From Odontesthes bonariensis (taxonomy: Eukaryota > Chordata > Actinopteri > Atheriniformes > Atherinopsidae), in contig NC_134524.1 in NCBI RefSeq assembly GCF_027942865.1, positions 5,833,036 to 5,897,035 on the forward strand: a stretch of 64,000 nt of DNA, in the 5' to 3' direction. Positions within the stretch are counted from its first letter, which is position 1. Each line of letters begins with the position of its first letter. The translations under genes and the position numbers were made by a program. Shown here piece after piece: positions 1 through 64,000 of the stretch. The notes beneath the pieces were generated by a model. The model did no database searches, was not told where the DNA came from, and saw nothing but the letters and a program-made list of their open reading frames with translations.

Positions 1-1058
1 GAGCTTATGCTGCTGAGCTTTCATTACAAGATGCTTCACAGACTGCACCTCAGCAGCAGCTTCATGTCAGCTCTTACCGCTGGGACAGAGTCCACTGGTT
101 CAGCTCAGACAGCTGAATGTCGGTCTGAGCCGTCAGCCTCAGACTCGCCTGCGCTGCCTGTCTGACGGCCATGTAGTTGTGAGGATGAAGGCCACTGAGT
201 CTTTAAGGTGCCTCCCACATGTGTCACTGCAGGATGCAGACGGCATCCACAGGTAAATAAATAATAAAATGAATGCACCATATTAAGCCACTGAACAGAA
301 AAAATTGTCACGTTTCACAGTTTATTGTAGGTCAGATAGCTCTGAACTGAATGTGGTTAATGTGGTAATTGCTGCTCTCGTGCCTCAATATGTGCGAAGA
401 GGAAGTGGAGAGTTGGCCTGATGGTTTGTTTTTGGGCCTTCGAAGCCAAATACTGTGTGTTTAGGTGTTTTAGGAAATGCAGGATCTCTCAAACCGTTAC
501 ACAACTCAGCAGACATGGAGGGAAAGGCTGAAGAGCTGGTTGAATATAGTGAAGGTGTCTGAGACAGAGGGAAGAGGTCAGCAGAGCAGTGTAGAAGCCA
601 GTTGCATGGCAGTGGTGAGGAAGTGTCTGTATTAGTGATGCCACATCTAAAAGTAGAGCATGCAACAGCAAAAACAGCAGAAAGGACTAAATGTTTTCAG
701 CAAACCTCAATGGAATAACTGCATAAACGAACATGTTTCCACACAAAAACTTTCCTTTTCCATATTTACTGCTATGCTTGTTAAATCTTTATCTTTTATA
801 AACCAGGAACAGATCTTTGCACATGAAAGCAGGTAATTTATGTCTGCATTGGACAGGAAATGACTCATCAAACACCTGCTGTCAACTGATGCTGTCTGAG
901 TTCAGTGTGAAAAGGAAGGAAGCAAAGGAGGGCCATGGTTTGCAGAAGTTTGAAAGCTTTTATCCTCACACACGTATCAGTTGTAACTTCTTCAGACGTT
1001 TTGTTCATGTGAAGCAGACGACTTTCTGACCAGCTGTGCAGCAGGGTCGGATGTGAGG
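1..1058. other. 5' flank of the FCRL gene
   Basis: No exon recognised on either strand. The segment just before 1059 presumably contains the FCRL promoter and 5' UTR, but I see no clear TATA element to place a start site. Confidence 0.4.
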
Positions 1059-4000
1059 ATGGGCCACACTTTGCTCTGTGTGCTGGGCTTTTTCTGTAAG
1101 TACATCACTGCCTTTCTGTTGGCAGATCAGAGAAAATGTTTCTAAACAGTGAGAATTACAGTGAGTCTTTGCTTCATTGTGTTTCTGTGAGAGATTGAGG
1201 AGAGCAGACATGATTCTATGAAAAACTGTTGCTTTAGTTTAGAGGAGCAGAATGCAACTTACATGGGGATTGTTTCATTTATGGTTCAGTTTTAGTTTTA
1301 AACGTAATTTCTTTCATATTTTCTATTCCTAATTCCTTTTTGTTCTTCTGTTGTTGGCCTAGAGTGTTTTTCATCCGATTCATTTTAGATTCTCTGTCAG
1401 GTTAACACATCTAACCCAGTTTTAATCTTTATTGTAGTGCTCAGAACACCCATCGATGGATATGCTGAAGGTTAGACTAACTTCCCTCTCTGCTTTGGTC
1501 TCACATCTATATTCAGTATCGTATTTATCTACTAATTATCCTCTCGTTTATCTTTGTACGGATAGATTTGTGGCATTTTTCACTCTGTTAATTTCATTAG
1601 ATTAAAAAATGAATAAATGTGTATGAGTTGCAGAGTCTGTGATCTTTGTGAGGACACACGTGGTGTGGTGGTTAGCACCGTCGCCTCGCAGCAAGAGGGT
1701 TCCTGGTGTGAACCCCAGCTGGGTACTCTGGCTTCCTGCCATCATCCAAAAACATGCATGTTCTAAATTAACCCTGCGAGTGAGCGTGCACGGTTGTTTG
1801 TTTCTGAGCAGCTATAGAAAATGGATGGGTGTTATTTTGACTCTAATGGGATAAATAGGACCTTTTTCTTTGAATAATTGAACAAAAATAAGTTAAATTT
1901 ACAATAAACAGAGCAGTATTGAGTGCAGCTGAAGGTTTTCGGTGTCACCTGTCTGAGCTGCCAAAGTTAGAAATGAAGAATTCTGAATTAGAAATGTTTC
2001 ACTTTAAATGTGTACAAGGCCCTCATATTCAGCTGAAATGACTTATGAGAAATAAACTATAAATCTGTGGAGTTTTCTGAAAGGATGAACAAATTCATCC
2101 AAAGACTGTTCCCTGATTTGGTGTTTTGATGTTACTGATCAGATCAGAGAGCTTTCTGACATGTGATCCAAAGTCTTCACTGGTGTTCAGTTTAGTTCTG
2201 AGCTGATGTCTGTGAAAGGTTTAAGAGATGATTCACATCATGTGTTTTTTCTAACTTACAGAACTTAAAATCAAACCCACTCTAACAGCAGACAGAAACA
2301 TCCCACCAGCAGGGGGCAGTGTGAAACTGACCTGTTCTGTGAAGGATCCTGCAGGCCTCAGATATGACCTCTGGAGACGTACCTCATCTGAAGATCAGAC
2401 CATACAAGTTAATGACATTGATGGAGTTTTCAGTGTCTCAGAGGGAGGAAAATACGTCTGCAGAGGGATTAACAGAGAGACTAACTTAGTCACATCTATG
2501 AGTGACGCCGTCATCATTTACCAAACTGGTGAGTTTAGAAATTTAATTTGGAATAAAACATCATGGAATCTGAGAACAGGAGAAAATCCATTTTGAACAC
2601 ATTATTAAAAACTATCAAATGAATAATTCAATCCCAGGATTTGACCTTATCTACATGAAGAAGAACAAGTTTTAGTTTGGTGTGTAAGAAAAACAAGGTT
2701 CCATCCACAGCCAGTGGATAAAAGGTTAAAGATCATTCAGCTGTGAAACCTTCTTATGATGAACTCTGTTGGAGGGAAAACAGCTTTAATTTAATTCCAC
2801 ATTGTTACATCTGTTCTTGTTTCATTGTGACTTTGAGGTGTGTAAACTGAAGCTCCAGAAACTTTGTAGATGTTGAATAATAAAATCAGCCTGCGGTTAT
2901 GTTAAAATGTCATTTAAAGTACTGGAGTCACACACTTCAAGCTCTAAACACCTGATGAGTTCCCTCATTGTATAAATATCACAGTTGTTTTAATAATTTA
3001 CCATAAAGCAGAGCAACTAAAGCTGAAAACAGTCCTGTGTTTCTGTGTTATTTCTCACCTCTTTTCTGCGTGTCCTAACTGTGTTTTTGGTGTCAACAGT
3101 TTCCATTAAGGCCACAGTGATCCTGCAGCCCAGCTGGGCTCAGATATACAGCGGTGAGACCGTCACTGCCAGATGCGAGATCCAGGGAGGTGGAGGAACT
3201 CAGTGGATGTATGAATGGAGACCAGCCAGGTTAAATATACCTCCAACATCCAGTGAATACAGGATCAGCAGAGTTACTGACAGTGGAGGATACAGCTGCC
3301 GGGGCAGAAGGGACCAGCTTTTTCTAACACAGTGGAGTGATGTCATCACTGTAACTGTATCAGGTAAGTTGGACATCTTTCATCCACGTGAACACTGTGT
3401 ATGTGTGAGATTCATAAAAAAAAGCAAGAAACACTTCTTCCTCTAATAGCATTGCTACCTTCATGGCATTAAAGTGAAACTGTTAAGTTTTTACTTTGAT
3501 GATAAAAGAAGTGAAAAGCAACATTTTAACTGACTGTCTCTTATCCAAATGGAGAGATAATCATAAAAAATGTCCTGTTCATTATTTTATGAGGGACAGA
3601 AAGGGCACTGGAAAGCTTTACCCAAGTAAAAGTGCTTTTACTTCAAACATCAGGATAAATAGATGTTGCTGAAGCAAGACAACACAGAGCTGCAGCTCAT
3701 AAACCAGCATCCAAAGATCTGTAACCAGACAAGAGCTGCACAGCTTATCAAAGCACGCACACAAAAGCCTGTGAGCATCATCAACACAGCTGCTGCTGCT
3801 GCCTCACACAAAGCTGAAATTCAGCATCTGCAGCTGACTTGGACATGATTGTGCAGGTTGGATGCAGAGTTTCTGTAAAGCAGCCGTCTCCACTTCTGAA
3901 GCAGCACAGCTGAAGCTTGATGAAGAAGCCGTCTCCTTTCTCTGACTGGAAGATGAATCAGTTCTTTAAATGCTGTCATTGATTTTCTGCATGTTCAGCA

Positions 4001-7000
4001 TCAGCTTCAGCTGAATGTGAGCCTGATTCAGATTCAGTCATGTCTGCATTTAGCTTTTCTTTTCCTTTACAGACAGAAATATAATCGGCTTTGTTGCAGC
4101 AACAATAGTTATCATCATCTGTTTCTTCCCTCTCTGAGTTTGTTCTGTTTAAGGAAGATAACAGGAAACATTTCTCCACCCAACACTGATCCAGCTGCAG
4201 CCAGGAAGCTCAGTGATGAACTGATTTGTTCCAGAGAAGAGGAGACAGCTCACAGTGAACTGTAACATCTGATGGACATGAACTGAGAGGACGAAATCAT
4301 TTAAATTTACAGTTGTGTTCAACTTCTTTTTCTTTCAGTTAGTGAAGAATAAATGAGAAATAATTTGTGGTTTCGTAGTGAGAAGGTTTGATATTTTTAT
4401 CATTTCTATTGGATGGATGTGGTTAAATGAGTCTGTGAATGTTTAAAATGTGAATATTGTAACAAAGTGAATCAGGTGAATCACTTGTTCTCTCTTTCCT
4501 CTGAACTCAACAGCAAGTAAACCCAGAGCCACACTGACAGCAGAGATAACAACCATACCAGCAGGGGGCAGTGTGACACTGACCTGCTCTGTGGACCGCT
4601 CTGATGGATGGAGGTTTGACTGGTTCAGAGGTGGGTCAGCCTATTCTGCAGCTCAGCCCGGAACAAACAATGAAGTCATCACAGTGTCACAGGGAGGTCT
4701 GTACCACTGCAGAGGAGGAAGAGGAGGAGGAGGAAGAGAACCAGGTTTCTACTCAGAAGTCAGCAGTGATGTCACCATTGAGGAAACTCGTGAGTTTATT
4801 CATTTGTTCTGAAATAAAAGAAGTTTTCATCTGTTTCTCAGTCATATAGAAAAGAGCATTTTGGTCCCAACAACAAAAAGAACATGAATGAAACAATGAT
4901 TATATGACAGTAACTCCTACTGATACCTCTGATGTTTGAGACTCTTCATGTTTTGTTCAGATTCAACTCAAGAGTGGCAGAATCTTCTTCTCTCATTTAT
5001 TACATCTGGATTTCCTTAATCTCTTCTTGTTCATCAGTTTTAGAATTGAAACACTTCAACACTTGAACTTTCTGCTCTTTGTGCTGCTGTTAAACATCAT
5101 GAAAAAGCACTGAACAGGATGGAGATAAAAACTGTAGAAATAACTGATCAGTAAGTCAATAAATACTGAGAAATGTTGCTCCAAAAAGCAAACAAACTAC
5201 AGTTATTTAAATGTTTATGAAGATTTATAATAAATACATAGATGAACAGTGTCAAATAACAGGAAATAGAATCAAAGCACGTATTGTGAGGGTCTGTTGG
5301 GAACGGCTGGCGGAATCCCCTGTAAGGAGGAGTTTCAACTCCCACCTCCAGCAGAGCTTCAGCCATGTCCCGGGGGAGGTGGGGGACATTGAGCCCGAAT
5401 GGGCCATGTTCCGTGCCTCCATTGTTGAGGCGGCCGACCGGAGCTGTGGCCGTAAGGTGGTCGGTGCCTGTCGTGGCGGCAACCCCCAAACCCGCTGGTG
5501 TACCCCAGTGGTGAGGGAAGCCGTCAAGCTGAAGAAGGAGTCCTATCGGGTGTTTTTGGCCAGTGGGACTCTGGAAGCAGCTGATGGGTACCGACAGGCC
5601 AAGCGGAACGCAGCCTCGGCGGTTGCTGAGGCAAAAACTCGGGCTTGGGAGGAGTTCGGGGAGGCCATGGAGAACGACTTCCGGACGGCCTCGAAGAGAT
5701 TCTGGTCCACCATCCGGCGGCACACGGGGGGAAGTGGTGCATCGTCAACACCGTGTATGGTGAGGACGGGGCTCTGCTGACCTCAACTGGGGACGTCGTG
5801 AGTCGGTGGGGGAAATACTTCGAGGGCCTTCTCAATCCAACCGACACGCCTTCCGATGAGGAAGCAGAGTTGGGGAGCTCGGACGTGGGGCCTCCCATAT
5901 CTGGGGCTGAGGTTGCCGAGGTGGTCAAAAAACTCCTCGGTGGAAAGGCCCCGGGGGTGGATGAGGTCCGTCCTGAGTTCCTCAAGGCTCTGGATGTTGT
6001 GGGGCTGTCTTGGTTGACACGCCTCTGCAGCATCGCGTGGACATCGGGGGCAGTGCCTCTGGACTGGCAGATTGGGGTGGTGGTCCCCCTCTTTAAAAAG
6101 GGGGACCGGAGGGTGTGTTCCAACTATAGGGGGATCACACTCCTCAGCCTCCCTGGCAAGGTCTATTCGGGGGTACTGGAGAGGAGGATCCGCCGGATAG
6201 TCGAATCTCGGATTCAGGAGGTGCAGTGTGGTTTTCTTCCTGGCCGTGGAACAGTGGACCAGCTCTATACCCTCCGCAGGATCCTGGAGGGTGCATGGGA
6301 GTTCGCCCAACCGGTCTACATGTGTTTTGTGGACTTGGAGAAGGCGTTTGACCGTGTCCCTCGGGGACTCTTGTGGGGGGTGCTCCGGGAGTATGGAGTG
6401 CCGGACTCCTTGATATGGGCTGTTCGGTCTCTGTATGACCGGTGTCAGAGTTTGGTCCGCATTGCCGGCAGTAAGTCGGACATGTTTCCTGTGAGGGTTG
6501 GACTCCGTCAGGGCTGCCCTTTGTCACCGATTCTGTTCATAATTTTTATGGACAGAATTTCTAGGCGCAGCCAGGACGTTGACGGGGTCCGGTTTTGCGA
6601 CCTCAGAATCGGGTCTCTGTTTTTTGCAGACGATGTGGTTCTGTTGGCGTCGTCGGGCCGAGACCTTTAGCTCTCACTGGGGCGGTTCGCGGCCGAGTGT
6701 GAAGCGGCTGGGATGAGAATCAGCACCTCCAAATCTGAGACCATGGTCCTCGGCCGGAAAAGGGTGGAATGCCCTCTCCGGGTCGGGAATGAGATCCTTC
6801 CCCAAGTGGAGGAGTTCAAGTATCTCGGGGTCTTGTTCACGAGTGAGGGACGAATGGAGCAGGAGATTGACAGACGGATCGGTGCGGCGTCTGCAGTGAT
6901 GCGGGCTCTGCACGGGCCCGTCGTGGTGAAGAAGGAGCTGAGCCAGAAGGCGAAGCTCTCGATTTACCGGTCATTCTATGTTCCTACCCTCACCTATGGT

Positions 7001-10000
7001 CACGAGCTGTGGGTAGTGACCGAAAGAACGAGATCGCGAATACAAGCGGCCGAAATGAGTTTCCTCCGCAGGGTGTCTGGGCTCTCCCTTAGAGATAGGG
7101 TGAGAAGCTCGGTCATCCGGGAGGGGCTCGGAGTAGAACCGCTGCTCCTATGCATCGAGAGGAGTCAGATGAGGTGGCTCGGGCATCTGGTTACCAGCTC
7201 CTGGACGCCTCCCTGGTGAGGTGTTCCGGGCCTGTCCCACTGGGAGGAGGTCCCGAGGAAGACCCAGGACACGTTGGAGAGACTATGTCTCTCGGCTGGC
7301 CTGGGAACGCCTCGGGGTCCCCCCAGAAGAGCTGGAGGAAGTGGCCGGGGACAGGGACGTCTGGTCTTCTCTGCTTAGGCTGCTGCCCCCGCGACCCGAT
7401 CCCCGGAAAAGCGGAAGATGATGGATGGAGAATCAAAGCATATTTCTGTTGGTTTTCTGTGTGTGTTGGTCTTCTAACTGAATATTTTTATGTGAGCAGT
7501 TTCCATTAAGGCCACAGTGATCCTGCAGCCTAGCTGGGCTCAGATATACAGCGGTGAGACCGTCACTGCCAGATGTGAGATCCAGGGAGGTGGAGGAACT
7601 CAATGGATGTATGAATGGAGACGAAACGGGTTAAATATACCTCCAACATCCAGTGAATACAGGATCAGGAGAGTTATTGACAGTGGAGGATACAGCTGCC
7701 GGGGCAGAAAGGACAAGTTTAACTCAACACAGTGGAGTAATGTCATCACTGTAAATGTATCAGGTAAGTTAAAAATGTTAAAGTTACAGCTTTTTTAATC
7801 AAGGGTTGCAGACTTCTTTTCTATCTGTTCTGTCTCTCTCCATCAGATAAACCCCGGCCTGTCCTCACTGTGTCTCCATCATGGCTGAGTCCTGGAGCCT
7901 CAGTAACTCTGAGCTGTCAGGTTGAACATCCGTCTGCAGGATGGAGGTTCTACTGGTATAAAGCTGTTCCTGATCCGTCTGAAAGGTCTTACAGCTATGA
8001 GCTGCTGCCTGATAGCAACAACGGGACTGAACATGGTTCCTACATCATTCATGGACAGACACACACAGCAGGATATGTGTGTAGAGCTGGGAGAGGAGAC
8101 CCAGTGTATTACACTGATTACAGTCTCCCAGAGATTGTCTGGTCTGCAGGTCAGTTTGTTTCTGAAAGTGATGCTTTCACTTTAATTCAGCTATTCTTTT
8201 ATCAGAGACCTACACGATGTTTAAAACCAACACTCGTGTTGATGATAGCTACATTCATTTTCCACCAATGGAAGAACAGCAGAAATTAATAAGAAGAAAA
8301 CACTGATCAGGTGAAGCAGTGAAATACTGGAAATTCAAACGTTCACTTGTATGTCTGAAAGACGATCAGATTGAGTTTATCATTTAAAACACACTGAAGG
8401 TTTTTAAGGTGGAAATCACAGTTTGATCAGCTTGTGCAGGTCAGTTTGTTTCTGTCCTCTCAGTGAGCAGAAGGGATGCTTTCACTGTGAATAAATCACT
8501 TACTGTATCGGTTGCACTAACAGACAGTTAAAACACACTTTGTGTTGTGGTCAGGCAGATCAGCTTGTTGAAATGTGTGCGCTGATGTTCAGATGAAGAA
8601 CAAAATAAACCAAATGAATATCTGTAATGAAGCATTGGTTATGTTTCTCTCTGCTTTGGTGAAATCTCATCACATGTTTTTCAGATCTTCATCCAGCAGC
8701 GTCTCTCACAGTGAGTCCTGACAGAGTTCAACACTTCAGAGGTGATCCTGTGTCACTGAACTGTGAAGGAAAATCTGCTGAGTGGAGAGTGAGGAGGATT
8801 ACAGAAGCAGGAGACCTGTCACACTGCTCTGAGTCATTATGGGGGACAATGACTGGATCCTCATGTAACATAAAGAGTCTCTGGTCTGGTAATAATGTGT
8901 TCTGGTGTGAGTCTGGATCAGGAGAGTTCAGCAACGCAGTCAACATAACTGTGCAGAGTACGTTATGATAAATGTTCTTTTTCTTTCACTTTGTCTTGTA
9001 TTTAAGCATCACATCATTAACTGTACCTGAACATGTCATATCCATACAACATGAACTTTCTCGGTGAGCAGTTGTCTCTTGATCCTGCTGCGTAGTTGCT
9101 CTTAAGGTTCACTGGAAAGCACTTTGGTTTGCTGTTGTCTTACTTTACAGGAGAGCTTGAAGTTTTAATGTCACCTTTCACGATTCAGAACAACTACTGT
9201 GTGATTTATGACACTGTAGACAGTGTTATATCTGGTATATAAGCTGGTAACACACATACGGTTTGTAAATGCAGGAGATCAAATTTCAGCCAATTTAACT
9301 GTGTGAGTCAGCTTTGTCTAAATGTCTGCACCAGCTGATCTCTGACAGAAACCTAATGTCCTCTGACTGTGTTACAGAGAATAATTCTGGAGTTATCCTG
9401 GTGAGCCCCGTCCATCCTGTAACTGAGGGAGGTTCTGTCAGTCTGAGCTGCAGACGCAGAGGACAAAATACACTTTCCAATGTGTTTTTCTATCACAATG
9501 ACACACTTCTTCAAAGTGACAGCAGAGGGGAGCTGAACATCTCTGCAGTGTCACAGTCAGATGAAGGTTTCTACAAGTGTGAACACTCAGGGAACGTTTC
9601 ATCACAGAGCTGGATCTCAGTTAAAGGTGAGTAGAGTTCAATTATTTGATGCCTTTAAAACTATTTTCTGTTTGAGAATAACAAGCTAATCGTTACATTT
9701 CTGCTTTTGATTAAATCTTGAAGTCCATTTTCCAGGAATAATTGTCTGAAAAGCTTTATAGAAAAAAGTTTAGTTAATTTTTTAACTTTTTTTTTTTTAT
9801 TGAAGCTGTATCCAGACCTGAAGGCTCTTCGTTTCCTGTGCTGATGGTCGTTAGACCAATTATTGGACTCATATTCATCGTTCTCCTGCTCCTGCTGTGT
9901 CGCTGCAGACGATCCAAAGGTGAGAGCTTTTTCTTCTGGTATCAGATGTTTCATTCTTTCATTACTGAAGGACATCGATGCCTCATGAGGACATAAACTG

Positions 10001-10786
10001 GAACAGCAGTAACACAACGTACAACACAAAACCAGCTTTTTATTCTTTGTGAAAAAGGTTCTGCTACAGAGCAGACGGTCAACCAGGATGAGACCCAGCA
10101 GCAGGTTTACTCCTCTCTCCTCCATGGTCAGTCTTTCAGCTTCCTCTGAAACTCAGTTTCTAATCACACGATGACAGAATATCTTCATCCATAACATCCA
10201 GTTCTCCAGGATGACTTATTCTCTCTGCTGCAGCTTTAACACCGTCGAGTTAAATCAAACCAGGACATTAACACGCGATAAAGAAAGAAATGCTCTGAAG
10301 AAATCTTTAAGTTTAAATCAGTTTCACACACATGAGGCGACTCGTTTAACTGTGTTGTGACTTTTTCTGACCTGCAGGAGATCTTTGTGTCTATGAAACA
10401 GTCAGAGGAGGTGAAGCCTCTGCAGATGGTACAGTTTAAACTTTGACTATAACACTCAGCTGCTGGAAGTTTCACTTCTAAAATAATTGTGATCAAAGTT
10501 AAAGTCAATGATGACGTTATTGTTTCAGGTGAGCAGGAAGGTGATTACGATAATGTTTCATCTGTGATCAGCCCAACGATCAGAGCGGGAGGAGTGAGTA
10601 CACAATCTATGAAAAGTGATCATTCTCATCAATAACCTGCACAGATAAAACAGAGGGCGTGCGCTTCTCCATATTTCCACATGTGCATGTTAACAGGAGA
10701 ACATGATGGTCAGGAGGATAGAAGAGGACGGCTCTGACTACTATAATGTGAATCCAGATTCAACCGCAGCTATGAAACCTCAGTGA
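1059..10786 (+). CDS. Fc receptor-like (FCRL-type) receptor, seven Ig domains, tyrosine-motif tail
   Basis: Predicted type I leukocyte receptor with inhibitory-type signalling. Coding exons that join in phase: 1059-1095, 1438-1470 (a mini signal-peptide exon, typical of Fc receptors), 2262-2528 (D1), 3100-3363 (D2), 4514-4789 (D1'), 7500-7763 (D2'), 7847-8149 (D3), 8685-8957 (D4), 9378-9626 (D5), 9806-9919 (TM), 10058-10126, 10378-10428, 10529-10593, 10697-10786. They total 2355 nt, that is 784 residues plus TGA. All Ig exons are phase 1-1. Each Ig exon shows the B-strand Cys and a Tyr-x-Cys type F strand (e.g. GGKYVCRG, GGYSCRG, FYKCEHSG). The TM segment follows VLMVVRPIIG and is followed by basic RCRRS. 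Tail tyrosines: VYSSLL, CVYETV, GDYDNV and SDYYNV; the last fits the ITIM consensus (S-x-Y-x-x-V). The start of exon 11 is ambiguous (10058, or 12 nt later). A polyA signal AATAAA lies at 11067. Family assignment rests on domain order, the mini exon and tail style; the exact orthologue is not claimed. Confidence 0.85.
1655..1835 (+). repeat. Dispersed fish repeat, SINE-like, copy 1
   Basis: Head reads GTGGTTAGCACCGTCGCCTC and the tail ends in AGCTATAGAAAATGGATGGG. The same head/tail pair recurs near 27085, 49580 and 54375. The head is vaguely tRNA-like (GGTGTGAACCCC resembles a degenerate B box). It sits in the intron before FCRL domain D1. Class is uncertain. Confidence 0.55.
4073..4137 (+). 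CDS. Alternative or relic transmembrane/stop exon inside the FCRL gene
   Basis: After a good pyrimidine tract and acceptor at 4071-4072, a phase-1-compatible exon encodes a hydrophobic segment (IIGFVAATIVIIICFFPL) that ends at TGA 4135-4137. A polyA signal AATAAA lies at 4348-4353. Spliced after the D2 exon (ending 3363), it would give a 221-residue protein with signal peptide, two Ig domains and a membrane anchor with almost no tail. It may be an alternative 3' end of the FCRL gene, or the end of a former separate two-domain gene fused to the following copy. No transcript evidence is available from sequence alone. Confidence 0.5.
5268..5279 (+). repeat. Target-site duplication, left, of the LINE at 5280-7428
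   Basis: AGAATCAAAGCA occurs here and again at 7429-7440, exactly bracketing the element. It marks the original intron sequence. Confidence 0.9.
5280..7428 (+). mobile_element. 5'-truncated LINE (reverse transcriptase ORF) in an FCRL intron
   Basis: Non-LTR retrotransposon in the same sense as the host gene. Reverse transcriptase motifs run from about 5645: YRGITLLSLPGKVY, CGFLPGRGTVDQLY, FVDLEKAFDRVPRG, GLRQGCPLSPILF and FFADDVVLLAS. The reading frame is interrupted by a frameshift near 5700-5760, a stop (TAG) at 6668-6670 and a stop near 7217, so it is not functional. The C-terminal part includes RWLGHL and ends near 7416 before an ATGG-rich 3' end. It is flanked by a perfect 12-bp target duplication, AGAATCAAAGCA, at 5268-5279 and 7429-7440. 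No endonuclease domain is seen, so the 5' end is lost. The clade was not settled by eye. Confidence 0.9.
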
Positions 10787-10889
10787 GAACTATTTATCTG
10801 CTGTTAAATACGCTGGGGGACCCACCATCACCCAAAAAACTGTGTTTGTGTCACCTTCATCATTTCCACCTATAACCACATTATCAGAC

Positions 10890-11060
10890 GCTTTAAATTC
10901 AATTTAAATGATTTTATTTGTTTCTCTTTATATTCTTTTATGTATTTTAATACTTCTTCCACTTCCTGCTGCAATGCTTTTATTTTATGTAAAGCACTTT
11001 GAATTGTTTGTACATGAAATGTGCTATATAAGTAAATTTGATTTGATTTGATTTGACACT
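10890..11060 (+). repeat. L2-like LINE 3' tail fragment
   Basis: Matches the end of the decayed LINE at 13600-14675: AAGCACTTTGAATTGTTTG followed by a (ATTTG)n tail near 11035-11056. Only the 3' end is present. It lies in the likely 3' UTR or flank of the FCRL gene, just before the AATAAA at 11067. Confidence 0.7.
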
Positions 11061-11072
11061 GGGTACAATAAA

Positions 11073-12161
11073 GGATATTTTGATGGGAACTAAAGAAGCA
11101 TTTAGTTGATGCTCTCCTTCGAAGAAAACGCTCAGGACGTTTCATTTGTTTAAATCTTTTTAAATTATAGTTATATTGTACATCTGTTTCCTTCAGAAAA
11201 TTCTCTGTTTTATGTGCACTTAGATTCAATTAATATGAGCTAAAAATGTGCATTTGTTTGAAGTCCTCGTTTTTTTTCACGACATTAATATAAATAATTT
11301 CCCAGATTAGACTTTGTGAAGCAATTTCAATATCAGAAATGAGTTTGATCCCACAAATGTTTGCTGATGAGTCAGGATGTCAGATAGACCCTGACACATA
11401 ACTGTGTCTGTTTTCCAGCTGTTTGTTGTGATTTAGTGTCAGGTCCATGAGAGGAAATCATCAGCCGAAGAAGAGCAGCACAGATGATGAACTGCACTCG
11501 TGCTTTGGCAGCAGAGCTCCTTAAATTCAGCCGCCACTTCATCAGGTGCATCTGTTAAATCTGACCACATACGCAGAGACCTGTTCCTTTAACTCTTATG
11601 TTTAAGTTAAATTAGAATTAATAGTATTGAGATGACATTATATCTTTGTGTTAATGAATGTGTGTCTTTTGTGATTATTTAGCTTCTTCGGTCAGACTGT
11701 GATTGGATCACATTTTTCAGACCTGGCAGTGTCGGAGTCTTTAGAAAGTTCATTGGTTTAATTGTCCTATTTTTTTAATGGCTGCACCTGTAAATGTGTT
11801 TCTTGTTCTTTAATCTCCCACCTTGATGTGAACTTTTTTTCACTTCTTTTGGAAGAAAATAAAGCTCTTATTTCTTTGAACTGTGGTCAGTCTCTATTTT
11901 ATCTTGCAGGACACAAGCTGGGTTGTAACAGTGACATATTAGACATTCTGAAATCCATACTGAGCTGCCAGAGTGTCTGCATGCATGGTGCTGGGTGTCA
12001 TTTCAAAACTCATCCAGATATAGTTTGGATCTGTTGTTTAACGTGCCACAATGCTGCTTTAAGTCACTCAGGTAGTCAGAGCAGTACACAACTGTGCAAT
12101 CAGCTTATTTATTCAACTGTATGACCGCAAAAAACTGGAGGAGTTATATTCTGAAGTTTTA
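11073..12161. other. Intergenic, nothing recognised
   Basis: No exon, RNA gene or element recognised on either strand. An AATAAA near 11860 has no clear partner gene. Confidence 0.4.
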
Positions 12162-12169
12162 CCTATAAG

Positions 12170-12608
12170 TAGGGATACACCGATATTTGGATCGGATATC
12201 GGTACCGATATCGAAGAAAATTTCAGATCGGGTATCAGGGACGATGGGCTGATCCATATCGGCTGATTTAATTATTTTTCCCCCCTTGTCCTGTCCAGCA
12301 TTGGCATTCATCGACTACTACTACTTTTTTGTTTGTTTGTTTTTACTAGAGAAGCTATTGTTTTGTTCAGATGCTTTTGTAAAGGATGTTTAATTCCCAT
12401 CTGCACTAAACTATATAAAGAGCTGATTGCTATTTATTTTGAAAGTCCACCAACCAAACTAGTGAAGCTGTTGTTTTTTACTCAATTTCAGCTCCTTTCT
12501 CATTTAGTATTTTGTTTTGCATTGGATTTTGAATCCCTAATTGCCCCGACTGAACCAGTTACACTTGTTATATTTTTATGGTTAAGATTGCGGATCGGTG
12601 CATCCCTA
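12170..12608. mobile_element. hAT-type MITE with exact 8-bp target duplication
   Basis: Terminal inverted repeats TAGGGATACACCGAT (left) and TAGGGATGCACCGAT (right, reverse complement). The perfect 8-bp duplication CCTATAAG lies at 12162-12169 and 12609-12616, as expected for hAT elements. At 439 bp with no transposase it is non-autonomous. Confidence 0.85.
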
Positions 12609-12616
12609 CCTATAAG

Positions 12617-13600
12617 TCTTGTTTGGTTTTGCTCCGTCTGACCTTTTGGTTTAATTACTTAAAGGGGTGACTGTGACATAATCTTATTTAACTTATCACC
12701 ACAAACTCTTCACCTGACTATTCAGGCATATTTTTGATTTGTATGAGCTTTTTTTTTTAAAATATATCATTAAACTGTACACATGGCTGCTCGGCTGATC
12801 AGTTGTATTAAATGTTTTACTTCTGTGTCGAAACTCTCTGCTTTTTTACAGATGAGATTTTTGGACCAAGCAAAAGAGGGCTGTTAAATCAAGTGATGGA
12901 GGCTCCTCCCACATTTCATCTGTACAGACTGATGTGATGAAGCATCAGATCCCGTCTGCGCTGCTGTTCTCAGTCCACCTGGGGGCAGCATACATTCACA
13001 GAGAAGCACACTGACATTATGTGACCGTTACACAAACATCACATTCTTCTGCAAGAGCATCAAAAAGGAAAAACCTCAGTCCATCTAAAAGTTGCTCGAG
13101 AATAATGTTTACAAGACAATCGCTACATTTCATAAATTATGAGGCTCAACTCAAACTCATCCTTTCAAAGATAAATCTGAGACTGACTGTTATGACCCTG
13201 CTCTGCGAGGGTTAGAGGGAAGTTACATAAAAGATGTCCAGGTGGAAAGTTGGGATTTAAAGGTTCATCAAGGGAACAAGGGGACCTCAAATTAATAAAT
13301 AATCAAAACATGAAAGAATCTTCCTGACTCCAAACTGCACACCAAACCATGGCTGCCTGTTGAACGACTCTCTGCAGGATCCTTTCATAGAAGGAGGTGC
13401 GCCATCAGAAGGGTAAAAAGAGCCAATCCTGAGTGGGTGATGACACATTCGACTTTGCATAAAGGAGGGAGGTTGAGTCACTTCTCCAGAGGCCTATAGG
13501 GCAGAAACACTGATTTTAGAATCATCTGAACAACAGGGTTAATCTTAATATTTAAAAGTATGATTCAATGTTCATGTAAAATCTATAGAAATACAGTCCA
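12617..13600. other. Intergenic, nothing recognised
   Basis: No exon with usable splice sites and no known element identified by eye in this stretch. Confidence 0.35.
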
Positions 13601-14675
13601 GATAAAGACAGACGAGAGAGATACTGAATGAAGCACGACTATCAGAGCAGTGCACAGAAGATATGCAGAAGATAAGGCCATGACTTGTGGAGTCCCCCAG
13701 GGGTCAATTCTTGGACCTCTTCTTTTTAACTTGTATATGCTCCCTTTTGGTCAGATATTGCAGAACTTTAACATCAATTATCACAGTTATGCAGACGATA
13801 CACAACTTTATGTGTCTCTGTCACCGGACGACTGCGGCCCAGCAGACGTACTGTGTCAGTGTCTGGAGGAAGTAAACACCTGGATGAGAGAGATATCTTA
13901 AATATCTCGAGACTCGGGACCTTACAATCACTGACTGAGTTGGTAACCTCGGAGTGTTGATAGACTCAGATCTGACTTTCAGCAGCCACATCAAAGCTGT
14001 CACCAAGGCAGCTTTTTACCATCTCAGAAATATCAACAGAATTAAAGGTTTCCTCTCCCAAACAGAACAGGAGAAACTCATCCATGCATTCATCTCCAGC
14101 AGACTCCATTACTGTAACGCTCTTTAAACTGGACTTCCAGAACGCTGCTGCTGGAGTTTTAACCCGGACTAAGAGATCTGAACACATCACAGCAGCTTTA
14201 AAATCTTTACTCTGGCTTCCAGTCAGTCACAGAATAGATTTTAAAAGCCTGCTGAAGGTTTACAATCTGTGATCTGTTCAGAGAATATAAACCCAGCAGA
14301 GCTCTTAGATCCAAGGACTCAGCCCGACTAAACATGGAGAAGCAGCATTTAGCTGTTATGCTGCAAACAAGTGGAACAAACTGCCAGTGGAGATTAAACT
14401 TTCACCAAATGGAGACATTTTTAAATCCAGGTTAAAAACATTTCTTTTCTCATGTGTCTATGCATGAAATCTGCACGATATATTTGAACTTATCTGGACT
14501 GTTGCTGGTTTTTAAATTCATTTAAATCATTTTATTTGTTTCTCTTTATATTCTTTTATGTATTTTTAATGCTTCTTCCACTCCCTGCTGCAAAGCTTTT
14601 ATTTTAAGTGAAGCACTTTGAATTGTTTTGTAAATGAAATGTGCTTCACACATAAATTTGATTTGATTTGATTTT
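13600..14675 (+). mobile_element. Decayed L2-like LINE fragment
   Basis: A short frame at 13650-13901 holds the reverse transcriptase core MTCGVPQGSILGPLLFNLY and YHSYADDTQLYVSL (catalytic YADD). Later pieces in other frames resemble the C-terminus of the better-preserved copy at 47022-49135. The 3' end carries AAGCACTTTGAATTG and a (ATTTG)n tail. Frames are broken; it is dead. Confidence 0.85.
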
Positions 14676-14697
14676 GACCATAATGGTTCAGTTAGAG

Positions 14698-14875
14698 CAG
14701 GGGTATCAAACTGATCCGTGAAAGGGCCGGTGTGGCTGCAGGTTTTTGTTCCAGGTTCTAAACTTTGTTCTTAACCAGGTTTTTGGTTAAGAACTTCAGT
14801 TGATTGACTGAAACAAGTCAGCTGTGCTGCTGCAGGGTTGGAACAAAAACCTGCAGCCACACCTGACTAAGAGGA
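14698..14875. repeat. Fold-back repeat (CAGGGG-ended, hAT-like?)
   Basis: Two perfect 25-bp inverted arms at 14729-14753 and 14839-14863 (core GGCTGCAGGTTTTTGTTCCA) separated by 85 bp. The left end begins CAGGGGTATCAAACT, a common hAT-like terminus; the right terminus is not clear. Confidence 0.5.
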
Positions 14876-15078
14876 GAGAAGCTGTCATCTTAGAGCCTGG
14901 GCCCCATTTTATATCATTTATATCTTTTAGCATCCAAGTAAGAACAAAGAGACAACCAACCACAAAGCAGCTGCAATGTAATCAAAGGAGCAACTCTACA
15001 CCTCACAGAAAAGAATCCTTGCTTTTACCTCCTTGTTATTGCGTCTGACAGGAACATAAATGACGAGTGCGTCTCCAC

Positions 15079-16052
15079 TTATTCTGTTTCCGGTCTTCTG
15101 ATTCTGTTTGTTGCCGGACGAAAAGTCAGTGCCGCATAGTTCACATCGTCTGAGTCTGAGCTCTGAGAATAAGAACACTTTGCATTACATGGATGGATTT
15201 TTAGGAATAAAAAGAATCACACATGACTTGATAGAATTTGATATGGATGTCAATAGACAGCAGTTATTACCTCTGTCCTCCGTATGTTCTGTTCGAAGCG
15301 AACTAAGAGACAAACAACACATCTGGTCAGATAACTGACAATCATTCATTATTATTACACATTTCTTTAAAAAGCAGTAAGAATTATTATCTCTCTTTAG
15401 CAACTACCTGTCTGCAGCTTTTTGATTTTGACAACCAGACCAGCGATGACCATGAAGAGGAGAACACTGAGACCACCCAGAATCAGCTTTGTTAATTCAG
15501 GGGTCCCTTCTACAAGGCAGGCAGTCATGTTATTTTGACAGCTATCCAACAAAATCCATATTCCAAACATACAAAAATGAAAAAAATATTACCTTCAACC
15601 TCCAAATATGTTGCACTCGCCATCACCGGGTTTGATCCTAAGTAATATCCATAGAAATACAGCCCAGAGTCCGATAAATCCACGTGTTTGACTTTCAGAA
15701 AGAGAGTGGAGATGTTGGATCGCATTTCAAAACGGTCATTTTTAGATCCACAGCTTGAAGCAGGCGAAGAGGGATCGAACATGAAGGACATACAGCAAGG
15801 CTGGGTTCTGTTGACCAGCTTGAACCAGATGATCTGAGTCCGTGCACTGGAAAAATTGGAACACAGCAGCGTGACTTCATCACCAGACAGGACCTTCACA
15901 GTCTGAGACTCAGACCCTGAGACAAAGAGCCAACAAAGAGAGATGTCAATGAATGGTTTAAGATCCTGTGGAGTAATTCAGCGCTGGTACTTACTGAAGC
16001 TACAGAGACTTAAAGTGGTTATCAGGGCGAAGAGCATCAGTTTGAATTGCAT
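15079..16052 (-). CDS. Single V-type Ig-domain receptor with ITIM tail
   Basis: Five exons join in phase on the minus strand: 16052-15995 (signal peptide starting MQFKLMLFALITTLSLC), 15916-15593 (V domain), 15509-15408 (TM, ILGGLSVLLFMVIAGLVV then KIKK), 15302-15271, 15162-15079 (stop TAA 15081-15079). They total 600 nt, 199 residues plus stop. The V domain has VTLLCSNF around the B strand and IIWFKLVNR on the C strand; the tail has DVNYAALTF, an exact ITIM (V-N-Y-A-A-L). This matches a teleost single-V inhibitory family I recall as uncharacterised; no symbol is claimed. Oddity: the F-strand motif reads LYFYGYY, so the usual second cysteine is Tyr (codon 15653-15651). The gene sits tail-to-tail with the FCRL gene and is divergent from SLAM-type receptor A, about 0.5 kb away. 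Confidence 0.82.
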
Positions 16053-16577
16053 CGTGTCGCTGCAGTGTTGCTGTACACACCACAAAGTTATCTGCCTCTT
16101 TCTGATGCCTCTCTTGTTTGTGTCACTCTTTTTCAGCTGTCAACCAGCTCCGTTTCACTTCACTTTTCTAGTTAAGATGTATCTGATCAACGGCATCAGC
16201 TGATGGATTCTGCACCATCTATTTATAAAGGCTGATGTTCAGCTCCAGGTGCTTCCGGTGTCCACACTGACATGAAAAAGGAAGCGGACCCTCTTTGATT
16301 TGTATGGTTTTATGTGTCAGAACACAAAATAATCATATGCTCCTTTCCAAATACAACATCAGATGAACCACAACACATGCCATTAGGCATATTGTGTCAT
16401 GTCTCACATCTCACTGTAAATGCTCTTTGAGCATCACCTTTGGCAGAAACCTCCCCCACTCACCCCCTTCTCCCCGCAGTAGTACGTGCAAACCGTTTGC
16501 ACTTTTGACAGACCAGAAGAGGAAGCAGATTCAGTCTCTCACGGAGTCGCCCTTAATGTTTCGACTGCTGCTTCTTC

Positions 16578-19500
16578 ATGTACAGAGTTTTGCTCCTGGT
16601 GTGGGTCGCCCTCCACGGTACGTGCACTCTCATCTCATCTGCTTCAAAATCAACAGATTTGACCTGTTATCTAGAAGTTGCATTTTTACAAAAGACTTAT
16701 TAAAAGTTCAGTACTTAATCATGATGATGCAAGATGACGACATCAAAATAGCCTCAGAGAAACTTCTTCTTAAAACTAGAATCTACAGAAATCAGGCAAT
16801 GAAATTGAACAGTATATTGAACCTATTCCTCGATGCTATAAAGACTAAGATGTTCTCTTTTATTGATGAAAAACACATTATTAATTAGGACTCTTGTACG
16901 TGCATGCAAGCTGTTTGTGCATATTGTGACTCTGTATTTGCAAATGTTCTTTTATATTCTTTGACAAGCTGTTAATCATCCTCTCAGTTCAATTCACTTC
17001 CTGTTTGTCCTTTGGTGTTTCACAAAAGCTTGCAACAGACTGCTGCTCCTTATGAGATAGTTTACTGTACGTTATGATAAATCTATGTTCTTTTGACTGA
17101 AACAAGGCCGTGCCCTGCTCAGAGAGGTCAGCGTTGAAAATGCTGCTTCAGTTCTATTTACAGTTCACTGACAGAAGCTGTTATTTAGTATCACGTGGTA
17201 ACTGACTGTCGTTCTGTGAAAAACCTTGAGGCGGACTTTCACCGGAAACAGGAACACAATGACTACATGCTTTCTACCAGAAGCTGTAGCTTTACTGGCT
17301 AAAAGTGATGAGCACAGAGTGTTTCTGCATCGTTGTTACATCATGTTATAAATATCATAAATGTCTTCTTTAGTCCTCTTCAGTGATTTGGTGTTATCTG
17401 TTCTCTCGTGTCATTTAATTGAAACATTCAAACGTTGCATTATAGAACCATAGATACCAATTATATCATATTTTATATATATATTCTATCTCCCGTCATG
17501 TCAGATATCATGTCATCCACGATCTCATTCTATAATCTCCTGACTTTTGTCGCATTTTGTGTCATCTTATGGTAACAGTTATACTTACCATGATAGATCT
17601 TCTAGTGTTTTAACTTTGTTATGTTGTTGTTCGTATCTACACGATGATTGGAGACAAATTGGATCATGACCCTTCATTAAGACCATATTGTGGCTGCTGT
17701 GTTTCAGATGCGGAGGCCTCCACTGGAAAACGTGTCGTTCATAAAAGAGTCGGGGATACTGTGGAGTTTTCATCAAACTTACCCACTGAGGGGGTCACCT
17801 TGGCAACTTGGAAATATGGATCTACAGTGGTTGCAGACCATGATAGAGGTGTTTTTAAACAGGAGCTATTTCAGAGCAGATTAAAGTTCAACCCCACAAA
17901 CTTTAGTTTAACGCTGAGAGATCTGACTGTGGGAGATTCTGGTGATTTCAGTTTTCTCTCAGAGGCGAATGACCGACAGAGACAAACAGTCACCATCACC
18001 CTGCAAGTTCACGGTAAGACGCTGTTTCTTTGAGACATGCAAACCTAATAACTGTCATGAAAACACAAGTTTTTTTCTTCACAATGTGCTTGAATGATCT
18101 ATAGCTGAGCTGCAGCTCAGGAGGTGCAGAAGTAGGGATGGGAATTGATAAGATTTTTCCGATTCCAATTCCGTTTTGGATTCTGCTTAACGATTCGGTT
18201 CTTTATCGGTTCCCTTATCGATTCTCATTTGGAGAAAAAGGACAACAAACCGGTCGATCAGCATCAACTTTGTTTAGTTTAGAAGTAACACTAAGTCATG
18301 ACCTTACAAACCCAACAACGGTGAGGTCCACATTGGTCTATCATGGCCTGGGTAATTTAACTCTTCCTGCTCTGATGAAAGGAGAAGCTGGAGGTAGAGG
18401 TGAACTGGGGGTAGTACCACCAGCCTCTGGCTCTGAGCCAGTCAGGCTCTGTCTCTCATGATTTCATCTAAATGTAATGCCTGAGAAGGCATTCATTTAA
18501 CCTTAACCGTTACTAACAGCAGGTTTTACAATGAGGCAAATGGCGCTAACATGATAGGCAGTGTTAGTTAGTTAGTTACCTGCAGTGTTAGCCGAGGACA
18601 TGCTAACGTTGCTAACGTTGCTGGGTTCAGATTCACCGACGTTAATCATTCATTGATAGTTATTGCATGTTGGTAGTATTTCCTCCTTTTGGTGAAATAT
18701 TCACTTTGCAAGTTGCCCTGTTGTCGTCTATTTTAGGGATGTGTAATCAACAAGAACCGGTTTTCGATTCCCATCACTATGCAGAGGTCACCCTTTAATC
18801 ATCAACATCCCCCGTTTCACATAGCAAAGTGTCTTTGGGTAAAACATTGATCCCAGTGCGTTCTCACGTGTAATTCACTCTGGATAAAAGAGATGTTAGA
18901 AGAGTTCACCGTGCTGTACAAGTAGAAGAGATTCTACAACACTGCTCACCAGGAAATTATATTTCATTGTGTTTCTGTGTTCCTCAACAACCTTTATGTT
19001 CATAAAACTATTAACGGCAAAAAGCCTTTTAATATAATCTGTTTTATATACTTGCTCGAATGGTAAATACTGTAATTGTGTCCATGATAGCTCTTTAAAA
19101 AAAAAAAAAAAAAATACTGTATTCTGGCTAGTTTACTGCTGCATATTCTCTGTTTTACTGGCCTGGTTTTTATCTTTATGTATACTTGTTGCAGGTAAAA
19201 TGTCGAGGCTGATCGGTTACTCTCCTCTCTCTGCTGTCTCATTAGAGCCCATAACTGAGCATCCCGTCCTGACTTACAGCAGCTATCAAGCTTTGAATGG
19301 ATCCTGTGTAGTTTCGCTGAAGTGCAGCTCAGCTACTCACAGCAATGTCACCTGGAACTGGGCGGTGGGGAACCACACTTACAGCGGCTCCGAGCTGCAA
19401 CACACCATCAGGCCAGAGGATGGAGGCACCACGTTCACCTGCACAGCATCTAATTTTGTCAGTGAGAAGTCAGCATCCGAAACAGTGACATGCAGCAACA

Positions 19501-22500
19501 AATACACTGAGAAAGGTATGTTACAAGTGTTTTAGTTCCTTTATGAGCATCTCTTTGTTATTATCATCATAGTTTACGTGTATCAGTCAAGACAATATTT
19601 TCAATATAAGCAATTTGATTAATGATAGAGAAAGAAGTTTCAGCTTAATTCTGAGGATGTGAGATGAAATGAGTCTGTTAAATGGATAAATCTCATTAAA
19701 TAAGGGCACCGTAGGACTTGGATGACACAGATGAACACGCAGTGTTGGTCAAGTTACTTTTAAAAAGTAATTAGTTACAGTTACTAGTTACTGCTCCCAA
19801 AAAGTAATTGAGTTAGTAACTCAGTTACCACATTGTAAAAGTAATTAGTTACTCAGCAAAGTAACTGTGGCGTTATTTTTTACGTTCTATAACATCTTTA
19901 ACATCAAATATGCTTATATTAACTGATTGAAAAATAAAAACACTATATACAGTCATTTAGAACATTCGGTATTTTTTTTAACTCAATAGATGGCCCTAGG
20001 CATAACGTGCATGTTACATACACATTCTTGCCTTTTATCTCCACGAGTGAGAAGTAGTGCCGGTACTTCCAGTTAAAGAACGCTACCTTTGAACTTCCCT
20101 GGCTCGTCGCCATTGTCGCTGTCTTGTAGAATAGAATAGAATAATACTTCATTTATCCCCCAATGGGGGAAATTCAAATTCGTCAAGTAGCTCAACATTT
20201 TTTTAAATATTTACAATGATTGAATTAACAACAATAAAACAACAATAATAATTCTACTACGAACTAAATAATAATAAATGACTAAATGGCAAAATAAACA
20301 AATAAATAAAAATCAATCAATCAATTTGAGAAGAACTCAGCAGTCACTGTTAAAAAGCCTTATGGCTGTGGGAACAAAGTGTGTTTTTGTGTGTGTTTAG
20401 TCGTAGTCGTCAGCGCGTGCAGTGAGACAGAGTGAGCTGGGCGTCATCATCCCCACCCCTGCTCTCTCCAGGCAGCATGCAGCTGATGTGTAGCCTAAAG
20501 CCTACAACCAAATTGTAGTAACGCACCACTTTATATTCTCAACGATGGGAAAAGTAATTAATTAGATTACTCCGTTACTGGAAAAATAACGCCGTTAGTA
20601 ACGCCGTTATACTTAAACGCCGTTACTCCCAACACTGTGAACACTTGACTCTAAGGAGAGCTGTGCACCCAAGGGAATACTCATAAATAAGCATCTGTTA
20701 TTGCAGGCTCTAGCTCTTCTCTGGTCATACAGATTGTTAGGCTGTTCATTGGATTTCTGGTCATTCTACTGCTGGTCTTGCTCCTTCACTACACAAAGGC
20801 AAAGGGTGAGATGTTTTGTTGTAAGCTTTAGTAACTCAGTAAAACTGTGGCGTATAAAGTGCATTCGAACAAAATGTACAATAACACTCGTCTCTTTTTC
20901 ATTTTTTTTACAGCAATCTGCTGCAACAGGTAAGTTCAACTTTCTCTTCTTTCATCTCCAGAGGTCACCTGGAGAAAAAGCAAAGGCAGCGCCCCCTAGT
21001 GTCTGGTGCTGGTGGAGCGCAGTGGTGTTGAGACTTCCTGAAAACAGGGAAAAGAGCAGGAGGGATGCACTAAACACAGTCTGAGAGGCAGAGTAAGAGA
21101 TGCATTTTAAAGAGTGTTGATCAACTCAACAAACACGGACACGAAGGCCAGAGGAACAAATCTGTAATCACAAGTAAATGAGCAGAGTTTGACAGTGTGG
21201 GAAAGCAGAAGCGACTCAGAGAGTGGGAGAGCAGCGGGTGGAGTCAGCATACGCCCATGAACTGAAAACAAGGAGCTTCCCGGTTTTAATCTCAGCTGCG
21301 GCCTCTTTAGTGGGCTTTGAATGTTTTCCCTGTGCTGGGTTTCATGTGGGTGCTCTCCCACATTCACAGGAGTCAAATCATTGATGTTTCAGGCAGTATT
21401 GTATTCAAAGAATGTATACATTTTCGATGAAGAATACGAATTCATTATATACATTTTTGTAATGCCTCCACATGCATCTTTTTAGACTTTGTAGAAACCC
21501 CCCCTGCCTACGGGCCTGCACCGTAAGGTCTTTGGGCTCTCACAGGCCTACCCACTAAGCTATTTTCATGTTTAACTCATCACATATGCATGTGACTGTG
21601 CGTGTGTCCTTAGCCATACTAACAAGATGATATTCACTCAATAGCGTGGCGTAGACTTCACGGGGTACTAAATATGCCAAGAGACATTTTAAGACGTAGT
21701 CAGAGCCCAAGCTTAAATAGTGGAGGGAAATTTACTTAGGATGTACAATAGGCTACACACATTAAAAGTTGCACAATATGTTTGAATGAAAACACCAATG
21801 AACACAGTATTTCATCGATCGATGCCATTGTAGCATTTCAGATTACTATCATCACTACTAGCATCTTAAGAATAACTTGCTAGGCTACTTAGGGGCACTT
21901 TACACGGAAACGAAAACGGGTTAAAAAACGCAAAACCTTTTTGCGGATGCACTGTATCGTTTAGATGGTAACGGCGTTTTGGGGGGATGAAAACGCAAGA
22001 AAGTGAAACCGCCCTCCAGAGTGGAATTCTTGAATTTGGAAATTCTGTCGAGTGGCTGTTCCCATAAATCCGTGCAAATGTTCGTAATTACCCCCTGAAG
22101 AAGTTGTATTAATGTTTTCACATGTGTGGTCTATCTGCTCATTATACACTGTTTGTCAAGGTGTGGTGTAGAAGGGGAGGACACGGATGCGGACTTACAA
22201 AGAAAAGGGTGATTTATTAACAAAAAACAAAGTACAAAACAAAAGGCGCGGCAAAGCCGGATTCAAAATACTTGGCTTAATAAATACTTGGAAAAACAAA
22301 ACAAAACACTTAACATGGCATGGATAATAAATACTTAACTAGACCGGGCTCGTGGAACTTGGACGGCAAACATGACAATCAACCAACAACAACAAAGATC
22401 CGGCAAAACTGAAAGGGGAGGCAGGAAACTAAATAGGGAGTGAGAGTGATTGGGGAGTGAGTGCAGCTGAGGGAAAAAACACAGGTGAAGTGAGTGAAAC

Positions 22501-23279
22501 TGATAAACGGAGTGCAGGGAAACTAAAATGGCAAAAACTAAACATGGAGTGACACAAACATAACCTAGAACATGAAAACCAAAAACGTGAGTCCATGGGT
22601 GTGACACTGTTTCTCCAAAATCATTTTGATCGATGAAATACTGTGAAATACATTGGTGTTTTCATTCAAACATATTATAACAACCCTTAATGTGTAGGCC
22701 ATTGTTCATCATGAGTAAGGAATCCTTGCGCTGCGTGTATCAGTAATTGTTAACTCATCACATGCCGCGACCAGACTTCTCGGGACTGTGGGGGGGTCCG
22801 TCCGAACCCCCCGAACCCCCCCTGCCTACGGGCCTGCTCCTGTAACAGGATCCTGCCACCCTAAGCAGAGTAGAAATGTTTGGATGAAATCAGTTGAACA
22901 AAACTTTATTCATCCAAGAGGGAAATTAGATAATAAAAGAGGGAGGGAACAGATTTTCCTTACTGAACCTCTGCAAAAGCTTCCTTAATATACACAGTTT
23001 ATTAATCTGTCACTTTTACTCTACTAATAAACTGTGTTTCACCATTTCAGGCTCACGCAGTCCGAAACAGTCGAGAAGGACCAAAACCAACAGATTGTTT
23101 ACTCCTCTCTTCTACAAAGTAAGTCCTCCATCTTGTTTGAACTCCTTTCAATGGAAAAATTAAGCAGACTTTCACTGATGTATGTATGACGTTGCCTCAA
23201 TTCTCACTGACCTACAGGTGACGCTCAAGTCCATGAAACCCTCAGAGGCTCTGAAGATGCTGGACAAGGTGGAGTATGA
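16578..23279 (+). CDS. SLAM-type receptor A (V-C2 ectodomain, ITIM tail)
   Basis: Predicted type I leukocyte receptor. Exons in phase: 16578-16617 (MYRVLLLVWVALH), 17708-18013 (V-like), 19246-19515 (C2), 20707-20805 (TM), 20914-20929, 23051-23118, 23218-23279 (stop TGA 23277-23279). They total 861 nt, 286 residues. The V domain has no disulphide cysteines and the C2 domain has four, the pattern of SLAM-family domains. The tail carries QQIVYSSLLQ, an ITIM (I-V-Y-S-S-L), then AQVHETLRGSEDAG, which aligns with the FCRL tail here (VYSSLLHG and VYETVRGG). The last exon appears to have a one-base insertion: without an extra G in 23268-23269 the frame would continue VEYELVK to a good donor at 23290. 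Ectodomain exons are almost identical to those of receptor B. Which SLAM member it represents is not determined. Confidence 0.8.
18133..18779. mobile_element. hAT-type MITE in the V-C2 intron of SLAM-type receptor A
   Basis: Ends TAGGGATGGGAATTGATAAG (left) and TAGTGATGGGAATCGAAAAC (right, reverse complement). Flanked by 8-bp duplications TGCAGAAG (18125-18132) and TGCAGAGG (18780-18787), one mismatch. The matching intron of receptor B (near 31600) has the empty site GTGCAGAAGTCACCC. No transposase ORF. Confidence 0.82.
19740..20637. mobile_element. hAT-type MITE (CAGTGTTGG ends) with a nested LINE tail
   Basis: Left end CAGTGTTGGTCAAGTTAC, right end reverse complement CAGTGTTGGGAGTAACG. Flanking 8-bp duplications TGAACACG (19732-19739) and TGAACACT (20638-20645). 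The segment about 20127-20395 inside looks like the 3' end of a LINE in minus orientation ending in (TTCTA)n, so an older element carries a younger one. It lies between the C2 and TM exons of receptor A. Confidence 0.8.
21498..22837. repeat. Unclassified repeat block with inverted arms and direct repeats
   Basis: Inverted arms of about 75 bp at 21751-21825 and 22628-22702 share AATATGTTTGAATGAAAACA. Outside them are two direct repeats: CCCCCCCTGCCTACGGGCCT... (22 bp) at 21498 and 22816, and TTAACTCATCACAT at 21572 and 22750. A solo LTR sits inside. It looks like a degraded DNA element of unknown family in the tail intron of receptor A. Confidence 0.45.
22154..22606. mobile_element. Solo LTR with 5-bp target duplication
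   Basis: Begins TGTCAAGGTGTGG and ends GGGTGTGACA (TG...CA), flanked on both sides by CTGTT (22149-22153 and 22607-22611). At 453 bp with no internal coding region, it is the expected product of recombination between two LTRs. The 5-bp duplication is usual for Ty3/gypsy-like elements; the family is not proven. Confidence 0.78.
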
Positions 23280-23348
23280 GCTCGTTAAGGTGAGTGGACG
23301 AATTAAATATGTGAATTTTATTCTGTCTTTTGTTTGAGAGGAAAATAT

Positions 23349-23363
23349 ATATCTACATATATA

Positions 23364-23424
<61 letters not shown>
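23349..23424. repeat. (TA)n microsatellite
   Basis: A run of alternating TA, ending in TGTGTGTG, just downstream of the last recognised exon of receptor A. Confidence 0.9.
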
Positions 23425-23432
<8 letters not shown>

Positions 23433-23447
23433 ATTTCGTACTTTTAA

Positions 23448-24014
23448 CCCTTGTGCGGTCTTAACATTGTGTTTACTCCCCTTGTCCTATGGGTCAAAAA
23501 TGATTCGCCCTACCAAAGCCCCAAAATGAAGCAATTTAATTGAATTTTAAATCCAAAATCACCTGTTATTTATTATTCAACTCAATTCAATACATTTTTT
23601 ATCATGTATTTTTTGTTACACAATACAAAAATCACCAGTTTTCAGGTTGGTTTTTTAACCACAAACCAACTGTCAGTTGGACCAACAGTTTTCTTGTTTT
23701 CTCAGTTTTCTTTTACATAATAAAGGTTTATTATTGCTATTATATAAATGTAAAGAAATTACTTCTGAATTAATTATATTGAAAAGGAAAAAAACAGTGA
23801 ACTTTTTTCTGGTGTTTAAATTTTTTTATAATTCACGGGTCAAAAATGACCCATAAGACAATCTTTGTACCCTAATGGTGTACAGCCCACATGGAAACAT
23901 AAACAAAAATAAAGTATGACTTTTTCTAATGATGGGGTCCCTTCAGGAAAATTATTTTTTCTAAAGCTAAACATGGTAGTGGGTCACTTTTGACCCGCAA
24001 GACAACAGGAGGGT
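23448..24014 (+). mobile_element. TTAA-flanked (piggyBac-like) MITE, copy 1
   Basis: Starts CCCTTGTGCGGTC after TTAA (23444-23447) and ends GACAACAGGAGGG before TTTAA (24014-24018). The interior contains pairs of GGGTCAAAAATGAC/GTCATTTTTGACCC type sequence. A second full copy lies inverted at 33756-34382. No transposase. Confidence 0.75.
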
Positions 24015-24018
24015 TTAA

Positions 24019-25766
24019 TGGGAAATTATTGGTGCAGAAGATTTCCCTGAACAGGGTTGGCTGTGAGGTTAAAATATGTGTTGTTACCATGGGAACATGT
24101 CTTTGCAAGAGGAAGTGCCGGGGTGAATTGTGCCCACTGATACTGTGCAGCGGTGTGTGGGTTTGTTTCATCTCAGGCTGACAAAACAAGAGGCTCTAAA
24201 ATAATGGACCTTGGTTTTCTGTTGTTCTGTGACGGCTTATAACACGATTATTACATGTTGGCACGATTGATGATTAACTCGGAAAAAAAGAAAATTGGAG
24301 GAAAAGAAGGTACTGACAGGGTTAATGTTGCTTTAAAGCTTTGAAGAGTACATTTAATCATACATATGTTGTGATGGTTGTGTCAGTGAGAGGAAGCCAT
24401 TTTGATTTTCCGTGCCTCTACTCTCTGGCTCAGTTTGTTTTTATTCCACTCTGGTTTTATTCCAGGTCTGAAGATCAGAATAAGCGACAGATGAGAGCAG
24501 TGGTCGTCTGTAGTTGGTTTATGAGTAAAGGAGCTCAATGCCACAGGACCGAATGAGCTGAAACCCTGCATCAGATTCATCCTGCAAAGAGCAAAAACCC
24601 CTGTTTCTCATCAACTATAGTTTTTCTGTCCGCTCAACTCAACTGTATGAAAGTATCTTTGTTTTGCAGCTTTTATTAGCTTTAAGTGTTGCCGTTATGT
24701 GTAGAACACTGTCGCATTTTATATTTTTAATCTTTGTGCATGTAATTGTCCAATGAGGCATAATTTAATCTGTGGGACATTTCTGATTTGTTCAATAACT
24801 GAATGTTGACACACACATTGGTCTACTTGATTTGGTAACTTGGTGTGGTTGGAGCATTACTGTGGAATAAATCCTTCTCTTTTGAGGAGTCATGGCACGC
24901 CATCCAAACTGTCCGTTCTGTCTTGGTTCTGCTCTTTTAATGAATCACTGGTCAGCATCATTTACTGGTACTGTATCACTTCTTCTTTTGAAATGTCGGT
25001 AATCGTGTTCGTACATTTCAGGAAGGGGCTGCATAGAATACCTGTGTTGCTCAGAGTTTTCTGGTGAATTCCAAACAACTATTTTAACATTAGTTAGTCG
25101 CAAAAATTCTGCTTTGAATAGAAAATGACCTGAAAGGGATTCTCCAGGAAATAAATGCACTCAAATAACCCACCTGATAGCTTTCTTGGAATAAGAGGAA
25201 ATGAGCTAATATCTCAAACTTTCTGCGGATCAGTTCAGCCGAGTTCATGGAAACATGAAATCTCTGTATTCATGCTGATGTATACAAATGCTTCAAATGC
25301 TAACATGTTTCAGTGGGAGGTTCATCGTCATGTTTATCTGTTCTGCAGACGGGGGCAGGATGTTGTCAGCTCGTGAGCCACACATGTGGATCCTTTTTAA
25401 GGTATTCTTTCATGTCTAAACCAAACGACAGACTTTCGAACGTCTGAATATAGCATGCATGGGGTTTAAAATTAAAGTATGTACACGGTGTTGGGTGAGG
25501 AGGCAGATGAACCGGGGTCTGTCAACACCACCACAACCTTCCAGTTTTAAAGACTCTGTTGTTGTAAGACAGAGAGTCTCCTCCTCCTCCTCTCAGTGTT
25601 TGCAACACATGCGAGTTGAACGATTGGACATTTGCAATTAAATTAAAAACTAACCTCGGAGGCTCACTTTTCTTCTTCAGTAGCTCTTGTGTGATTCTGG
25701 AGACTGGCCATTCACATTTTCTTAACTATTTCAACCTCTCTGGTAATTATTTTCAATGTGGAGCCA
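24019..25766. other. Intergenic, nothing recognised
   Basis: Spacer between SLAM-type receptor A and later repeats. No exon with paired splice sites or domain signature was recognised on either strand. Confidence 0.35.
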
Positions 25767-26180
25767 CACTGGAAAAAATGCCCCTCCAAAAATAAGTAAA
25801 AAAACAACAAATAAAAGACGTTTTTGCTTGAAATAAGCAAAAAAAATCTGCCAATGGAACTTGTGAAAATCGGCTTGTCAAGATTTCTTGAAATAAGATG
25901 TGATATTTGGGACTTTTGAGATAAAAGTTATCTTGAAATTAGCTTAAAAACCTCTTCAAATGTAAAAAAAAAGCTTGTTTCATATGATATGTGACTCAAA
26001 ATAATATGTTTTCAAGACTTTTTCATTTAACAAGATATTCCAGATGTATTGTCTTCAAACAAGTCCCTATATCTGGCTGAAATAGTACTTGTTAGGCAGT
26101 TGTGTCATATTAAGTGTAATGAGATATTTTGACTAGAAATGAGACAAATATACTAGGTAAGACTTTGATTTTTTCCAGTG
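25767..26180. mobile_element. CACTGGAAAAAAT-ended MITE, copy 1
   Basis: Ends CACTGGAAAAAATG and, in reverse complement, CACTGGAAAAAATC. Full-length partner at 37245-37662. Flanked by CA on both sides; the partner copy is flanked by TA, which suggests a 2-bp target duplication of the Tc1/mariner type. Confidence 0.72.
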
Positions 26181-27084
26181 CACGATGCGCACATGCAGAC
26201 TGATGCAGGCCATGGGAACAAAACCGAGTATCTTCTGGCCCTATTTGGTAACCATGCTAATGAAATTAAGCTAACTGGAAATCACATGCTTCCTAAATTT
26301 GGCCGTGTGACAGGGATCACAGTTGCATTGATTCCCATTTGGGGTCTATTTTTTTCATTAGTTGCTCTAAAATGTTGGTTTTTGATTGAACTCGTGGAAC
26401 ACTTTACACTTCAAAACAATGCACTAATTTAGAGGTGATGCAGTTTGAAATAAGTTTTCCTTGAAATGGCTTTGTTCCCTATTCTGTTGTACGCTGCTGG
26501 TTCTGACCGCGGTGACCTTAAGCTTCATGCATCACGATTCTAAGAAAATGTGACACCTCAAAGGAGGTGCGAAATTGAGGAGAAGTAACACAAGCATGTT
26601 TGTCAAACGATTCTGAAAAGTGTCCGTTGGCTGCTTTTAAGAGTTGAGGCATCAACCTGCTTTGTAAAGTGAGTGTGTGAACAGACCTTGCAGTTTATTA
26701 TAGATCAGAGGTTGCAGGCAGTGCATGGACCACCTCGGCTGGGACAACTCACCGGAAGGTGCAGACAGTCCAGGTCGTTTAACTACCAGTAATATGTCTC
26801 TTTCTTCCTGTGCACACGGTCTACGAGGTGTGTGAAGCTACCATCTGCCACTGCTGGCTGAGGGCAGCAGTGTGCACTATGATATGATTTCACAAGATCA
26901 GTCGCCAATTCTGATTATGGTACTCTAAATGGAGCATATTTTCTTGAAAAACTAGCAAAACAACCCTTTTACACCCAACTATGCTTTCATATCAGTGTTA
27001 TCTATAAGGTCAACAGGTCTAATACTCATATACTCAACAACTATGGTGTCCTTCATGCTCATCTCATTACACTGATTAATACGG
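26181..27084. other. Intergenic, nothing recognised
   Basis: No coding exon or known repeat recognised. Confidence 0.35.
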
Positions 27085-27374
27085 GGCTGCACGGTGGTTG
27101 CCTCCTCACACCAAGAGGGTTTGTGGTTTGCATATTTTCACTTCCATGATTTCTTTCCTGGTACTCTGACTTCCTCCCACTGCCCACAAACATGCATGCC
27201 AGGTTAAATGGTGACTCTGAATCGATCCTAGGAGTGAGCGTGCATGTTTGTTTGTCTCTGTGTGGCCCTGTGATGGACTGGCGACCTGTCCGGGGTGCAC
27301 CCACTCACCCACTGACAGCTGGGACAAGCTCCAGACCCTGAATTGGATTAAGCAGCTGTAGAAAATGGATGACC
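27085..27374 (+). repeat. Dispersed fish repeat, SINE-like, copy 2
   Basis: The longest of the four copies: head GGGGCTGCACGGTGGTTGCC, middle CACAAACATGCATGCCAGGT and GGCGACCTGTCCGGGGTG, tail AGCTGTAGAAAATGGATG. The motif order matches a repeat common in teleost genomes. Confidence 0.65.
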
Positions 27375-30012
27375 TGATTGATTGTTATTAATAGCAGGGC
27401 TACTTTATCACAGCATTATCTGTGATGATCTTTGCAGAAGACACAGAAATAGTCTCTGTATGTGGTGAGCACTTCCTTTTCTGTTCTTTTCTGTGTGCAC
27501 GAGTTCTGCTTAAGGTGCTGGTGATTTCAGGCCTTATCGTGCAGATGCTGATCAATGCAATCCAGTGCAAATTTCTAACGCAGGGTTGAAAAGTAGTTCT
27601 AATCTGCTGTTTTCTAAGGTCACTGTCAGCTGTGCTGGTTAGCGTTCCTTCTTCGTACAGGACTAATTTCGACCAGTTGTGGTGTCATGCAAAGACAATG
27701 CTTGCACGACAGACATCTGAAACTCAGTGAGAATAACTCTGACGGCGACTTGTTTTACAGCATGTGAAAGTATGCTTGTGACCTTTTCTTTGTCTCCATC
27801 TCATCAGTGTTCAATGCTTTAAGACCAGCTGGCGTTTTCATGCATATACAAACACACTCTTGACGTACCCGTCCCTTACATTGTTGACAATGCTGTGATG
27901 AGCAAGGCACCAGGATGTTACTCTAGATCCCAGGCTTTATATAGAATTGACCCACAGCACCAGGCTTTAAACCTGAAGTGAACACAGGAGGACCTCGGGG
28001 CCCTCAAACGCCAAGCTGAAAACTGGTTGCCACACACAGCTGATTTAACTTGTAGAGTCTCTCTCTGATTCGCTGCTCAGCGTGTTCAATGAGTGCATGA
28101 GAAGGCAGGCCTCAGGTACCACAGCAGGCTAACAGCTAACTTAAAGTGTCTCTTATCATTTATCATCGTCATTTCTGCAAAGCAAACAACACTTCCATGA
28201 CAGCATTTCAAGTGCTGCGACATGGCTTTTGTTGCGATTGAGAATTTCCCATGATGTCCTTTCCCTCTGAGTAGAATAAAACTGCATCGTGGAGTGAAGA
28301 AACTGAAAACCGTCTTTGTGATGATCTTACAGAAAGATGGAGGCAGCTGCTCCTTTGCCGCATTAGTCAAGCAGAAAGCTAGCTGTGTGTTAGCCTGCAG
28401 GTGCCTCGTCAAACCTTAAGTAGAGCTCTTTCCTGCCGATGGACACTTGTTATCTCCCAGGAAGTCTCTGAATAACTTCCAGGTTGTGAACATTGTCCTC
28501 TCGGCCATCTCACGAGCTGAATGGGCTGCAAATGCACACTGACGAAAGGAGGACAGACCGTTGAGCTGAAGAGAAACAGTGTGTCTTTCTTTCTTTGTGT
28601 TTGGGCCCCAACATGCACAGGCTGATCCAGCGTTCATTTACCAAGTAACAGCTTGCTTAAGTAGCTAAGCTAACACACAACATTACCATTTAGTAGAATA
28701 ACTTTCATTTAAGTACTCCCAAGATGAGTTGGAAGTTGCTTTGAGTGATATTTTTGTTTGCCCAGATGCTGATTACATCAGGAGACACAGCAGGGGGCCA
28801 CTTGTTGCCACTAGTTCTTTGTGTCAGTTTGACATTTTAAGTGTTTTTTTGCTCCACAAATCCACATGGAGACTCTCCAGCTTCACCCTCTTCTCCAAAT
28901 GTGGTCATTTCTGGCTGTTAAATAGCCAAAAGATGACAACAGCAAACTGTTGAGCTCAGCATTTCAAATACCAGTGCCCAAACCAAAGGGTTAATCATGG
29001 CCGACATGTGCACTAAATGATCACAGTCGATAATATTCACAGCACTCCAGAGTGCATCCGGAGCGCCGATAGTTTCTGCTTTTCCACTCTACTCCAGTTC
29101 TTCCCAGTAACACAGTGTTGCCTCTACATTTCAGTGTTTCACATACAATGAGTCAACAATCCTGTTTTCTAACTCTGAACCACATAAACCCGAATGCTTG
29201 TTGAATCGAATCATGTAATTCAGAGCCATTCATTTGCCTGATTTTAAACAGACTCAAAGCAACAGTAACAGTAACATTAACATTAATTCAGAGAAATCTG
29301 CCTGATTAGTGTTCATGCAGTGCAGTTGCACCACAGTAGCAGCAGCTTTCTGTCTCTGAGTCATGGTTAAACCCTCACTGATCACACCTCTTCCTCTTCT
29401 TTGAATCTAGCCTCCTCACAGCAATTACTAAAGCACAACTAGCAATATCAGGCTCTAGATTTATACTTTAGTATACTAAGTGTACTTTTGAAGATATGTA
29501 TCCCCCCCACCGCATAATTAGTATCTGATGGATGTCCTTCCTGAGGAAATTGTATTAGATATAGGCTCTTATCTCATATATTGACATTTAGCTTAGTTTA
29601 GCTTGCTGTGGAAAATATTTTGTACTGTTGACTTAATTCAGAGGCTGACATCAGGTGAATGTCAGCTTATTTGAAATAGTCACAGAAGGCATTCTTGAAC
29701 ATTCATATAGCAGGTCACTTGTTATTCTTATCACCATAACAACTAACTTTGCCTTTGCAACTCTTCTCTCCTTAACTGTGATCCAGCAGCTTAACCTGTG
29801 CAAAGATCTTGTGTTCAACGTTGATTTTGAACAGTTTCCTCGAAGCAGCTGCTTTTATTTTGCTGTATACCAGGCCGACTGAGACAGCTTCTTCTTTCTG
29901 CCTCCTCACTGACAAAGCCTCCCCCACCCTCTAACCGACTCTTTTTTTCTGAGCCGACTTGTCAAAGCGGAGACCAGAGGAGGAAACAGACACTGTTCCT
30001 CTCCCCACAGAG
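27375..30012. other. Intergenic / 5' flank of SLAM-type receptor B
   Basis: No exon recognised. The last few hundred bases presumably contain the receptor B promoter; no TATA box was placed with confidence. Confidence 0.35.
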
Positions 30013-33000
30013 ATGGTAGGTGGTTGCCTTTCTCGTCTCAGCTGCTTCTTTGCATATGGTGTCGGGCTGCTTCTCGTGGTCTGCATTCAGGGTACGTACA
30101 CTTTTCTGCTTCAATCCTTTACAATTCTGACTAATACTTGAGTCAAATTGATCGGTGCCTGGATAGAGGCTGTGCCAGAACACAACTTTCTGGATATGTG
30201 TTGTCAGCTCAGGAAATGACACGTCTTCTTTGGAAGAGGCCAACAGCCTTCTTTTTGTGCGTGTTTTTGCAAATCCTGCTGCACCTGCTCGGCTAAGAAG
30301 GCAGCTCAGGAATGGTTTATCCCTTTTCTGTTTATGTCACTTCCTGCTTTTTTTCTTTAAATTTGTTGATCATGTTTGCTGATGCACGCACGATAGATTA
30401 TAGCTTGCAGAATAATTGCAGAAGTGGGGGGAATGAATGTTTAAAACTTTTCTACGGTACCATTGGGCTGCAGACACGAGCTAAAAGTTTTTCTCAGTGC
30501 ACAGTCGCTTCCTTTTGTGGGACAGACATGAAAGCATAGAGACCTTGCAGCAGTAGAACTGAGCGAAAGGGATGACAGTGATGACAACTTTTACTTGACC
30601 TTTTTCCACTGAGTCCGCGGTTTCCTTGCAGTTTCTCTTGAAATGATGCAGCTTCGTCCACCACAAAGAAAATCGTCACTGCTCCATCATCGATAACTCA
30701 TTTTTGAAGCTGCTAATCTAGAGAAGGGAAGTTTAGTCACCCTGTGGGTTCAGTCTGCCTTCCCCACACACAGGAGCAACACTGAGCCTCTGATATTCGA
30801 CGTCCAAAGTTCAGGTTCACTTGACCTTCTGATGATAATCTGTTGTGTTTATGTAATTATGTGCATTTTTCTAATGATCAGAACTGTGATGGAAAGTCAA
30901 AACATGACAATGCTCTGTCATTGTTTGTTGTCATTGCTGTTTCTTTGTTTGGTAATATCCTGTTTACCACAGATATCATGTCATCCACGATCTCATTCTA
31001 TAATCTCCTGACTTTTGTCGCATTTTGTGTCATTTTATGTTAACAATTATACTTAGCATGATAGATCTTCTAGTGTTTTAACTTTGTTATGTTGTTGTTC
31101 GTATCTACACAATGATTGGAGACAAATTGGATCATGACCCTTCATTAAGACCATATTGTGGCTGCTGTGTTTCAGATGCGGAGGCCTCCACTGGAAAACG
31201 TGTCGTTCATAAAAGAGTCGGGGATACTGAGGAGTTTTCATCAAACTTACCCACTGAAGGGGTCACCGCGGCAACTTGGAAATATGGATCTACAGTGGTT
31301 GCAGACCATGATAGAGGTGTTTCTAAAAAGGAGCTATTTCAGAGCAGATTAGAGTTCAACCCCACAAACTTCAGTTTAACGCTGAGAGATCTGACTGTGG
31401 GAGATTCTGGTGATTTCAGTTTTCTCTCAGAGGCGAATGACCGACAGAGACCAACAGTCACCATCACCCTGCAAGTTCACGGTAAGACGCTGTTTCTTTG
31501 AGACATGCAAACCTAATAACTGTCATGAAAACACAAGTTTTTTTCTTCACAATGTGCTTAAATGATCTATAGCTGAGCTGCAGCTCAGGAGGTGCAGAAG
31601 TCACCCTTTAATCATCAACATCCCCCGTTTCACATAGCAAAGTGTCTTTGGGTAAAACACTGATCCCAGTGCATGTGTAATTCACTCTGGATAAAAGAGA
31701 TGTTAGAAGAGTTCATCGTGCTGTACAAGTAGAAGAGATTCCACAACACTGCTCACCAGGAAATGATGTTTTTCATCTCTATGTGTTAAAGTGAGTTAAT
31801 GTTGGAGGCTGTCATGTTATGTTTGGTACGGAGGCTAATGATGCCACTCTTTAATTGGATATAATTGGATGCAAAACTGTGCAAAAGAAAATGAACATAT
31901 CACTTCATATTTGAGATGCTGCTTCCCTGCAGCTGTTTCCTCTCTTTGTGTAACAATTCAAGGAAAAGTTTCCCCGTAGTGTGTTACATTATGAAATTAT
32001 TTATTTCCATCTTAATTTTAAATCTCTCTCCTGAACAACCTTTACGTTTATAAAACCATTAACAGCAAAAAGCTTTGTAATATAATCTGTTTTCTATGGT
32101 AAATACTGTAAATTGTGTCCATAACGTCCCTATTTTCTTTCGTGGTGGTAATGTCTCGTGCATTTTCTTTTGGTTGCGTTTTGTCACAAAATAAGAAACT
32201 TTCTCAAGTTTGTTTTTGGTCATGTTGAGTTTTGTGTATTTTGAATTCTCAGCACAACCTCATTCTTTGGTTTATTCAGAGTTGTCGTCTCTGAGGTTTA
32301 GATGGCAACTGGAAATCATGATTAACTGTATTCTGGCTAGTTTACTGCTGCATATTCTGTTTTACTGGCCTGGTTTTTATCTTTATGTATACTAGTTGCA
32401 GGTAAAATGTCGAGGCTGATCGGTTACTCTCCTCTCTGCTGTCTCATTAGAGCCCATAACTGAGCATCCCGTCCTGACTTACAGCAGCTATCAAGCTTTG
32501 AATGGATCCTGTGTAGTTTCGCTGAAGTGCAGCTCAGCTACTCACAGCAATGTCACCTGGAGCTGGGCGGTGGGGAACCACACTTACAGCGGCTCCGAGC
32601 TGCAACACACCATCAGGCCAGAGGATGGAGGCACCACGTTCACCTGCACAGCATCTAATTTTGTCAGTGAGAAGTCAGCATCCAAAGCAGTGACATGCAG
32701 CAACAAATACACTGACAAAGGTATGTTAATAGAATGTCCATAAGTTATTCATTCAGTGTTACTGAGTTCTGATCATGGCTTTATTGATGCTGTGAGATAA
32801 CAGCACACAGCCTTCCCACTCCGAGCCTAATGGCTCGGAGTGGGAAGGCGCAACATAAGGCAACAGGTTTGGGTAGGTGAGGGTGTAGTCACACAAAACC
32901 AGGAAACGTATCAACAATTAAAGAAAGTATTTATTTACAAATGGTAACACAGGGAACAACGAGGACTACAGTGGCACCAAAGAAAATGAAAAGAACACAG

Positions 33001-35278
33001 CCCCACACCCGTTTTACAGGTGCTGAGCACCCAAAAAGTACAGCGGGTGGTGCTCACTCTTACCTAGGGTTTCTCACAAAAGGTAAACTTACGTGGATGT
33101 ATAATATAATATGTAGACCCTAGGGTATCTTACCTATCCTCGAAGTCCCTGTGCACCCAACAAAAGAATTAACCAGAGACAAAAAAGAACTAACTAGCGC
33201 TCTGCCACAGCTCACAACGCAACACCACCCATCACAGGAAACAAACAAGGGACTATTTAAAGGGGACTGGCTGATTGAAGATCTGGATCAGGTGTGGTTG
33301 AATGATTGGATAATTGAAACCAGGTGTGCACATCTGTGAAGTGAGAGAATTGAAACAGGAGGGGGAGACAAAACAGCAACACAAACCAACACCACAAAAC
33401 AGAACACAACACAATGCATACCACAAGACGTACAACATACATACATAAAAGACATACAGAACACTGTACCTAACAAGCCCATCATTAGAAAAAGTCAGAC
33501 TTTATTTTTGTTTATGTTTCCATGTGGGCTGTACACCACTAGGGTACAAAGATTGTCTTATGGGTCATTTTTGACCCGTGAATTATAAAAACATTTAAAC
33601 AGCAGAAAAAAGTTCACTGTTTTTTTCCCTTTCAATATAATTTATGTTAACAATTATACTTAGCATGATAGATCTTCTAGTGTTTTAACGTTGTTATGTT
33701 GTTGTTCGTATTTACATTATGATTGGAGACAAATTGGATCATGACCCTTCATTAACCCTCCTGTTGTCTTGCGTGTCAAAAGTGACATGTTTAGCTGTAG
33801 AAAAAATACCTTAAACTATCTTTTTCCAACTTGAAATGTTATGACTTTTCCTAAAGGGAGTCCATCATTAGAAAAAGTCACACTTTATTTTTGTTTATGT
33901 TTCCATGTGGGCTGTACACCACTAGGGTACAAAGATTGTCTTATGGGTCATTTTTGACCCGTGAATTATAAAAACATTTAAACAGCAGAAAAAAGTTCAC
34001 TGTTTTTTCCCTTTCAATATAATTAATTCAGAAGTAATTACTTCACATTTATATAACAGCAATAATAAACCTTTATTATGTAGAAGAAAACTGAGAAAAC
34101 AAGAAAACTGTTGGTCCAACTGACAGTTGGTTTGTGGTAAAACAAAAAAAAAGTGTAATCCTGAAAACTGGTGATTGTTTTTTGTATTGTGTAAGAAAAA
34201 ATACATGATAAAAAATGTATTGAATTGAGTTGAATAGATAAATAACAGGTGGTTTCATCATACAAAATAGATTTTGGATTTAAAATTCAATTAAGTTGCT
34301 TTATTTTGGGGCTTTGGCAGGGCGGCTCATTTTTGACCCATAGGACAAGGGGGGTAAACACAATGTTAAGACCGCACAAGGGTTAGGACTACGTCTCCTC
34401 TTCATTTAATATGAACTGTTGGTAGAATTAACAGGCACCGCTGTTTGCAGGTGAATTTAGATCCGTGTTGATCCTCAGCGTGGCTGGAGCATGTTTGATG
34501 GCCATCCTCGTGTTAACTTGTGTCGTGGTGCGAATTTGTTGCTGTAAAAAAAGGCATGAAGGTAAGAGACTTCTGAATGCGATCACACATATCAACACCA
34601 GAGTCGTGTCTTAGGGTGCATAGCTCTGACTTCTTCACTCGATGTTTGGTGGTGTCGCCAGGCAGTGACTCGAACGACCTCACGGTGTATGCTGACATCT
34701 CAGATGTTGCAGTGGAAAGCGTAAGTACACTCATATGTACCCTGCCCCTTGCACCTAACCCTTTCTCACTGAGCCTCTCTTTTGATGTATTCACATGGAC
34801 ATTTCCAGAGGACTCCATCCACCCTGAAGCCTTGCTCGCTGTATGAAACCATTGAAAATTGCACAGGCTCAGATGCACCTATTACACCTGCGGTAAGACC
34901 AAAACCTTGTTTTATTCTGTCAATAATTCACCTTTCTCTCTTTCTACTTATGAAGGCGGCAACAGTTTTATGGTTGCAGACTGGTTTCCTGACCTTAATA
35001 AGGTTAATTCCTAAGAAAAGGTCCTTTCCTTCAAGCAAGAAACTTTTGCATTACTCTTCATGCATTTGCCTGAAAACCTCAAAGTTTATCATTTACCGAC
35101 CGGATTCTCTTTCTGGGATTCTGAATTTCTGGGTTGAAGTTTTGTGTTCTAAATCAATCACTGCTGTTTTCTTTTTGCCTGCTTTTTGTCGCCCGTTTAG
35201 CCCCAGACCGTGTACGACAGGATCCAGCTCAGTCGTCTCAGGAAGGCGTCGGTGTCCCCGTACCAAGAGGTTTCCTAG
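30013..35278 (+). CDS. SLAM-type receptor B (V-C2 ectodomain, ITSM tail)
   Basis: Exons in phase: 30013-30091 (signal peptide, VGLLLVVCIQ), 31176-31481 (V-like, no disulphide Cys), 32451-32720 (C2, four Cys), 34451-34561 (TM, SVAGACLMAILVLTCVVV), 34662-34720, 34809-34892, 35201-35278 (stop TAG 35276-35278). They total 987 nt, 328 residues. The tail has two exact ITSMs (T-x-Y-x-x-V/I), TVYADI and TVYDRI, plus SLYETI and SPYQEV which fit the ITIM consensus. In mammals ITSMs recruit SAP-type SH2 adaptors. PolyA signal AATAAA at 35361. V and C2 exons differ from those of receptor A at about 10 residues out of 192, but signal peptide, TM and tail are unrelated. The intron between C2 and TM is full of repeats. 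Confidence 0.87.
32810..32849. repeat. Perfect 18-bp stem hairpin
   Basis: GCCTTCCCACTCCGAGCC (32810-32827) is followed by TAAT and then its exact reverse complement (32832-32849). It is 90 bp downstream of the receptor B C2 exon. No U-run follows, so it is not a simple terminator. Confidence 0.85.
32850..33478. repeat. Probable LTR-like or other dispersed repeat, unclassified
   Basis: A-rich segment with TATTTATTTACAAATGG and ACTATTTAAAGGGGAC, resembling the minus orientation of fish LTRs, but I could not find matching target duplications. Called only as likely repeat. Confidence 0.3.
33479..33643 (-). mobile_element. Partial TTAA-MITE copy
   Basis: Nearly identical to 33864-34025 inside the adjacent full copy (shared GGGTACAAAGATTGTCTTAT and TCATTTTTGACCCGTGAATT). 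Only this part is present. Confidence 0.8.
33644..33755 (+). repeat. Copied fragment of receptor B intron 1
   Basis: Matches about 31036-31147 just upstream of the receptor B V exon (shared AACAATTATACTTAGCATGA and GGAGACAAATTGGATCATGA) with only a few differences. It lies between two copies of a TTAA MITE and stops at TTAA, where the second MITE begins. Confidence 0.82.
33756..34382 (-). mobile_element. TTAA-flanked (piggyBac-like) MITE, copy 2
   Basis: Starts CCCTCCTGTTGTC right after TTAA (33752-33755) and ends GACCGCACAAGGG before TTAG. It is the inverted relative of the copy at 23448-24014. Confidence 0.78.
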
Positions 35279-35366
35279 AAATGCTGGAACTTTTTTAACA
35301 GATTTTTTAACAGCAATTTGTGACGTTTGCTCAGAGCAACCCTTGAAATGTGTGCAGCCCAATAAA

Positions 35367-37242
35367 ACACGGGGCTGATGACATGGAGAACGGGTACAAC
35401 ACCTGAGGCGAGGCACTACAACATGTAACATTTAAGGTGGTAGAATTTCAAAATAGAATTTAAGATTAAAATTCATATTTTGGTGATTATTTTATTGCTA
35501 TTTGTCTCGTGGGCCTGAATGCTATTAGTGAATAATTGTCTACATCTAAAATAAACCAAGTGGGGACCATCTCGTATTAAATAGTGTTTTTTTTTTTAGT
35601 TAATTTTACAGTCTACATTTTTAAAGGTTTATTTTATCATATATATCTGTGTAGTCTGAGGCAGAAATGTGCCTGCGCTTCCGTTATGCTGTGAGGAGCA
35701 TGTAAGGAAGGCTCTCCCACTACCTTTTCTGTGTTTACTGCTGTTATTGCCTGGTTTATAGCATTTGTTTGGCTCAAAATGGTTCAATCTGGTGCAGAAA
35801 GGAAGAAATAGAGAGAGAAAATGGATCTTATTTGCTAAATACAACATCTGCTTATTAACAAGCAGCATTTTGCAGTTTATGTGTTCTGTGGAGTCGTATG
35901 TAGTGGGTTTTATGAGTTACTATACTGATGATAAAGATGAGTTTTTGCCTTGAAACGCGTTAAAAACGTGTTTTTTTAACATGCAGTGTTGTTTGTTTGC
36001 CGGTTATGAAGAGTAGAAATGGACTGGGGTCTGATTCCAGAGGCTGATGCTTCACTTTGAACACTGGAACATTCATTTGACGTTAAAATTCAGAACAAGC
36101 AGCAATGTGAATGAAATTTAAACTGTGACTCCTTATACTCTGAAGGTTTTTAAAGAGCCGTTCTCCATGTGTTTTTCAAGGTATAGAATAAAACTTAAGT
36201 CATTGCAAAGGGAAATGATCAGTTATCATCCATTTAATTTGAACCTGACATAATACCCAATTTGGATCATCAAATATTTTATTTGAATCATTTAACTGTT
36301 AATAATTCATCAAGTGGGGAAGATGTATGGTGATATATGTATAAAGATTTCATTCATATATGTATATTTACTTGTAGTGTCTTACCTTAAAGTAAAAGAT
36401 GGAGCTTTACATTTATTTATTTTTGGTATTAGTGGATATTGCAGCTTATTTTTCACATACTGAAAAACCTACCTGTGTTATCTGAGGGTGTAAATCATGT
36501 GATTGACCTTTATCATTACAGTGTTGTAAATCTTGTAAATACAAAGGTGATATTTTTTAGATATTTTGTGTGTTTGTCATTAAAGACACATCACGTTACT
36601 TTTTTCTTCATTGTTTTCCAGCTGCAGGGGCAGCTAATAAAGGCCTGATTTGAATTCCCACGCCTTGTCTAACGGTTTGCTTCTTTGCTTTGACTTAAAT
36701 CTCTGTCCACCACGATAAATGCTTCACACTCGGGTAAAAGATTCTTATCCTTCACTTGGTTCATGATAACACCACCCAAGGAGTTTAATCAGTCACCCGT
36801 TTAATCAGCGCTCCTCATCTATTGTACACACGTTGGTGAGCCTGACGGTAGCAATGTGGGGTTAATTGTCTTGAGAAAGCGCTCTCCAACTCACGGAGGA
36901 GCCGAGGATCGACCCGCTGACCTTTTCACTTGCTGGAAACCTCTCAACCGCCTGAGCAGCGTCCATCCAACCGGCCACAGTACTCTAGTGCTAATCCTAA
37001 ATTTAGCACTTTAACTTGTCTGTTAAAGACAGACACTGAAAGGACAGACGATGTTTATCTGTTGTTTTCTTGTAACATACTGGGCCCCACATGGGCTTTG
37101 GGGATCTTGACCATAAGAGTTTTGGAAAACCTTGACACCTGGACAGTTGGTTCATTATCAGGCAACTATTATTCTCATTGAAATGAATATTTTTTAGGTG
37201 GAAAATTGTCAGGACTGAACTAGAATCAAGAAACTTGACATG
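35367..37242. other. Intergenic, nothing recognised
   Basis: Region after the receptor B polyA signal. AT-rich, with no exon or element recognised. Confidence 0.35.
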
Positions 37243-37244
37243 TA

Positions 37245-37662
37245 CACTGGAAAAAATGCCCCTCCAAAAATAAGTTTTAAAAAAACAACAAATACAAGAC
37301 GTTTTTGCTTGAAATAAGCAAAAAAAATCTGCCAATGGAACTAGTGAAAATCAGCTTGTCAAGATTTCTTGAAATAAGATGTGATATTTAGGACTTTTGA
37401 GTTAAAAGTGATCTTGAAATTAGCTTAAAAACCTCTTCAAATGAAAAAAAAAGCTTGTTTCATGTGAAATATGACTCAAAACAATTTGTTTTGGAGACTT
37501 TTTCACTTAACAAGATATTCCAGATGTATTGTATTAAAACAAGTCCCTATATCTGGCTGAAATGGTACTTGTTAGGCAGTTGTGTCTTATATTAAGTGTA
37601 ATGAGATACTCAATGAGACAAATATACTTATTTATAATTACTTATTTAGATTTTTTCCTGTG
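37245..37662. mobile_element. CACTGGAAAAAAT-ended MITE, copy 2
   Basis: Close full-length match to 25767-26180 in the same orientation; right end reverse complement CACAGGAAAAAATC. Flanked by TA on both sides (37243-37244, 37663-37664). Confidence 0.78.
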
Positions 37663-39580
37663 TATCTCTGGCTAGAAAGACGAGACGAACTGGCACAGGA
37701 CAAAGGGAGACACAGACTATTTAAACACACCAGCGTAATGGGGAACAGGTGGACACAATCAGACCGGTGACCCATGAGGGAAGAGCAAGTGACCTGAAAC
37801 GAGAGGAGAGTTAAATGTCAAAATAAAACAGGAAGCCATGAGACAACATAGACACAAAACTAAAACCAAACATAAAATGTGACTTCTCAGGCGTGATAAA
37901 AGTAAAGAATCTTTCAACAATGAGCTTGACCTGTGATTTTTATTGTGAGTCAACATAACCAACAGAACATTTTCCCCTTCACAGGAACATTCTCCACTCG
38001 GGTCATACATCAACATTTTAATGCGAGTATATTAAAAGCTGTCTATCTGAAGCCAAACATTTTTACCGCTAAAGCTTTTAAAGTAACTTTGGAACTGAAT
38101 AGAAAGTGAAAAAGATGATAAAACTCAGTGAGTGAATAACCGTCCCAGACAGGCCTAAAACACAATTCAGTGCTCAGCAAATTTCACTTCCCCTAAAACA
38201 TTTGTTTGCTACAGAAATACCGTCACTGTGTCCCTGCTTGGTCCCTGTGCTCATGCTCATTGATTTCACATGCAAATGATATCAGTATGTTAAATATCAT
38301 GAAAACAATTAAACGAGCAGAAACAAAGCTGAAAGAGTGTTGGAATCAATGAGCTTTTCTACATAAAAACTCACAGCTGTTGCTCTGCAGTGTGATCCGT
38401 CAAGATGACACGAAAGACTTAAAACTTTAACAGACTGCTGGGACTTTAATTAACCAAAAACAACTAGATTTCACCATCTGTGAGTTAATAAGATGATTAA
38501 GATGAAGCTCATGCACAACATCACAATATCTACTTTTCATTCAGGTGATTAACATCTAAATACTCCCCATTTATTCAGATTGTGTCCTTTTAACATTACA
38601 GCTGGTCCACATTGTTCTAATGCACATTTACAGTATAAAAAATATATTTTCTAAATCAACAGGCATGAAGTTTTTCACACAATACAGTTTCAGTATGAAC
38701 TGACATTCAAAGGTGGGAGACAACAAAAAAAGCCTTTAGAAACAAAACAAAATGTGTTGAACACAGGAGTTAAAGCTTTGGAGAAAATATACACGCTTTC
38801 TGAATCAGAAATGAATAAATACTGAAAATTATTTCAACACAAATGAGGTAGACTCAGTATAATGAACACAGGAATACAAAATATGTTCAAATATTATATT
38901 ACATATATGTTACCGTTATTGTGGCTCTAAGTGAGTCATGGCACCTTATTTTTCAGGACTGTTGAGTGGTTTGAATGAGACCAGACCTGTGCTCATTATA
39001 TTGGGTCTATCCTTAGTGGAGTCTCAAAGCACATTCATTACTTCTGGTTCTGGTTTTCTGCTTCAACAGTCTTTTGCATTAAAACTTCTACACAATGCTG
39101 TGGTCGTCCTGGGCTGTTGTGGATGTATTCTTTCCAGCTCCCTTCAAGCTTTACCTTTCGACAGCTCAATTTTCCCGCTGGCACAGTTTTTCTGGAAAAT
39201 CCAGGTGAAAATAGATGGATTACTGACCATGTTTGTCTCAATTTTCCAAAAGGTTTTGACTAATTTTATTCATTTTAATAAGCCAAGAAGGTTTCAGACA
39301 AATCAAAATGTTATTACAGCAAAAATCATGAGTCACACCAACTAAATTTCTTCTCCAGTAATAAAACTAGATAAAAAAGTTAAGGTTTGCTTCAGGGCAG
39401 CTACTAAAAGTGTGTAATATGGATTACATACCCCTCAGGCTCTGCCATGCTTTTTTTATATGATCTGTAATGAAAATTAAAAAAAAAAAGCAGTCAGCTA
39501 TGATGTGGTTGTCCCAAAACATCAAGGCAGCACTATGAGAAATAACAGGATTAAGACAACATTTCTTGCCTGAATAATGA
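37663..39580. other. Intergenic, possibly 3' region of SLAM-type receptor C
   Basis: No exon recognised. A minus-strand AATAAA is present near 37935-37941, so the 3' UTR of the minus-strand receptor C could end here, but no tail exon was located. Confidence 0.25.
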
Positions 39581-39582
39581 TT

Positions 39583-39800
39583 TATTTTTTATTTTTATTT
39601 TTTATATTTTTTGGGGCTTTTTATGCCTTTAATGGACAGGACAGCTGGAGAGAGACAGGAAGCAGTGGGCAGAGAGAGGGGGAAGACATGCAGCACAGGG
39701 CCGTCTGGTGCGGGACTCGAACCGGGGCCAGCTGCAGCGAGGACTGTTGAGTCTGTACATGGGAATCCTGCTCAACCCACTACGCCACCGACCACCCCAA
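39583..39800 (-). mobile_element. tRNA-derived SINE
   Basis: On the minus strand it starts GGGGTGGTCGGTGGCGTAGT, with an A-box match (TGGCGTAGTGG) and a perfect B box GGTTCGAGTCC (plus-strand 39713-39723). It ends in an A/T-rich tail. These are the internal RNA polymerase III promoter boxes of a tRNA-derived SINE. Confidence 0.85.
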
Positions 39801-40015
39801 AAAATGCATCAAAAGTTTAATGACAAATCGATCGTTTGACTTTTTCAAGCCCAACTTTAGCCTGTGTTTACCATCGCAGAAGGTTCGGACTTCCTCAGCT
39901 GTCAGAGGACACCATGTGGTTTGGACAGGTTGTCAGATCATAACAGGCAAACAGATAAACATGGATACACTCAGGAGCAAATTTAGAATCACCAAAAATT
40001 ATATGTTACCATTAA

Positions 40016-41238
40016 AGGAGGAGTTCAGTTTTTTTTTTTTTAAACCTGGACCTTATTTCTGGCATAAAATACCTTCATCTACTCACCGATAACAGTTTGG
40101 TGAAAGTCGGCGTCCTTTGGAAGATATTTAGATCACTGGAGATCGGCGTATATCCATATAACGGGAGAGAACGGGGCAGAGATAATACAGCCTCTAAATA
40201 AGGCATTATCTGTCTTTATTTCACCAATACTTTAAGACCAATGAATGAATGAACGCGTACTATTGCACTGTTAGCTCAGAGCTGCTGTGTTGTTGTTATC
40301 GGGGGCTATCGGGGGGCTTTCTACACACGCGTCTAGTTGGATGACGTCATCACCACGTGCCGCTGCAGCACAGCCCATTCACTCCGTTAAAGGGATAGTT
40401 CGCCTCTTTTGATATGAAGCTGTATGACATCCCATATTAGCAACATCATTTATGAACATCTTCTTACCCCCTGCTGCGTCCTGTGAGCAGAGTTCCAGCC
40501 TCGTTTTGGTGTTGATGAAGGTAGTCCGGCTGGTTTGCTAGGGTCCCGAAAATAAAGCGTCTTGCTTCTCAAAACAATATGCGTTCAAAAAAGTAATACA
40601 TTTGGGTCACAAAATCGTCCCTCCAGAAAAAGTCAGACCTCACAATCGCTTGGCGCTATTTTTGCTTACCTTCATATCAATGCGTTCAGCCACCTAGCGA
40701 TAGCCGTACCTGTTACGGTGTTTACTGCTCGGTCTGCACTTCGGTCTGCACGGTCTACACAGCACGCAGTGATACGAGGCTGGAAGTCGGCTCACAGGAC
40801 GCAGCAGGGGTTAAGAAAATGTTCATAAATGATGTTACTAATATGGGATGTCATACAGCTTCATGTCAAAAAAGGGCAAACTATCCCATTAAGGACGTCC
40901 ATCGTACTCAAATTCGTCGTCCACATTGTCCAAATCTGATAAATAACCTGCCATGTTGCACAGAACCAGCAGCAGCAAACTGTGTGAAGTTAGCCGACCG
41001 TCACAGAGCACGGAGTGAATGAGCTGTGCTGCAGTGGTGCGCATCGATGACGTCATCCCAGTAGACACGTGTGTAGAAAGCTTCCTATAAGCCCCCCAAT
41101 AACAACAACACGGTAGCTCTGAGTTTTTATTTTATTTTTAAGCTTTTATTTTCACCAAACTGTTATCGGTGAGTAGATGAACGTATTTTATGCCAGAAAT
41201 AAGGCCCAGGTTTAAAAAAAAAAAAACGGACTTCCCCT
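40016..41238. mobile_element. Outer TTAA-flanked long-inverted-repeat element
   Basis: Flanked by TTAA (40012-40015 and 41239-41242). Left terminus AGGAGGAGTTCAG, right reverse complement AGGGGAAGTCCG. The inverted arms extend over 80 bp (shared TCACCGATAACAGTTTGGTG). It contains a second element of the same style. Confidence 0.8.
40391..40888. mobile_element. Inner TTAA-flanked inverted-repeat element, nested
   Basis: Flanked by TTAA (40387-40390, 40889-40892). Ends AGGGATAGTTCGCC and, in reverse complement, TGGGATAGTTTGCC. The arms share ATGACATCCCATATTAG. It was inserted into the outer element at 40016-41238. Confidence 0.8.
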
Positions 41239-41242
41239 TTAA

Positions 41243-42033
41243 TGATGGTGAAGCTTGGCTCGGCTGTCAGGAATCCTCACTGATTTTCAAAACAGAGCAA
41301 TGCCTTCTGCAAGTGGGAATAAAAGAAAAGTTGCAGAATTTGATATTATAAATAATAAATGCAGTCACAGTTAAGGGTTGTGTGTTTCCTACAACAAGTG
41401 CATGTGCACATTTTTCGCCCTTTGCACATTATTTTAGTCATGAAACTATGCAGAGGCTGTTTTCCCACATGCACTGGAGTCCTGAAATGTTCTAGAAAGA
41501 ACAATCTTGGTTATATTTAAAAAAAAAAAAAAAAAAAACCCTCCTTTACAGGGTTAGGGTTAGTTAGTCATAAGTTTGAGTCTGCAGCAGGAAGGTTCCT
41601 GCTGTGCAGCACATACGTAAACGGGCAGTATGGAAAAAAATCCAGACCAAACTCGACACACATTCTCCTGAAAATCAGTAATGCTTCAAAGTGCAGGGTG
41701 ATTATCACTATTCAAACAAATGCACATATACACAGTGATGTGAAACCGGGCCTCTTCCAACATACATCGTCTTTTAGTTCTACGTTCTACAGAACCAAAG
41801 TGGAGGATAAAAGTGGATCCAGTATTGATGCGTATATCGGAGCCGGCAAAGGCAGCAGTAACCGAGGGGAGACAGTGTATGTCCGTCAGGAGGGGCCGAC
41901 ACTGCCATCACTCACTTACTTACTCGCTTACTTTGCAACACGTGGTCACATTTGCTTTTGCAGAAGTTCTGTCATTTCACCCAAAGGTCAGATTGTGCAA
42001 TCCTCAGAGAGACTGAAAAAAAAAACAAGAGCA
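41243..42033. other. Intergenic, nothing recognised
   Basis: Contains an A-run near 41520-41540 and a short run of TTAGGG-like repeats near 41553, too short to call. No exon assigned. Confidence 0.35.
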
Positions 42034-42309
42034 ACTATCTCAGGCTCCACAGGCCTCAGTTAGCATGTTAAAGGTTAAAGGTCACCCCAAGGTCAGAACC
42101 CCAAGAGCAACTATCTCAGACTCTGCAGGCCTCAGTTAGCATGTTAAAGGTTAAAGGTCACCCCAAGGTCAGAACCCCAAGAGCTACGTCTCAGACTCTG
42201 CAGGCCTCAGTTAGCATGTTAAATGTTAAAGGTCACCCCAAGGTTAAAAACCCAAGAGCTACGTCTCAGACTCTGCAGGCCTCAGTTAGCATGTTAAATG
42301 TTAAAGGTC
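42034..42309 (+). repeat. Minisatellite, about four units of about 76 bp
   Basis: Each unit contains CAGGCCTCAGTTAGCATGTT followed by AAAGGTCACCCCAAGG and an AAGAGC block. Units differ by small changes. Open frames across it are by-products of the repeat. Confidence 0.85.
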
Positions 42310-42870
42310 AATACAGCACAGTTAGAAACAGACTGAACAGGTGTGGCTTGTGTGGAAGGGCTGCAGGAGAAACTCTCTTCTCTCTAAAAAGAACATGGCA
42401 GCACAGCTTGGGTTTGCAAAGCTGCATCTGAACAAACCACAAGACTTCTGGAACAATGTCCTTTGGACAGAGCAGACCAAAGTGGAGATGTTTGCTCATA
42501 ATGCACAGCAGCACGTTTAGAGGAAACCAAACACAGCAATGGAAACCAGCCCCATCAACAGGAAAATGATCCCAAACACAGCAGCAGATCTACAGCAGAA
42601 TGTGTGAAAAAGTGAAGAATCAAGGTGTTGCAATGGTCCAGTCAGAGTCCAGACCTCAGCCTGACTGAGATGCTGTGGTGGGACATTCAGAGAGCTGTGC
42701 AGAAACCAGAGCTGCAAACCTCAGTGAGCTGAAGCAGCGCTGGAGAGAAAAGTGGGCCGAGATTCCTCCAGAACCATGAGAGAGACTGATAACGTCCCAC
42801 AGGAAACCATTACTTCAGCTCCCTGCTGCTGAAGCTGCTGTTACAAGCTGCTGGATCAGTTTTGGACTCC
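42310..42870 (+). pseudogene. Tc1/mariner transposase relic
   Basis: Conceptual translation in broken frames shows Tc1-type transposase pieces: KLHLNKPQDFWNNVLWT, TKVEMFAHNAQQHV and a WNGPVRVQTSA-like region corresponding to the usual SPDLNPIE block. Stops and shifts show it is dead. The inverted repeats were not found. Confidence 0.72.
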
Positions 42871-43035
42871 GTTTTTCCACACACTGCTTCTGTGTTTTGG
42901 CTTAGTTTTTGTTCGATAAATGATGACAACTGTAGTGAGAAATACTGACACTATAAACTCTATTATTTGAGCAGACTTTGAGTCTTGAGTCGGACGATTG
43001 GGAACCATCTTTTGATGTTGTCGTGTTCCTCTCAC

Positions 43036-46000
43036 CTCCAAAACAGTAGATGATTATTACAGTGATGAAGCCTCCCAGGAAGCCTCCGAAGAAAAAGCAA
43101 ACAAAACTTCTGTCCCTGGATGGTGTCGGTTTCTCTGGAACTGAGTAAAGGAAACAAAAACCATGATAATGAGAAAAACTTAACCAGCATCAAACTGTGG
43201 TAGTTCATGCACTCTTTCAAACAATTCATCGTGACTCGGCTACTGTGTGTCGACTGTGTTTTTCTCTATTTTCTCTATTCTCTTCATGTTGAAACCTTGA
43301 CAAAAGTGTACAGAGAAGGTCAGACTGTAAGCACGGGTGTTGGGTCCGACATGTGATCTACATGCAAGGTGTTCAAAGTCTTCATTTTTACGCCACAGAT
43401 TCTGTGTTATTATCTTAATGTTTCAATCAGTATTTTGTACAAGCAATTTTGTGATTACAACGCTGGACTGGGAAAACGTGTTGTTTGTGCACGGATCTTT
43501 CTGAACCCTCATCTCATCTGATGTTGTGCTTGTTCCAGCATGCATACAGTAAAACAAAAGGCCACAGATCCAAACTTACCATCACACTTTGGCATGAGAA
43601 CCCGTGACGCATTCTCCATACGCCTGCTCGAAGTGCAGGTAAACTGAACAGAGTCTTGCGTGTTACGGATATCTGCAAAAAGAAGGGAAGGGCGGCCCTC
43701 GGGAGAACTCAAAGTGTGCACATTTGGAGGATTAACTTGCCAGGACAAGGTGACACCTTCATCAGAAGAGGAGCACTTCAGGACCATAAAACAGCCCGTT
43801 TCTGTCGCTGCACTGTAGACCTTCTGTGTGGTCGGTACCTGCAGGCGTTCTGCAGGGGTACACATCGAAATCGTTGATTTGTCACTTGAAATGTGAACCG
43901 CTGAAAATATTTGTTTGCAACAACAATTATGCAACATGTCTGCAAAAAAGAGACACGTATAAGAACACGTCACTGTTGAGCTGTTGACATTTCTTTAAAT
44001 ATAACAGAAATAAGCTGTAAAAGCAAAGGTTAAATGGGAAATGGACATCGGCTATGCTTTCGAGGACTCTGAATGGAAGCTGATTTGTGATAGCTCTCAG
44101 TCCTTCTCCTACAATAGCCGGCACAAAATGTTACAGTTTAACCTTATACACAGGGTTTACCTGACACCTCAACGCCTTCACAAAATAAGCAGTCGCTATT
44201 CAGAATATTGTCCTAGATGTAAGACGGGAAAAAGGGACTCTTCTACATATGTTCTGGACATGTAGTTGTCTGGAACAATACTGGAGGTCTATCTTAAACA
44301 ATATTAAAGGAATTGTGGGGGTAGACATCCCAACCAACCCGAGACTGACGCAACTGGGGGACGTCTCAGTTTTGCCAATCAATGTGAGGGACAAAGTTCG
44401 CTTTATCAGACTGGCTCTAATTGCAGCTAATAAATGTATAGCCATTCGCTGGAAAAGTGGGGAGCCCCCTGGTGTTTCCTTGTGGCTTAAAGAGCTCTCA
44501 TCATACTTACCCTCAGAAAAGATTACGTTTAATCTCAGGAAAAAAACTCTGGTTTTTGATAAATGCTGGGGAAGCTTTGTGACCTTTTTGCAAAATAGCA
44601 CTCCTCTTAATTGTGATGGCCATCTTTAGACCTAGGCACTTAAAGTATTTCATTATGTACAGGCTACTGCACAACTTATAAGTATACCTATGTTGTTTAC
44701 CTTTTCTTTTTTTTTCTTTTAATTATTTAATTATTGTTTTTTTTCTCCCTTTTCCTTTTTAAACCTTAAATTTTATTTGTTTGTTAAACATAATGTTGTG
44801 ACTATTATGGATGTGAATGCTGTTAAGTTGCAGTATTGTTTATACCGATTGTATGTGTGGGGGGGGGATTTCAAATATCAATAAACATATTGTTAAAAAA
44901 AAAGAAAGAAATAAGCTGTAAAATCATTGTGATGGCAAGCCACACAGGGTAAGAGCCACACCCTTCTACAATTTGGTTTTCTTTAATTTACTTTGTAATT
45001 ATTACTTTGAATATTCTTTAATTATATAATGTGTTGTAGTTTGTTACTTTATTACCTTGCAAGGTTTGTATGGAGTGCACACATATTAACACTGCAAGGT
45101 AAATTCAGTTTTATGTTGTATTAATACTTTCTTTCTTTGTTGGAGTTACCTGGGTTTGGTGTTTGGTTTCCCCTATTGTGTGTGAATGGTTTAGCTAAAC
45201 AGTATTTAAGGGCCCTTATGTGTCATTTCATTAGGTTAGTTTTTGTGTCTGTCTGAGTCCTGTTAGTGATGTTTTTTGACTTTAGTATCTTGAGTTGACC
45301 TCTTTTATTGGCATGCCGGTTCAGTTGTTGATTTTTGTTAAACTTTTTTCATGTTTGGGTAAATAAAAAACCTTTTGAACTCAACACCTGTGTCCTCCCC
45401 TCTGTACTGCTTGGCATCCTTCACGATCATGAATTATGGTAAACATTCCCATGAGGAGGTTTATCTGGCTCCGAAAGCCAAAGCTTGTGTCTTTCTTGGC
45501 TTACGTTTCACTGTGAGCTTAATCTTGTTTGCCCTGTCTTCGTTATCAGTGTTGACAAGGTCCACATTGTATTCCATGGCATCTTCTATCTTCAGATTCC
45601 TGATGGTCAAGTCTCCTGAAGAAGCAAAAGCACAGTAAGAAACACTGTTCAGAGAGAAATGAAACTCCTTTACACTGTAACAGCGATGGGCTTTGTTTTA
45701 CCTGAGGTGATGTTAAGCCTGAGTCTGTCTCCATAGCGTGGGAGACGTTGAGTGTTCGTCCTCCCATTTTGATAAGTGGCGATCCAAGTGCTGTTGGCGA
45801 ATATCGACCAGTCAATTCTGGAGAGGTTCCAAGATGACTTGGCTCCTGACGGCAAGGTAACGGTTCCACCAACATACTCAGAGATTTCCAGGGAGTTAAC
45901 CAGCACTGAAGGGACAGTTTTAAAAAGATTCAGCAATCAATGTATCAATTAAATGATATAACACAGATTATGTAACCCTAACCCTACACAGAGGTAAACA

Positions 46001-46462
46001 AGTTCAACGCGGTCCAGTTTATTACAATCCCATTCGGTCCAAATTATTCTACTTGTATTAAAGCAAAGCCAGCTTTCTAGCTAATGAAACCAACAGACTG
46101 ACAGATTTACACAGTCTTTAATTTAACTTAAAAAAAAGAGGAAAAATCAAACTTCAAACATTCAAACAACAGTTGTATAAAACATTTTTATTTCTGCAGT
46201 TAGTTTCTAGTTTTTGTATAGAAGATTAGCACGGGTCCTATATTTATTTTATATGCAAAAGTTTAATTTTGCTACAAATGTTTACCTTAATTTCCTTAAT
46301 TTCTCTGTAAACATTTAAATTAAACATATATATATTTAATTTATCTCAGGTCAATTTCAACATACAATATGATTACTGTGTTATAAGTTAATTCTAATGT
46401 ATGTTCAAGGTATGTTATGTTACCGCTACTGGATGCTTGAATTTCCTTTGGGATCAATAAAG

Positions 46463-46500
<38 letters not shown>

Positions 46501-49500
46501 CACTGAAAAAAGTGACTTTTTGGTGAAGTAAACTTTATTAGAGTAACTGTCATAATTTCTACCTTGTATTCTTAAGATTCAGTAAGAACTAGAGCTTCTT
46601 AAGTAAAATGAAACATTTTATTAACGTAATACATGAATTATGGGGGAAGAGTAAGTTTTACTTTGGTTTCCTCATACAATTTAAATGTTTAATAGTTGTA
46701 TGTACATAAACCTAGAAATACCACATAAACTTTACTCTGAAAGTGTATCGTTAAAATCTACTAAGTTACTTCATAACAGCAAATACTACAGATATATAAA
46801 ATTTACTTAAAATTTTGAGTAAAATTATGTTCCTGCCTATGAAAAACAAGTAGAGTTTATTTCATTTGTTTAAATATAACTTAAAACTTAGACGTAATTA
46901 AGTAAATATTACTTAATATCTTCAAAACTGTTATGTTTTATGGTCAGTAAAATTTACTTGATACTGGCAAGTGAGTGTTACTTGATATTGCAGCATTAAA
47001 TTTTACTTAAATCTTACTTAAGCTCCAGGTTCATTATGAGACTTACAAAGAAAAGCTATGTGTGTTCAACCAGACTTTGCATAGAACAAGGGAGAGTTAT
47101 TTTTCTGAAATCATCAAAAACTGCAGTAACAACTCTCGTGTCCTGTTTGCTACAGTAAACAGATTAACAAACCCTCCAGTTTCACTGCCTTTAGAACTCA
47201 TTTCTACATCCAAGTATAATGAGTTTGCAACATTCTTTAATGACAAAGTTCAAGGCATTAAAAATGCAATAATTTCCACAACACAAATAACTACTCTGCA
47301 GCCAGCTATACACCTAGAGCTGACACATTTCACACCTGTTACTGACAAAACAGTCGAAGAGACCATCTGCAGTCTGAGTTCATCAACGTGCTGCCTTGAT
47401 GAGTTGCTCACTAGATTCCTAAAGTCTGTGCTGAGCAGTTTGTTACCACAACTTGCTCATCTAGTCAACATCTCACTCCAGACTGGAACATTTCCAAAGG
47501 CCTTAAAAACTGCTGTCATTAAGCCTCTTCTAAAGAAGAGCAGTCTTGATGCCACAATACTGAACAACTACCGGCCCATATCAAACCTGCCATTCTTAGG
47601 CAAAGTCCTAGAAAAAGTTGTATACCAACAGCTTCGTGACTTTCTCCTGTCTAACAATGCTTTTGATACTTTCCAATCAGGCTTTAGGCCCCACCACAGC
47701 ACTGAGACAGCTCTGATCAAGGTGACAAATGACATCCGCCTGAACACAGATGCAAGTAGAGTCACAGTCTTAGTTCTGCTGGACCTGAGTGCTGCCTTTG
47801 ACACAGTTGACCATGCGATCTTATTACAGAGGTTAGAAGACTGGGTGGGAATCTCTGGTCGTGCTTTAAACTGGTTCAAGTCCTATCTGGAGGACAGGAA
47901 ATATTTTGTTGAAATTGGTAACTGTGTCTCAGACCAAATGGCTATGACCTGTGGGGTTCCCCAGGGGTCAATCCTGGGACCCGTATTGTTCAATCTGTAC
48001 ATGCTTCCACTAGGCCAGCTAATACGCAGCTATAATGTGTCCTACCACAACTTTGCAGATGACACTCAGATCTACGTGTCACTGACGGCACGAGAACACG
48101 GGCCTGTAGATACACTGTGTCGCTGCATCGAACAGATCAGTGTGTGGATGCAAAACAATTTCCTCCAGCTAAACTCAGACAAAACTGAAATCATTGTCTG
48201 TGGCCAACAGAAACAAAGAGAAAGTGTTATCAGTCACCTTGAGACTCTCTCTCTAAAACCTAAAACCTATCAAGTTAGAAATCTCGGGGTAATATTGGAC
48301 TCAGACCTGAACTTTAACAGCCACATTAAATCTGTAACATCAGCAGCTTTTTACCATCAAAAAAACATTGCCAGAATCAAAGGAATAGTGTCTAAACCAG
48401 ACTTAGAGAGACTGATCCATGCGTTTGTCTCCAGCAGGTTAGACTGCTGTAACGGCCTGCTCACTGGGCTCTCTAAACGGGCTGTAAGACAGCTGCAGTA
48501 CATCCAGAACGCTGCTGCTCGAGTCCTGACTAGAACCAGGAAATACGACCATATTAGTCCAGTGCTCAGGTCTCTGCACTGGCTTCCTGTCGCTCATAGA
48601 ATAGACTTTAAAACAGCTCTGCTTGTGTACAAGTCTCTTCATGGTCAAGCGCCAAAGTACATCTCTGACATGTTAGAGCCATATGAACCAACTCGGGCTC
48701 TGAGAACCTCAGGGAGGGGTCTCCTGCTGGGGCCCAGAGTCAGGACTAAACAAGCTGAGGCTGCGTTTCAGTTTTATGCTCCTAAAATCTGGAACAGTCT
48801 TTCAGTTTGATGCTCCTAACATCTGGAACAGCCTTCCAGAAGATGTGAGACAGGCTTCAGCTCTGACCATGTTTAAATCCAGGCTGAAAACTGTTCTATT
48901 TAGCTGTGCATATGACACCTGAAAGTATTTTATCTGCACTCTTCACTTTTTAATTAATTAATGATTATTTTAATGGGTTTTAAATTTCTTTCGTTTTTAA
49001 TTTCTTTCTTTTATTTTTTTTATTCCTTTTTAATGGTTTTATTGCCTTCTTGTGATTTTATGTATCTGTAAAGCACTTTGAATTGCCCTGTGTATGAATT
49101 GTGCTCTATAAATAAAATTGCCTTGCCTTGCCTAAATCATCTGAGTGCAAATACTTAGAAAGGGTTTTTTAAGTAAATCTTATGAGTTGTTTTTTTTTCA
49201 GTCTATCTATCTATCTAACATATCGTGACATTTCTTAGAAGATGGTAAAAACAACTCGGCATTAACCATTTTTACACTCTGGGAGTACTCTAAAGAACAG
49301 GATAGGAGGGTCGTGTACAGTGACTGATTGGTGATTTTATTCCACATTCTTTACCTTTACACCACTAACACACAAATACTCCTCCCACACAGCACTGTTT
49401 CACTAGTTTCCAACCATAGTCATCTAAACCCGTCCCACCCACACAGTCGTGTCACTCTGACCATAAGTGGGACTTCCATAACTGACTTCACTTCCCTTTT

Positions 49501-51657
49501 ACCAAGTTGTCTTTATTTTCTTCTAAGTACAGTTGTTTTCTAACTGTGTCGTGAAGCTATAGGTAAGCGAATGAATGTTTCGGGGGCTGTATGTTGGTTA
49601 GCACTGTCCCCTCACTTTGAGAGTGCAGTTTGCATGCTCTCCCTGCGAAGGCCGGGGTCCTCTTTGGGCCCCCCAGCTTCCTCCCACAGTCCAGTGACAT
49701 GCAATATCTACCGTTGGAGTGACTGTTAGCATGTATCACTGTGTTGAGAATCAGTGAGGAGGAGGTGACTGCTATATTTCACCAGAGAGTAAAGAATTCA
49801 GTTGCAAATGGAGGTCTCATTCCCACATCTGTGAGCTTACGGATTCATTTAAAAGGGAAGGTGCTGTTTGATGCTGAGCTGCAGTCATTAAAGAGCATTT
49901 ACACATATGTTTTCCTGCATGTCGTCAGGGTAAATGTGTCGTCCTTGGCCCTGTTTAACAGTCAATGAGCAAAATTTTAGGGGGTACAAGATGTCAAGGA
50001 TAGATGAGCAGATGTGGCTTTTAACTGTTAGCAGGCCACTATCTGGGTTTTTATTTCCACTTTGTAACAAAATGTTATTTGGAGTCATCATTTTAAGTTT
50101 TGGCCTTACCTCTTATTACCACTTGGCCCTATTCCTCCATTTAACATGCTTCTTTTCATTTGACCCGACAGACGACCTCTACTCCTTAACCCCAAAAAGA
50201 CAAGGGTCGGGCCTTAGGTAATGTCTAATATTTTTTATCAAATATCTTTATTTGGGAAGTCTTGTGAACATCCATCAAGATCCAGAGACACTTAGATGAA
50301 GACGATAAACACTTATATTTGATGGAAAAGGCTTCGCAGTTTGATCAGTTTGGGTCTGTCAGTGAATCCATCGACACTCATTGTAACCCAAAACAACACC
50401 ACCTGGGCTGAATGTGTTATACGTTTCAGGTTATAATCAGTGTCTTTAAAAGGTGACTGGCTAAAAATGAACTGTGAATGAGCCAGTTGTTGGAAACCAC
50501 AGTAACTGTGGCCTGTGATGTTCAGCCAACACAACATCCAGTTCAGTGCTTTGCCAATATGTCGTCTGGCTCCTTTTCATACCACATTTGTTGCTTTATG
50601 CTTTAATACAGTTTATAACACACCTTATGGCCTGTGCTTGCATGAAGATGCAGTCGTCAGCATGCTGACATTCATCCACTGCTACTGCTGTTACCGTTTA
50701 CTGTTATGTTGAGCATTTTGACGCTGAACATTAAGCATATACAGCTCTAGGCCATTTTTCAGCTGATTCGTGTTGAGAAATTGTGGCCTGATCATGGCCA
50801 TGTGAAAGATCATCAAACAGGTTGATCAAACCTTTTTACTGGCCATCATCTGGGGACAGTCAGAGGCTGTACCGAACATGTCAGCACTCGTCCAATGGGG
50901 GAGCCACAGAGTGTTAATGATGATAATGCAGGAAACGAGTATTTACGACACCGAAGAAACGAGACTACCAGAGACTCTTCGTGGTCATTTTCTTGTGGGA
51001 ATATATTAAAAAATGATATGTTATTCAAATTACTCTTTCTAATAGTGATGATATTCCAGTCTAGACCAACGTGGTGGAATAAAGGGCCTCTCCCACCCAC
51101 TCACTGACAGACAGCATTACTACGAACAGACACGCTTTACAGTCCCCTGGCAGAAGAGTTATTGTAACTCAATGGGACCATTTCCTGGTTAAAGAAAGGT
51201 TAAATAAAATAAAAAAAACAGTGTTGAATCACTAAATATCAACATACAACACAAAGTCACACTTCATGATCAAGCTTATAATGTGTGAACATAAAAACTT
51301 AGGACATATACTGTAGGGTTATATGATACAAAGTACGAGCCACTTAAAGTACTTCCTGCCTTTGTGTTGTGTGGCGTTTCGTATTGAAATTAACTACCAT
51401 ACCATATTTCCTTCCTTTTTCTTCAAACAGCCTCATACAGTGAGTTACACTACATGATATAAACAGTATTCCTGTCATCAACTTGTTACTGAACTGTTAC
51501 AAAGTTAGGTTTATCATTTCTGTAAGTTCCTGACTCAGTTCTAAATAACTGTTTAACATATTTCCGCAGCTTTGCTGTTGCCTGATCGCATTTTAAAAGG
51601 TAAAATGTACGTACCTTGAAAATGAATGCATGAAACAACGAGGATTAGAGGATTCAT
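43036..51657 (-). CDS. SLAM-type receptor C (ectodomain and TM; tail not found)
   Basis: Minus-strand exons in phase: 51657-51615 (signal peptide MNPLILVVSCIHFQ, donor GTACGTAC), 45905-45702 and 45615-45505 (one V-like domain split by an 86-bp intron), 43849-43580 (C2 domain, 270 nt like the C2 exons of A and B), 43140-43036 (TM, FFFGGFLGGFITVIIIYCF). The V half-exons lack disulphide Cys and the C2 exon has the four-Cys pattern, both SLAM-like. After 43036 a donor GTGAG follows but I found no convincing tail exon; read-through would give about 45 further residues before TAA, with no ITSM. Intron 1 is about 5.7 kb and holds a nested transposon stack; intron 3 holds an L1-like insertion. It is the family member nearest VANGL2, like SLAMF6 in human (knowledge), but orthology is not proven. 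Confidence 0.72.
44023..44906 (+). mobile_element. L1-like LINE 3' fragment with 17-bp target duplication
   Basis: Encodes the C-terminal part of an L1-type ORF2 with a zinc-knuckle-like CPRCKTGK...HMFWTC (one frameshift near 44228-44235). Ends in an A-rich tail after AATAAACATATTG. Flanked by the identical 17-mer AGAAATAAGCTGTAAAA at 44006-44022 and 44907-44923. It sits in intron 3 of receptor C, opposite strand. Confidence 0.88.
44924..45400. repeat. Possible LTR-like segment
   Basis: Contains a promoter-like AGTATTTAAGGGCCCTTATG and a polyA signal AATAAAAAACC followed by CTCAACACCTGTGTCCTC, as in fish LTR ends. No target duplication was found, so this is tentative. Confidence 0.3.
46430..46500 (+). 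repeat. LINE/SINE 3' end with (TATC)n tail
   Basis: GAATTTCCTTTGGGATCAAT then AAAG and repeated TATC to 46500. The TATC run resumes at 49203-49217, showing it was split by the next element. Confidence 0.8.
46501..49203. mobile_element. CACTGAAAAAA-ended element split by an L2 LINE
   Basis: Left end CACTGAAAAAAGTGAC; right end reverse complement GACTGAAAAAAAAACAAC; TA on each side inside a TATC repeat (46499-46500, 49204-49205). The interior is AT-rich with many ACTTAA motifs and is interrupted by the LINE at about 47022-49135. Confidence 0.7.
47022..49135 (+). mobile_element. L2-like LINE, reverse transcriptase nearly intact
   Basis: An open frame of 582 codons from 47062 (extending in frame back to about 47033) contains the RT order NNYRPISNLPFLGKVLEK, SGFRPHHSTETALI, LLDLSAAFDTVDH, MTCGVPQGSILGPVLFNLY and FADDTQIYVSL (catalytic F-A-D-D). 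It stops at 48808-48810 because a roughly 35-bp stretch around TTTGATGCTCCTA is duplicated; beyond it the expected ...[10 protein letters not shown] sequence resumes. The 3' end has AAAGCACTTTGAATTGCC and a (TTGCC)n tail. The endonuclease domain is missing (5' truncation), so it is not autonomous. It lies inside another element in intron 1 of receptor C. Confidence 0.9.
49206..51614. other. Intron 1 of receptor C, remaining part
   Basis: Besides the short SINE-like piece near 49580-49730 I see no exon or element. Confidence 0.4.
49580..49730 (+). repeat. Dispersed fish repeat, SINE-like, copy 3 (partial)
   Basis: GGTTAGCACTGTCCCCTCAC head and TCCTCCCACAGTCCAGTGAC; the tail is missing. Confidence 0.55.
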
Positions 51658-54600
51658 CTCAACAGCGAAGCGTAAAAGATGTATGTCAGAGTTCCTGTTT
51701 TTCTTTTTTAAAAAAAACCCAGCTCACGTCATGCGAGTCATGCAGCCGTGTGTCACAACCAGAGCATCTTTCCCAGCGTAGTCCAGTGTTCTTAAGTGAG
51801 TCTGAATGAGAGAATGTATTGGTCCAAGTAAGGTCTGTCAGTCCCACAGAAAGCATGGCAGTCTGCAGGGGCAGCACATGGAGGAAGTCGTCACAGCTGG
51901 GCGCGATAACAGCGCTGCTATCAACAGACCTTGGCTGGTCGAAGACGTTTTGCTCAAACAAAGTTCTTTGTTGAGGCGAGATAATAACTGAAGGTCGTGA
52001 ACAGCTTTTATTAGAAACACATAAAACTTTGTCGACTACTCTCAGATGACTGATGCTATGTGGAACGATACGAGTGTCACAAAAGTGCACGTCTGTATAA
52101 AGAGTGAGGGCGTGAATGAGGAAATATATACAGAAATAACTAAATAAATAAAAGACAAATAAATAATACGGTAAAAGATGGTGGTCATATGAAGACAAAT
52201 GCAAAAGCAGAACAGCAAAAGAGGCGAACTATCCCTTTAACACATTTTGTTCAAGGTCCCTTTTTTTGTTTGACTGTAAATACATTAAAAAAAAAAAGCT
52301 GAATTGTAGAAGAGCTGCAAAAATGTCTCTTTAAAGAACCACAGTCCAGTTTCGCAGCACATCTGGAGAGATAAGACAATACAGGGGGATGTCACAAAAC
52401 TAAATGGGTCAAATTAATATATGACAGGCTGGAAAATATGCATTTCCCCTTTAAATGCAAACCACAGAGTCAAATGTGACATTTCTTTGAAATGATTATT
52501 GTATTTTCCCCATCTCTACAAAGGAAAACACCTGTTGCTACATTCACAGTTTCTTCCACATCTCATATCATTTTAGGAACTTTTTCTTTAGCTTGTTCGG
52601 CAGGCATGACGTTTGACACCTCTGCATGTCACATGCTTTCACTTCCTGTCTTTTCGCAGCGAAACAAGAACACAGACATCTTATGACCCGTAAGGAAAGT
52701 AGATAATTTATTAAGAACATTTTGCTTCAACTGAGCTCCTACAGATGGTGTAGCAGAAAGTAATCTTCCTTCTGAAACGCATTAGCTGAGTTTTAGTGTA
52801 AGCACAACAGGAAAATGCGTACTTACGAAACTGCATTCTAGTGTACAAGCGTGTGAGGCACACAACAATCTGAAGTGTTAAAAAACACACCAATGTGCAC
52901 GTCTATCACAACCCAAAACAGATACAGCAGCTTCATTATTAGTCAAGACAGTCTGACACAAACAATTAATACATTTACCTGTTAGTTTAGCACCGGCAAA
53001 TCTATCAAAAGTAATTGGTTGGTGGATACACTTTTATTTTGGCAAATATCTGAACATTACATAACTATCACAGGTTAAAGAGAAACCGTCCATATTGTTT
53101 AAGTTCTTAAATGTCCTCAAAGAGCAGCTAATCTTAGTATTTTTCCACTGTGGTTGTCACTGACACACAGCACAGGGCCCACACAGTCTCCGCCTCCGCA
53201 CACTTATTCACCCAATCAATGCACCTTCCAGCCACTAGTCTCAGGTCTTCCAGTTAAACTGTGTCATTACGCCTTTAGGGCTGGTTTCCTGGATGAATGA
53301 AACAATCTTTCCCAAGGCTGTCAAACTTTTAGATTTTTACAAAAAATGTTAAAGTTTGATTTCTTAAAAAAAAAAAAATGGCCAGCACAAGCCGTGTTAG
53401 TGCAAAGAGGAAGGAGACCTTGAATGGGCCAATTAGCAGATAAACACTCTTATCATTCTCGGATAGTGGTAATCGGGGGGGGGGGGTATTTATTTGTCAT
53501 AGACTTGGACCATGGCGCAAGATATTGAAAATAATGGGTTACTTCAAGATGTTCTGTATAAAAGGGCCGTTTAAGAGACAGCATTTCTGGTTCTGACGTA
53601 AGAAAATCGATACTTTAACTTCTAAACTGAAAATTGTTATTGTAGCAATTCAGTGCTAAGCATGTGTCCATATGTGAGATTAGTTTTCAGCTTAAGGTAT
53701 TGCATTACTTAGGATTCCAGTTGATGTAAGAGGGATCTATTATAAAGGGATATTTTGCCTCATCTGCAACAGATCGAATTCCTTAGAGCCAATAAATGTT
53801 GAGATAAATCGTGCCCTTTCGAGGCCCTTTGGGTGTTGGGAAGTTTCCCGACTTTATGTCGCTGGTCCAGCGGTGCTCAGCCATAAATACTTTTTTCTAT
53901 ATCTGTGAGGCCCCGACACTGACACCGAAGTCGCTGTGTGTTTGCACCACAGGAGTGATCTGTGGCTGGAGGTAATTCTCTTCAACATTATACCCTTTTT
54001 TCATGAGCTGACCATTTCCTGAGGTCTCAATGAAATGTCTGTGGCGTGTTGTGGTCAAAATAACACAAAAGCACATCTTTTTCTTCCATAATCTCATAGC
54101 AAGTCGTGAGTACTTACGGCCCGAGTTGTTGAAAAATGCGCCGCAGAATGTAACGGCCTGTTCAATGACACCACTGAACTCATTTTGTAATTCCTCCGTC
54201 ACCCGGGACTTCCCCCATCGTTCATTTCTTCTGCGTTTTCTTTACGCTCAACATTAAAAACGTGTTTATTAGCCCCATATGTCCCCACTGTTTGTTTTTG
54301 TAATGAATGCAACAACTCTGCACTGATGGTGCATTCAATCATAAATGGAAAAAGGGACATTTCTGACGCCTGAAAGGTGGTGCGTGCGGTGGTTAGCACC
54401 ATCACCTCACAGAAAGAACTGGGCCTGTCCTGCGTGGAGTTTGCATGTTCTCCCTGTACATGTGCGGCTTCCTCCCACCTTCTAACAACATGCGTGTTCG
54501 GTTCATTGACCCTAAAATTCACAATCATTAGAGTAAGCTGATATGGCGAATGGATGGATGCAGGATATAAAACATAAAACAAAGTACTGGTACCATTACT

Positions 54601-55789
54601 CGTTCATTTATGTCTCACGTTGAGTGAACTATACACTTTCTGATGAGATTGGATGTTAATAACAGCAAAAACGAAGCACACAAGAGTTCCAACACCCCAC
54701 TTCCAAGGTACTGTGAAGTAGGAGGCTGGATAAACTTGGAAAGAGCGACTCATCACATCTCTATCAAGCAGTTCCAGTTGTTAAGGAGCTACGCCTCTCT
54801 CTAGTCATTAACATTACAGTATGATATGAGCAGATCCTGGGGATTCAGAGCTGGTGGTTTCTCAGAGGAATCAGTCAAAATCTGCTCAATATCAAACATG
54901 CCGGATATTTGGTCTTCAGAGCATTCACACATAAAGACTGTTTACCAGCGATTAAACTCCAGTGGCTTCGATCTAAATCTGGCTTAAAATATTCTAAAAT
55001 GACCTTGGTGTTAATTCGGACTCTAAAACCACGTCTTTGCCCTCAAACAATCCTTTAACGTGTGATGTCCTGCTGTTTGGTTCAGTGGAGTCAAAACCCA
55101 GGAAGCCCGTCAGAAGCAGTTTTGCCTCCCGTTGATCGGACAGTGAAACAGGTCGTAAAGGTCAGAAAAGGCCAGAAAGCCTTTCAGCTGCTTTTTTATG
55201 CACTACTTGGTTCTGCTTGTAAAGGCCAAATCTGCAGCAAAAAGCTGAAAGGAATAAGGAACTAAGATCAGTATCAGAAAGAAAAGCCTCTAAAGCAGTA
55301 TAGCACATAAAACAGGACTTCTTAAATACAAGTATATCATCTTAAATTGTGTAGAAAATAAAACAGATGCATCAATTACAAAAAGGGAAAAACAGTGTAT
55401 TGACCGAGTTGGACATTTTAAATCAAAATAACTTTCTTTTTACCCATCAAAACACTTACATTTGTATAAAAAACACTACTAAAAAAACAGTATCCCCAGC
55501 TGTGAAGGGAAGAGGAAGCCCACAATGCGTTATCAGCTGTGAACACTCAGCGCTTACAGAAACAAGTCTCTTCTTTTTTTTTTTGTCCTCTGTTCACAAG
55601 AACCAAAGAGGAACAAGGACAGGGACCGGATCTGCTGCCTGGGCCCTCTCTTTTCCTGTTTGAGCTTATATTCTAACCCTGTAAGCTTTCATCCACTGAT
55701 AATAAACACCTCAAATAACGATGTAATGCTAAATGGTACGAAAAAGATACCTTGGAAGTTTAGCATCTCTGATTTGCCACCACCTTCCT
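51658..55789. other. Spacer between receptor C and VANGL2
   Basis: Probably contains the receptor C promoter near 51658 and the VANGL2 3' UTR to the left of 55790. A G-run is at 53477-53487. The terminus of a TTAA element (CGAACTATCCCTTTAA) is at 52226-52240. No confident exon was found. Confidence 0.35.
54375..54560 (+). repeat. Dispersed fish repeat, SINE-like, copy 4
   Basis: GTGGTTAGCACCATCACCTC head, TGGAGTTTGCATGTTCTCCC middle, GCGAATGGATGGATG tail. Confidence 0.6.
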
Positions 55790-57012
55790 CTACACAGATG
55801 TCTCTGACTGAAGCTTCATCACAAACTTGTGGCTTTTGGGGTCAATAAACTCCTCGCCCAGGCGCAGGAAGGGGAGGGGTGTTACTGTGACAACCAGTGC
55901 GAAGTCGAGGCGTTTCAAGCTGAAGACCTGCCCCTGGCGCAGGGACGCCGTCACTGGCTCCTCGCTTATTAGTGTCCACTGGCGCCCCCTGTTGTGGTCC
56001 AAATACTGCAGGGTGGGACCTGGGGTGAGGTAACGCTCCAGAAAAGCCTTCAAAGACAGAAAAGAAAAACGTGTCGACAGTGAATCTGACGCAGTTTAGA
56101 CACGAGTAGAACTGAATTCTTCGCAGCTATAAAGTCTGTACTGCAGGTTTTAAACCAAATTGAAGGCTTTTTGCATTCACGCGTCTTCACGGAAACTAAA
56201 ATACGCTCATAAATGATTAAAAGAACCCTCCTAACCTTGGGGGTCATGCTGTGTGTGATGCAGAACTGCAGATGGTTGATGATGTTCTCCATGGTGTGGT
56301 AGGACTGCTGCCTGGTGGCTCTGAGGTACTTCTGCATGGCCCGGGCCATGGGTGCAAAGATGGCCTGAGCAGCCTCCCGGGGGTCCATCACTTCCCGCGG
56401 GTGTTTGGGTGAAGAAGCAACCGTCTCCTCGTCCTGATGACGCTTGATGTGGGTGAAGGCTTCTTCAACAGCCACCACCAATCTGTGGAGACACAGGAAA
56501 GCATGAATGATTCCAACGTGTTTTATATAAAAAGTACGGCATTAATGTTGGAGCTTTAAGAGAATGTGAAGACGCTGCACTGACTACATCTATCATGACC
56601 CCAACCTTTGAGCATTTCTGGACCGCAGGAACTTCTTATTTCTTATAACAACAGAAAGAACTCATTTTCAAACACTGCAGGAATTGTGTAATGATCAAAT
56701 CAAACTTTATTTATATAGCACCTTTCATACTAAAAAGCAGCACAAAGTGCTTTACATAATAAAATCAATAATCAAATCAATTCATGCATAAAATCACACA
56801 CACAACATCACACCGACAACCACACTGCACGCATACCACCCCCCCCCCCCCTCCAACATGAGCAACATCAATATCAACAACAATCAACATTAAAATCTGG
56901 CTTGACGCTGAAGTGAGGAAACAGTATCTTGGGGATCCCGGTGTGGAAGATCCCATGAGGAAAAACACTGGATAAATAAGTGTATAATAAGTATATAATC
57001 AAATAATTAAAA

Positions 57013-57045
<33 letters not shown>

Positions 57046-60000
57046 GATATTTTAAATAATGGATGAATAGATAAAATGTAAACTAAAACAAAACAAACTA
57101 AAAATAAATAATTAAATAAACATATAAAATAATATATATAAAAATAATAAATAAATTAAATAAAATTCAGCTGTAAGCTAAACTAAAAAGGTAGGTCTTG
57201 GGCCTCTTTTTAAAAACATCAACATTTCTGCAGCCCTGGGGTTCTCTGGCAGGCTGTTCCACAGATGAGGTCCATAATAGTGGAACGACGTCTCACCATA
57301 AGTTTTGGTTCGAACTTTAGGAACAACTAAAAGGCCGGTACCAGAGGACCTCAGGGTCCGCGAGGGCTCATTTATAAATAACTAAAAGAACCTTAAAATC
57401 AATCCTGAAATGAAATTATGTAAAAGTACGCTGATTGGTTGCCCACCATTACTAAAACAGTACTCATAGACATCAATGAAATGTTTTTAACATAAGCAGT
57501 GAAGCCCAGTACTGGCAGGCTGTCATGTTACTTCAGTGAGCCCACAGTACCATATGAAACAAAACGGCCTTCCTCTTAAACTCTGTGCAAAGACCCAGGC
57601 TGCCAGCAGGCCCCACAGAGCAAAAACCACACATCCACCCAGAAGACAGCAGAGGAAGGCCCCCGAGGTCACAGGGCAGACGCCCCCCGGAATCAGGGGG
57701 CGACAGCCCACCAGCTCCAGCCGCCCAGGCATGAGTCAAGCAAGTCCTAGAGCCACCCAACGCCCCAGCAGAGGCCCGCTGGACACCCGAGAAGACCAGG
57801 CACCCCAGACAGCCAACCAACGTGGGCCAGTGGACACCCCCATGCCCTAGGCAAAGCGCCCTGGGAGCCAGTGGTGGCCCTCTCCAGCCATGATTGAGCA
57901 CATTTCATGTAAGAACTATACCATATACTTTGCTTTCCATGCACACACATTCACCCTGACACATGCATATTAGTCCAGTGCTCAGGTCTCTGCACTGGCT
58001 TCCTGTCGCTCAGAGAATAGACTTTAAAACAGCTCTGCTTGTGTACAAGTCTCTTCATGGTCAAGCGCCAAAGTACATCTCTGACATGTTAGAGCCATAT
58101 GAACCAACTCGGGCTCTGAGAACCTCAGGGAGGGGTCTCCTGCTGGTGCCCAGAGTCAGGACTAAACAAGCTGAGGCTGCGTTTCAGTTTGATGCTCCTA
58201 AAAACTGGAACAGCCTTCCAGAAGATGTGAGACAGGCCTCAACTCTGACAATGTTGCATTGCATTATCATATCTTTCCCACAGAGGTCGCAGCATCTCTG
58301 TTTAGTCCTTCTACAGATGTCCGCCCGTCAGGTTTGGCATTATTATGCATGTATATAGTAAATGTATACATATAAATAAATGTATGAAGTATTTTAACAA
58401 AAATAAATAAGCAAGCAATACTTGGGCATCAAGGGGAGCTTTGTATTTATAAAGCTGCCAAACCTTCGTGCCATCCAGCAAACCATTTCTGGCTTCCATT
58501 AGTTTTAAACAGAGCGAGCATCAACAGAGAGCTCCTTCCAGCCTGCAGAGTGCGACATGCCCCCCGATGTCGTCACTATTAAGTGGTTAAAAGCTCTGCT
58601 GTACAAACGGGAACAGAAACCCGAGCATGAAAGGAGCACCATAACAGCCCATAACAAGCCTACCTGGCCTTTCGTTTGCGAACCCTCCGCTCCACCTCTG
58701 CCTCCTCGTAGTAGTACTCATTGTGAGAGTTGTCTCTTCTCCGAGCGGCGGCTGCTATCATGGCTCTCGACTGGCCCGTGGAGTTGTTGGTGCTGTTCTC
58801 TGTGGACAAAAACACTGAAGTTTAAGACGATCCATCCAACAGATGTGAACAGTTGAGGTGAGCCATGGTCCCAGCTCGGGTTAGCGTTAGGTCATTTAAC
58901 CCTGAGGAGCTTGTCGTATAAATGTCAGAGAAAGCGGTGCATGCTGCCTTTGCAGGCCGATAATAAGCACTACGTACAAAAAAAATAAATAAATATGGAA
59001 ACTGATTTCTGTTTGTGATTCAATTGCTGAAAAATCCCTAAACTGTGTGACGCAGGTTCCTAAGGGTTCACTGGGCCACAGTCCTTTGTCCAAAGTATAA
59101 ATGTACGGGAGCCTAATCAAGCTGCTGACTGATGTTGACTGTTTGCTTTAAGTGAGTTGTCTTAATGGGATGATTTTCAGTCAATTTCCGAAGCGTTTAA
59201 CCGTCTAACCAAAGAAACAGAAAAATATGTGGATCAGAGCAGCTTTATTTGGGGTTTGATTGTATGAATAAACGCTGATTTGCTTTACTTTTCTTACATC
59301 GAGGGGGAAATCAAGCTGCAAACCACTTTATCTGGGCGTGCGAGTCTGGTTTGGAGAAGCTTGATTTGCTCTGGTTATGGCGTGACTAACAGTCATTTCT
59401 TTTGTTCTACTGCTGTGGAAATGTGCTCATGGAGTGGATTACCACCAATGCATCCTTAACCTGGTCCCAACATTTCATATCAGTATCTGATCAGAGCAAC
59501 GTAGTTATTCTTTATTACTAATGTGATAAAAGAGGTCCAGATGTCCCAGATTCAGTACTGTGATCATCCAAGTTGCCAGTTGACCATTTATATGTGCCGT
59601 TTTAACTCATGAACATTGCTCCGAGGAAGAGAAGAAAATATGCATGTACCTTCCTCCAGGTTGTAGACTTTGAAGGCAGAAAGCTTCTTGGTGAGGATGG
59701 ACTTGGGCAGGTTCAGCAGTGCAGGGTTGTAGACCGTAAAGTCGCTGTAATACTGGTCCAGAACCCACACTGCTGCCCGTTGGATGCTGCATGGCACCAC
59801 AAAGAGGAAGAACTGTTCAGTCAGCTATATTTCACAGCACCGACTTGTTATCAGCATGCACCATTCCCTGACAACCAAACAGGTCCATGACCACCAATGA
59901 GAACAAAAACATCTGCTGTACTGCAACACTGTGAGAAATGATAATAAGCTCTCAGACCTGAAAGCCAAAGAGTTCCTGTGCACGTGTATGCAACTTTAAT

Positions 60001-63000
60001 GTGGACTGTATGGGAATACTGTTACTTTGTATTTGTAGAACAGTAAGATAACAGATAAACGATCCATGAATACGTCCCATTTACAGTAAAAAAGGAAAAG
60101 AAAGACGTTAACTTGACTATAAATACAGAAAAGGCGAACACAGTGTGGGGTTATGTTCCCCTGCGACCTGCATGTGGTTGCAGCTGCACAGTTGCTATGA
60201 CTTGCAGATGCAGAACTCTACAGTTCTGTCACAGCCAGCCCAGAGTGAAAGCAGCAACACCTACAGAACTGCTAGACTTTCTCTACACACATCTTTCAGG
60301 TTTCAATGAGTAAAATAACTCAAGTGGTATTCTTTTTATGACAACGCCTCAGCCTCTGACGCAGTGTTAATTTCGTCAGCTTTTTAAATTTAGTCTTAGT
60401 CTTAGTCACAATGTGGAAAATCAGTTTTAGTCTTAGTCACATTTTAGTCATTTTAGTCAACACTGTACATAATAGAACTTCTCCACACACGGCGGCATGA
60501 TCAATCATTATCATGCAGGTTGTTTTGTTGTCCTTCAAGTTGTAAACGAAATGGCTCCACACATCCAGGCGTTGTTTTCGCCCAACTCCAACAAACCGTA
60601 CACCGGTATCCGAGCCCGACGCCATGACTGGACTGCAAAGTTGAACTAGCTACGGTTAAGTTATAGCTAGCTACCGGCTACGTTACTTGACATGGGAAGG
60701 GCCTAAACTCAACTGAACTCGACTCACTGAACTACTACAGTACTGATTGAGCCGCGCGAGGCACTGTGGGACAGGCGCCGTGCAGGGACAAACAGGGCAA
60801 CAGCGCGTAATCTTCTATGAAGTTCAAGAAACACTTATATTAACAATTACAAATTACAAATTAATTATAAACAATTACATTTTTTAATGTCCATTGTTCC
60901 ATCGCTTGTAAATTTCGTCTCGTCTTAAGTCTCGTTAACGAAAATAATTTTCTATTCTCGTCATGTTTTTATTTTCTGGAAGCAATTTTGTGCGTCGTCG
61001 TCTCGTCATCGTCACGGGAAAAAGGGGCGTTAACGAAATATTTTCGTCATCGTCCTGGTTGACGAAATTAACACTGCTCTGACGTAACAGCACAGGGTCC
61101 CTTTGTTTGGGGGTCACCTACAAATGTCTAATTTAGTGAGATTTGCAGGGTATTGTTAAATCCCGGTACCAGCTCAGAGCAGAATTCTCCAGTGTCCTCA
61201 TCTTTATCTCCACCTACCTTAAAACGCTGCATTTGCTGCACCTCAGATTTTACTCCGACCCACTTACTCGTGCTTTGAGCTTCGCTGTTAGGATCAGTTT
61301 ATCCTCAGCAGTTAGTTACATTTTGCTCGACTTCAGAAAGAAATGAGCCAAGTTAAGGCTTAATAAACCTTCCCAATTAAGAAATCTTCCTTCTTGATGG
61401 AGTTTTCTTTGATATCGTTTTCCCAGTCCCACCCAAACCCTTCTTGTAAACTATGGTTAACTGTTAACCAGAATCACTTCCTAATGTTAGCCTCTAAAAA
61501 CTTTCCTGGTTCAGTAAGGGTTCATGCCTGCAGTCTGTTGCTGCAGCTTACTTATCTGTGGTGCAGTATCTTACCAGCCTGGGTCAGTTGAATGCCTGAT
61601 GTGTGACAAGACTGCCTAAAAATAACTGGATTATTACGGGTTATTTGTTTCCAAATTTACATTTGCACGGTGGTGCAAAACTGTACCGCAGCTGTCAAAG
61701 AGGACTGTCAAAGGTAGCCGTTTCAGACATTTTAAAAGACCTCAGACCCAATGCACAGAAAAAAAAACAAATCTTCATACGATACATAAGAAAATTCTAA
61801 AAAAAAACTTTGTCATTTTAATATAAAATCAAATTGGACGTAAATTCTAGAGGGTAAAAATGAGGGTTTTACTGGTATTTCATCTACGTTTTTTAAAGGA
61901 TAAGACCGGTTTTTTGACATTGGGCCCTTGATTTCACATTATAACATGATGTTCTACTCACCCCTGCTTGTTGTTGAACATTTGGAGCTGTTCCGAAGAT
62001 ATTCGCGAGGCGTCTGGCTGCTCTCTTGAGATATTCGGCCATGAAACGGTTTCCTATGGGCAAGCTCATACAGGCACAAACTATGCTGTTTATAATTTAT
62101 TAATTACTCTACACTAGCACTGATAACGTGGAGGTGCGTCGCTTACTTAAAAAAATCCGGGTTACTAATTTTGAATTTTAGCCGAATGAATAAATAGGCA
62201 GCAGGTCTGTGGGCTGTCTGTGGCAGTAGCACGACGAGGACGTCAGTAACACCCACTTTACGACAAAAAAAATCAAAATTACAATAACCCGGATTTTTTT
62301 AAGTAAGCGACGCACCTCCACGTTATCAGTTCTAGTGTAGAGTAATTAATAAATTATAAACAGCATAGTTTGTGTCTGTATGAGCTTGCCCATAGGAAAC
62401 CGTTTCATGGCCGAATATCTCAAGAGAGCAGCCAGACGCCTCGCGAATATCTTCGGAACAGCTCCAAATGTTCAACAACAAGCAGGGGTGAGTAGAACAT
62501 CATGTTATAATGTGAAATCAAGGGCCCAAAGTCAAAAAACCGGTCTTATCCTTTAAGATATCCTAAAAATAAACGAACAAGGCCAACGACACACATGCAA
62601 AACAAAAAACAAAAAAAGACATTTCTGATGTTTGACAAACACTAACCTGAGATGCCCCACGTTATAGAAGCGACTGACTCCGTCCGTGGTCCTAACAACC
62701 TTTAGACAGAAGGCAGGCTGCAAATGTCTGACCTCCAACAGCACCAGAGCCAGGTACTGAATGAACAGCAGCGCGTCCACCAAAGAAGCTGCATATCCCA
62801 CAATCCCCCTGTAGTCCGTCTCTTTGGGCTCCAGCACCCGGACCCCATAGAAGAGCCAATAAGATGCCACGAAGAGAAAGACCAGGGCCAGCAGCAGACA
62901 GCGGAAGACGAAGAAACGCGGCAAAGAGGCTCGGGGCGGGCGGAGAAACAGCGCCCATGTGGAGATGAGGAGGATCAGCAGCTTGAAGGCCAGAGAAATG

Positions 63001-63468
63001 TAAAGGCCCTCGCACGGCGTTCCGCAAGGATCCAGAGTGTCCCGCCAAAGGAGCTGTGGGAGAACCAGGAAGGCCAGAGGAGTGACGAGGGAGAAGAGCC
63101 CCAAAACGGCACCCAGAACGGGGCTGATGTAACGGCGGCAGTCGAGAGGGGAAGAATCCTCCAAGTCTTTAGAGATCCGCGTCAGGTCCTCGTTGGACAC
63201 GCTGTCCACAGAGGTGCCAGTGACCACCGTGGTGGTCTCGCCCCAGTTGTCATCCTGAGGAGAAATTTGAGCAGGCAGGTGTTAGTAACGCTGAGGCCAT
63301 GTGTAAGACAGGTGCAGAGGAGAAGGAGTGAGTTAAACTCAGACCCTGTCGTCTGCTACGGTCGATTCTGCGTCCAGCAGCGGCTCCCCCGGAGCCTGGA
63401 TGATCACAGATTTGTCCCCACGGATGGCGCCATCTCGACTCTTTGAGCGATGCCTGTCTCTTCTCTCT
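55790..63468 (-). CDS. vangl2: Van Gogh-like planar cell polarity protein (VANGL2-type), N-terminus off the window
   Basis: Four-pass membrane protein of the Wnt/planar cell polarity pathway, partner of Prickle and Dishevelled (family knowledge). Minus-strand exons in phase: 63468-63345 (basic Ser/Arg part, [15 protein letters not shown]), 63254-62647 (TTTVVTGTS and all four TM helices, including [18 protein letters not shown] and SYWLFYGVR), 59786-59650 ([11 protein letters not shown]), 58799-58664 ([27 protein letters not shown]), 56482-56236 ([30 protein letters not shown]), 56047-55790, stop TAG 55792-55790. That gives 502 residues; the family is about 520, so only roughly the first 20 residues are missing beyond 63468. 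The C-terminus LQSETSV keeps the PDZ-binding [14 protein letters not shown] favours VANGL2 over VANGL1, but the TM region is more divergent than I expect of VANGL2, so it may be a fish-specific extra copy. Confidence 0.93.
56690..57470 (-). mobile_element. LINE 3' fragment (L2/Rex-type), minus strand
   Basis: On the minus strand, translation shows the RT C-terminus ([30 protein letters not shown]), then an AT-rich region and an AAAGCACTTTGTGCTGC end with a TTTGA-type tail. It lies in a VANGL2 intron. A C-run is at 56839-56850 and an (AAT)n run near 57010-57040. Confidence 0.7.
57540..57960. repeat. GC-rich segment, likely repeat-derived, unclassified
   Basis: Markedly more GC-rich than its surroundings, with many CCAG/CCCC words. 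Long open frames on both strands are explained by composition. It directly precedes an L2 fragment and may belong to a repeat. Confidence 0.3.
57960..58255 (+). mobile_element. L2-like LINE fragment (RT C-terminus)
   Basis: Near-identical to 48550-48850: [38 protein letters not shown] and [11 protein letters not shown]. It is a younger partial copy of the same family as the LINE at 47022, in the VANGL2 intron between 58664 and 56482. Confidence 0.85.
60362..61076. mobile_element. hAT-type MITE with exact 8-bp duplication, in VANGL2 intron
   Basis: Ends CAGTGTTAATTTCGTCA and, in reverse complement, CAGTGTTAATTTCGTCA. Flanked by CTCTGACG at 60354-60361 and 61077-61084 (perfect). No transposase. 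Confidence 0.88.
61897..62552. mobile_element. TTAA-flanked near-perfect palindromic element in VANGL2 intron
   Basis: Inverted arms of about 270 bp (61897 to about 62165 and about 62286-62552) around a spacer of about 120 bp. Ends AGGATAAGACCGG on both sides, flanked by TTAA (61893-61896, 62553-62556). Terminal style is shared with the TTAA elements near 40 kb. It ends 94 bp from the donor of the VANGL2 exon 63254-62647. Confidence 0.88.
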
Positions 63469-64000
63469 CTGGAAGTCAGGAAGAGTTATCAATCCTGAGG
63501 CAAACGTTCATTATGACATACTTCATGTTTCGGCAGCCAAATTATCTACATGTATCCTATTTTTATTGGATAATTTACTGTTCATGAGCAACTGAATTAA
63601 TTATGTCGCACTTGCTATGCGATGAATCATACAGCACTGTGGAAACCCCTCATTTCTGCACATACTATTGTGAGGGAAACATGGTTCCTGGCTAATTTGT
63701 CTGTTATGTTGACACAACACTGGTTCATTAGTTGAATTAGGAGTCTTTTTTCTGTCTTTTTATGCTTAGTGTGAAGTAGCCTTCCTCTGAGAATGATCAG
63801 TTAAAAGGACTGGACTGAAAAAACAGCCAAAAGCTTTGAGAGACCTTCAGAAAGCCTGGAGAACTATGACTTAAGACCACTTTAAAAGATTACAGGAAAG
63901 TCCGGCTTTCATGTAAAGAAACGGGGGGCTGGATGAAGACTGTTGCACAGAACTGCAGCAGAGCCAGAGGCTTCGGAAAATGTTGTTAAATGATTTGTAG
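63469..64000. other. VANGL2 intron, upstream part
   Basis: The first coding exon was searched for on the minus strand and not found before the window edge. Confidence 0.5.

Follow-up and report, generated by a model that had tools for sequence, protein, structure and literature searches.

How do two neighbouring receptor genes come to have almost the same ectodomain joined to different signalling tails? The question is raised by 64,000 nucleotides of the Odontesthes bonariensis genome (hereafter the window; positions 5,833,036 to 5,897,035 of contig NC_134524.1, assembly GCF_027942865.1). Here, two genes, A and B, each encode an IgV domain, an IgC2 domain and a single transmembrane (TM) segment. 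Exon models for both genes have GT/AG splice sites and a reading frame open from signal peptide to stop; the starts of both genes are predicted ones. The first four exons are in the same order, and the joints after exons 1 to 4 are phase 1 in both genes. Near-identical ectodomains with dissimilar signalling tails, a feature of paired receptors, are found in A and B. All coordinates are in Table 1.

Table 1. Features of genes A and B in the window.
Feature	Position	Strand	Basis or remark
Gene A 5' UTR, signal exon and start of intron 1, anciently related to B 29971-30114	16510-16647	+	local alignment
Gene A exon 1, signal peptide MYRVLLLVWVALH, donor GTACGTGC, phase 1	16578-16617	+	spliced model; start codon inferred
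Gene A shared V-C2 segment, with 646-bp insert in intron 2	17502-19523	+	self-BLAST, global alignment
Gene A V-type Ig exon, no cysteines	17708-18013	+	spliced model; Ig-type strands in AlphaFold2, pLDDT 72
Transposon-like insert in gene A intron 2, near-matching inverted ends AGGGATGGGAAT / AGTGATGGGAAT	18134-18779	+	646 bp
Gene A C2-type Ig exon, four cysteines	19246-19515	+	spliced model
Gene A TM exon, Arg at or in outer part	20707-20805	+	spliced model; hydropathy 2.88
Gene A short tail exon	20914-20929	+	splice model only
Gene A tail exon with IVYSSL	23051-23118	+	spliced model; motif not above chance
Gene A last coding exon (model uncertain)	23218-23279	+	spliced model; alternative frame continues to GTGAGT donor
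Gene B 5' UTR, signal exon and start of intron 1, related to A 16510-16647	29971-30114	+	local alignment
Gene B exon 1, signal peptide	30013-30091	+	spliced model
Gene B shared V-C2 segment	30970-32728	+	self-BLAST, global alignment
Gene B V-type Ig exon	31176-31481	+	spliced model
Gene B C2-type Ig exon	32451-32720	+	spliced model
Third, partial copy of segment 5' flank, 115 bp, inside repeat cluster in gene B intron 3	33641-33755	+	self-comparison
Gene B TM exon	34451-34561	+	spliced model
Gene B tail, three exons: TVYADI, SLYETI, TVYDRI, SPYQEV, stop	34662-35278	+	spliced model

Several moderate lines of evidence support a SLAM-type label: the cysteine pattern, the ITSMs of B, a C2 model near SLAMF6 and the neighbourhood. 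Members of the SLAM/CD2 family have a V domain without the canonical disulphide and a C2 domain with two extra cysteines. In A and B, the V domain has no cysteines and the C2 domain has four. Structure models of both domains contain Ig-type strands (pLDDT 72 for V and 83 for C2). The closest structural match of the C2 model is NTB-A/SLAMF6; comparison of the V model did not distinguish SLAM from other IgV folds. A V-C2 query against the PDB found CD33 as the best match (E 0.00045), with a CD48/CD2 chimera (0.035), CD2 (0.041) and CD58 (0.094) below it. Profile matches of C2 were to CEA (8.1e-7), CEACAM1 (0.0017) and SLAMF6 (0.0035), and no Pfam family passed its own cut-off for either gene. 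The human SLAM locus adjoins VANGL2. Open reading frames matching Strabismus/VANGL lie at 55.8-63.3 kb of the window (E down to 2.9e-107, a match that does not tell VANGL1 from VANGL2). A third SLAM-like gene, with only 32% identity in C2, is also present. SLAM-like genes are clustered here.

We compared the window with itself using BLAST. The shared segments of A and B are in the same orientation, ~13.5 kb apart, and have in common the V exon, the C2 exon and adjoining stretches of intron. In a global alignment, similarity began 206 bp 5' of the V exon and ended 8-9 bp 3' of the C2 exon, so that both edges are inside introns. Outside the segment, end-to-end alignment dropped to background at once on both flanks. 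The sequence-only reading had put the bounds at about 17506/30971 and 19525/32730. Consistent with this, the aligned blocks cover 17502-19523 and 30970-32728; high identity was confined to them and fell steeply on either side. The segment is interrupted by the 646-bp insert in A and, in B, by stretches of 257 and 202 bp that face only ~16 and ~30 bp of A. The insert, which we take to be hAT-like, is flanked by direct repeats of 8-9 bp that differ at one base; B has the empty site.

Are A and B related outside the segment? Under permissive scoring, tried first, the 5' region scored above 60 of 60 resamplings, but long meaningless alignments arose elsewhere. Hence, we used stricter scoring with controls. 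Aligned locally under strict scoring, A 16510-16647 and B 29971-30114 scored 121, and 92 of the 128 aligned bases were the same (72%). None of 1000 first-order Markov resamplings reached this score (maximum 90). Nor did any of 958 overlapping 261-bp tiles, taken for each query from both strands of the rest of the window (maximum 86 with A as the query and 80 with B). The signal exon region alone scored 102, compared with a maximum of 83 in 1000 resamplings. The signal peptides, previously described as unrelated, are therefore not so: the 5' UTRs and signal exons align with a score that none of the controls reached. The old relation detected spans only ~140 bp. All other comparisons were at or near background. 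Scores were reached by 45/300 resamplings for intron 1 beyond the shared stub, 242/300 for the TM exon, 98/300 for the tail region and 210/300 for the upstream flank. For intron 3, the figures were 127/300 with the B side ended at 33470 and 44/200 with the whole intron. The score of the 3' flank, where the A side is an AT repeat, was reached by 8 of 300. In the TM segments and tails, the lack of relationship noted earlier was confirmed, in that none was detectable. Since the 5' relation is old and weak while V and C2 are near-identical, A and B would be old tandem duplicates with a far less diverged ectodomain.

We then counted differences along the segment. Over a non-overlapping set of columns there were 34 mismatches in 1298. 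By part, these were 5/205 in the intron-1 stub, 9/306 in V, 1/121 in the left of intron 2, 7/179 after the A insert, 8/93 in the middle of intron 2, 1/125 in its right, 4/270 in C2 and 0/9 at the start of intron 3. In these counts, two intron ranges share ~9 columns where the target site is duplicated, and exon ranges lie one base away from the real exon bounds, with no mismatches on the affected bases. The middle of intron 2 stands out from the remainder (8/93 versus 27/1215; Fisher p 0.002, for a part picked after inspection). A scan for clustered mismatches gave p 0.002 at 60 and 100 columns, 0.014 at 150 and 0.066 at 250. With columns beside gaps removed (31 mismatches in 1274), the values were 0.037 (60), 0.033 (100) and 0.074 (150). 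The longest mismatch-free run was of no unusual length (p 0.29). This uneven divergence suggests separate conversion tracts around V and C2.

The encoded domains differ at exactly 10 of 192 residues, six of them in the V domain and the other four in C2, matching the approximate count made earlier. Exons (13/576) and introns (22/732) did not differ in substitution rate (p 0.49). The 11 nonsynonymous and 2 synonymous differences did not depart from neutrality (p 0.75), and we rejected positive selection on the shared exons, the excess not being significant. With exons as diverged as introns, and a neutral ratio of 11:2, there is no sign of selection preserving the shared face. Neither constraint nor diversifying selection appears demonstrable in these exons. 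The AlphaFold2 model places V19E, L32A, K60E and Q93P in predicted strands, which we read as B, C, D and G, respectively. The six V-domain changes, including V19E, L32A and Q93P, might alter folding or binding. In the B protein, V19E introduces a charged residue into a predicted strand and may weaken the fold.

We looked for a displaced V/C2 set. Searches with tblastn, using five domain queries, covered introns 1 and 3 and those parts of intron 2 that only one gene has; they found none (best E 0.44). DNA alignment found none in six of the same seven stretches; the strongest score, the 115-bp flank fragment apart, was reached by 11/200 resamplings. The absence of a second remnant favours replacement over insertion. 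One candidate, a match between DAASSTTKKIV and DAEASTGKRVV in intron 1 of B, was rejected as a remnant V exon. It is a chance match (tblastn E 1.1); the best DNA alignment to the V exon is elsewhere in the intron and was reached by 73/200 resamplings.

The partial third copy of the 5' flank has 4 differences from B and 8 from A in 115 positions. At the five sites of its span where A and B differ, it matches B at four and neither at one. It may derive from B, and so gives no root for the direction of conversion. Separately, neighbouring FcR-like genes contain a pair of Ig exons (3100-3363 and 7500-7763) that match at 248 of 263 aligned bases. Their similarity stops near the splice sites, the exon bounds being taken from splice signals. 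Together, the flank fragment and the FcR-like exons suggest that exon-sized exchanges took place more than once here. Purifying selection could instead explain the likeness of the FcR-like pair.

With a probability of roughly two in three, we conclude that A and B arose long ago as tandem paralogs of SLAM/CD2 type and that gene conversion has recently homogenised their V and C2. The sequence-only reading had proposed that the ectodomain cassette alone was copied locally or converted. That proposal fits, and conversion is its better half given the old 5' relation, the shared exon order and phase, and the lack of a second V/C2 set in the searched introns; its claim of unrelated signal peptides does not stand. 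The uneven divergence along the segment and the low C2 identity of the third SLAM-like gene (32%) also speak for conversion. The conversion reading is drawn from two copies in one genome, which duplication with later replacement also fits. The same block could also have replaced, or been put beside, the ectodomain of a neighbour by a single segmental duplication, through template switching or with the help of a transposon, and with no later conversion. Such an event would account for abrupt edges on both sides; the piece of 5' flank in the repeat cluster means that this DNA was locally copied at least one more time, and evidence for multiple tracts is only moderate. However, exon 1 and the 5' UTR are themselves related, the displaced V/C2 set was not found in the searched introns, and mid-intron-2 divergence exceeds that in the rest of the segment. 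We consider a single duplication unlikely, though the likeliest of the rival readings.

Recent duplication of a whole gene, after which unequal crossing over with a third gene swapped the TM and tail of one copy, is improbable. The first exons do share their plan and phases, and SLAM-like genes do cluster at the locus. However, exon 1 and intron 1 should then be near-identical, and instead the exon 1 region is only 72% identical and intron 1 past the stub is at background. Finally, a single assembly is the source of our data, so one ectodomain could have been placed twice, for example as a haplotype copy. The two copies are set apart by an insert with an empty site, by two stretches that are longer in B and by 34 substitutions. 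Each also fits a reading frame that is open and has splice sites. Hence, we regard an artefact as the least probable of these explanations.

The conversion reading implies the following history. Tandem duplication long ago would have produced A and B, whose 5' UTR, signal exon and exon plan retain the old relation. The TM and tail exons would either have been exchanged or have diverged until no likeness was left. Conversion between the direct copies, recent and possibly in more than one tract, would then have made V, C2 and the adjoining intron stretches near-identical. The outcome would be two receptors with nearly one binding face. The sequence itself shows the pattern of identity, the edges, the gene models with their open frames and splice sites, and the old 5' relation; conversion, a shared ligand, surface expression and signal direction are our inferences.

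What might the two receptors signal? The B tail strongly resembles those of SLAM receptors: all four of its tyrosines are in ITIM or ITSM form (two ITSMs and two of ITIM form), a number reached by 1 of 20,000 shuffled tails. The ITSMs reported from the sequence, TVYADI and TVYDRI, are thus present and not due to chance. Two further tyrosine motifs, SLYETI and SPYQEV, were not in that earlier list. The tails of SLAM receptors recruit SAP/EAT-2 or SHP phosphatases (PMC4718992). By analogy, B probably does the same, and would signal through its ITSM/ITIM tyrosines. The A tail has one ITIM-form motif, IVYSSL, and no ITSM; SLAMF8 and 9 are also described without ITSMs (PMC4718992). The string noted earlier is there, and 11% of shuffled tails have an ITIM (p 0.11), so it is not above chance. 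Support for an inhibitory, ITIM-based role of A is weak. As in known activating receptors, the TM arginine could pair with an adaptor. Given the single chance-level ITIM, the uncertain last exon and the TM arginine, the predicted signal of A could have either sign. A would act via its short tail, which may be weakly inhibitory or partner-dependent.

Homogenised ectodomains are known from other paired receptors. In Siglec-11/16, ~2 kb was converted between genes ~9 kb apart, with fragmented tracts and relaxed constraint on the converted exons (PMC5701461). As in A and B, conversion homogenised the extracellular part of receptors with different signalling. In contrast to A and B, where exon 1 is excluded, conversion in these primate receptors for glycan ligands extends upstream of the gene (PMC5701461). 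For CD300A/CD300C, conversion maintains ectodomain similarity in several lineages while signalling diverges, though this is a primate family and not SLAM-type (PMC12447643). Similarly, conversion or recombination keeps the ligand-binding N domain alike between CEACAM1, which is homophilic and of ITIM type, and ITAM-type CEACAMs; unlike in A and B, the opposing motif is ITAM or ITAM-like and the genes are mammalian (PMC2832619). The SLAM family has the IgV, IgC2, TM and tail plan of A and B, often with ITSMs, and clustered genes; the available part of PMC4718992 describes no converted pair. Among the literature matches listed, which cover the literature in part, none concerned gene conversion in fish SLAM genes, and neither 'gene conversion' nor 'paired' occurs in the main text of PMC4810170. 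Conversion-homogenised ectodomains are thus already known in Siglec-11/16, CD300A/C and CEACAMs. What would be new here is the SLAM-type locus.

Mammalian SLAM members have strongly different ectodomains. In the fish pair, going by the near-identical V and C2 domains, binding of a shared ligand is plausible, and A and B may read the same ligand as different signals. SLAM receptors often bind themselves. Because most do so, A and B could also be ligands for each other, with conversion keeping the two halves of one adhesive pair matched; we hold this only as a long shot. If true, one cell contact would be read as differing signals by A-bearing and B-bearing cells. Mutual binding, rather than a third-party ligand, would then give a novel reason for ectodomains to be converted. 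With self-binding so common in the family, A and B make it possible to test cleanly whether conversion works for mutual recognition or for an outside ligand that both share. More broadly, ectodomain-limited conversion, published for mammalian Siglec, CD300 and CEACAM receptors, would extend to a SLAM-type locus in fish.

The predicted transmembrane segment of gene A, one of the paired SLAM-type receptor genes A and B, is encoded by the exon at 20707-20805 (VIQIVRLFIGFLV). Its outer part carries an arginine like that of receptors that pair with adaptors. At 23218-23290, the last modelled exon of A contains a second open frame, which ends DKVEYELVK and reaches a GTGAGT donor. Hence, the true end of the tail is unsure.

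The C2 domain of the third SLAM-like gene is 32% identical to that of A and its V domain, unlike those of A and B, appears to be split across two exons. A V-set exon at 15528-15977 is divergent relative to gene A; it also matches Pfam Receptor_2B4, barely above the cut-off (22.2 against 21).

Features in the window
Feature	Position	Strand	Details
V-set exon	15528-15977	minus	E 1.4e-8
Third copy of the 5' flank of the V-C2 segment shared by A and B	33641-33755		115 bp; B intron 3
Third SLAM-like gene	43572-45930	minus	
Reverse-transcriptase ORF	47011-48807		RVT_1, E 3.2e-38

The third flank copy sits within a cluster of repeated elements, presumably piggyBac-like, with TTAA close to both ends. 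The reverse-transcriptase ORF is part of a retroelement. Separately, a 664 bp near-palindrome (61893-62556; inverted self-match at 89.5% identity) adjoins a VANGL ORF.

Pairwise alignment of two FcR-like Ig exons (3100-3363 and 7500-7763) identified 248 identical positions among 263 aligned bases, with similarity stopping near the splice junctions. This pattern may reflect a second exon-sized exchange within the window, besides the gene conversion proposed for A and B.
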